Origin: a virus
Virus record (IMG/VR): IMGVR_UViG_3300047667_000420
Location: 1 to 28,551 of that record
Reading direction: 5' to 3' (one strand)
DNA: 28,551 nt
The notes beneath the pieces are model-generated. The model made no database searches, was not told where the DNA came from, and saw nothing but the letters and a program-made list of their open reading frames with translations. Shown one piece after another: positions 1 to 28,551 of the stretch. The position numbers and the translations under genes were made by a program. Position 1 is the first letter of the stretch; each line of letters opens with the position of its first letter.

Positions 1-41
1 GAGGCAGACTTAAGCGATACCCACTTGAAGTAAACCACAAT

Positions 42-105
42 GCCTCCTCTTGGATTCCCTTAATCGGGTTTCTGAGAGGAGGCTTCCCTTTTATTTTTTT
101 TTTTT
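42..105 (+). terminator. Intrinsic terminator at left edge
   Basis: A perfect 9-base-pair stem (42-50 GCCTCCTCT with 75-83 AGAGGAGGC) has a 24-base loop in which CCC (57-59) can pair with GGG (66-68). A T-rich tail follows, with twelve consecutive T at 94-105. This is a rho-independent terminator for rightward transcription. It would end a unit lying left of the window and insulate the late genes that follow. Confidence 0.85.
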
Positions 106-134
106 CTAAGGTTTATCTCACTTATGGACCTTAC

Positions 135-168
135 CCAACCCGTTAAATTAACCCCAGCCGGTCCCCCC
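135..168 (+). promoter_or_regulatory. Conserved 34-base element, copy 1
   Basis: The first 20 bases, CCAACCCGTTAAATTAACCC, are identical to 17011-17030. They are followed by CAGCCGGTCCCCCC here and AGGCCGGTCCCCCC there, so 32 of 34 positions match; TTA also lies one base upstream in both. The core GTTAA-A-TTAAC is a dyad with an odd centre. Both copies sit in gene-free DNA 5' of a late operon, on the same strand, with a TATAAT-containing AT-rich stretch about 60 bases downstream. This fits a phage promoter or activator site. Its binding protein is unknown. Confidence 0.7.
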
Positions 169-225
169 TATATACCCATTTATGTCCTATTTACTCACCC
201 TTACAGTATCCCAGTCGATAGTGGT

Positions 226-231
226 TATAAT
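226..231 (+). promoter_or_regulatory. TATAAT, possible host -10 box
   Basis: An exact TATAAT hexamer in an AT-rich stretch 58 bases after the conserved element. No TTGACA-like hexamer lies 16-18 bases upstream, so if it is used by host sigma-70 it would probably need help from an activator, perhaps one binding the 34-base element. Confidence 0.3.
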
Positions 232-250
232 ATAGATAATATACTCTATT

Positions 251-285
251 ATCCCTTAAGGGATGGTATAAGGGATCCTTTAAGG
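251..285. promoter_or_regulatory. Paired AGGGAT palindromes (operator-like)
   Basis: A perfect 14-base palindrome, ATCCCTTAAGGGAT (251-264), is followed after four bases by an imperfect one, TAAGGGATCCTTTA (269-282, 12 of 14 symmetric). TAAGGGAT therefore occurs twice on the + strand, at 257-264 and 269-276, twelve bases apart. This could be a dimeric regulator's double operator or a transcript hairpin. Position downstream of the putative promoter favours a leader or operator role. Confidence 0.45.
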
Positions 286-481
286 TTTCCTATTAGGTAC
301 GAGTTGGTATTTCTCTAGGACAATAAATCGGCCATAAATGATTAAAACGGAAGAGGAAATGTGTGTAAACACCTATGTCCTACTTGTTGACCTTTAATTC
401 GAAATAGGGTACAGAAGAGGTTAGAGGGGTGGACTCTTCAGAGCTATCGTTGGTTGAGGTCTTATTGAACCCGTTAACTTA

Positions 482-628
482 ATGAAGAAGATGCCTATAA
501 GGTTTCATGTGAGGTTTTTCATTAAAGCACTTGATAACGATTTGGGTTATCTTAAATTACGTAATAACAAGGACATGCGGGGCAAACAAATGAGAACGAG
601 AAGTTGCAATTTTCGTGTAAGTGTATGA
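482..628 (+). CDS. Small basic protein, unknown function
   Basis: A 48-residue open frame beginning MKKMPIRFHVRFFIKALDND, strongly basic (many Arg and Lys), with no recognised domain. Its stop overlaps the ATG of the next gene in an ATGA arrangement (625-628), the same coupling seen between several genes in this window; this is the main reason for listing it. The ribosome site is weak: the nearest GAGG lies over 20 bases upstream. Met4 (491) is an alternative start. It may be a real leader peptide coupled to the terminase gene or a chance frame. Confidence 0.35.
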   Translation: MKKMPIRFHVRFFIKALDNDLGYLKLRNNKDMRGKQMRTRSCNFRVSV

Positions 629-1347
629 AAGATAAGGGGAAAATTGGGAGAGATAAAGTTGACGTTGGATGTTTGCTAAAGAACAACAGTCGTTCTGCAA
701 AGTTTCTTAAAATAGCACAAAATAGATCACTCTCTGACTATACCGCAGTTGAACGCAGCAAGTTCTATGACAGGACAAGAGCGGAATACCGTAAAACGAT
801 TTACAAAGAGAGACCTCCTGTAAAGGCTCTCGTATATAAAACATTAAAGAGCACACAGATTCCCAAAATAGCTCCACGACCTCGTATTGAGGAGATGGAG
901 ATTGAACACGTCACAATGGAATCGCTGATTGCTGACATTCCTGTAGGTGGACGGCCTGTAGGATCATTCAAGATTAAGACATTTATGACAGAAGACGCAA
1001 GGTTAAGGCTTTCCATGCTAGGGTTCGACCCTATGGAAGAGCTGATTAGGACGTATGATGAAGCTACAGCTCTGCTGGATAGGGAGATGAAGAAGGACAA
1101 GCCAGTCGCTCTTCTGGTGGCTACATATTTTAACACAAAATCAAAAGCAGCAGCTGATCTACTTAGATACGGCTATGCAAGAATCCCTGAGGGGCAACAA
1201 CCGCAAGAGAAGGACATTACACCAGTGAGAATTAATCTTCAAGGTGTAGGTCACAAACCAATGGCCGGTGAGGGTGAACTGATAGTGGACCCCACTGATG
1301 CTGAAATAATGGATAACACAATAGAAGAGGGTGTTTATGAAGAATGA
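625..1347 (+). CDS. Probable terminase small subunit
   Basis: A 240-residue basic-then-acidic protein. Small terminase subunits bind phage DNA at the packaging site and hand it to the large subunit. The support is partly context: it is the first sizeable gene of the late operon, a few small genes before the large subunit, where this gene normally sits. The middle (ARLRLSMLGFDPMEELIRTY) and the following helical part ending in LLRYGYARIPE resemble small-terminase or packaging-associated proteins I know, but I see no diagnostic helix-turn-helix. I chose ATG 625 because its ATGA overlaps the preceding small ORF; a TTG start at 604 would add 7 residues and has a purine-rich GAGAACGAGAAG in front. 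The acidic tail ends ...NTIEEGVYEE. Confidence 0.55.
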   Translation: MKDKGKIGRDKVDVGCLLKNNSRSAKFLKIAQNRSLSDYTAVERSKFYDRTRAEYRKTIYKERPPVKALVYKTLKSTQIPKIAPRPRIEEMEIEHVTMESLIADIPVGGRPVGSFKIKTFMTEDARLRLSMLGFDPMEELIRTYDEATALLDREMKKDKPVALLVATYFNTKSKAAADLLRYGYARIPEGQQPQEKDITPVRINLQGVGHKPMAGEGELIVDPTDAEIMDNTIEEGVYEE

Positions 1348-1492
1348 TGAAAACAAATCAAATGAGACACAAGGTGTTAATAGCTTTATATGCTCTGTGG
1401 CTTTCCTTATATTTGTAACCTTAGGTGAGCCTGATATAATTGATGGTATCGTACACCTATTGAGGAGCTTCGACCATGATTCGCCTCTCTGA
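1337..1492 (+). CDS. Small single-span membrane protein
   Basis: A 51-residue protein with a charged N-terminus (MKNDENKSNETQG) and one hydrophobic segment, roughly residues 15-32 (NSFICSVAFLIFVTLG), then an amphipathic tail. It overlaps the end of the upstream gene by 11 bases and the next gene by 17, and has a good ribosome site (AGAAGAGG, six bases before the ATG). Tight overlap on both sides supports a genuine gene. Together with the next ORF it forms a pair of small membrane proteins inside the terminase cluster; a holin-like, antiholin or exclusion role is possible but not shown. Confidence 0.6.
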   Translation: MKNDENKSNETQGVNSFICSVAFLIFVTLGEPDIIDGIVHLLRSFDHDSPL

Positions 1493-1709
1493 TGTGTTAG
1501 ACCGTATTGGTGCTCAGATTGTGCCAATATTTTCAATGTATGGTAATATGAATGGATACTTATTGTTCCTTAGATTTATATATGGGGTAGAATTAATGCT
1601 GGTCATTTCTCTAATGACACGTAATCTTTCTCTCATTGCTGTCACATTCATAGGGATGTCTATTATCAGTGACATCGTCTTTCTTAAACTAATAAAGAGA
1701 TTAAAATGA
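1476..1709 (+). CDS. Two-span small membrane protein
   Basis: A 77-residue protein with two likely membrane helices, about residues 27-47 and 51-71, separated by a short Arg-containing turn (MTRN) and ending in a basic tail (KLIKRLK). The ribosome site is GAGGAG, about nine bases before the ATG. The stop overlaps the next start (AATGA at 1705-1709). By the positive-inside rule both ends may face the cytoplasm. The size and hairpin topology resemble small holins, but a separate holin is present at 8433-8777. Function unknown. Confidence 0.6.
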   Translation: MIRLSDVLDRIGAQIVPIFSMYGNMNGYLLFLRFIYGVELMLVISLMTRNLSLIAVTFIGMSIISDIVFLKLIKRLK

Positions 1710-2152
1710 ATTATATTTATTCTGAAAGCGCAGAGGCTTTCACTAAAGAAAAACAGAAAGCTCATGCAGCTTCTTCAGCTGATTTTCAGCCACTTGTATC
1801 TCTAGCTGATGTTGAGATATTCCCAGGCGACTTGGTGCTTATCGGCGCAGGTTGTGAGAAGAGGGGCGATTACGAGTCCTTTAAGGACATGGCTAGCGCT
1901 GTACCTGCCAATTTTGAAATGCTGAGCGCTTTCCTGCGAAGAATGCACAGTGTTATTGATGTAGATAGTGTTGACGTAGATAGTGTTGACGTAGATGCTG
2001 TCGATGTCGAGGCATTTAAGCAAGAGTACCCTGCTTCTTTTGAAAGGTCTGAAGCGGGGCCTACTGCGCCGGAACCCATGCAAATCGTCGGTAGACATAT
2101 TGACCTTCAGATAGACGAATCGACAGAAAACGAAGACACATTGTCTTCATAG
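1706..2152 (+). CDS. Acidic protein with DVDSV repeats, unknown
   Basis: A 148-residue acidic protein that I do not recognise. The middle contains a tandem repeat, DVDSVDVDSVDVDAVDVEA, encoded by 15-base units starting GTAGATAGTGTTGAC (two exact copies at 1961-1975 and 1976-1990, a diverged third at 1991-2005). The N-terminal part has a short ordered-looking stretch (VSLADVEIFPGDLVLIGAGC). The C-terminus is Glu/Asp/Ser-rich and probably disordered. It lies directly upstream of the large terminase with 42 bases between. Translation is coupled to the upstream membrane protein by the ATGA overlap. Confidence 0.65.
   Translation: MNYIYSESAEAFTKEKQKAHAASSADFQPLVSLADVEIFPGDLVLIGAGCEKRGDYESFKDMASAVPANFEMLSAFLRRMHSVIDVDSVDVDSVDVDAVDVEAFKQEYPASFERSEAGPTAPEPMQIVGRHIDLQIDESTENEDTLSS
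1961..2005 (+). repeat. Tandem 15-base coding repeat
   Basis: Two exact copies of GTAGATAGTGTTGAC followed by a diverged third (GTAGATGCTGTCGAT), encoding Val-Asp-x-Val-Asp units. The unit is a multiple of three, so copy number could change by slippage without breaking the frame. Confidence 0.8.
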
Positions 2153-2163
2153 TAAGTAGAATG

Positions 2164-2180
2164 GGTTTCTATCGGAAACC
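2164..2180 (+). promoter_or_regulatory. Leader hairpin before the large terminase gene
   Basis: GGTTTC (2164-2169) pairs with GAAACC (2175-2180) around a five-base loop, ending a few bases before the GGAG ribosome site of the next gene. No T-run follows, so it is not a terminator. It may shield or position the ribosome site or stabilise the 5' end of a processed mRNA. Confidence 0.4.
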
Positions 2181-2194
2181 ACACGGAGATAACA

Positions 2195-3544
2195 ATGTCC
2201 GATATAGATTTACACGAAGGGCAATCTCAAGTATTTTACGACCTATTTGTAGAGAAGAACTGTCTGTTCGCAGTAGCGGCCTGCAGTCGTGGGTGGGGTA
2301 AATCTTACTTTGCCGCCGTTGCTGCTATAAATGCTATTTTTGAACTGCTAGAGCTTGACGCAAGCGTTCCAAACAAGAATGTCTATATCATAGCACCCAC
2401 GTATGGTCAGGTTACTGACATTTATCACCCACTGATAGCCTATCAATTAGGAATGGAAAATCACTGTATCAAGCATTCCAAAGACTTAGGTCGCTTCTGG
2501 TTTCCAAAGGGTGTCGAACTTAGGTTGGTCTCTTATGAGGCCGTTGAAAGACTACGTGGTACTGGTGCATACTTTATTGTTATGGATGAGGTGCGAGATT
2601 GGACTAAAGGCCAAGGCTTTAAGTCAGCATGGGAAGGTGTATTACAACCCTGCATAACTACACGTTGGTCTAAAAGAAATTCCAAGAGAGTAGGCGCAAA
2701 GAGTCCAGGTCGTGCGTTATGCATTAGTACTACGAAGGGTTATGACTTCTTTTATGACATGTTTAACTTTCAAGAGGCTGACAGCGAATGGAAATCGTAT
2801 CATTACGATTACACGACATCTCCCTATTTAGACCCTGCAGACATTGAGAAGGCTCGCCATATCATTGACCCTTTGACATTTAACAGAGAGTACTTGGCTA
2901 ACTTTGAAGATTCAGGTAACAATGTGTTCTACTGTTTCAACAGAACGACACATGTATCACAAGAGATTGCACCATTACAGGACTGGGAAACCGTCCATGT
3001 AGCAATCGATTTCAACGTAGGTTTGCAATGTTCGTCTATGTTTGTCCTTAGAGGCAATCAGATGCACTTCCTTGATGAGTTCAAAGGCGACCCTGATACG
3101 GAGTCATTAGCTGTGTCCATAAAAACACGTTATAGAACCGCAACGAATACCCCTGATCGTAAGATTTGTGTGTATCCTGATCCTACAGGGAACAGCCGCA
3201 AAACATCCGCAGCAGTGGGTGTTACAGACTTTAGTATTCTAAAATCACACAAGTTCGTACTACTTGCTCGTAAGAAGTCACCAGGTATTGTAGATAGTGT
3301 GCAATGCGTGAATCGTAAGCTTAAGACAGCAGCCGGAGAGGTGGATATATACCTTCACCCACGCTGTAAAGGGACCATTGAGTCTCTAGAAAGAACAACA
3401 TGGGTGGATAACACAAGTGATTCAGCTACTATCGATAAGAAAGCAGGAGTGGAACATTTCTCTGATGGCGTAAGGTATGCCACAGAGTATCTATACCCAA
3501 TACAAGCTGGAAACAAGAAGGTATCAAGAGGCTTCGGGTTCTAG
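2195..3544 (+). CDS. terL: Terminase large subunit (packaging ATPase-nuclease)
   Basis: A 449-residue protein with the two domains of large terminases, the motor that pumps DNA into the procapsid through the portal and cuts it. The ATPase domain shows a Walker A loop SRGWGKS (31-37), Walker B YFIVMDE (126-132) and coupling motif STTKG (about 178-182). The C-terminal RNase H-like nuclease shows acidic residues in the expected order: D272 (VAIDFNVG), D329 (VYPDPTG) and D424 (HFSDGVRYATEY). The length is normal for the family. The ATG is preceded by GGAG with good spacing. Unusually, the portal gene does not follow directly; fibre and lysis genes intervene. Confidence 0.95.
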   Translation: MSDIDLHEGQSQVFYDLFVEKNCLFAVAACSRGWGKSYFAAVAAINAIFELLELDASVPNKNVYIIAPTYGQVTDIYHPLIAYQLGMENHCIKHSKDLGRFWFPKGVELRLVSYEAVERLRGTGAYFIVMDEVRDWTKGQGFKSAWEGVLQPCITTRWSKRNSKRVGAKSPGRALCISTTKGYDFFYDMFNFQEADSEWKSYHYDYTTSPYLDPADIEKARHIIDPLTFNREYLANFEDSGNNVFYCFNRTTHVSQEIAPLQDWETVHVAIDFNVGLQCSSMFVLRGNQMHFLDEFKGDPDTESLAVSIKTRYRTATNTPDRKICVYPDPTGNSRKTSAAVGVTDFSILKSHKFVLLARKKSPGIVDSVQCVNRKLKTAAGEVDIYLHPRCKGTIESLERTTWVDNTSDSATIDKKAGVEHFSDGVRYATEYLYPIQAGNKKVSRGFGF

Positions 3545-3573
3545 CATTAATAATTAACACAGGAGAGCCGGTA

Positions 3574-4164
3574 ATGGCAAGAACACCAATAGGGAGCATC
3601 TCAGCGGATCTCCAGAATGATGATGGCAACGTGTTGTGGTCATTTATTAGAGGCGAACAGCTAGAGTATGAGGTTACACTTAATTTCCTATCGAATGCTG
3701 ACGCTGGTTATGAGTATGAAGCTGTAATCATGGAAGCTAATAACATTCCAGGTAATGCTACAGTGCCCACCGATGTAATGGTAGGAGGTACGGAGACAAC
3801 ATTAGTAGTTCGTGTACCTCCAGAGAGAGGCGTATGGGACGGCGCGACAGCATACGACAGAGAAGATGTTGTGTACTATGGTGGGCTTTATTATAAGCTA
3901 TCAGCAGGTAGCTCTCGAACAAACGTAACAACACCAGATGCAGATAGCGTATGGGTGGCCTATGTCCCAAATAAGGTATTCATCCAGTTCCCTGAAGAGT
4001 TGTCTATTACACCTTTATGGTTAACTGAACCTACCCCAGTTTCGCCTGTATATGGCTTCTTTGAGCTAAGAGTCAAGGAACCAACAGGTGGTGTCTATCA
4101 AAGAACTTGGAAACCCATGCGTGGTTTAGTCCAATTGCTCTTCAGTCCAACACATCAGGTATAG
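3574..4164 (+). CDS. Virion protein with carbohydrate-binding-like module
   Basis: A 196-residue protein. Residues about 86-130 (VWDGATAYDREDVVYYGG, then YYKLSAGS and VWVAYV) follow the pattern of small chitin-binding-type modules (CBM5/12-like): Trp, then Tyr, Asp-x-Val-x-Tyr-x-Gly, and a closing Trp. Such modules occur in phage tail and baseplate proteins and may bind surface glycans. The N-terminal ~80 residues are beta-rich without a recognised family. The start has an AGGAGAG ribosome site. It leads the fibre block and is probably a structural adhesin or fibre-attachment protein; the function is inferred from this module and location. Confidence 0.65.
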   Translation: MARTPIGSISADLQNDDGNVLWSFIRGEQLEYEVTLNFLSNADAGYEYEAVIMEANNIPGNATVPTDVMVGGTETTLVVRVPPERGVWDGATAYDREDVVYYGGLYYKLSAGSSRTNVTTPDADSVWVAYVPNKVFIQFPEELSITPLWLTEPTPVSPVYGFFELRVKEPTGGVYQRTWKPMRGLVQLLFSPTHQV

Positions 4165-4166
4165 AC

Positions 4167-5057
4167 ATGTCTACTGTAACTAAGACTATATCGATAAAAG
4201 GTGAGGTGGTATCTGTGTCCTCTGAAGATACAGTCCATGTTGTGGAAGAACCCGTGAACGCTGAGATAGTAATTGATGTAGAACATCAAGCGTACGCTCC
4301 AGATAAAGTAGAGCCAATCTATGAGATTGAAGTTGATGGTTTTGGGAAATTCAGCACGCCATCTATGTTTGGACTTATGTTCTTTTTGCGTTACTATGAT
4401 ACAGCAATAGTTACTGACGTGACGATCCTTGAGGTTGACTATGCCAGGGAAGACTATGAGTCTTCTTTTGCTTCAGACGTTTCTTGGCTATACTTGCAGC
4501 CAAATAAGCGTGATACAGCCATAGCTTCCGAAGACTTCTCTAGCGTTTTCGACAGGGTTAGGTTAATAAATGAGACTGCTTTATCTAATGAAGTGATTGC
4601 CAAGTATATGTCTAGAGAACTGAATGAAGTGAGCGTTGCTTCTGACGTTGCGCGACTGGCGCATGTGCTCAATAAAGGTGATGAAGCATTGGCCTCAGAG
4701 TCTTACTATGCAACACAGTTCGACAAGAATGTGAACGAAATATCTCAAATAAATGAGACACTTGCTAAACATCTAGCGAGAACAATTAATGAAACAAGCA
4801 ATCCTTTCGAGACCGTGCGACTGTCTTTCGGTATAAAGAAAGGAGATAACGTAGCGGCATCTGAAAGTTACTACGCGATTGGGTTCAATAAGAGCCAAAA
4901 CGACACCTCAAATGTCTCCGATGTGAACGATAAAGGAGTGCATAAAGCCAGCGCTGATGAGGCCACGGCAAGTAGCCAAGGTCTTGTGACCGTTACTGAC
5001 TACGCTCTCGATTACTTCGGCGAAGACTTTGTAGGTGAAGGACGTAATTTTGATTAG
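4167..5057 (+). CDS. Repeat-rich tail structural protein
   Basis: A 296-residue protein made largely of about nine repeats of 18-19 residues from around residue 100 to 285, with recurrent NE-x-S and ASE elements (RLINETALSNEV, RELNEVSVASDV, KGDEALASESYY, NEISQINETL, KGDNVAASESYY). Similar short repeats occur in phage tail fibre and tip proteins and suggest an elongated fold. The C-terminus ends DYFGEDFVGEGRNFD. I chose ATG 4167, two bases after the upstream stop and with AGGT in front, rather than 4107, which lies inside the upstream gene. The next gene starts nine bases after this stop. Confidence 0.7.
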   Translation: MSTVTKTISIKGEVVSVSSEDTVHVVEEPVNAEIVIDVEHQAYAPDKVEPIYEIEVDGFGKFSTPSMFGLMFFLRYYDTAIVTDVTILEVDYAREDYESSFASDVSWLYLQPNKRDTAIASEDFSSVFDRVRLINETALSNEVIAKYMSRELNEVSVASDVARLAHVLNKGDEALASESYYATQFDKNVNEISQINETLAKHLARTINETSNPFETVRLSFGIKKGDNVAASESYYAIGFNKSQNDTSNVSDVNDKGVHKASADEATASSQGLVTVTDYALDYFGEDFVGEGRNFD

Positions 5058-5065
5058 GATTTATA

Positions 5066-5557
5066 ATGAATAAACAAATAGAAGAACTTACAGGAAAAGG
5101 CATCGATGATAACTTGATCGCCAGAGGTAGCCTAACGGTAGAATTGTTCGGCCAAGATGGCAAGCTTAAAGACAAGCGTGAAGTGGACAATCTGATTGTT
5201 ACGCTGGGGCGTGCTTACATTGCCAGCCGCATGAAAGACACCTCACAAGCAGCTATGGGATGGATTGCCATTGGTACGAATAGTGCAGCAGCGGCAGCTG
5301 GGGACTCAACGTTAGGCGCAGAAGTCGAAAGAAATGCCGCAAGCTCTACCATTATCACCACAGATGTTACCGAGGACACATGTCAATACGTTGTGACATT
5401 TGCTCCAGGCGTTGGTGCTGCCGCGCTTACTGAAGCGGGTATCTTCAATGCAGGGGGAGCTAATGCTGGCATAATGCTGTCACGTACTGTATTTGATGTG
5501 GTTAACAAGGGTGCGCTTGACACCATGACAATCACTTGGAACATTAAAATAGCATAA
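5066..5557 (+). CDS. Phage structural protein, fibre block
   Basis: A 163-residue protein. After a charged N-terminus (GSLTVELFGQDGKLKDKREV) it has a core (LGRAYIASRMKD, MGWIAIGTNS, STLGAEVERNA) typical of a family found beside tail fibre genes in many phages, in which small beta-rich subunits are associated with the tail tip or fibres. I know no biochemical function for it. Ala- and Gly-rich segments support a structural role. Spacing to neighbours is 8 and 10 bases, consistent with one operon with the flanking fibre proteins. Confidence 0.65.
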   Translation: MNKQIEELTGKGIDDNLIARGSLTVELFGQDGKLKDKREVDNLIVTLGRAYIASRMKDTSQAAMGWIAIGTNSAAAAAGDSTLGAEVERNAASSTIITTDVTEDTCQYVVTFAPGVGAAALTEAGIFNAGGANAGIMLSRTVFDVVNKGALDTMTITWNIKIA

Positions 5558-5567
5558 GGAGAGCGAA

Positions 5568-6383
5568 ATGGCCTCCATCACAACACGTGCAGGGAAGGGT
5601 GCACCTCTTCTTAATACAGAAGTTGATGCTAATTTTAACAATCTAAATGATGATAAGGTAGAAAACAGTAGAGTCCTCACGGATGTGCCTGCTGGTGCCT
5701 TGTTTACAGATACTGTCTATGTCCATTCATTGAATGCTGCCGCAGATATCAACACTTCCGGTGCAACAATTGTGGACTCTATCGTGACAGATGCGGAAGG
5801 TCACATCACAGGGATGGCCACGCGTGTCATGACGCTGGCTGACCTAGGTTATACCGGAGAGACAGATGCTACGGCTGATCAGACAAAGGCTGACATAGAT
5901 GCTTTAAATATCAATGCGGATACTTTAGATGGACAACACGCTTCTGCTTTTGAGCCTGCTGATGCAACAATCTTAAAAGATGCAGATATTGGTGTAAATG
6001 TACAAGCTTATGATGTTAATACAGCAAAAGTTGATGTGGCCGCTGACTGGGCAACAACACAGAGTTATAACCGTGTCACGTTAACCGATGCTGCAACTAT
6101 TAACTGGAACATGGCAACGAGCCCATCTGCTATTGTTTCGTTGTCTGCTAATAGAACGATGGGTAATCCAACAAATATTAAGGCAGGAAACTGGTACACA
6201 TTAAGAGTTTATCATTCCGGAGCACCTAGAACATTGGCGTGGAGTAGTTACTGGAAATTTGGTGGAAATGGTGCTCCTGGACTGAGTACAATAACTAACG
6301 CCTATGATTTGTTAACTTTCTATGCTCACAGTATAACAGCTTTATCGTTTGTCGGTATAGCTAAAAACATATCGGTGGTGTAA
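5568..6383 (+). CDS. Tail fibre protein
   Basis: A 271-residue protein. The N-terminus KGAPLLNTEVDANFNNLNDD is the common start of phage tail fibre and collar proteins (pLs-x-xEvDaNFxnLn). Residues ~115-125 include LDGQHASAF, a fibre shaft element typical of trimeric fibres. The C-terminal part, rich in Trp, Tyr and Gly (NWYTLRVYHSGAPRTLAWSS), looks like a compact receptor-binding head. It probably contacts the host surface. An AGGAGAG-like ribosome site precedes the ATG. It is followed after two bases by the next gene. Confidence 0.85.
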   Translation: MASITTRAGKGAPLLNTEVDANFNNLNDDKVENSRVLTDVPAGALFTDTVYVHSLNAAADINTSGATIVDSIVTDAEGHITGMATRVMTLADLGYTGETDATADQTKADIDALNINADTLDGQHASAFEPADATILKDADIGVNVQAYDVNTAKVDVAADWATTQSYNRVTLTDAATINWNMATSPSAIVSLSANRTMGNPTNIKAGNWYTLRVYHSGAPRTLAWSSYWKFGGNGAPGLSTITNAYDLLTFYAHSITALSFVGIAKNISVV

Positions 6384-6385
6384 TT

Positions 6386-7030
6386 ATGAGCGTATTTAGT
6401 TGTGGTGTGCAAGGCGGTAAGACGTCAATTATTCCAGTTATTCCATTTAGAGAGACCTGGGCTAACAATAGAGGCTCATCTTTTCAAAGCAGCAGTGATG
6501 GGGTACAAACAAAATACTCGACAATTAATATACCATCAAATTGCGATGGTGGAATGTTCTATTTTGAGGGCTATAAAGAGTTGAGCCAAGTGACTGTAGA
6601 TGGCGTGGTCGCAGCTTTCGATAATGTTTTAGGTGATAGCTTAATTGTTGTACGACTACCTCCAGGTAAAACAGGTAATCAGTCGTTTGGGTTTACATTT
6701 AACTTAACTGCTGTAGCAACCCAAACAGTCGATGGTATGTTTTGTAATGCGCCAGACCATGAAGTTGTTGATTATTTATACTCATTTACTTTATCAGATG
6801 TATCTGTGTCGCAGGGTACTGCGGAGAATCCTGGTATTACGGCAGTAATATCTTATGATGGTGGTAGGAGGGGGGTTTCTTCAATTAGTCCTACACCAGA
6901 TGCCTATGTATATAATTCAATAGGAAATAAAGTTGGAATATTTTATGACCACGATAATTATCCTATAACCTTAACAAGCACTGGCGAATTTGCCTATAAA
7001 ACAGAAGCTAAAGTAAACGAGCTATATTAA
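6386..7030 (+). CDS. Putative adhesin or fibre-tip protein
   Basis: A 214-residue protein that I do not assign to a family. It is beta-rich and Gly/Ser/Asn-rich with few Lys (GFTFNLTAV, GGRRGVSSISPTPDAYVYNS). It lies directly between a tail fibre gene and a DUF4376 gene, where phages often keep variable receptor-binding proteins. Base composition is noticeably more AT-rich than the capsid genes, as is common for exchanged adhesion genes. A distal fibre or tip role is inferred from position only. The ribosome site is weak (GGTGGTG), suggesting coupling to the upstream gene. Confidence 0.6.
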   Translation: MSVFSCGVQGGKTSIIPVIPFRETWANNRGSSFQSSSDGVQTKYSTINIPSNCDGGMFYFEGYKELSQVTVDGVVAAFDNVLGDSLIVVRLPPGKTGNQSFGFTFNLTAVATQTVDGMFCNAPDHEVVDYLYSFTLSDVSVSQGTAENPGITAVISYDGGRRGVSSISPTPDAYVYNSIGNKVGIFYDHDNYPITLTSTGEFAYKTEAKVNELY

Positions 7031-7031
7031 T

Positions 7032-7550
7032 ATGAAAGCACATAAAACAGAATTAAAAGCATATAAAAAGTTTCCAAAATCATTCGTAGGCGATGATGGG
7101 GTAACTTATCCTCGTAAATGGTTAGAGGATTTAGATACAGCAGGTCAAGAGGCTCTGGGCTGGTATGAGGTGGTTGATAATACAATTACGCTAGGTGCTA
7201 ATGAACGTGCAGTCAAATTACCTTTAGTGTTCACAGGTACAAGTATTGAACAAAACTACACTACGGAAGCCTTTTCTGCTGAAGAAATTGCCTATAACGC
7301 TAAATTACTTAAAGACGAAAATAGAGCTGCTGATATGAACGCTTTGACGGTAACTACGTCTTCAGGTAAAGAATTCGATGGGGATGAAATATCTCAAAGT
7401 AGAATGGCTAGGGCGGTATCATTCAGTCAACCGCTAGACACGACTCAATGGGTACTGGCTGATAACTCCGTGGCTACTGTTACTCGGGAAGAGTTAATAG
7501 AAGCTGGTTTATTAGCAGGACAAGCACAGACAGCTCTTTGGACAACTTAA
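7032..7550 (+). CDS. DUF4376 protein, tail fibre-associated
   Basis: A 172-residue protein whose C-terminal half matches the DUF4376 pattern: VTTSSGKEFDGDEISQSRMA, then TTQWVLADNSV, then TREELIEAGLLAGQAQTALW. Proteins of this family lie beside tail fibre genes in many phages and are thought to be fibre-associated or assembly helpers; no reaction is known. The N-terminal ~60 residues (KKFPKSFVGDDGVTYPRKWLE) resemble a segment that often precedes DUF4376. It starts one base after the upstream stop, so translation is probably coupled. Confidence 0.8.
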   Translation: MKAHKTELKAYKKFPKSFVGDDGVTYPRKWLEDLDTAGQEALGWYEVVDNTITLGANERAVKLPLVFTGTSIEQNYTTEAFSAEEIAYNAKLLKDENRAADMNALTVTTSSGKEFDGDEISQSRMARAVSFSQPLDTTQWVLADNSVATVTREELIEAGLLAGQAQTALWTT

Positions 7551-7551
7551 T

Positions 7552-8139
7552 ATGATAACAATTTTATACATAATCTTAGCATACCTAATAATCACATTTG
7601 GATTAGTTGGTATTGGTTTATTCTTTAAGAAAGACTTAGGATATAAAACATTTAAAGATGGAACAGTAATCCAAAACTATGAATTACCCGACTGGTTAAA
7701 GTGGTTACAAAATCCTGAAGATAACTTAACAGGTGATAAGCGTGGTTGGTATTGGAATATCTATATGGCAGGCCGTCCTGCTTGGTGGAAGATGTTGATA
7801 TGGTCTGCTTGGAGAAACCCTTGGAATTGGTTAAAACGAATAGGAACAGGGTGTGATGTCAGAACTCATACTATTACAAAGCTATGTGGTGCCAACTACG
7901 TTAGGGACGATTTTGATAATACTGGCTTTCAAATACTTTTAGCTAAACCAGAAAAAGGTATTACTAAACCTGCTTTATATTGGGTAAGACGTTGGGGACA
8001 ATCTAATAGAGCTATTGTTGTCCAATTAGGATGGAAAATTAAGTTAGAACATAACGGAGTTATCTATTCTGAAGAGGATAAATATGACTACTATAAAGGC
8101 TGGACGATAGAAATACAGCCAGCAAAGGATATATCATGA
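7552..8139 (+). CDS. Membrane-anchored phage protein, lysis region
   Basis: A 195-residue protein with one N-terminal membrane helix (about residues 3-26, ILYIILAYLIITFGLVGIGL) and a Trp-rich soluble part containing WSAWRNPWNWLKR. WRNPxN-containing proteins recur in phage genomes without known function. It overlaps the endolysin gene by four bases (ATGA), so it belongs to the lysis operon. A lysis-timing or envelope role is plausible but unproven. The region is very AT-rich (15 G/C in the 60 bases from 7561 against 28 in the 60 from 18001), hinting at separate origin from the capsid block. Confidence 0.65.
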   Translation: MITILYIILAYLIITFGLVGIGLFFKKDLGYKTFKDGTVIQNYELPDWLKWLQNPEDNLTGDKRGWYWNIYMAGRPAWWKMLIWSAWRNPWNWLKRIGTGCDVRTHTITKLCGANYVRDDFDNTGFQILLAKPEKGITKPALYWVRRWGQSNRAIVVQLGWKIKLEHNGVIYSEEDKYDYYKGWTIEIQPAKDIS

Positions 8140-8432
8140 GTTTAGGCAATAAACAAAGAGAGTTTACTCGTAAGGTGGCAGATTTAATAATCTTCGCCTA
8201 TGATAACGGGTATGAGCTATCTTTTGGCGACGCTGCTAGGATGGACTTTAAAGGACATAAAGACGGATCTTTCCATTATAAAAGACTGGCAATAGACCTT
8301 AACCTATTCAAAGATGGAAAGTACTTATCAAAGACTTCTGACCATGAGCTTTTAGGAAGATATTGGGAATCAATAGGTGGCACATGGGGTGGAAGATTTA
8401 ATGACGGTAATCATTACTCTTGGGGTGAATAG
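8136..8432 (+). CDS. M15-type endolysin (L-alanyl-D-glutamate peptidase)
   Basis: A 98-residue zinc peptidase of the M15 (VanY/T5 endolysin-like) family, which cuts the L-Ala-D-Glu bond in peptidoglycan stem peptides. The zinc triad is visible as H47-x6-D54 (HYKRLAIDLNLF) and H93 (GNHYS); D90 lies three residues before H93, like the catalytic acid of the T5 enzyme. GGTWGGRFNDGNHYSW is a conserved family ending. It is a bare catalytic domain, somewhat shorter than the T5 enzyme, with no signal peptide, so it needs the holin next door to reach the wall. Confidence 0.9.
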   Translation: MSLGNKQREFTRKVADLIIFAYDNGYELSFGDAARMDFKGHKDGSFHYKRLAIDLNLFKDGKYLSKTSDHELLGRYWESIGGTWGGRFNDGNHYSWGE

Positions 8433-8777
8433 ATGGGTATATTCTCAAAACTACTAGGTTCAGACAAGGTCATTGATGCAGGTATTAGTGGCATAGATTC
8501 TATCTTTTATACTGATGAAGAAAAAGCAGAGAATAAAAAAGCATTCTTAAAGTTATATGAGCCTTTCAAGGTAGCTCAACGCTATCTTGCACTAGTGTTC
8601 TCTATCCCTTATGTTATGATGGTACTTATTACTTTTATAGCTTCTTTCTTTCGGGAAGTAGAGACACAAATAGATTTACTAACAGGAGACATTGGTACCG
8701 TAGTTGGTATCATTGTTGGTTTTTACTTTCTAGGTGGTTCTTTGAGTGGTGGATTTGGGAGAAATAAGAATGACTGA
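8433..8777 (+). CDS. Holin
   Basis: A 114-residue membrane protein with an N-terminal amphipathic and charged part, then two clear hydrophobic helices (about 51-73, LALVFSIPYVMMVLITFIASFF, shortened here: LALVFSIPYVMM onward; and 86-106, TVVGIIVGFYFLGG) and a Gly-rich basic tail. The composition matches the '3TM' phage holin superfamily. Holins open the inner membrane at a set time so the endolysin can reach the wall. It begins immediately after the endolysin stop, with GGGGTG as ribosome site. Assignment rests on topology, size and position. Confidence 0.8.
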   Translation: MGIFSKLLGSDKVIDAGISGIDSIFYTDEEKAENKKAFLKLYEPFKVAQRYLALVFSIPYVMMVLITFIASFFREVETQIDLLTGDIGTVVGIIVGFYFLGGSLSGGFGRNKND

Positions 8778-8856
8778 TTATGCAGGGATGCCGCCACAAA
8801 TAAAGGCCAAATTGGAGCGTTTAGTTATACCGACCAGATATTTGCGCGGTCAATAA
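8770..8856 (+). CDS. Tiny ORF after the holin
   Basis: A 28-residue frame, MTDYAGMPPQIKAKLERLVI and so on, overlapping the holin end by eight bases. It has a good ribosome site (GGGAG eight bases before the ATG), which is the reason for listing it. There is no membrane helix and no known family. It could be a small accessory peptide of the lysis cassette or noise. Confidence 0.35.
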   Translation: MTDYAGMPPQIKAKLERLVIPTRYLRGQ

Positions 8857-8902
8857 AACAAACCGGTCTTATTCTAGAATATTACAAATACGGAGCATAA
8901 CA

Positions 8903-9274
8903 GTGAAACATCTTACTAAGTTGGAGATAAAGGAAACGAACGAAGGTTCTTATTCTTTGACAAGTCCATTCGTTGTAACGCATGACGGTATCAGGTATAA
9001 AGTTCCAGAGGGCTTTCCTACAGACCTTGCTACAATACCCTGGCCTGTTACCGTATTCCTGCCCCAAGACGGTCCCTATAAGGCGTCAGCTGTATTCCAC
9101 GACTTCTTATTAGAAGAAATGTATGCTGGAAGACTTGATATCAGCAGGACTAAAGCTTCAAGATTGTTTTATCTTTCTCTAAGGTACGAAAAGATACCTC
9201 TTGTGAAATCGCTGGTGCTGTATAGCGGTGTTCGTTTGAAAGATTTACAAAAGTATATTGAAAAGAAATTATAA
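8903..9274 (+). CDS. DUF1353 family protein
   Basis: A 123-residue protein starting at GTG with CGGAG upstream. Residues 34-46 (VPEGFPTDLATIP) and 63-70 (AVFHDFLL) are the DUF1353 signature: a Gly-Phe-x-(T)-D-x-A-(S/T)-IP segment followed by a HD pair. The family is common next to phage lysis and tail genes; its role is not established, though the paired His-Asp invites a metal-binding or hydrolytic guess. The short basic C-terminus ends LKDLQKYIEKKL. Confidence 0.8.
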   Translation: MKHLTKLEIKETNEGSYSLTSPFVVTHDGIRYKVPEGFPTDLATIPWPVTVFLPQDGPYKASAVFHDFLLEEMYAGRLDISRTKASRLFYLSLRYEKIPLVKSLVLYSGVRLKDLQKYIEKKL

Positions 9275-9286
9275 AAGAGGTAACTT

Positions 9287-9760
9287 GTGATTGTAATATG
9301 CGATGACGATAGTTTCGAAAGAGACAACTTAGAGAGATCTCTAAGAAAGATTACAGATATTGACCACATAATCCAAACGTCATCTTGTCACGAGCTGATT
9401 GGTGTGTTGAGAGAGCACAAAAGCAATGGGAAATTCCCTAAGGTTGTTTTTGTTGATACTTTAATGATAGGGACAAACGGTATTGATTGCATGAAACTCA
9501 TCAGTCAAGAATTCCCTCCTTTCCCTCTAGTGGCAGTCTGTGGCGGTGCGACACCTGCTCATATTGCTCATGCCTTTCGTGCAAACGCGAACGTATGCAT
9601 TGAGAAGCCGTATGATTCAGCAGGATGGGATCCATTTGTGGAAAGTATAACCAGGTTGCTACTTCAAACACACCCTGAGTGGTCAGATAGGAGAAGAGGA
9701 AGAGATGCAGAACCAAGAGATGAGTGTGATACGGCTAATTGTCGAAACAATGAACGATGA
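9287..9760 (+). CDS. Stand-alone response-regulator receiver domain
   Basis: A 157-residue protein whose first ~125 residues have the CheY-like receiver layout: acidic pocket D6-D8 (VICDDDSF), phospho-acceptor D57 (VVFVDTLMIGTNGID), the beta4 site VAVCGGATP where the usual Thr/Ser is replaced by Cys85, and conserved K107 (CIEKPYD). No output domain follows; the tail is short, charged and overlaps the next gene by 56 bases. Receivers accept phosphate from histidine kinases. A phage receiver without an output domain could titrate or mimic a host two-component regulator. It starts at GTG with AGAGG upstream. The domain call is strong; the role is inference. Confidence 0.85.
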   Translation: MIVICDDDSFERDNLERSLRKITDIDHIIQTSSCHELIGVLREHKSNGKFPKVVFVDTLMIGTNGIDCMKLISQEFPPFPLVAVCGGATPAHIAHAFRANANVCIEKPYDSAGWDPFVESITRLLLQTHPEWSDRRRGRDAEPRDECDTANCRNNER

Positions 9761-10163
9761 GTTAGGCGATTGGCCTGTATACGCACCCGCTATTATTATT
9801 ATAGGTGCTGTAGTCTGGAAGGGTGTAAAAGGGATTCACAGGTACATAGCACCGTATAGACGCAGGATTGTTTCATCAGGCAAAGAGAAGCTCGCCGGAA
9901 TGGCATCTGCGTACATATACAAGCACATGGAGTCAGAAGTTATGAACACATTAGCTAAAGAACTTAAAGCTATTGAAGTAGATATGGTAGCAAATACAAA
10001 TAGCATTGAACTGTTGGTTAATGAGCAGATAGCTATGAAACAGCAGCTGCATTACGTGCAATCTCGCTTAGATGAGCGTATTGAGTGCATAGACGGTAAA
10101 CTCACTGAGATACTTTCACTTGTAACCGTGCGTGTAGATCAGATAGGGGAGCCAGATGGTTGA
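9705..10163 (+). CDS. Membrane-anchored helical protein, unknown
   Basis: A 152-residue protein with one membrane helix near residues 25-38 (VYAPAIIIIGAVVW), a strongly basic stretch after it (KGVKGIHRYIAPYRRR) and a long helical, probably coiled-coil C-terminus. Basic residues after the helix suggest that the C-terminal part stays in the cytoplasm, which argues against a classical inner-membrane spanin despite the lysis-region location. The start at 9705 lies behind AGAGGAAGAG; Met6 (9720) is an alternative. It overlaps the receiver gene and, by eight bases, the next gene. Confidence 0.6.
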   Translation: MQNQEMSVIRLIVETMNDELGDWPVYAPAIIIIGAVVWKGVKGIHRYIAPYRRRIVSSGKEKLAGMASAYIYKHMESEVMNTLAKELKAIEVDMVANTNSIELLVNEQIAMKQQLHYVQSRLDERIECIDGKLTEILSLVTVRVDQIGEPDG

Positions 10164-10413
10164 TCTAGTATCAGACCAAATTGAGATATCTTATGCAGAG
10201 TCCACAGCAGGTTGGTCTGGAGACTCTTTTGCCTTAGAGAACGAGATCAAAGCGCAGGGTGATCAACTGATAAAGATCTATCAAATATTAGGTATGGATC
10301 CAACAAAACCGCTGGTGGTGAACGATAACACGAACAGCCGGTCAGCCGGTGAAATCGTACAATCTGTTATCACAGCAGGCGGCGTCACAACAGTAACAAG
10401 GACAGATATATGA
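10156..10413 (+). CDS. Small hypothetical protein
   Basis: An 85-residue protein that I do not recognise. It has a helical middle (ALENEIKAQGDQLIKIYQIL) followed by LGMDPTKPLVVNDNT and a Thr/Val-rich end. It overlaps the upstream gene by eight bases and the next ORF by four (ATGA), so it is translated within the same run. The ribosome site GGGGAG is about six bases before the ATG. The helix-then-LGMDP arrangement resembles small phage proteins seen near tail or head genes, without known function. Confidence 0.6.
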   Translation: MVDLVSDQIEISYAESTAGWSGDSFALENEIKAQGDQLIKIYQILGMDPTKPLVVNDNTNSRSAGEIVQSVITAGGVTTVTRTDI

Positions 10414-10586
10414 GTTCAAGAGTAATTGCCGTCGATGGCGTCGGCTCGGGGAATAGACCTATAGCTACACGTGGCCTATCCTTCCCGATTGAGGCTCTAC
10501 AAGAAGTGATCAAGAAACAGAAACAAATGGCAGTAAAACCACCGGAAGCTTATATAGTAAGAAGCTTCTCCCGTTACAACAAATAA
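10410..10586 (+). CDS. Small hypothetical protein (58 residues)
   Basis: A short frame, MSSRVIAVDGVGSGNRPIAT and so on, ending AYIVRSFSRYNK. It is joined to the upstream gene by an ATGA overlap and is followed after 16 bases by the next gene, so it fills what would otherwise be a gap in a tightly packed run. It is basic with a Gly-rich N-terminus and no recognised family. An inverted repeat, GAAGCTT/AAGCTTC (10545-10551 with 10562-10568), lies in its 3' part. Confidence 0.55.
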   Translation: MSSRVIAVDGVGSGNRPIATRGLSFPIEALQEVIKKQKQMAVKPPEAYIVRSFSRYNK

Positions 10587-10602
10587 ATGAATAGGTAAGA
10601 AT

Positions 10603-10905
10603 ATGACTAAAATAAATGCACCTAAAGCGCCTGAAGGCATGGTTGTCCAAGATGATCCGCAAATTCCTGAAGAGAATCCTCAATTCTCTCAAGAAGCGCC
10701 TGCAGAAGAGGCAACAGAGTTTGAACCTGAAGGTTTAAAAGTTGCTAAGCATGTAAAAGGCCCTCGTCTTGAAGCTCAAGACAAAGCTCCTTATTACTGG
10801 CAGGTAAAGCGAGAGGCTGGCAATAATATCTCTGCAGTAAACTCTTCAACAGGGTCAACATTCTCAGGCCCACACAAAGAGCTGTCTGAATACTTTAGAA
10901 GCTAG
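10603..10905 (+). CDS. Small acidic Pro-rich protein before the portal
   Basis: A 100-residue protein. Residues 1-45 are Pro/Glu-rich and probably disordered (APEGMVVQDDPQIPEENPQF); the second half is more ordered (KAPYYWQVKREAGNNISAV, then SGPHKELSEYF). No known family. It lies ten bases upstream of the portal gene, with AGGTAAG as ribosome site, suggesting a head-assembly or internal-virion role by position only. Confidence 0.6.
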   Translation: MTKINAPKAPEGMVVQDDPQIPEENPQFSQEAPAEEATEFEPEGLKVAKHVKGPRLEAQDKAPYYWQVKREAGNNISAVNSSTGSTFSGPHKELSEYFRS

Positions 10906-10914
10906 GAGTAGAAC

Positions 10915-12495
10915 ATGGGCGTATCAAATGCCACTCAAAAAGGGCGCACGGTAGAAGATCCTAATGCTAAGTATGAGTCTATGCGCGGACTTTGGGCGAG
11001 AAGTCGAGCAGTCTGTAGCGGTGAACGATTTGTTAAAGAGTACGATGCTTTTATAGATGTTAATCAGTTCACTAACTTGTTGATACCTTTCTCGCCAACA
11101 ATGACGCAAGAGCAGTTCAACTTCTTCAAAGCTGAAGCGGAACTACCAGGTGTTGTGTCACAGTACGCTCATATTTTAGTTGGTGGGTTACTAAGGAAAC
11201 AGCCACAACTGGTGCTTCCTGACGATGTACCTGAGGGTGCGCTTGACTGGATAATGACTTCTTTCGCACAAGACGGCTCGCCTTTGACTTCTTTCTTAGA
11301 TGACGTCCTATGGGAAGAAATGCAGACAAGCCGTGCGTGGGTGTTTGTGGACTATCCTGTGATTAAGTCTAGAGGTGATTACGTCACTAACGACTTCAAA
11401 GAGCTTAAGCCGTACCCTGTTTTTATGAAAGCTGAATCTATCATAAACTGGAGAATGGCGCTCGATGATGCCACTGGCGTTCAAAAGCTTACGCAAGTCA
11501 TCGTTCGCGACTTTGAAGAGACTCTTCTAGAAGGTGACTTCCACCCAACAATGATTGACACTGTATGGGTTCATGAGATAGTCAACGGTTTCTACCAGAT
11601 AAGGAAGTACCAGAAGAAGGATGAAGATTCGTCTGTACCTGTGGCTAACGGGCAAACACAACAGAATTATAGTGTGGGCAATAGTGCGGTAGCAGGTAAT
11701 GGTACCGACTTCGAGTTTGTGGAAACTATCGATGACATCGAGTCAAACGGTGAGAGGCTTACAAGGATTCCAGCGTGGCCATTGAATGGTAGCGTAGAAC
11801 TAATTGAGCCGATCCTTACGCCTCTTATTGATAGGGAAATAAACCTTTACAATAAGGTAAGCAGAAGGAACCATCTCCTATATGGGGCTGCGACTTACAC
11901 ACCAGTTATTGCATCTGACATGGATGACGATAGTTTTGAAAAGATCGTATCTGCAGGGTTAGGCTCTTGGCTCAAACTAAGCCAAGGTGATACAGCTACA
12001 ATCCTGGACACACCCACGGATGCTCTGTCAGATATGGATAGAGCTATCGCTGCCACCTTAGAAGAGATGGGTAAGATGGGCATAAGGATGCTTGCCCCTG
12101 AGAGTGCTCAATCAGGTGTTGCTTTAGAGATCCGAAATGCGGCTCAAACGGCACAGCTTGGTACTCTTAATACTAAGATAAGTAACCAGATGGCTGATAT
12201 TATTGCTTTCATGATTAACTGGAGGTATGGCACAGAGTACGCGGCAACTGACATCGAATTTAATCTGTCAGCTGACTTCAACCCAGCGCCAATAGGGGCT
12301 GATTGGTTACGATTGGTAACCGAGTGGTATGAATCAGGGTTAATACCTCGTAAGGCTTGGTTGCAAATAGTTAAACAAAATGACATATTGTCGCCTGATT
12401 ATGACGATGAAACTGCGCAGGAAGAGATAACCGCTGATGAAATCATTAATGGTAAAGAAGATGAAGATCTTGATGAGATCGATCTAAACAACTAA
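10915..12495 (+). CDS. Portal protein (DUF4055 type)
   Basis: A 526-residue protein, the size of phage portals. Portals form the dodecameric ring at one capsid vertex through which DNA enters and leaves, and where terminase and connectors dock. The DUF4055 pattern is visible in the N-terminal third: LPGVVSQYAHILVGGLLRKQ with PQLVLPDD, then SFLDDVLWEEMQTSRAWVFV with DYPV. The middle (LTPLIDREINLYNKVSRRNH) and the helical GALEIRN-like stretch fit the wing and stem of portals. The acidic C-terminus ends EDLDEIDLNN. It is placed directly before the MuF gene, the usual portal-MuF pairing. GGAG ribosome site. Confidence 0.88.
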   Translation: MGVSNATQKGRTVEDPNAKYESMRGLWARSRAVCSGERFVKEYDAFIDVNQFTNLLIPFSPTMTQEQFNFFKAEAELPGVVSQYAHILVGGLLRKQPQLVLPDDVPEGALDWIMTSFAQDGSPLTSFLDDVLWEEMQTSRAWVFVDYPVIKSRGDYVTNDFKELKPYPVFMKAESIINWRMALDDATGVQKLTQVIVRDFEETLLEGDFHPTMIDTVWVHEIVNGFYQIRKYQKKDEDSSVPVANGQTQQNYSVGNSAVAGNGTDFEFVETIDDIESNGERLTRIPAWPLNGSVELIEPILTPLIDREINLYNKVSRRNHLLYGAATYTPVIASDMDDDSFEKIVSAGLGSWLKLSQGDTATILDTPTDALSDMDRAIAATLEEMGKMGIRMLAPESAQSGVALEIRNAAQTAQLGTLNTKISNQMADIIAFMINWRYGTEYAATDIEFNLSADFNPAPIGADWLRLVTEWYESGLIPRKAWLQIVKQNDILSPDYDDETAQEEITADEIINGKEDEDLDEIDLNN

Positions 12496-12505
12496 GAGGT
12501 TAAGC

Positions 12506-15500
12506 ATGGTAAACGTAACAACTGACATTTATGACAAATCTGTAAACAGGTCTGCAATGGTCAGACTATATGAAAAGAGAGTCGTATCTAAGGTGGACTT
12601 ACTTTTGTCAGAGCATAAAGCCCGCGTTGTGAAGCTTATAGAGGGAGGCCGCTTAGATAGAAAAGGGGCGGCTCTCCTGAATAAGTCAATAGAGCGTGAA
12701 ATAAAGAATTCATTTAAGCAAATATATGGTACAGCCTCAAGGTCTTTATTAGATCTTGTCGCTGACCAGACCTCTTATATGTATCAAAGCATTGAATCAG
12801 CAACTTCTAAGATATGGAGAGCTAAGAAGCCTCCGCTTAGGGTGTCTGAGGATATAGTGCTTAAGAAGCCTTTGTACAAAAATAAGACGCTCTTAAAAGG
12901 GTGGGAAGGCGTAAGCACAGGAGAGCGTAAGCGTATCTCAGCCGTAATAAGAAGAGGTATTTCAAAAGGCTGGACTGAAGCTGAGCTTGCCAAAGAAGTA
13001 AGACGTGGCAGTGTGTTTAAGATAACGAGAAATCAATCTAGAACATTAGTCACTACAGCTATAACATCCGTTAAGGCTCAAACAGATCATGCTGTGTATG
13101 AGGCAAACGAAAATCTGATGAGAGGCTGGCAATATGTCTCCGTACTAGATTCTCGGACTACAAGTGTCTGTGTCCATAGGGATGGAAAAGTCTATCCTAT
13201 TTCTGAAACAGAGATGCTTCCACCTGCCCACTATGGTTGCAGGTCGGTGACAATTCCTGTGGTTAAGTCATATGATGATTTAGCCAAGATGGAAGGTGTT
13301 GCCCAGATACGGAAAAGAAACTTAAAAGACCTAACAGCTAAGGAGATTAGCTATTATGATGGTCAGACACCTTTAAAGGAAACATATGATGGATGGCTTA
13401 GGCGACAACCTGTTAACGTTCAACTCAGACACTTGGGAGACTCATCTAGACTGGCACTGTTCAGGTCAGGACAACTTACTATTGATAAGTTCACTAATAG
13501 TTCTGGCAAATCGGTCGGCATTAAAGAGCTACGAAGAATCACAGACTCAGGATATGATGTCCCAGGACAGACTCGGCGGTTTGCGATGGCCAAGCAGCAC
13601 CTTGATTCTCTTAAATTGACCGCGAATTACCCAGATGAGCTAGTTCATGATAAAGCATTAAGGAAAAGCCTTCGAGAGTACTACCTGCTACAAGCGGGTG
13701 AGCTTGACGGTCAACTGTCGTTGACTAACTATCGTGGCACATTGATGAGTAGCAAAAGAAGCACAAAAACAAGAGTCCTGTCTTCACCTCCCACGGAAGA
13801 GAATTTAAAGTTCAATCCAATAACAGGCAGGTACGAAGACGCGAGACTGTACCAACCGCATCCAGGCGTTCTGGAAAACTCTTACAAATTGATAGATGAA
13901 TCAATACTCCCTGATGGCGATAAGCTGTTCATAAAGGGTATCGTTGGAGACCTTAGAGATAAGATGGGCGTAAATGAAAGAGCTGCTGTGGCGGAGAACC
14001 TTAGAATTGTACTAACACGTGCAAGGAAAGATGGAAAGCCTTGGGCAAATCTCAAAGCTGTCTTGAATGCTCAGATGAAGTTTGATGTTATGAATGTATC
14101 AGATTACATGGAAACGCAATTAAGGAAGAATTCTAAGCTTCTCCACAGGTTGAAACAAGATAACTATATTGACCCAGTACTAGGTGAAGTGCAATTGCAA
14201 GACTTGCATGATAACTTCATTAAGAATATATTCGCTAAAAATAAATGGGAAGATACGGTGGCTCCTAAGATTGCAAAACAACTTAGAGGTATATTGGATC
14301 TTAAGATTCCACTGAAAGTCAGAAACAGGCTAGACAACGAACAGCTGCAAGAGTTCTATCTAAGGTTTGCCAATAGGCTTGCCCTTGCTGATTCTCCTGA
14401 TAGAGATCAGTTAGCTGTTACGCTTGGGCGTGACTTATATAACATGGCCAACTACCGAGGGTCGCGAGATCAGTGGTATAAGCTAGGGTTGAAGTTACTT
14501 GATGAAGCAGATTCAAAAGGTATCTTCAAATTAGAGACGTTCGGCGTACAGAAAAGACGAATGAAGAGTAGGTTAGGGAGTCATTACTTCGGACCTTACT
14601 ATGACACATTCGCAGTAAATCTCAGGATTGTAGACCCTCGTATACAGGAGTACGCCAGACTTACGAGACAAGTTGATGTGGGCTTAAGGGTAGCAGTTAC
14701 AAACCCTAAGAATAGATTAATTATTCGCCCAGGTTATAAGACATACTTTGTCGATCGAGGGCTTTTGGGTTACAAAGATACACGCATTCCTATCACTTCA
14801 ACAAACTCTTTTTCAGGGTTTCCAACTGAGCTGGTGGACAAAAACCTGTCTACTGCACTTAACTGGGCGGCAGACAGTAAGTACAAAATTGATGAAGACT
14901 TTCATGACTTTATTAAGAAGTTGATTAACTTTGAAGATGATAGAGGGAGAGCAAAATACTTCCACGATCTTAATGAGTATAGATCGTATATCATTGAAAG
15001 AGGAGATGCCTACGAGAGATTCAAGGCGATGGACTGGTTAAGAGATGGCAACAAAGCGTTCTCCAATCATAGCTTCGTAGATCATCGGGCTAGGATATAT
15101 GAGCGCGGTTTAATCGGCCCTCAATCAGGAGAGACATTTCGCCCTTTCTTGAACAGTGCTGAAAGTAAACTATTTTCCAAAGATGGCTTCCATGATTTTG
15201 AAGACCAGATAGGGGCTTTCCTTGGCGGTCTCTCGGATAAGCTGGAGGGCAAACACAACTCTCTAACAGTCTTGGGGCGAAAAGCGATCGCCCATGAGTG
15301 GAGGGATGAGATGGTGAAAATCGGCCAGCACATGCTCAGAGGCAAGCCCTCAGACGTCCGTGCGGTGCTCCAGTCGAAATTCATGGCCCAAATTGAAGGT
15401 GAAGAGCAAGGAAAGGCACTACGGTATGCAATCGAGCTGGCTAAGATTTCTGATCACTTAGATGGGAACTTTTCAAGCGTAAACTTAGAGAAGCTTAACA

Positions 15501-16987
15501 AATATAAAATATCAGTCGCATTAGAGCAAGATGCTTCCTCAAGTGGTGCTCAGATCATTGCGTTAACAACCAAAAATAAACAGCTAGCTGAGATGTCTAA
15601 TGTTGTAGCTACAAATCAAAAGAGAAGACTCTATGATGAAATTGCTGCAGCTACATTTAACGACCCTAGATTCAGGGAACTTAATCTTAAGTTAGGCTTA
15701 ACTGAGAAGGATCTACGAAAAGCAGCCAAGGCTCAAAACATGGTTACATTCTATGGGGCTGGAGATAAGACAGGCATACTGAACGTTGAGAATAAGCTTG
15801 CTAAGGTATTAGGGAGAGACACTAATGTCTTGGTCGTAAAAGCTGCGGAGCGTGATGCTGTTTTGAACGAGATATCAGCCAGGATGGCAAAGTATACAGA
15901 CCTTGACCCTGTCATGCATGATGAGCTTAAAGCCTTACGCAAGGATATCAAAGACATCTTTGATCGTGGGGAAGTTCCAGGTGATGATATAATGAGACAG
16001 TTATTCTTTCTTGACCCGAAGACAAAAGATTTCGTGGAGAAGATGACTAGGAATTACGGCAAAGTGATAACACCGAAAGACTTCCAAACAATAGCGAATA
16101 TTATGTCAGAGAATTTGGCTACACAAGTCCCTATCTTAAAGGATTTTACCAAGTTCTTCGGTCGTTTAGCTGAGGATTTTGTCACATACGCTGACCCTCA
16201 AAAGAGTTCAAAGTCTCTTGCTGCATTCCTTGAGATGCAGGCTAATGGTGTACGTAAGAAGCGCCCTCCTGAATTCCTTGAGCGTTTTAAGTTCTGGGAT
16301 CCAAATGGTTCGCTTTCTAAGCTTATCTACGGAGTGCCTGATAATAAGCTTCCGAAGAGTTGGACCAATATACCTTGGGTTAACTTTGATGGCAAAACTA
16401 TCGAGCAAAATTTCACGCAAGTATTTGAGCAGAGATTGAGCTACAAAGACAAAGAAGGGAAATGGATAACCAATATACTTCAAGTTCCGCAAAAGACAGA
16501 TCCCTCTTTTTGGGATGAAGTTCGTAATAAAACAGGGACTATTAATGACATCGTTGATGCTCAAAAGGCTAGGACAGCTTTTGCGGTGAACGGTAACCAT
16601 TCTAATGACGCTGTTATTGTGAAGCGTTTTCACCTTTGGGGACAGAAGAATGGTGTGCAAACATCTACAATTCATGATGCGTTTTTCACTAATGCAGCGG
16701 ATGTTGTGAAAGCTAAAGAAGGCATTCGTAAGACTTATTCAGAAATGGCTAAGACTAATACGATCAAAGCTACTCTGGATGAAATGCGTAGAAGAGGTCT
16801 GCCTAAAAATCTTTATGATAGCTATTTGAATGAGGCCATTGAAACTGGGTTGATACCTGTTGTGGGAAGGTCTAGGGTAGGGGGTAGGCTATTAACTGAT
16901 TCTGACATACTCACACCTGAAGAGATCCTTGACAAGGTTCCAACTGATTACAAGAGCAATCGCAGTTGGTATGGAATCGGTCAATAG
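12506..16987 (+). CDS. MuF head protein fused to single-subunit RNA polymerase
   Basis: A 1493-residue protein. Residues ~100-260 are a Phage_Mu_F domain: RTLVTTAITSVKAQTDHAVY, then VLDSRTTSVCVHRDGK (C222) and PPAHYGCRS (H242, C245). MuF proteins sit inside the head near the portal. The C-terminal ~650 residues carry polymerase motifs in order: DHRARIY (859-865, compare T7 DxRGRVY), motif A DASSSGAQ (D1009), motif B RKAAKAQNMVTFYG (R1071, K1075, Y1083), HSND (1365-1368) and motif C IHDAFFTNAADV (H1390-D1391). D1009 and D1391 would bind the catalytic metals. The ~1100 residues after MuF equal the size of the N4 mini virion RNA polymerase. Residues ~260-830 show no recognisable motif and may be the polymerase N-terminal domain. 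Likely a packaged, ejected RNA polymerase. AGAGG ribosome site; no frameshift seen. Confidence 0.9.
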   Translation: MVNVTTDIYDKSVNRSAMVRLYEKRVVSKVDLLLSEHKARVVKLIEGGRLDRKGAALLNKSIEREIKNSFKQIYGTASRSLLDLVADQTSYMYQSIESATSKIWRAKKPPLRVSEDIVLKKPLYKNKTLLKGWEGVSTGERKRISAVIRRGISKGWTEAELAKEVRRGSVFKITRNQSRTLVTTAITSVKAQTDHAVYEANENLMRGWQYVSVLDSRTTSVCVHRDGKVYPISETEMLPPAHYGCRSVTIPVVKSYDDLAKMEGVAQIRKRNLKDLTAKEISYYDGQTPLKETYDGWLRRQPVNVQLRHLGDSSRLALFRSGQLTIDKFTNSSGKSVGIKELRRITDSGYDVPGQTRRFAMAKQHLDSLKLTANYPDELVHDKALRKSLREYYLLQAGELDGQLSLTNYRGTLMSSKRSTKTRVLSSPPTEENLKFNPITGRYEDARLYQPHPGVLENSYKLIDESILPDGDKLFIKGIVGDLRDKMGVNERAAVAENLRIVLTRARKDGKPWANLKAVLNAQMKFDVMNVSDYMETQLRKNSKLLHRLKQDNYIDPVLGEVQLQDLHDNFIKNIFAKNKWEDTVAPKIAKQLRGILDLKIPLKVRNRLDNEQLQEFYLRFANRLALADSPDRDQLAVTLGRDLYNMANYRGSRDQWYKLGLKLLDEADSKGIFKLETFGVQKRRMKSRLGSHYFGPYYDTFAVNLRIVDPRIQEYARLTRQVDVGLRVAVTNPKNRLIIRPGYKTYFVDRGLLGYKDTRIPITSTNSFSGFPTELVDKNLSTALNWAADSKYKIDEDFHDFIKKLINFEDDRGRAKYFHDLNEYRSYIIERGDAYERFKAMDWLRDGNKAFSNHSFVDHRARIYERGLIGPQSGETFRPFLNSAESKLFSKDGFHDFEDQIGAFLGGLSDKLEGKHNSLTVLGRKAIAHEWRDEMVKIGQHMLRGKPSDVRAVLQSKFMAQIEGEEQGKALRYAIELAKISDHLDGNFSSVNLEKLNKYKISVALEQDASSSGAQIIALTTKNKQLAEMSNVVATNQKRRLYDEIAAATFNDPRFRELNLKLGLTEKDLRKAAKAQNMVTFYGAGDKTGILNVENKLAKVLGRDTNVLVVKAAERDAVLNEISARMAKYTDLDPVMHDELKALRKDIKDIFDRGEVPGDDIMRQLFFLDPKTKDFVEKMTRNYGKVITPKDFQTIANIMSENLATQVPILKDFTKFFGRLAEDFVTYADPQKSSKSLAAFLEMQANGVRKKRPPEFLERFKFWDPNGSLSKLIYGVPDNKLPKSWTNIPWVNFDGKTIEQNFTQVFEQRLSYKDKEGKWITNILQVPQKTDPSFWDEVRNKTGTINDIVDAQKARTAFAVNGNHSNDAVIVKRFHLWGQKNGVQTSTIHDAFFTNAADVVKAKEGIRKTYSEMAKTNTIKATLDEMRRRGLPKNLYDSYLNEAIETGLIPVVGRSRVGGRLLTDSDILTPEEILDKVPTDYKSNRSWYGIGQ

Positions 16988-17010
16988 ATTCTGATAGGTT
17001 GCAGCATTAG

Positions 17011-17044
17011 CCAACCCGTTAAATTAACCCAGGCCGGTCCCCCC
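17011..17044 (+). promoter_or_regulatory. Conserved 34-base element, copy 2
   Basis: It begins CCAACCCGTTAAATTAACCC, identical to 135-154, then AGGCCGGTCCCCCC, differing from copy 1 by two adjacent bases; the C-run is longer here (nine C, 17039-17047). Both copies are followed by a TATA-rich segment. The location ahead of the most strongly expressed genes of a phage supports a promoter or activator site. Which polymerase reads it is not known. Confidence 0.72.
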
Positions 17045-17048
17045 CCCG

Positions 17049-17091
17049 TATATCATATGAGTGATATAGGTGGCCCTAGGTGACCTAGGTC
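17049..17091. promoter_or_regulatory. Nested palindromes (operator-like)
   Basis: TATATCA (17049-17055) and TGATATA (17062-17068) form a 7-base inverted repeat around TATGAG. Next is CCTAGGT-G-ACCTAGG (17075-17089), a 15-base palindrome with an odd centre that contains two CCTAGG sites and overlaps the perfect palindrome GACCTAGGTC (17082-17091). Two adjacent dyads directly after the conserved element resemble regulator binding sites. Confidence 0.45.
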
Positions 17092-17109
17092 GTAGATAGT
17101 TCTTAATTA

Positions 17110-17122
17110 TATAATATATAAT
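17110..17122 (+). promoter_or_regulatory. Twin TATAAT hexamers
   Basis: TATAAT occurs at 17110-17115 and 17117-17122 inside a fully AT stretch, 66 bases after the conserved element. No good -35 hexamer is at the right distance. It may be a host -10 box used with an activator, or just an easily melted segment. Confidence 0.3.
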
Positions 17123-17172
17123 ATTATAAACAAACATACTACATACGTTGTATTTGTGTAGTCAACAATTTC

Positions 17173-17211
17173 GTGGAGCCGTGCTCTACTTAAAAAACAA
17201 GGCCGTGCCTT
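17173..17211 (+). promoter_or_regulatory. Two tandem 3-base-loop hairpins before scaffold gene
   Basis: Hairpin 1 is GTGGAGC-CGT-GCTCTAC (17173-17189; seven pairs, one G-T). Hairpin 2 is AAGGC-CGT-GCCTT (17199-17211; five perfect pairs). Both share the apex GC-CGT-GC while outer stem bases differ but stay paired, as expected for a selected structure. The second ends at the AAGGA ribosome site of the scaffold gene. They could be a translational operator, mRNA stabiliser, or hairpin promoter of the N4 type (5-7-pair stem, 3-base loop). Confidence 0.55.
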
Positions 17212-17222
17212 AAGGAAATAAA

Positions 17223-17963
17223 ATGACAGCAGAAGAAATAGCAGCAAAGAAAGCAGCCGACGAAGCTGCAGCAAAGAAAGCCGCCGATGAAGCAGCCGTA
17301 AAAGCAGCAGAAGAAGCAGCCAAAGCTGAAAAAGAAAGACTCGCTAAAGCTAGCGGAGACGATAATTCTAAAGACTCTGATGCGCTTGCCAAAATGGTGG
17401 CCGACAAAGTTGCGGAAGAACTTGCAGGTATTAAAGGGAAGCTAGATAACGCTTATACAGAACGTGATGAACTCAAAGGTAAGCTAGATACCATTGAGAA
17501 TGAGAAACGTGAAGCTGAACTAAAGCGTTTGAAGGATGAAGGTGAACACAAAGCTGCTTATGATCTTGAGATTAAGCAACAACGTGAAGAAAACGAAAAA
17601 CTTCTTAAAAGAAATACTGAGCTAAGCCGTAACGGAGTGATCAGAGAAGCAATGCGTGGTTTGGACTTCAGAAACACAAAAGCTGCCGACATAGCCTTTA
17701 AAGAGGTGGTTGGTGAGTTAGTGCAATCTGAGACAGGTGATTGGGTTCACAAGACCGGTGTTACTGTTGCGGAATACGTTGAAGCCTTCGCTAAAGACGA
17801 GGAACAATCTTTTCTATTTAAACCAAAGTCATCTAACGGTGCAGGTACCGGCAAAGGTACAGGAACCACTCAAACCAAAAGCGAAGGTTCTATATTCGAG
17901 CTGACACAAGATGAAGTACTCGCGCGTGCAGCTAAAGGTGAATATGGAAAACCTGGCTATTAA
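17223..17963 (+). CDS. Capsid scaffolding protein
   Basis: A 246-residue, highly charged helical protein. The N-terminus is Ala/Lys/Glu-rich (MTAEEIAAKKAADEAAAKKA), the middle is a long coiled coil (LKGKLDTIENEKREAELKRL), and the C-terminus has a Gly/Thr linker followed by FELTQDEVLARAAKGEYGKP, as a capsid-binding helix would. Scaffolds guide procapsid assembly and are then removed. The place directly before the major capsid gene, the length and the composition all fit the gp20-like scaffold type. I see no protease domain. AAGGA ribosome site just after a hairpin. Confidence 0.85.
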   Translation: MTAEEIAAKKAADEAAAKKAADEAAVKAAEEAAKAEKERLAKASGDDNSKDSDALAKMVADKVAEELAGIKGKLDNAYTERDELKGKLDTIENEKREAELKRLKDEGEHKAAYDLEIKQQREENEKLLKRNTELSRNGVIREAMRGLDFRNTKAADIAFKEVVGELVQSETGDWVHKTGVTVAEYVEAFAKDEEQSFLFKPKSSNGAGTGKGTGTTQTKSEGSIFELTQDEVLARAAKGEYGKPGY

Positions 17964-17978
17964 CTTACAGGATAAGAA

Positions 17979-19184
17979 ATGACAGCTTTACAAACTTTCG
18001 GCGGTAACTCGTTTGCATTACAAGCAGCTCTTGGTGCTTATGCAGACGAAGCTTACACAAATGCTCGTAAATTATCGAGCACAGGGATTGTCGGCCCTAA
18101 CCCAGACATCAACACTGACACTGAAACCTTTATTGGTCAAGTACGTTGGTTCAAGCCTTTAAACCCGACCATCAACATTGCGTCTTTGACTGACTCTGCC
18201 AAAGGTACAGGAACTAATTACAGTTCTGACTTCAGCACTTATGTTAAATCTGTGCGTACTCACGGTGCTACTCAAATCAATTTAGCTTCAGTTGTTACAC
18301 GTCAAGATGGCTTAGCTAAAATTGGTCGTGACTTCGCTGAAACTCGTGGTGGTGATGAGCATAATGCAGTATTGGCAACGCTTAAGGGCGTAGCTACAGC
18401 TGAAGCTCTTCATGGCGCTGGCTCTGCTGGCGGCGGTGCTGGATTAGGTGGTCAGACTTTTGACAACGATCCAACTGATAAGAAGTTCGGCTTCTATGTT
18501 GACTTAGGCGCTAATAAGCTTATTGCTGACGCTAGTGTGACAGAGCAAGGTGCTCAACGTGCACAAGGCTTCTTAAATGCATTAGGCATGGCTTGGAAAG
18601 ATTATGAGCCAGAATATGCATACTTAGTGACAAGTCCTGAGATTCTTGCATCTTTACGTTCAGCCAACTTGGTCGATCAAGTTCAAATCACTGATGGTAA
18701 CATCATGTTTGAGACTATCTTCAATGGCAAGTTCCGCTTGATCCAAACACGTGCTTCTCAAGGTTTCTCTGTAGCTCAGCTTGCTAAGTTGAACTTAGGT
18801 GCAGGTGCTGATATTATCGGTACTAAGACGTCATTTATCGTGCTACCTGGTGCGATTGCTATGGAACCTTTAAGCATTCCTACACCTACTGAGATCTTCC
18901 GCGATGGCGGTGCTTACAATGGTGGTGGAGCTACTGATATTTGGTATCGTTGGGGCTATGTTGCTCACCCTGCTGGTTACAACTGGAATGGTCGTACTAC
19001 GGTCTTTCCTTCTGATGCTGAATTCCAGCAAGTTGTGACTCCTTCGCTTAACGGTGGAGACCCTATCGACTTAATCGATAGTGCTTTGGTAGCAGGCGCA
19101 ACTATCGACGGCGCGGTAGGAGTATGGCAGCGTAAAGCTACATCAGCCTTAACGTTGGGTATCTTACCCGTATTTCACAGCTAG
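17979..19184 (+). CDS. Major capsid protein
   Basis: A 401-residue protein, probably of HK97 fold. It forms the icosahedral shell. The N-terminal part (QALGAYADEAY-like ALQAALGAYADEAYTNARKL) and the region FIGQVRWFKPLNPTINIASL, then KSVRTHGATQINLASVV match a capsid family found in siphoviruses, in which an E-loop-like segment precedes a long spine helix (GGDEHNAVLATLKGVATAEA). The C-terminal part includes IWYRWGYVAHPAGYNW and IDGAVGVWQRK. It follows the scaffold by 15 bases with AGGATAAG as ribosome site; the codon use is the least AT-rich in the window, as expected for high expression. Confidence 0.9.
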   Translation: MTALQTFGGNSFALQAALGAYADEAYTNARKLSSTGIVGPNPDINTDTETFIGQVRWFKPLNPTINIASLTDSAKGTGTNYSSDFSTYVKSVRTHGATQINLASVVTRQDGLAKIGRDFAETRGGDEHNAVLATLKGVATAEALHGAGSAGGGAGLGGQTFDNDPTDKKFGFYVDLGANKLIADASVTEQGAQRAQGFLNALGMAWKDYEPEYAYLVTSPEILASLRSANLVDQVQITDGNIMFETIFNGKFRLIQTRASQGFSVAQLAKLNLGAGADIIGTKTSFIVLPGAIAMEPLSIPTPTEIFRDGGAYNGGGATDIWYRWGYVAHPAGYNWNGRTTVFPSDAEFQQVVTPSLNGGDPIDLIDSALVAGATIDGAVGVWQRKATSALTLGILPVFHS

Positions 19185-19197
19185 ATGGAGGTGACTT

Positions 19198-19674
19198 ATG
19201 GCACTAGCTAAAGGCATTAATTCGTACGTAACTGAAGCTGAGGCAGACGCTTACTTTCTGAACAGGTTGGATGTGGACGCATGGACTGCAGCCGATTCTA
19301 CTATGAAGGAACAAGCTTTGATCTCCGCTACTCTTATGTTAGAAGACATTGCATGGGTTGGCATGGCTATAAGTGAAACTCAAGATCTAGCATTCCCTAG
19401 GTCTGGCTCTTATTTCGACCCCCGCGTGGGTGCTCTCGTCTATTTATCGGGCGAAGTACCTGCACGGGTAATAAGAGCTACTAAAGAGTTAGCGTATCAT
19501 TTATTGAATAACGAAGGCTTGCAGGATGAAACAGGTGGAGCGCTGGACATTAAAGTCGGCTCTATCGAATTGTCAAAGGTGAGTACTCCAAGTAAGCTCT
19601 CCAGCGTTGTAAGAGATATCATCAAACCTCTTAGGGTTAACGGTGGATCTAACGCATGGTTTAGGGCAAACTAA
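19198..19674 (+). CDS. Head-tail connector (DnaT-like/gp6-like)
   Basis: A 158-residue helical protein with the pattern of head-tail adaptors often annotated as DnaT-like ssDNA-binding proteins: YVTEAEADAYFLNRL, then KEQALISATLMLEDIAWVG, QDLAFPRSG and EVPARVIRATKELAYHLL. Adaptors form a ring below the portal. It comes right after the capsid gene with a strong GGAGGTGA ribosome site. Role is inferred from family and position; DNA replication is unlikely here. Confidence 0.82.
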   Translation: MALAKGINSYVTEAEADAYFLNRLDVDAWTAADSTMKEQALISATLMLEDIAWVGMAISETQDLAFPRSGSYFDPRVGALVYLSGEVPARVIRATKELAYHLLNNEGLQDETGGALDIKVGSIELSKVSTPSKLSSVVRDIIKPLRVNGGSNAWFRAN

Positions 19675-20045
19675 TGGGGTATCGCGCACTTGTACAAAGA
19701 CAGGTAGATTTGGCGTTCAAAGCAATTGGTGATCTTAAAGTGAGCGTTGTGCTCATTAATAGGACTGCTTCTAGCTTTGATTTTGCGGCAGATCAAGCTG
19801 TCACTCTCCCTGATGAAGTTAAAACGATTGAGGGTGTTCTTACAGAAGAAGGAGCAGGATCAAAAGATAGAAAGGGAAGCAACCTTTCTGGAGCTGTTAA
19901 GGCTGAATTGATTCTGAAGTCTACTGATGTGAGGAACCCCGATCTTTATGACACAGCAGTTATCGATGGAGTTGCATGGAAATTTGTGCTCCCTTATGAA
20001 AACAATGGTTACACTATTACTGTAAACTTAGTGAGAGGCTCATGA
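19674..20045 (+). CDS. Head closure/connector protein
   Basis: A 123-residue protein, beta-rich, with FDFAADQAVTLPDEVKTIEG and YDTAVIDGVAWKFVLPYENN, fitting small stopper/head-closure proteins that sit between adaptor and tail. The order adaptor, stopper, tail terminator, tail tube is the standard one and is the main support. The start overlaps the upstream stop (TAATG), so translation is coupled. Family name uncertain. Confidence 0.65.
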   Translation: MGYRALVQRQVDLAFKAIGDLKVSVVLINRTASSFDFAADQAVTLPDEVKTIEGVLTEEGAGSKDRKGSNLSGAVKAELILKSTDVRNPDLYDTAVIDGVAWKFVLPYENNGYTITVNLVRGS

Positions 20046-20452
20046 TGGGTAAGTATTCAGATTTATATGCACACGTCTATTCTGTATTCGGCACGCAAGA
20101 GTGGGTCAATGAGGCGATTGTCACATTTCCTGAGAGTTTCAATGGAAATAAGACGGCTAATGAATACATTACTGTCACAATGATACCCTCCTCTCATGAG
20201 CTAGCTAACCAAACCAGATCAGTATCGGGACAGATACTTATAGATATATTTACGCCTGCTGGTGAAGGCCCTCGTCGGTCTTACGAAATTGCAGACTTAT
20301 TAGATAAACACTTTTCAGGGAAGACCAAATCAAACGGTTCAGGTTCTACTCAATTTATGGCAAGTGTCTTATCAGGACAAGGTGAAGATCCAGATAATCC
20401 AAGTTTGTATCGAATCCTCTATTCTATTCCTTTTACTTATTACGGAGTTTAA
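20042..20452 (+). CDS. Tail terminator protein
   Basis: A 136-residue protein resembling the DUF4128/lambda gpU-like tail terminators: ANEYITVTMIPSSHELANQT (the strand with NxYxxVxxxP), QILIDIFTPAGEGPRRSYEI and LYRILYSIPFTYYGV. Terminators cap the growing tail tube and join it to the head. It overlaps the upstream gene (ATGA) and lies five bases before the tail tube gene, its normal neighbour. ATG 20042 or the adjacent ATG 20045 could be used. Confidence 0.75.
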   Translation: MMGKYSDLYAHVYSVFGTQEWVNEAIVTFPESFNGNKTANEYITVTMIPSSHELANQTRSVSGQILIDIFTPAGEGPRRSYEIADLLDKHFSGKTKSNGSGSTQFMASVLSGQGEDPDNPSLYRILYSIPFTYYGV

Positions 20453-20457
20453 CAACA

Positions 20458-21024
20458 ATGGCACACATTACTTCAATCGGCGCAGGTATCTATTCTGACT
20501 TATCAGTAGCTACTGCAGTCTTAACATCGACCGAATTAGCGACAACAGCTAGCACCGCCAAGGCAGATTTTGATGCTTTGATGGATTCAGCTAACCTTTT
20601 AACCCGCATCAAAGATGTACGTGAGTTCCCTTCAATGGGTACACCTGCTAACATCGTGAATGTTCCTGTTTATGGCCAATCAACTAGCCAACAAGTGCAG
20701 GGCCAGGCTGATGCACCTAACTTAGAAATCACTATCAACTATGTTGCTTCTGAATGGGCTGATGGCTCTGTTCTTGGCGATTATGTTGGTGATGGATTAC
20801 CTAAGTTGTTCCGTTTCACTTTGCTTAACGCGGAGCCTGTTTCTGTTCTCCCTGCTGATGATTACGGTTCATCTGCATTAGGTCTAGGCACAGTTGAGAA
20901 CACCTATTTCTATTTCATTGGTAAGATGGAAGCGTTATTGGTGAATCCTCAGTTAACGGATGCCAATACAGCGACACTTACGCTGTCAGCTCAGTCTGAA
21001 TTCTTCGGTTCTTTCACTGTCTAA
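20458..21024 (+). CDS. Major tail tube protein
   Basis: A 188-residue beta-rich protein, the subunit stacked into the tail tube. IKDVREFPSMGTPANIVNVP then VYGQSTSQQVQGQADAPNLE and ITINYVASEWADG follow the pattern of siphoviral major tail proteins (the P-x-x-G-x-x-A/VNVP-Y-G-x-x-x-S-x-x-x-x-GQ motif). The C-terminus, ATLTLSAQSEFFGSFTV, is a typical final strand pair. It precedes the chaperone genes and tape measure. Codon use is moderately rich in GC. A structured 166-base gap and probable terminator follow, consistent with its higher dosage. Confidence 0.88.
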   Translation: MAHITSIGAGIYSDLSVATAVLTSTELATTASTAKADFDALMDSANLLTRIKDVREFPSMGTPANIVNVPVYGQSTSQQVQGQADAPNLEITINYVASEWADGSVLGDYVGDGLPKLFRFTLLNAEPVSVLPADDYGSSALGLGTVENTYFYFIGKMEALLVNPQLTDANTATLTLSAQSEFFGSFTV

Positions 21025-21027
21025 TTG

Positions 21028-21045
21028 AGCAATCGATTGCAACAG
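21028..21045 (+). repeat. 18-base exact repeat, copy 1 (palindromic core)
   Basis: AGCAATCGATTGCAACAG begins three bases after the tail tube stop codon and recurs exactly at 27030-27047 inside the tape measure gene. The core GCAATCGATTGC is a perfect 12-base palindrome. Read in the tail-tube frame beyond the stop it encodes the same SNRLQQ as in the tape measure. The meaning is unclear. Confidence 0.6.
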
Positions 21046-21095
21046 GAAACACAGGTGGTGCGTTCAGTTGAAAGCCTGTAAGCAGCGTTGCAATC
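21035..21095 (+). other. Structured element in gap after tail tube gene
   Basis: GATTGCAAC (21035-21043) pairs with GTTGCAATC (21087-21095) as a perfect 9-base stem; ACAGG (21051-21055) can pair with CCTGT (21075-21079) inside it. This nested pairing in non-coding sequence suggests a folded RNA at the 3' end of the tail tube message. Function unknown; it could protect the transcript. Confidence 0.4.
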
Positions 21096-21100
21096 ATTTA

Positions 21101-21167
21101 TGAAGGGTATAACCCCGCGCAGAGGTTATATTAAACGACAAATCTTCTTGTGCCCTTTATTTTTTTT
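21101..21167 (+). terminator. Probable terminator after tail tube gene
   Basis: TGAAGGG (21101-21107) can pair with CCCTTTA (21153-21159, one G-T pair), directly followed by eight T (21160-21167). The long loop holds its own hairpin, TATAACC (21108-21114) with GGTTATA (21124-21130). The layout fits a partial transcription terminator that lowers expression of chaperones and tape measure relative to the tail tube; the long loop makes this less certain than the others. Confidence 0.5.
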
Positions 21168-21190
21168 AAATATAAATAAAGAATAATAAA

Positions 21191-21427
21191 ATGTCTGAAG
21201 AAAATACGAAACCATTCAGTCAAGCTTATGTCTTAAGAACAACCGCGAAGTACATGCGGAAACAGATAGATGTGAGCATACGTAAGACTTTCGAGCGTAT
21301 GGCTGAGTTTGATGGTAATCAAGAAAAGGCAGCAGAGGTATTCTCCACACTAGCGAATTTGCATTCTATGCGTAAGCAAGTGGACGACTTCCAGCTGGCA
21401 AATAAAGAAAGTTTCATGGGCAAGTAG
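21191..21427 (+). CDS. Small helical protein before tail chaperones
   Basis: A 78-residue, charged helical protein (LRTTAKYMRKQIDVSIRKTF, then FDGNQEKAAEVFSTLANLHS) with no recognised family. It lies between the tail tube and tail chaperone genes, two bases before the latter, suggesting a tail-assembly function. The upstream sequence is extremely AT-rich with no clear ribosome site (only AAAGAATAA), so translation may be low. Confidence 0.6.
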   Translation: MSEENTKPFSQAYVLRTTAKYMRKQIDVSIRKTFERMAEFDGNQEKAAEVFSTLANLHSMRKQVDDFQLANKESFMGK

Positions 21428-21429
21428 CA

Positions 21430-21780
21430 ATGTCTACACCTAATTTGAAAATTAAGAATAATCCAAATAATAAGGTTAACAAAATGAGCATTAAAGAATT
21501 AGCGAAAAAGAGCATTACAAAGAAAGTACCATTCATGGGCGAAAAAGTTTCAATTAAGAAACTTAGCGTGTCTGAGGTGATGGAGATTCAAGATTTAGCG
21601 AAAGACATCGGTGAAGATGAGTCTAAGGGTTTTGAAATCTTAAAACACGTTATCGTAGTAGCTACTGAAGGCGCTGAGGATCTTTCTGATCAAGACTTTG
21701 ATTCTTTCCCTATGGAAGAGTTAAGCAAGCTTTCTGATGAAATTATGAAATTCTCAGGAATGGGTGAGAAGGGAAAGTAG
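21430..21780 (+). CDS. Tail assembly chaperone, short form (lambda G-like)
   Basis: A 116-residue acidic protein (KKLSVSEVMEIQDLAKDIGE, then FEILKHVIVVATEGAEDLSD, FDSFPMEELSKLSDEIMKF) typical of siphoviral tail chaperones that coat the tape measure before tube assembly. It ends at a GGGAAAG slippery site directly before its stop, which allows production of a longer fusion (see 21777-22133). The start at 21430 has a poor ribosome site; Met19 (21484), with AAGG eight bases upstream, is an alternative. Confidence 0.88.
   Translation: MSTPNLKIKNNPNNKVNKMSIKELAKKSITKKVPFMGEKVSIKKLSVSEVMEIQDLAKDIGEDESKGFEILKHVIVVATEGAEDLSDQDFDSFPMEELSKLSDEIMKFSGMGEKGK
21771..21777 (+). other. -1 ribosomal frameshift site GGGAAAG
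   Basis: The heptamer lies in frame as G-GGA-AAG immediately before the TAG stop (21778-21780). It is the same heptamer used by lambda to make gpG-T. A -1 slip enters the frame that is open to 22133. No strong downstream pseudoknot is evident; only a short TCTC/GAGA hairpin (21784-21796 region) is visible. Confidence 0.85.
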
Positions 21781-22133
21781 AACTCTCCGATCGAGACATG
21801 ATGTTACACGAGATGGCTCATCGGATAGGTTGTTTTGTATGCGAACTTGTATCCATTCCTAACGATGAGTTCATTAAGTGGCAGATGTTCTTCGAGAGGA
21901 GACCGATAGGGTGGCGTGAAGACGACCGTACTATGAAGCTACTACAGGCACAAGGTGTCAAAGAGAAGGCATCTAATATCTTTGAATCTTTAGCTGTGAT
22001 GGCTGAATACGAAGAGAAGCAAAGAAAAGAACGTACTAAAATAAATAAATTATCGTCAGCTAACCTTAAGAGGTCCGCTATGTTTAGTAAACTACTAGGT
22101 GCAAAAGGTGGAGATAAATTAGATGTCCTTTAA
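21777..22133 (+). CDS. Tail chaperone extension (lambda T-like, by -1 frameshift)
   Basis: Read in the -1 frame from the slippery site, this adds 118 residues (VELSDRDMMLHEMAHRIGCF onwards) to the 116 of the short form, giving a 234-residue fusion. WQMFFERRPIGWREDDRTM is a typical T-domain motif: these regions contact the tail tube protein and recruit it to the tape measure. An internal ATG (21798) exists but lacks a ribosome site, so the frameshift is the likely route. The basic C-terminus is helical. It overlaps the next gene by 11 bases. Confidence 0.85.
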   Translation, partial: VELSDRDMMLHEMAHRIGCFVCELVSIPNDEFIKWQMFFERRPIGWREDDRTMKLLQAQGVKEKASNIFESLAVMAEYEEKQRKERTKINKLSSANLKRSAMFSKLLGAKGGDKLDVL

Positions 22134-22455
22134 AATAACCGTAAGCGGTGTTGATGAGGTCTTTGCTGAAATAAATGCTAAGGTTAAATCTACCGCTAGA
22201 AAAGGTGAAGCTGAGAAGGCTTCGGAGATAAAGAATAAGCTCGTATCAGCGACACCTGTAGACACGGGAGAGGCTAAAGCAGGCTGGAGACTTAACAAAG
22301 AAATCAAAGGGTTTTCGATATCTAATGATGTCGATCATATTGGTCCTTTGAATAGCGGGTCTTCTAAACAAGCGCCTTCTCGGTTTATTGAAAAGACGGT
22401 GTTAAGCGTGCCAGGGGTAAAACCCAATGGTGCAATAGTGAAAGATAACAACTGA
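22123..22455 (+). CDS. HK97-gp10-like tail/neck protein
   Basis: A 110-residue protein. VSATPVDTGEAKAGWRLNKE is the HK97 gp10 family signature (TPVDTG-x-(L/A)-x-x-(S/G)W), followed by ISNDVDHIGPLNSGSSKQAP, similar to the family's N-x-x-Y-x-x-x-LE-x-G-x-S-x-Q-x-P. The usual gene position is before the tail terminator; here it comes after the chaperones and before the tape measure, which is unusual. The family acts in tail completion or neck assembly. GGTGGAG ribosome site; a terminator follows. Confidence 0.8.
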   Translation: MSFKITVSGVDEVFAEINAKVKSTARKGEAEKASEIKNKLVSATPVDTGEAKAGWRLNKEIKGFSISNDVDHIGPLNSGSSKQAPSRFIEKTVLSVPGVKPNGAIVKDNN

Positions 22456-22460
22456 CATGC

Positions 22461-22500
22461 CCCTGATGGCGAGCCTATATTGGTTCCCGTCAGGGTTTTT
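22461..22500 (+). terminator. Intrinsic terminator before tape measure gene
   Basis: CCCTGATGG (22461-22469) pairs with CCGTCAGGG (22487-22495), nine pairs including one T-G, around a 17-base loop, followed by five T (22496-22500). It lies 21 bases before the tape measure start and would reduce transcription of it, fitting the few copies needed per tail. Confidence 0.75.
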
Positions 22501-22520
22501 AATTAAAGAGAGGTGACAAT

Positions 22521-25500
22521 ATGTCAGGTGTACAAGTTGATGTAAACGCAAACACTACTCAGGCTAACAGGGAGCTTGCGAAGTTAAATAGATCCCTCGG
22601 AAACATAGAAGCAACTACAAGTAAGACTTCTAAGGCTATGTCCAGTTTAGCTAAAAGTATAGTTGTAGCTGCAGGCTCATTCGTAGCGACAGGCTACTTT
22701 AAGAATGTTTCTGATGGCTTTACAAATATGAGCAATAGGGTCAGATTGGTTACGGGAGACACCAATGATCTGATTAAAGCTCAAAATGAGCTAATAAAGA
22801 TTTCCCAAAGAACAAGAGTGACTTTTGAATCTTCTACTGAAGTTTTCAATAAATTTGGCAGAGCGTTAAAAGGTACAGGCGTGCCTGTTGACAAAATACT
22901 TAAAGTCACTGAATCGATACAACAAGCTGTTGTCATATCTGGCGCAAGCGTGGAATCCGCTAATTCAGCATTACTACAGTTAGGTCAAGGTTTAGCTGCT
23001 GGTCAGTTGCGTGGGCAAGAGCTTAACTCTGTAATGGAACAGACTCCTAGGATTGCGCAGGCTATAGCTGCCAGCTTAGGCGTAGGAATTGGTGATTTAA
23101 GGAAACTTGCTGAACAAGGTGCACTTACGACCACCGTTGTCTTTGATGCTTTGCAAAAACGAGCAGGTGTGATAGCTGGTGAATTTGAAGGTATGAATGC
23201 CACTATCGCTCAAAGCTTCTTAGTCTTATCTCAGTCAACCAAAGTGTTCACAGGTGGGTTCTTGAAAGGGCTAGGTAGTGATAACTTAGCCGCCAATTTC
23301 GCACTATCGTTAGCTAAATCAATAGATAAGGCTTCTGAAGATATAACGATCAGAACGGCGCTATTTGTATCTAAATTTAAGGCAATAGTCAGTGACATCA
23401 GGCTTATCGCAGATCCTCTGGCGCGTGTGTTTAAGCAAATCGGTATAACTATCCTTGAAGCATTGCCTGCGCCTAAGTTGGTGAGTACCTTAGCCAGGGA
23501 TATGAAGAAAGCTATCATCTCTTACTTAGGTCCAATAGTGACAGTCTTTAGGTCTGCTCAAAACTCTATGGTTTCGTTTTTCGAATCTATGGACGTGTTC
23601 AACATAAGACCAGTGTTAGGTGCATTATATGATTTAGCTGATATCGACTTCAGCTTTTCGAGAGAGACTCTGACAGCCTACTCTAAAGGTCTTGATAAGC
23701 TTGCCAGTGCTATCAAATTTAATCGTGAGGATAGTATCTTTGTATCTATTGCTCAGGGAATGGTACACGCTGAGCAGGGCGCAAGATCTTTAGGCAGATA
23801 CCTAGGTGTATTTGAGGATACATTCTTGATCTTTAGGGCAGAGCAAGCTGTACCTTTCTTCCGTTTGTTTGAAGAGTTTGGTCAAATAATCCCACGTATT
23901 GTTCGCGAGGTTAAGACATTAAAATTCACTATGCTGGAGTTGTTAGGTGACTTTGGGCCAGGTTTAACTAAGCTACTGGGAGTGGATGAAGCAATTAAAG
24001 GCTTGTTTGCTGTAGCAGATTTAGTCAATAAGTCTGTTGCCTTTCTAGCCGCACCTTTCGTCTCCTTACTTAATGAGAAAGCGTCTACAACGGTCGAGAT
24101 GATGTCGTCTCTCGAAAAACTTAGCGGCAGCTTTGCGAATAACATAGGGAAATCTTTTGCAAAATTAGGCGACAGCGGTGATATTTTCGGATTAACGAAA
24201 GCTTACAAAGTCATAGATGCTTTCATGGGTAAATTCAGCGAGTTGACTGGTCTTCTTGAATCTGATTCTTGGTGGACTGACACGATTGAAAGCGTAGTAA
24301 GCACTTCTAATGCGTTATGGGGAATGGTCGCTTCTGGCTTCAGACGTTTCCAAAATGGCGTTACCGGAGCGTTTCGCCATCTATTTAACGCCTTTCGGAG
24401 TCTAGGTGAGGCAGTGACTAGTCTGTATGAGAACATATTTGAAGGCGACCAATTGATCGGTAAGTTCTTGATATTCGGTTTGATAGGCGCTGCTCTACTA
24501 GGTACAGGTACTATTCTCGCTTTCGGTGCTGCTTTCTTGGCAGTCAAGGTTTATTTAGGATATGCAGGGGACGCAACTGATAAACTAGTTGAAGGTTTCG
24601 AGTCACTAGGTTTGGCTGCAACGTCTATCCTCGGTATATTCAAACCATTACTGGATACTTTCAAAAGTGTTAAAGAAATGTCTGTTGAGGGTTTATCTGA
24701 CGCAGCTGATTACATTGAAGACTTTTCAGATGACGTCATAAGTTTCTTTGAGAACATTTATGATAAGGTAATCGGTAATTCCTGGTGGACTGATACAATA
24801 GATAATGTTATTGAAACATCTAGGAGCCTAGCGAATAAGACCAGAGCTGGGTTGACTGACTTTACTAAGAAGACAATAGGTTACTTCAAAGAGATTAAAG
24901 AGGAAGCTAAGTCCCTTACAGCTTACAAGATATCCTTTGATTTGGTATCAGATTTTAAAGCGTCTGACTTGTTTGGTGATGTTCTTTCATTTAATACTCT
25001 GGGGGACACTTTCGGAGAACGTATGATAGTTTTGATGAATACGTTTAAGGAAGAGTTTCCTAATGTGTTTAAATCAGCGTTGTTAGCTTTAGCAGGACTG
25101 GCTGTGACTATACTGTTCCCAGCAGGTAAGATTAAGACGGCAATCCTTACAGGTTTAACAGGTGCATTCATTGCAACTAGTACACTAATCGCAGATGCTT
25201 TTGGAACCGTTAGATTGAACTCAGGTTTATTTGCAGAACTTAGTCTCCGTTTCGGTCAAGTGGCTGCAGAGTTTATTAACAGCATAGTAAGAAATTTGCC
25301 GAATATCGTATCGGCTCTTATAGACACTGTCGGCGGACTGGCCAGAGGTGTGCTCACGAATTTAATAGGCGTTGGTGGTATATTTAAAGCCTTATTTGAT
25401 GTAGCAGATGTAGCAGGCGTCGGGAATCCTTTAGGGATATTCTTTGGGTACCTCTTCGGTAAGTCTATATTACCCATTCTTAGTGCTACTAAATACGGGA

Positions 25501-28500
25501 AAGCTGCAATATCGGCTTTCTTAGCTGTCACTAACTCAGCACTTGCCGCTAGAATAATAGCAGGTGGAGGGTGGATTTATAAGTTTATCTTCGGAAGCAG
25601 TAAGGGTGTTTTAATCGGTGCTATTGGTTTGTTTGCCAGTTTTACGGGCATTTTAGAGTCTTTGGTCTCTAATTCGTTGATACGCTTTTTACTTGAAGAC
25701 GGTTTCTTTGTTATGCTTCTTTTTGGAAACAAAGGATTGGCTAAGGTTTTGGGAATTTTCCCATTCTTAAAGAAAAGTATCTTAGACTTCAGTCGTACTG
25801 CATTCTTCGCATTAACTAATGCACTTCCATCTGGAGCAGGAGGGTTGCTATACGGTATGTTCTATGGAGCAAAAGGCTCTAACGGGTCTTTTCTTAGAGG
25901 GATAAGAGATTTAGCCTCAAAGGTTGGTGATCTATTTAGCTTTGGAGCTATTGCAAGAGGCACATCAGGGAGTCTACTACTTAATGCTATTGTAGGGAAC
26001 TTCAAGGACATGCTGGTAATTACCGAGACGTTTGTGACAAGTCTAAGGCTAAAACTTTTAGACTTTGGTCGATTCGTAGCACTTACCTTTTCACGTATCG
26101 CTACAGTATCAGGAGCCGCATTTACGTTCGCAGGTGCTTCAGCTAAAATTGATTCAATATTAGGTTCGTTTAATAAGCTAGAAACTAAGGTATTAGCCTT
26201 CGCCAGTAGGATATTCGGTGTAATAGGAGCCGGTGGTTTTATTGGTCGCTTCTTATTCGGGAAAGTCGGCATAGGCATTGCAATCGCTGCTCTTGGTTTG
26301 CTTTTCTCTTCATCATCAGAAGCTGCAGGGCAGTCAGTTAAGCAGCTGGAAGATATGGAGGAAAGGGTAAACTCAGCAGACTTATCTGTAACTTCATTTA
26401 CCGAGAACTTGAAGAATCTTGGTGTTAGTGAAACATTGACGGATAATATGGGGTTGCTGGCTACAGTAACTATCCCGCTTATGATATTAGGGATTCAGAA
26501 GTTCGCAAAGGCTAGTCTGTTGGCTGCTAAGAACGTATACAAAGCAAGAACAGCAAATTCTAGGGTACGAAAAGACGGCAGAGATAATGCTAAGAAAGCC
26601 GCAGGTGGTCTTGCAGCCGCTACAACCTTCGCAAGTACAGGTGATATCTTTACAGCCGCCGCCACATTTGCTGCTGCTGAGTATGCTTTCGGTTTGCTAT
26701 TTGATCGAATTGGGAAAGCAGCTCAAGCTAAGCTTGCGCTATGGGGTACTAGACTAGTTGCAGGTGTTATTGCTTTCTTCAGTAGTGTGCCTGTATTGAT
26801 TGGGTTAGCCATAACCGCCGTAGTAGTAGGTGGAATTGGCTTATTTGATCTTGTATTTGGCGATGAAAAGTCTTGGTTTGAATCTATGCGTAAGCGTATA
26901 GACAGCATAAAAGAATTCTTTGGAGTTGTTGAAAAGAAAAAGACTCCAGGTGAGAGACGTTTTGGCTCTATTATTGAAGATAATGCTAATGATGTTCAGG
27001 AAGACGGCTCAGGTATAAAACTAGACTTCAGCAATCGATTGCAACAGATCAATACTTCATTATTATCTGAGAGACAAATAGATCTATTATCGAAGAGTTT
27101 CGAACACTATAATGACATGCTAGGTAGAGTCATTGAGGAACAGGAAGACTTTGGAAAGACAACCGATAAGACAGCGGAAAACGTACGCGAGTTTGGAAGG
27201 CAAATGGATAAACAGTTATCTAGAGCCGCTTTAGAAACAGGCCGCAATGTTGCAGAAATGCGAAAGGATATCAATAGTCTTAATGAGTTCCCCGAAGAAG
27301 ACGTAGGATTCTTTAGAGGTATAGCCAATTCTATAGGCCAGGCTGCTAATGATGTAGAGTTCAACACTACTAAATTCCTTATAGGGCTAGCAGGTGACGC
27401 CAAGTCTAAGAAAAACTTAGCTGAGCTTATAGCGTTGCGCAAAGATTACTTCAACGTGCAAAGAGCTAAGCCTACCGAGAATGTTCTCAATATGCAGAGT
27501 GCGCTAGATGAGGCTGGAGAGCTGAATGTGTTCGGCAGTTTCGATAAATTAGACCAAGATGCTGTTATACAGTTTAAGGCACTTGAGAGGAAACTTATTG
27601 TTGCAAGCGAAGAGGTATTTGGGGACAAAGATCTTCACGATTCTCTTCGTAGTGGTATATATGCGACAGACATCCTCAATGCTCCAGAGAAGTTGCGCTG
27701 GTTAGCGCGATTTAGATCTGACTATGCAGCCTCTTTAAATGAGCTAATTGAAGAAAAGAAAAGTATTGATTCAGTTTTGGAGAATGATGCTATATTTGCT
27801 GGGCTTCAAGATGCCCTCAAGGGTACAGATATCCAGATAGATAAGAATCTTTTCCAGAGTTTTCTCCCGCATGCTAGACGAGAGCTTCTTGAGATCAGTG
27901 AGGAAATCGACAAAGCTGTTGATGACTACGAAAATGCTGGCATCTATGAGAGGATGTTTGGTGGTGAAAAAGCTAAATTAGACACTCTTACAATAAAGTT
28001 CAATGCAATTTCTGCAATAAACGGTAAGGATGTCTCTCTTGACACTTTCAATGCAGCTGTAGACTTTGCAGATCAGTTGGACTTAGATATTGATAAGTCT
28101 ATTTTCTTGAATGTTAACTCTAACGAACTATCTGTGGCTAAAGATAAGCTACAAGAATTGGTTCTATTTAGTGAAAACCTTAAGGCTGAAAACAGCGGCA
28201 CACTATCTAAGTCTAAAACTGTGTTGTTCTTAAATGACCTTGGGATCCCCTATGGGAATATCCCTAAGGCTGCATTAGACGGCGACAGAAAGGCGTTACT
28301 TAAGATTCTAGATGATCAAAAAGAAAAGATAAAGAAGTACTTACTAGGTCGTCCCAGCGTTGAGGGTTCAGAGGCATTAAGGGCTATGTCAGGCTTTGAC
28401 TTTTCATCTGCTACTCTCGGTAATGTACTCGAGCGTGATATCAGTAAACTACAAGGCGTGATAACAAGAGGTATTGAAGCTCGAAACAATTTCACCAAAG

Positions 28501-28551
28501 CGTCAGCGGGTAAAGATTTAGGGGCTACAATAAAAGCAGCAAAGGTTGTCC
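22521..28551 (+). CDS. Tape measure protein (partial, runs off right edge)
   Basis: Open for 2010 codons with no stop before the edge. It begins MSGVQVDVNANTTQANRELA with an AGAGAGGTGA ribosome site. The N-terminal tape measure domain shows LRGQELNSVMEQTPRIAQAI and ASLGVGIGDLRKLAEQGALT (about residues 163-205), the standard family motif. Several hydrophobic segments follow (for example residues ~650-676, IFGLIGAALLGTGTILAFGA; ~850-890; and near 1410-1440, GVIAFFSSVPVLIGLAITAV), as in tape measures that insert in the host membrane at ejection. No lysozyme or peptidase domain is visible in the present part. It sets tail length; two thousand residues imply a tail of over about 300 nm. Confidence 0.93.
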   Translation, partial: MSGVQVDVNANTTQANRELAKLNRSLGNIEATTSKTSKAMSSLAKSIVVAAGSFVATGYFKNVSDGFTNMSNRVRLVTGDTNDLIKAQNELIKISQRTRVTFESSTEVFNKFGRALKGTGVPVDKILKVTESIQQAVVISGASVESANSALLQLGQGLAAGQLRGQELNSVMEQTPRIAQAIAASLGVGIGDLRKLAEQGALTTTVVFDALQKRAGVIAGEFEGMNATIAQSFLVLSQSTKVFTGGFLKGLGSDNLAANFALSLAKSIDKASEDITIRTALFVSKFKAIVSDIRLIADPLARVFKQIGITILEALPAPKLVSTLARDMKKAIISYLGPIVTVFRSAQNSMVSFFESMDVFNIRPVLGALYDLADIDFSFSRETLTAYSKGLDKLASAIKFNREDSIFVSIAQGMVHAEQGARSLGRYLGVFEDTFLIFRAEQAVPFFRLFEEFGQIIPRIVREVKTLKFTMLELLGDFGPGLTKLLGVDEAIKGLFAVADLVNKSVAFLAAPFVSLLNEKASTTVEMMSSLEKLSGSFANNIGKSFAKLGDSGDIFGLTKAYKVIDAFMGKFSELTGLLESDSWWTDTIESVVSTSNALWGMVASGFRRFQNGVTGAFRHLFNAFRSLGEAVTSLYENIFEGDQLIGKFLIFGLIGAALLGTGTILAFGAAFLAVKVYLGYAGDATDKLVEGFESLGLAATSILGIFKPLLDTFKSVKEMSVEGLSDAADYIEDFSDDVISFFENIYDKVIGNSWWTDTIDNVIETSRSLANKTRAGLTDFTKKTIGYFKEIKEEAKSLTAYKISFDLVSDFKASDLFGDVLSFNTLGDTFGERMIVLMNTFKEEFPNVFKSALLALAGLAVTILFPAGKIKTAILTGLTGAFIATSTLIADAFGTVRLNSGLFAELSLRFGQVAAEFINSIVRNLPNIVSALIDTVGGLARGVLTNLIGVGGIFKALFDVADVAGVGNPLGIFFGYLFGKSILPILSATKYGKAAISAFLAVTNSALAARIIAGGGWIYKFIFGSSKGVLIGAIGLFASFTGILESLVSNSLIRFLLEDGFFVMLLFGNKGLAKVLGIFPFLKKSILDFSRTAFFALTNALPSGAGGLLYGMFYGAKGSNGSFLRGIRDLASKVGDLFSFGAIARGTSGSLLLNAIVGNFKDMLVITETFVTSLRLKLLDFGRFVALTFSRIATVSGAAFTFAGASAKIDSILGSFNKLETKVLAFASRIFGVIGAGGFIGRFLFGKVGIGIAIAALGLLFSSSSEAAGQSVKQLEDMEERVNSADLSVTSFTENLKNLGVSETLTDNMGLLATVTIPLMILGIQKFAKASLLAAKNVYKARTANSRVRKDGRDNAKKAAGGLAAATTFASTGDIFTAAATFAAAEYAFGLLFDRIGKAAQAKLALWGTRLVAGVIAFFSSVPVLIGLAITAVVVGGIGLFDLVFGDEKSWFESMRKRIDSIKEFFGVVEKKKTPGERRFGSIIEDNANDVQEDGSGIKLDFSNRLQQINTSLLSERQIDLLSKSFEHYNDMLGRVIEEQEDFGKTTDKTAENVREFGRQMDKQLSRAALETGRNVAEMRKDINSLNEFPEEDVGFFRGIANSIGQAANDVEFNTTKFLIGLAGDAKSKKNLAELIALRKDYFNVQRAKPTENVLNMQSALDEAGELNVFGSFDKLDQDAVIQFKALERKLIVASEEVFGDKDLHDSLRSGIYATDILNAPEKLRWLARFRSDYAASLNELIEEKKSIDSVLENDAIFAGLQDALKGTDIQIDKNLFQSFLPHARRELLEISEEIDKAVDDYENAGIYERMFGGEKAKLDTLTIKFNAISAINGKDVSLDTFNAAVDFADQLDLDIDKSIFLNVNSNELSVAKDKLQELVLFSENLKAENSGTLSKSKTVLFLNDLGIPYGNIPKAALDGDRKALLKILDDQKEKIKKYLLGRPSVEGSEALRAMSGFDFSSATLGNVLERDISKLQGVITRGIEARNNFTKASAGKDLGATIKAAKVV
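27030..27047 (+). repeat. 18-base exact repeat, copy 2
   Basis: AGCAATCGATTGCAACAG, identical to 21028-21045, here within the tape measure gene and encoding SNRLQQ. It contains the 12-base palindrome GCAATCGATTGC. Confidence 0.6.

Follow-up and report, generated by a model that had tools for sequence, protein, structure and literature searches.

The window analyzed here, an IMG/VR record of 28,551 nucleotides of viral DNA, carries a gene for a stand-alone receiver domain protein of 157 amino acids (aa), P0001 (9287..9760, +), that lies between the genes for the terminase large subunit (TerL; 2195..3544, +; 61% identity to L002, 50% to EBPR siphovirus 1, and 69% to L105) and the portal protein (10915..12495, +; 43–65% identity to relatives, with a portal annotation in DSS3_VP1), which form the two borders of a variable slot. 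A DUF4376 protein (7032..7550, +; PF14301, E 4.2e-7) is encoded upstream of the lysis region, and in the available part of one published account this domain is assigned to gp27 of phage V22 and gp9 of phage A5, members of a tail fibre chaperone family (PMC10579305). It is followed by genes for a DUF7338 protein (7552-8139), an M15-type peptidase that is likely an endolysin (8136..8432, +; PF13539, E 1.7e-6; phrog_1768 endolysin, E 0.0014), a protein with two hydrophobic stretches in its hydropathy profile (8433..8777, +; phrog_9646, function unknown, E 1.9e-19), which we infer from its size, transmembrane (TM) stretches, and position to be holin-like, and a DUF1353 protein (8903..9274, +; PF07087, E 6.6e-16; phrog_1158, E 7e-22), whose gene stops 12 nt 5' of the receiver gene and for which viral contigs yielded no relatives and named phages yielded distant relatives only. 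The next gene (9705..10163, +) encodes a membrane protein that is our candidate partner of the receiver; depending on whether it starts at ATG 9705, ATG 9720, or ATG 9750, it shares 56, 41, or 11 nt with the receiver gene, and its product has one hydrophobic stretch (approximately residues 23–41), a long helix (residues 59–146), an AlphaFold2 single-sequence pLDDT of 69, and no match in named phages. The original prediction had placed the receiver after lysis genes and before an unusual membrane protein, and both parts of this description agree with the gene order, in which the peptidase and the two-TM holin-like protein lie upstream with the DUF1353 gene between, and the overlapping membrane protein gene lies downstream.

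Beyond the portal gene, positions 12506-16987 form an open reading frame of 1493 aa in which a Phage_Mu_F head-morphogenesis domain (E 1.3e-13) spans residues 143–249 and a T7-type RNA_pol domain has its best stretch at residues 1337–1430 (E 9.6e-14); the product is a candidate fusion of a head protein with a virion RNA polymerase. L002 (44%), L004, and DSS3_VP1 have long homologues of this frame, and in EBPR siphovirus 1 the homologue is split in two with an HNH gene between the parts.

The open reading frame of P0001 has a GTG start codon with a Shine-Dalgarno-like AGAGG 5' of it. The sole Pfam domain in the protein is PF00072 (Response_reg; residues 2–111, 45.9 bits, E 7.4e-12, curated cut-off 30.2), a match much too strong to be due to chance, and neither an output domain in general nor the LytTR DNA-binding domain in particular is present in the Pfam results. 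AlphaFold2, supplied with a shallow alignment of four sequences (viz. P0001 and the viral-contig receivers L216, L221, and L233), gives a (beta/alpha)5 model with a mean pLDDT of 77.7, in which strands (E) and helices (H) alternate in the predicted order E2-5, H9-22, E28-31, H34-46, E53-57, H65-75, E81-86, H90-98, E103-107, and H111-128. The best 50 matches of this model in a Foldseek search of the PDB are all receivers (top E 1e-8; TMt 0.85–0.88 for the best rows, rank 4 excepted), and in VIA-align the model aligns with solved receivers over approximately 120 residues at Z 18.6–19.9 among the matches listed. P0001 thus belongs to the PF00072 superfamily by its profile score, its fold, its acid pair, its phosphoacceptor Asp, and its Lys. 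The original prediction had described a phage-encoded single receiver domain with no output domain and had named structure prediction as the check on its fold; the predicted fold is that of a receiver, profile and gene context agree with it, and we conclude that P0001 is a true stand-alone receiver. Its C-terminal tail (residues 133–157; 9683..9760, +), which has the sequence SDRRRGRDAEPRDE, is predicted to be disordered (AlphaFold2 pLDDT <50) and contains the stretch RRRGRD. Reading of the DNA places the Arg codons of this stretch in the purine run immediately 5' of ATG 9705, the ribosome-binding region of the next gene, and hence the Arg-rich tail is most simply explained as a by-product of the gene overlap.

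The acid pair (D6 and D7), the phosphoacceptor D57, and K107 are intact in P0001, and these residues, as well as Cys85, are found at the positions that the original prediction had given for them. The equivalent of D57 is also kept in all seven aligned receivers from the phage lysis cassettes described below and in one other phage receiver. For comparison we assembled a panel of receivers from plasmid and chromid records, two receivers from named-phage records, and the viral-contig receivers L216, L221, and L233. Identical rows were removed, and of 131 domains we kept the 120 in which 95 or more residues were aligned. The phosphoacceptor Asp is present in 119 and the Lys in 117 of these 120 receivers, and a Pro four residues after the Asp, where P0001 has Ile61, is found in 103. 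The Thr/Ser switch position at the end of strand 4, which is Cys85 in P0001, is occupied by Thr in 82 and by Ser in 38 members of the panel, leaving none of the 120 with any other residue; the panel consists chiefly of receivers from Cupriavidus, Caballeronia, Azospirillum, and Spirosoma that were retrieved by profile search, and this count may therefore under-sample receivers of rare, atypical kinds. The residue three before the Lys is the partner of the Thr/Ser in the switch of CheY. This second switch position, which the original prediction did not mention, is Cys104 in P0001, whereas the panel has Tyr in 61, Phe in 29, His in 9, Cys in 3, and other residues in 18 cases (n = 120), and a Cys at both positions occurs in none of the 120 receivers. 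P0001 therefore departs from the canonical CheY-type phospho-switch receiver at both switch positions. To judge from these residues, the phosphate-accepting site seems to be preserved, whereas the relay is altered in both of its parts. Because both relay residues are Cys, CheY-like gating of the output of P0001 is improbable, and the protein may instead have a constitutive output or read phosphorylation of D57 in some other way. The sequence fits phosphotransfer from host kinases, a decoy role, and a phosphorylation-independent adaptor alike. With the relay altered, phospho-gating of the usual kind is less likely, although phosphorylation itself may still occur, and the two switch positions tend to favour an adaptor that works without the common phospho-switch.

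The portal protein of the window is 43–45% identical to those of DSS3_VP1 (Naomviridae), EBPR siphovirus 1, and Pelagibacter phage Kolga, and up to 65% identical to those of viral contigs. A PF00072 receiver was found in none of 158 related virus records (0/8 and 0/150), many of which are fragments, the larger set being 150 of the 154 distinct further contigs that were fetched with TerL and portal profiles (all except L164, L166, L169, and L170). Likewise, a tblastn search of all related loci with the window genes as queries gave no relatives for 8903-9274, 9287-9760, or 9705-10163. The interval between TerL and portal genes varies from 60 to 8892 nt across 31 loci that have both genes, some of these loci being two cuts of a single contig. 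The absence of the receiver from relatives and the variability of this interval indicate that the gene is accessory and occupies a variable slot. At locus L004, from a relative, the slot in which the window carries its receiver is occupied by a different accessory gene, for a PhoH-like ATPase (7177-7911, recognized by eye).

Exact-peptide scans of viral and genome contigs and a search with a two-sequence alignment, both with a reach limited to close relatives, gave no homologues of P0001. The tblastn matches of P0001 that were opened in named phages proved to be bacterial-type DNA or a full-length regulator and were set aside. Phage-named records such as L011 (CAKLQH020000023.1) contain ordinary bacterial operons (argH, ypdA, ypdB, and hemC), and many receiver matches also come from unannotated records called "Listeria phage LM" and from fecal "Bacteriophage sp." records; tblastn counts in named-phage records are thus unreliable for host-type genes. 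A scan of viral contigs for receivers of the GANxYLVKP type returned mainly capsid-like proteins, with receivers in 2 of 24 loci (the OmpR-type L216 and the stand-alone L221), and a scan with a LytTR pattern returned one receiver, L233.

A structural search of viral proteins identified stand-alone receivers in tailed phages, including a protein of 149 aa from phage V22. Using the receiver of phage XX1924 in tblastn, we obtained 11 records named for Alteromonas that represent nine isolates (viz. V22, A5, PB15, XX1924, R8W, H4/4, R9Y1, R9Y2, and R9Y3, with V22 and H4/4 recorded twice each). A match in Pseudomonas phage Komp_PAO1_1 was not counted, as it lies on the plus strand inside a minus-strand coding sequence of 261 aa. 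All nine of the Alteromonas phage isolates opened, which fall into five groups, have a stand-alone receiver inside the lysis cassette, adjoining spanin, endolysin, or holin genes; they were reached through homologues of one lysis-placed receiver and hence are no unbiased sample, and all infect Alteromonas. In each of the nine, the start of the following gene lies within the receiver gene (4, 20, 32, or 35 nt before its end), as it does in the window (56 nt with the start at ATG 9705).

The gene orders in these cassettes are diverse. In V22, the order is tail fibre, chaperone, amidase, ORF29, the receiver ORF30, and ORF31, which begins 32 nt before the end of the receiver gene, and in the schitovirus A5 a block of gp10, the receiver gp11, gp12 (overlapping gp11 by 35 nt), and the two-TM protein gp13 is followed by an annotated endolysin. 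The gp31 of V22 (L321 26167-26577; E 7e-6) and the gp12 of A5 (L322 6410-6886; E 2.9e-8) both match the Rz-like spanins of phrog_4297. In PB15, a hemolysin-type coiled-coil protein (phrog_937) precedes the receiver, which is followed by an M15 peptidase (E 2.7e-13) and a three-TM holin (PF11351, E 3e-16); XX1924 has, by eye, the same first gene as PB15, then the receiver, a DUF5675 protein, and a holin. The annotated start of the PB15 receiver (L323 4992-5390) is too short, and an upstream in-frame ATG restores its first strand (MKKRVFVMDD...). In R8W and H4/4 (Autographiviridae), the receiver is preceded by a class II holin (phrog_1356, E 7e-14 for R8W) and a one-TM protein and is followed by one more protein and the terminase, and R9Y1, R9Y2, and R9Y3 share the order one-TM protein, receiver, and lysozyme (GH108, E 1.8e-23 for R9Y2). 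The receivers of R9Y2 (L327 3992-4444), R9Y1 (L329 1492-1944), and R9Y3 (L330 1492-1944) are annotated as hypothetical proteins. The small protein encoded upstream of the receiver has a clear TM stretch in PB15, XX1924, R8W, H4/4, and R9Y2, whereas ORF29 of V22 and gp10 of A5 fall below the hydropathy threshold used.

The published accounts of these phages describe the receivers in other terms. The V22 coding sequence CDS-30 is listed as CheY-like among class II auxiliary metabolic genes in the available part of PMC7289586, and V22 gp30 and A5 gp11 are described as CheY-like class II auxiliary genes in that of PMC10579305, where the functions of V22 gp29, gp31, and gp32 and of their partners in A5 are said to remain unknown, the receiver region is said to be shared by V22 and A5 through transfer, and neither "spanin" nor "endolysin" appears anywhere in the main text. 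Neither "response regulator" nor "receiver" occurs in the text on R9Y1–R9Y3 (PMC9430817), and the open-licence literature that was searched contained no paper linking receivers to lysis cassettes.

All seven aligned receivers of the Alteromonas phages keep the equivalents of D57 and K107, a Ser at the switch position, and a Tyr three before the Lys. In a FastTree phylogeny they fall within a group of 8 tips that includes one bacterial sequence (support 0.39), and the isolates may carry one receiver family that has moved between phages. P0001 lies outside this family, a profile of the seven receivers giving it 14.9 bits (rank 119 of 122, median 46), and its placement therefore looks like a separate instance, which lends support to the pattern. 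The profile of the Alteromonas phage coiled-coil proteins gave the product of 9705-10163 a score of 7.2, which is at the level of the controls: a control protein scored 7.1, and the highest score among 193 scored shuffles was 6.8. As a counterexample, the stand-alone CheY-like receiver of L221 (3856-4302, 148 aa), on a viral contig of 74.6 kb, has no recognized lysis gene nearby when its surroundings are read by eye. The link between receiver and lysis that the original prediction had offered as one of several possibilities is thus strengthened in part: the link gains independent support from the nine isolates whose lysis cassettes contain a receiver, and control of lysis by the window receiver would be a putative role.

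The reading that we tentatively prefer, at something short of an even chance, is that P0001 is a single-domain response regulator that this siphophage acquired as an accessory gene, placed in its lysis cassette, and that acts as an adaptor on a neighbouring lysis or membrane protein. The receiver would be made late, together with the lysis proteins, and would stay in the cytoplasm, where it would bind directly to a neighbouring membrane or lysis protein, the product of 9705-10163 being the first candidate, and such binding would tune the timing or the occurrence of lysis. A cytosolic contact adaptor is the most economical reading because it covers the place of the gene, its overlap with the next gene, and the lack of an output domain. 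A precedent is provided by EpsW, a single-domain receiver that, in the available part of the report, regulates the membrane enzyme EpsZ by direct interaction (PMC12802240).

A doubtful but still serious alternative is that the receiver is directed at host signalling, either as a decoy or phosphate sink for host histidine kinases or by acting in the manner of CheY on motility, polysaccharide, or stress responses, with the site beside lysis genes merely a convenient place of insertion. Lysis regions are common sites for unrelated cargo genes, and with D6, D7, D57, and K107 intact, phosphotransfer to P0001 would be chemically plausible. The classification of the V22 and A5 receivers as class II auxiliary metabolic genes in the available parts of two reports (PMC7289586; PMC10579305) and the description of the single-domain receiver DifD as a phosphate sink in that of a third (PMC12802240) are in accord with such a role. 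The absence of any kinase or phosphotransfer domain from the 20 window proteins searched with Pfam fits host-directed signalling as well and does not discriminate. What argues against it is that receivers recur in the lysis cassettes of nine isolates from five groups, where their genes overlap with neighbours.

It is unlikely that the gene is a passenger, i.e., a recently acquired host gene that is drifting without function, although its lone occurrence in the lineage (0/158 records), its low PF00072 score (46 bits, as compared with 40–112 for the comparison receivers), and a loss of the Thr/Ser and Tyr/Phe residues that could reflect decay would all suit such an origin. Against this stand the open frame, the complete predicted fold, the good start signal, the intact phosphorylation site, and the tight packing with overlap, and useless genes are seldom kept in phage genomes. 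Use of Cys85 and Cys104, together with C5, C34, and C68, as a thiol switch in a redox- or metal-sensing receiver, including a disulfide between Cys85 and Cys104, is highly improbable: P0001 has 7 Cys in 157 aa as compared with 26 in the 8797 aa of the other window proteins, and Cys at both switch positions is without parallel in the panel (0/120), but that comparison set consists mostly of virion proteins, which are Cys-poor anyway (TerL 2.2%), one of the 120 panel receivers has 6 Cys in its domain, and the cytoplasm is reducing. Binding of c-di-GMP by the Arg-rich tail in the manner of the Cle effectors, which the short RRRGRD tail after a receiver and R98 in helix 4 might bring to mind, has next to no likelihood and was rejected, since the tandem motif [YF]xGP[DE][RK]R that follows the receiver in those effectors, according to the available part of PMC5677366, is absent from P0001 and its Arg codons double as the ribosome-binding region of the next gene.

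Returning to the adaptor reading, the presence of receivers in the lysis cassettes of several marine phages suggests that some phages may tie the bursting of the cell to host signalling. A broader proposal, which in its full extent is rather unlikely to be correct, is that tailed marine phages have repeatedly recruited receivers to their lysis cassettes, where host phospho-signalling or acetyl phosphate would set the timing of lysis through docking of the receiver on a co-translated membrane or lysis protein, and that the window receiver has evolved further, with Cys at both switch residues and an output that would be constitutive or otherwise gated. The lysis timing of phages is mostly explained by holin-built timing and a few antiholins. 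If the proposal is true, a receiver in the lysis cassette would represent a direct molecular route from the signalling state of the host to the time of lysis, genes now filed as auxiliary metabolic genes would be recast, and their neighbours of unknown function would gain a likely role in lysis. Some of the phages with lysis-cassette receivers infect hosts that can be cultured, such as Alteromonas macleodii ATCC 27126, and the proposal is therefore directly testable. P0001 itself, although divergent, is of a known kind, and the recurrent placement of receivers beside lysis genes is the more interesting result.

Among known receiver systems, those of V22 and A5 resemble P0001 in being stand-alone PF00072 proteins of tailed marine phages, encoded downstream of tail fibre and DUF4376 chaperone genes and beside lysis genes, with an overlapping next gene, but they differ in having only 18–19% identity to P0001, Ser and Tyr at the switch positions, and an Rz-like spanin as the next gene product. 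PB15, XX1924, R8W, H4/4, and R9Y1–R9Y3 are likewise similar to the window in having a receiver in a holin/endolysin cassette with start/stop overlap, whereas their receivers have canonical switch residues and belong to another sequence family; moreover, the small membrane or coiled-coil protein of the Alteromonas phages is encoded upstream of the receiver, and the long-helix protein of the window downstream. The receiver domain cREC of jumbo phages, described in the available part of PMC7824862 as a divergent receiver domain outside two-component systems that is tied to NAD/ADP-ribose genes, is like P0001 a divergent receiver domain of phages, but structural matches to it are weak (E 3e-4 and worse), and, as a Pfam scan of 20 window proteins revealed no NAD/ADP-ribose processing genes, the identity of P0001 with cREC was rejected. 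The highest pairwise identity of P0001 is to receivers of the BtsR type (29–30%, L012), and BtsR is also its best NCBIfam profile (30 bits, cut-off 246); however, BtsR/LytTR-type receivers have a LytTR domain, keep the Thr, and lie apart from P0001 in the tree. The single-domain receivers that we label Rcp1-like from their sequence features (Spirosoma L013 and Cupriavidus L305) share with P0001, and with Rcp1 itself (1i3c), an insertion before strand 3. FastTree places P0001 with L013 (0.92) and with L189/L305 (0.94), a weak placement given the long branches and the small panel, the L189 and L305 receivers being open frames of about 155–163 aa. L013 (approximately 23% identity) also has a Cys three before the Lys, as P0001 does, but L013, L189, and L305 all keep a Thr/Ser at the switch, unlike P0001.

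Follow-up and report, generated by a model that had tools for sequence, protein, structure and literature searches.

Introduction

Does a long-tailed phage use a head protein to carry an RNA polymerase into the cell that it infects? The question is raised by the virus record IMGVR_UViG_3300047667_000420 from IMG/VR, of which a stretch of 28,551 nt (positions 1–28,551, designated here as the window) was analysed. An earlier note on this DNA had claimed that a single frame of 1493 codons encodes both a MuF domain and a single-subunit RNA polymerase, and had inferred that the phage employs the former to load the latter into the capsid for early transcription. MuF carriers bear C-terminal enzymes that are thought to be injected (PMC5512222, PMC9503650). 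We found no prior description of a fusion between MuF and an RNA polymerase in the open literature searched.

A MuF head domain and a polymerase in one reading frame

The reading frame of the fusion gene (designated as MuF-RNAP) is unbroken from the ATG at 12506 to the stop at 16987 on the + strand and comprises 1493 codons. A Pfam search with the 1493-aa product detected Phage_Mu_F (PF04233) at residues 143–249 (1.3e-13) and RNA_pol (PF00940, 9.6e-14), both above the cut-offs, and a PHROGs search detected head morphogenesis (phrog_241) at residues 7–345 (7e-60) together with RNA polymerase (phrog_414, 6.9e-21). The open reading frame, Pfam and PHROGs all agree with the claim of a single frame, and we confirmed that 12506–16987 encodes a MuF head domain and a T7-superfamily single-subunit RNA polymerase in one protein. 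No point was found to support the idea that misassembly or a read-through frame had joined two genes; because full-length homologues occur in independent assemblies and in the complete isolate genome of DSS3_VP1, this artefact is already refuted and its remaining probability is negligible.

The MuF head-morphogenesis module spans residues 7–345 (12524–13540, + strand), with the Pfam core at 143–249. To assess conservation, we used an alignment of 46 full-length sequences, including the window protein, that are 28–67% identical to the window protein and contain some near-duplicates. C222, H242 and C245 of the MuF module are invariant in this alignment. An AF2 model of residues 1–580 gave no significant match in a Foldseek search of the PDB, only helical-bundle look-alikes, and the MuF assignment therefore rests on sequence profiles. 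Residues 346–561 (13541–14188, + strand), a region of about 215 residues also covered by the AF2 models, are conserved in the family without an identified fold, and the PDB matches begin near residue 562.

The position of the gene is that of a MuF-type gene, between the portal gene and the scaffold/capsid genes. On the + strand of the window lie the terminase large subunit (2195–3544; phrog_2, 5.6e-28), the portal protein directly upstream of MuF-RNAP (10915–12495; phrog_145, 2.2e-49), a scaffold-like protein as the next gene downstream (17223–17963; phrog_206, 6.4e-6), the major head protein (17979–19184; phrog_247, 1.4e-18), the head-tail adaptor (19198–19674; phrog_477, 8.8e-25), the tail terminator (20042–20452; phrog_179, 8.2e-11) and the tail tape measure protein (22521–28551; phrog_3519, 3.8e-70). 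The last of these genes continues past the end of the window and identifies the virus as a long-tailed phage. The early region is absent from the window.

Fold and catalytic residues of the polymerase module

The polymerase module occupies residues ~562–1492 (14189–16981, + strand), and its fold begins only after the MuF module and the region of about 215 residues. The earlier note had proposed a structural comparison with T7 RNAP and N4 mini-vRNAP. When the AF2 model of the polymerase part (pLDDT 81) was compared by VIA-align, it matched T7 RNAP (8dh5_E) with a Z score of 29.5 over 527 aligned residues at 3.4 Å, mitochondrial RNAP with a Z score of about 26, and N4 mini-vRNAP (3c46_A) with a Z score of 19.3. 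The palm and fingers are thus those of a T7-superfamily single-subunit RNA polymerase, and the outcome that the note had named as refuting its reading, a missing structural match, did not arise.

The sequence motifs named from the sequence, including C222/H242/C245 of the MuF domain and IHDAFFT, were all located at the residues assigned to them. On the + strand, they are DHRARIY, the equivalent of T7 DxRGR (15080–15100; D859, R861 and R863), motif A DASSSGAQ with the catalytic D1009 (15530–15553), motif B RKAAKAQNMVTFYG (15716–15757; K1075, Y1083 and G1084), HSND (16598–16609; H1365 and D1368) and motif C IHD with H1390 and the catalytic D1391 (16670–16678). D859, R861, R863, D1009, K1075, Y1083, G1084, H1365, D1368, H1390 and D1391 are invariant in 46 of 46 sequences, so that both catalytic Asp residues, Lys and Tyr of motif B, His of motif C and DxRxR are retained throughout. 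The claim for motif B held in its T7 spacing and in K1075, Y1083 and G1084. R1071, at the position of T7 R627, is present in the window protein but variable in the family (36 R, 3 Q and 7 A), whereas its neighbour K1072 is invariant.

The variation of R1071, and the weak match to T7 RNAP in a sequence search with the single MuF-RNAP protein, could be taken to mean that the fold is degenerate or inactive and persists in the head only for structure or DNA binding. The invariance of the catalytic Asp pair, K1075, Y1083, H1390 and DxRxR in sequences down to 28% identity makes this very improbable.

In-frame insertions in relatives (near residues 985–989 and ~1102) were suspected to be inteins, but they had no intein-like ends by eye and no Pfam match.

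Relatives of MuF-RNAP

MuF-RNAP is a family found in 125 viral contigs that we fetched, in EBPR siphovirus 1 and in the Roseophages DSS3_VP1 and DSS3_PM1. All 125 IMG/VR loci fetched by homology match the polymerase part. The homologues of EBPR siphovirus 1 (gp47/gp49, 53.5% identical) and DSS3_VP1/PM1 (31%) match over nearly the full length. Their polymerase had not been recognised: the record annotation is "minor head protein-like protein" for DSS3_VP1/PM1 and head or hypothetical for EBPR siphovirus 1. The EBPR siphovirus 1 record is partial and its homologue is split as gp47/gp49, where no Rfam group I intron was matched. In one scan of a genome collection for prophages, only contigs of one metagenome-assembled genome matched.

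A second polymerase and two promoter-like motifs

Near-complete relatives also encode a separate, stand-alone T7-like RNAP (designated as RNAP2). It was present in 14 of the 15 relatives searched first, the exception being the partial record of EBPR siphovirus 1, as well as in 19 of the 20 contigs that the early motif described below had retrieved, the exception being a 33.5-kb fragment. MuF-RNAP, RNAP2 and the T7 and N4 enzymes are about 10–17% identical, which is too low for a reliable tree.

Motif 1 is T7/SP6-like and lies upstream of late operons, as CCCGTTAAATTAACC in the window phage and ATAGGKKRCGTTAAAGAGGGG in DSS3_VP1. The window has two copies on the + strand: the late-promoter-like CAACCCGTTAAATTAACCCC (136–155) ahead of the whole structural block, and CAACCCGTTAAATTAACCCA (17012–17031) between MuF-RNAP and the scaffold/capsid genes. 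Motif 1 adjoins the early cluster as well in some genomes. Its generality is unproven because it was not found in G004, G006, G007 and G011.

Motif 2, an early promoter-like motif with the form GCG-N9-GTATCTTATATGA, is located on the coding strand and mostly precedes RNAP2 by 2–8 kb. The exact core occurred at 33 sites in 12 of 15 records, always on the coding strand, and a reversed control pattern had zero sites in the same 15 records. Five relatives had 2–4 sites per genome, against 0.03–0.13 expected from second-order Markov simulations. Within 10 kb upstream of RNAP2 lay 63 of 79 sites (11.5 expected), in 30 of 31 genomes; as the genomes are related by ancestry, the significance of this comparison is not to be taken literally. 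Across IMG/VR, the motif was found in at least 120 stretches and the reversed pattern in 5. The DNA motif by itself retrieved 34 contigs of at least 30 kb; MuF-RNAP was carried by 24 of them, including all of those longer than 54 kb. At the DSS3_VP1 sites the motif takes the form GCATCTATAATGA. A hairpin promoter of the N4 type gained no support: five motif 2 sites shared no common hairpin, with the reservation that these sites are not proven to be the cognate promoter.

Because MuF-RNAP and RNAP2 co-occur, motif 2 is equally tied to RNAP2. Its assignment to MuF-RNAP is an inference from the logic of the order of expression and from one divergent contrast lineage: the Pelagibacter phages Kolga and Aegir have a MuF protein (633 aa) without a polymerase, keep a relative of RNAP2 and lack motif 2. 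A wider control without the virion polymerase, based on relatives of the Kolga RNAP, yielded only nine contigs, short and near-identical, none of which had the motif 2 core.

It could also be that MuF-RNAP is packaged while motif 2 serves the host RNA polymerase, guided by a sigma factor of the host or one modified by the phage, leaving MuF-RNAP a role elsewhere, such as transcription-driven DNA entry or the use of motif 1. Host RNA polymerase initiates many phage programmes, and a perfect TATAAT lies within the DSS3_VP1 sites. However, the conserved upstream TGCG element is off the -35 spacing, a check of three G003 sites listed no sigma-70-like match, and the 13-mer hardly varies between contigs that come from many different samples. 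We therefore consider use by the host enzyme unlikely.

Proposed infection cycle

MuF-RNAP is probably a virion RNA polymerase delivered by its MuF head domain, although its packaging and ejection, its catalytic activity and its use of promoters are all inferred. The proposal of a MuF-loaded early polymerase gains support from the fold match and, independently, from the genome organisation: the location of the gene in the late module, the separate RNAP2 in near-complete relatives and the tracking of MuF-RNAP by motif 2 across IMG/VR. During assembly, the MuF domain would place a few copies inside the head, at the portal. Upon infection, the whole protein, or its polymerase part alone, would enter the cell with the DNA and transcribe the early cluster, which would include the RNAP2 gene, from the GCG-N9-GTATCTTATATGA sites without host polymerase. 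RNAP2 would then transcribe the late operons from motif 1, and the cycle would close because these operons include the MuF-RNAP gene.

Residence in the late structural block would also suit an enzyme whose work is confined to the producing cell, in late transcription or in coupling packaging to transcription, and that is never delivered. RNAP2 is, however, already available there as a stand-alone T7-like enzyme, and the early region would be left without an obvious reader. Moreover, MuF proteins belong to the head, and injection has been proposed for their fusions to enzymes (PMC5512222). Confinement to the producing cell is thus quite improbable.

Comparison with known virion polymerases

The delivered polymerase proposed here resembles two known systems. 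In the long-tailed phage P23-45, an RNAP is likewise fused to a virion structural protein; this virion enzyme reads the pre-early genes, among them the gene of a second, non-virion RNAP, from an AT-rich early promoter motif (PMC10770324). The P23-45 enzyme is a two-barrel, cellular-RNAP-related polymerase on the tail tape measure protein, whereas MuF-RNAP is a T7-type single-subunit enzyme on a MuF head protein. Coliphage N4 packages a single-subunit RNAP (gp50) for early genes and then uses a second phage RNAP (RNAPII). Its virion enzyme shares the superfamily fold with MuF-RNAP, but MuF-RNAP is nearer to T7 than to N4. The N4 enzyme has about 3,500 residues and a zincin-like domain, lacks MuF and belongs to short-tailed phages (PMC5512222, PMC12633501). 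MuF-RNAP, with 1493 aa and no HExxH in any of the 46 sequences, does not fit the giant, zincin-like MPTase-bearing protein of the N4 type (Schitoviridae). MuF fusions to effectors (ART, PBECR, 2H, RelA/SpoT and Nudix) carry a C-terminal enzyme in the same manner, and the portions available of the MuF surveys report no RNA polymerase as cargo (PMC5512222, PMC9503650).

It is likely that MuF-RNAP represents a third architecture of virion RNAP, in which a T7-type enzyme on a MuF head protein of long-tailed phages has its own non-hairpin early promoter and leaves the late genes to a second RNAP of the T7 type. If so, the common MuF head domain can deliver a transcription machine in addition to toxins and modifying enzymes, and N4-like short-tailed phages are not alone in transcribing their early genes independently of the host by means of a packaged T7-type enzyme. 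GCG-N9-GTATCTTATATGA is a testable promoter, and the cultured DSS3_VP1 and DSS3_PM1 permit direct experiments, including those on dU-containing DNA (PMC12697855). The passage of a large folded enzyme through a long tail becomes open to experiment, and new orthogonal polymerase-promoter pairs may result. In such an architecture, both polymerases would belong to one superfamily and split early and late transcription between them, in a large and mostly uncultured group of phages.

Anatomy and fold of the fusion protein

Positions 12506–16987 of the window form one gene with a single 1493-codon frame, and its product is designated here as MuF-RNAP. Residues 7–345 match a head-morphogenesis family (7e-60) and contain the Pfam Phage_Mu_F domain (1.3e-13), and the protein also matches Pfam RNA_pol (9.6e-14). 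The earlier note had read a MuF domain (C222, H242, and C245) and the motifs of a single-subunit polymerase (DHRARIY, 859–865; DASSSGAQ, D1009; R1071, K1075, and Y1083; HSND, 1365–1368; IHDAFFT, H1390–D1391) from the sequence alone, and every one of these was found at its residues. The neighboring genes encode terminase, portal, scaffold, major capsid, adaptor, tail terminator, and tape measure proteins, the last extending past the window end; the window is therefore the late-gene block of a long-tailed phage. Searches for tRNAs and Rfam families gave no match in this 28.5-kb viral contig. A small protein encoded at 9287–9760, among the tail and lysis genes, resembles a response-regulator receiver domain by eye; its PHROG matches are weak and are to families of unknown function.

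A structure model of residues 300–1493, built from 35 sequences (pLDDT 81.3, pTM 0.75), matched T7 RNAP best among solved structures (Z 29.5, 527 residues, 3.4 Å). Mitochondrial RNAPs came next, with Z about 26, ahead of N4 mini-vRNAP with Z 19.3. Almost without exception, these matches start no earlier than model residue ~263, which corresponds to residue ~562 of the protein. Among predicted viral structures, the best match was A0A7S5FRK7, a protein of 1463 aa with 28% identity, whose length suggests that it is the DSS3 homologue. A model of residues 1–580 (pLDDT 84.8) had no significant PDB match, and the fold of residues ~346–561 remains unassigned.

A 2022 survey describes MuF as a carrier for C-terminal enzymes that are thought to be injected (PMC9503650). 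The nearest known logic is that of the long-tailed phage P23-45, which has a tape-measure-fused virion RNAP and a second RNAP, although both polymerase and carrier differ (PMC10770324). We found no report of a MuF–RNA polymerase fusion; most subscription papers lay outside the search, and an earlier notice is not excluded.

Relatives and a second polymerase

Near-full-length relatives were found by tblastn in EBPR siphovirus 1 (53.5% identity) and in the roseophages DSS3_VP1 and DSS3_PM1 (31%), whose records label them merely as head proteins or as hypothetical. Two IMG/VR scans yielded 125 loci, all 125 of which matched the polymerase part. In an alignment of 46 full-length sequences, which takes in the window and some near-duplicates, both catalytic aspartates, K1075, Y1083, H1390, DxRxR, and the MuF C-H-C residues were invariant (46/46), and R1071 was variable.

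An RNA_pol search revealed a separate, T7-like polymerase (RNAP2) in 14 of 15 relatives, the exception being EBPR siphovirus 1, whose record is partial. RNAP2, usually a frame of ~700–790 residues that is sometimes broken by insertions, matches RNA_pol much more strongly than MuF-RNAP does, and the DSS3_VP1 record annotates it as RNA polymerase.

Promoter-like motifs and a possible transcription cycle

Copies of motif 1, CCCGTTAAATTAACC, nearly always lie between genes and on the coding strand, mostly 46–220 bases upstream of genes in three relatives. The window holds two copies, one before the structural block and the other between the MuF-RNAP and scaffold genes. The DSS3_VP1 counterpart (e.g., ATAGGTGACGTTAAAGAGGGG), which resembles the SP6 promoter, precedes portal, tail, and other operons.

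For motif 2, GCG-N9-GTATCTTATATGA (in the DSS3 group, GCATCTATAATGA), 12 of the 15 records together contain 33 exact core sites; the reversed control gave none. Close variants ([CT]CATCTTATATGA) lie just upstream of RNAP2 in two further cases: genome G011, where no exact site occurs, and genome G002, where the sole exact site is elsewhere. Across 31 genomes, 63 of 79 sites fall within 10 kb upstream of RNAP2 (11.5 expected), a description rather than a significance test because related genomes are not independent. An IMG/VR scan by DNA only, without any protein, found at least 120 stretches with motif 2 and 5 with the reversed pattern. MuF-RNAP was present in 24 of the 34 source contigs of at least 30 kb, including all >54 kb; the ten without it are fragments of 30–54 kb. 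RNAP2 was present in 19 of 20 contigs found via the motif, the exception being a 33.5-kb fragment.

The main rival explanation is that the host uses motif 2; the spacing of the motif's conserved elements argues against this, and so does the finding that none of the three positions checked had a sigma-70-like site. The observed anatomy and motif placement fit a cycle running from MuF-RNAP to RNAP2 and back, in which MuF-RNAP would be made late and, by inference, packaged, and would then enter the cell with the DNA, an ejection that is likewise inferred. There it may transcribe the early genes with motif 2, RNAP2 among them, and RNAP2 in turn may transcribe the late genes with motif 1, including MuF-RNAP; polymerase activity and both promoter assignments are inferences.

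The Pelagibacter phages Kolga and Aegir, which lack MuF-RNAP, encode a related MuF protein and a T7-like RNAP related to RNAP2 (28%). Their MuF protein is 633 aa long, with a zincin-like HEFAHH at the polymerase's place, and motif 2 is absent from Kolga. The contrast is only suggestive because it rests on one divergent lineage. In the Kolga MuF gene (locus L313, 45152–47053), the HEFAHH region is C-terminal.

Insertions, introns, and split genes

Group I introns (RF00028) lie within the MuF-RNAP gene of loci L028, L033, L034, L035, L042, L048, L053, and L060, the last with five matches in one gene. Many occupy conserved codons: the MuF Cys near 245, ~695, ~877, motif B (1076–1082), and a site immediately 3′ of the motif C D1391 codon. 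In the polymerase part of some relatives, extra domains of about 100–240 residues are inserted in frame at one or two sites, near residue 985–989 (L036, L039, L043, L052, and L054) and near residue 1102 (L032). They gave no Pfam match, and inteins were considered, but by eye the domains are not intein-like. In EBPR siphovirus 1 (L003, 20049–25422), MuF-RNAP is divided into gp47 and gp49 with an HNH endonuclease gene between them, and no Rfam intron match was found at this split. The G014 homologue (32233–36971) has in-frame stop codons within matched pieces, reflecting either an unspliced insert or a decayed gene. The RNAP2 gene is in pieces, as by introns, in G002, G004, G006, G011, G017, G028, and G036.
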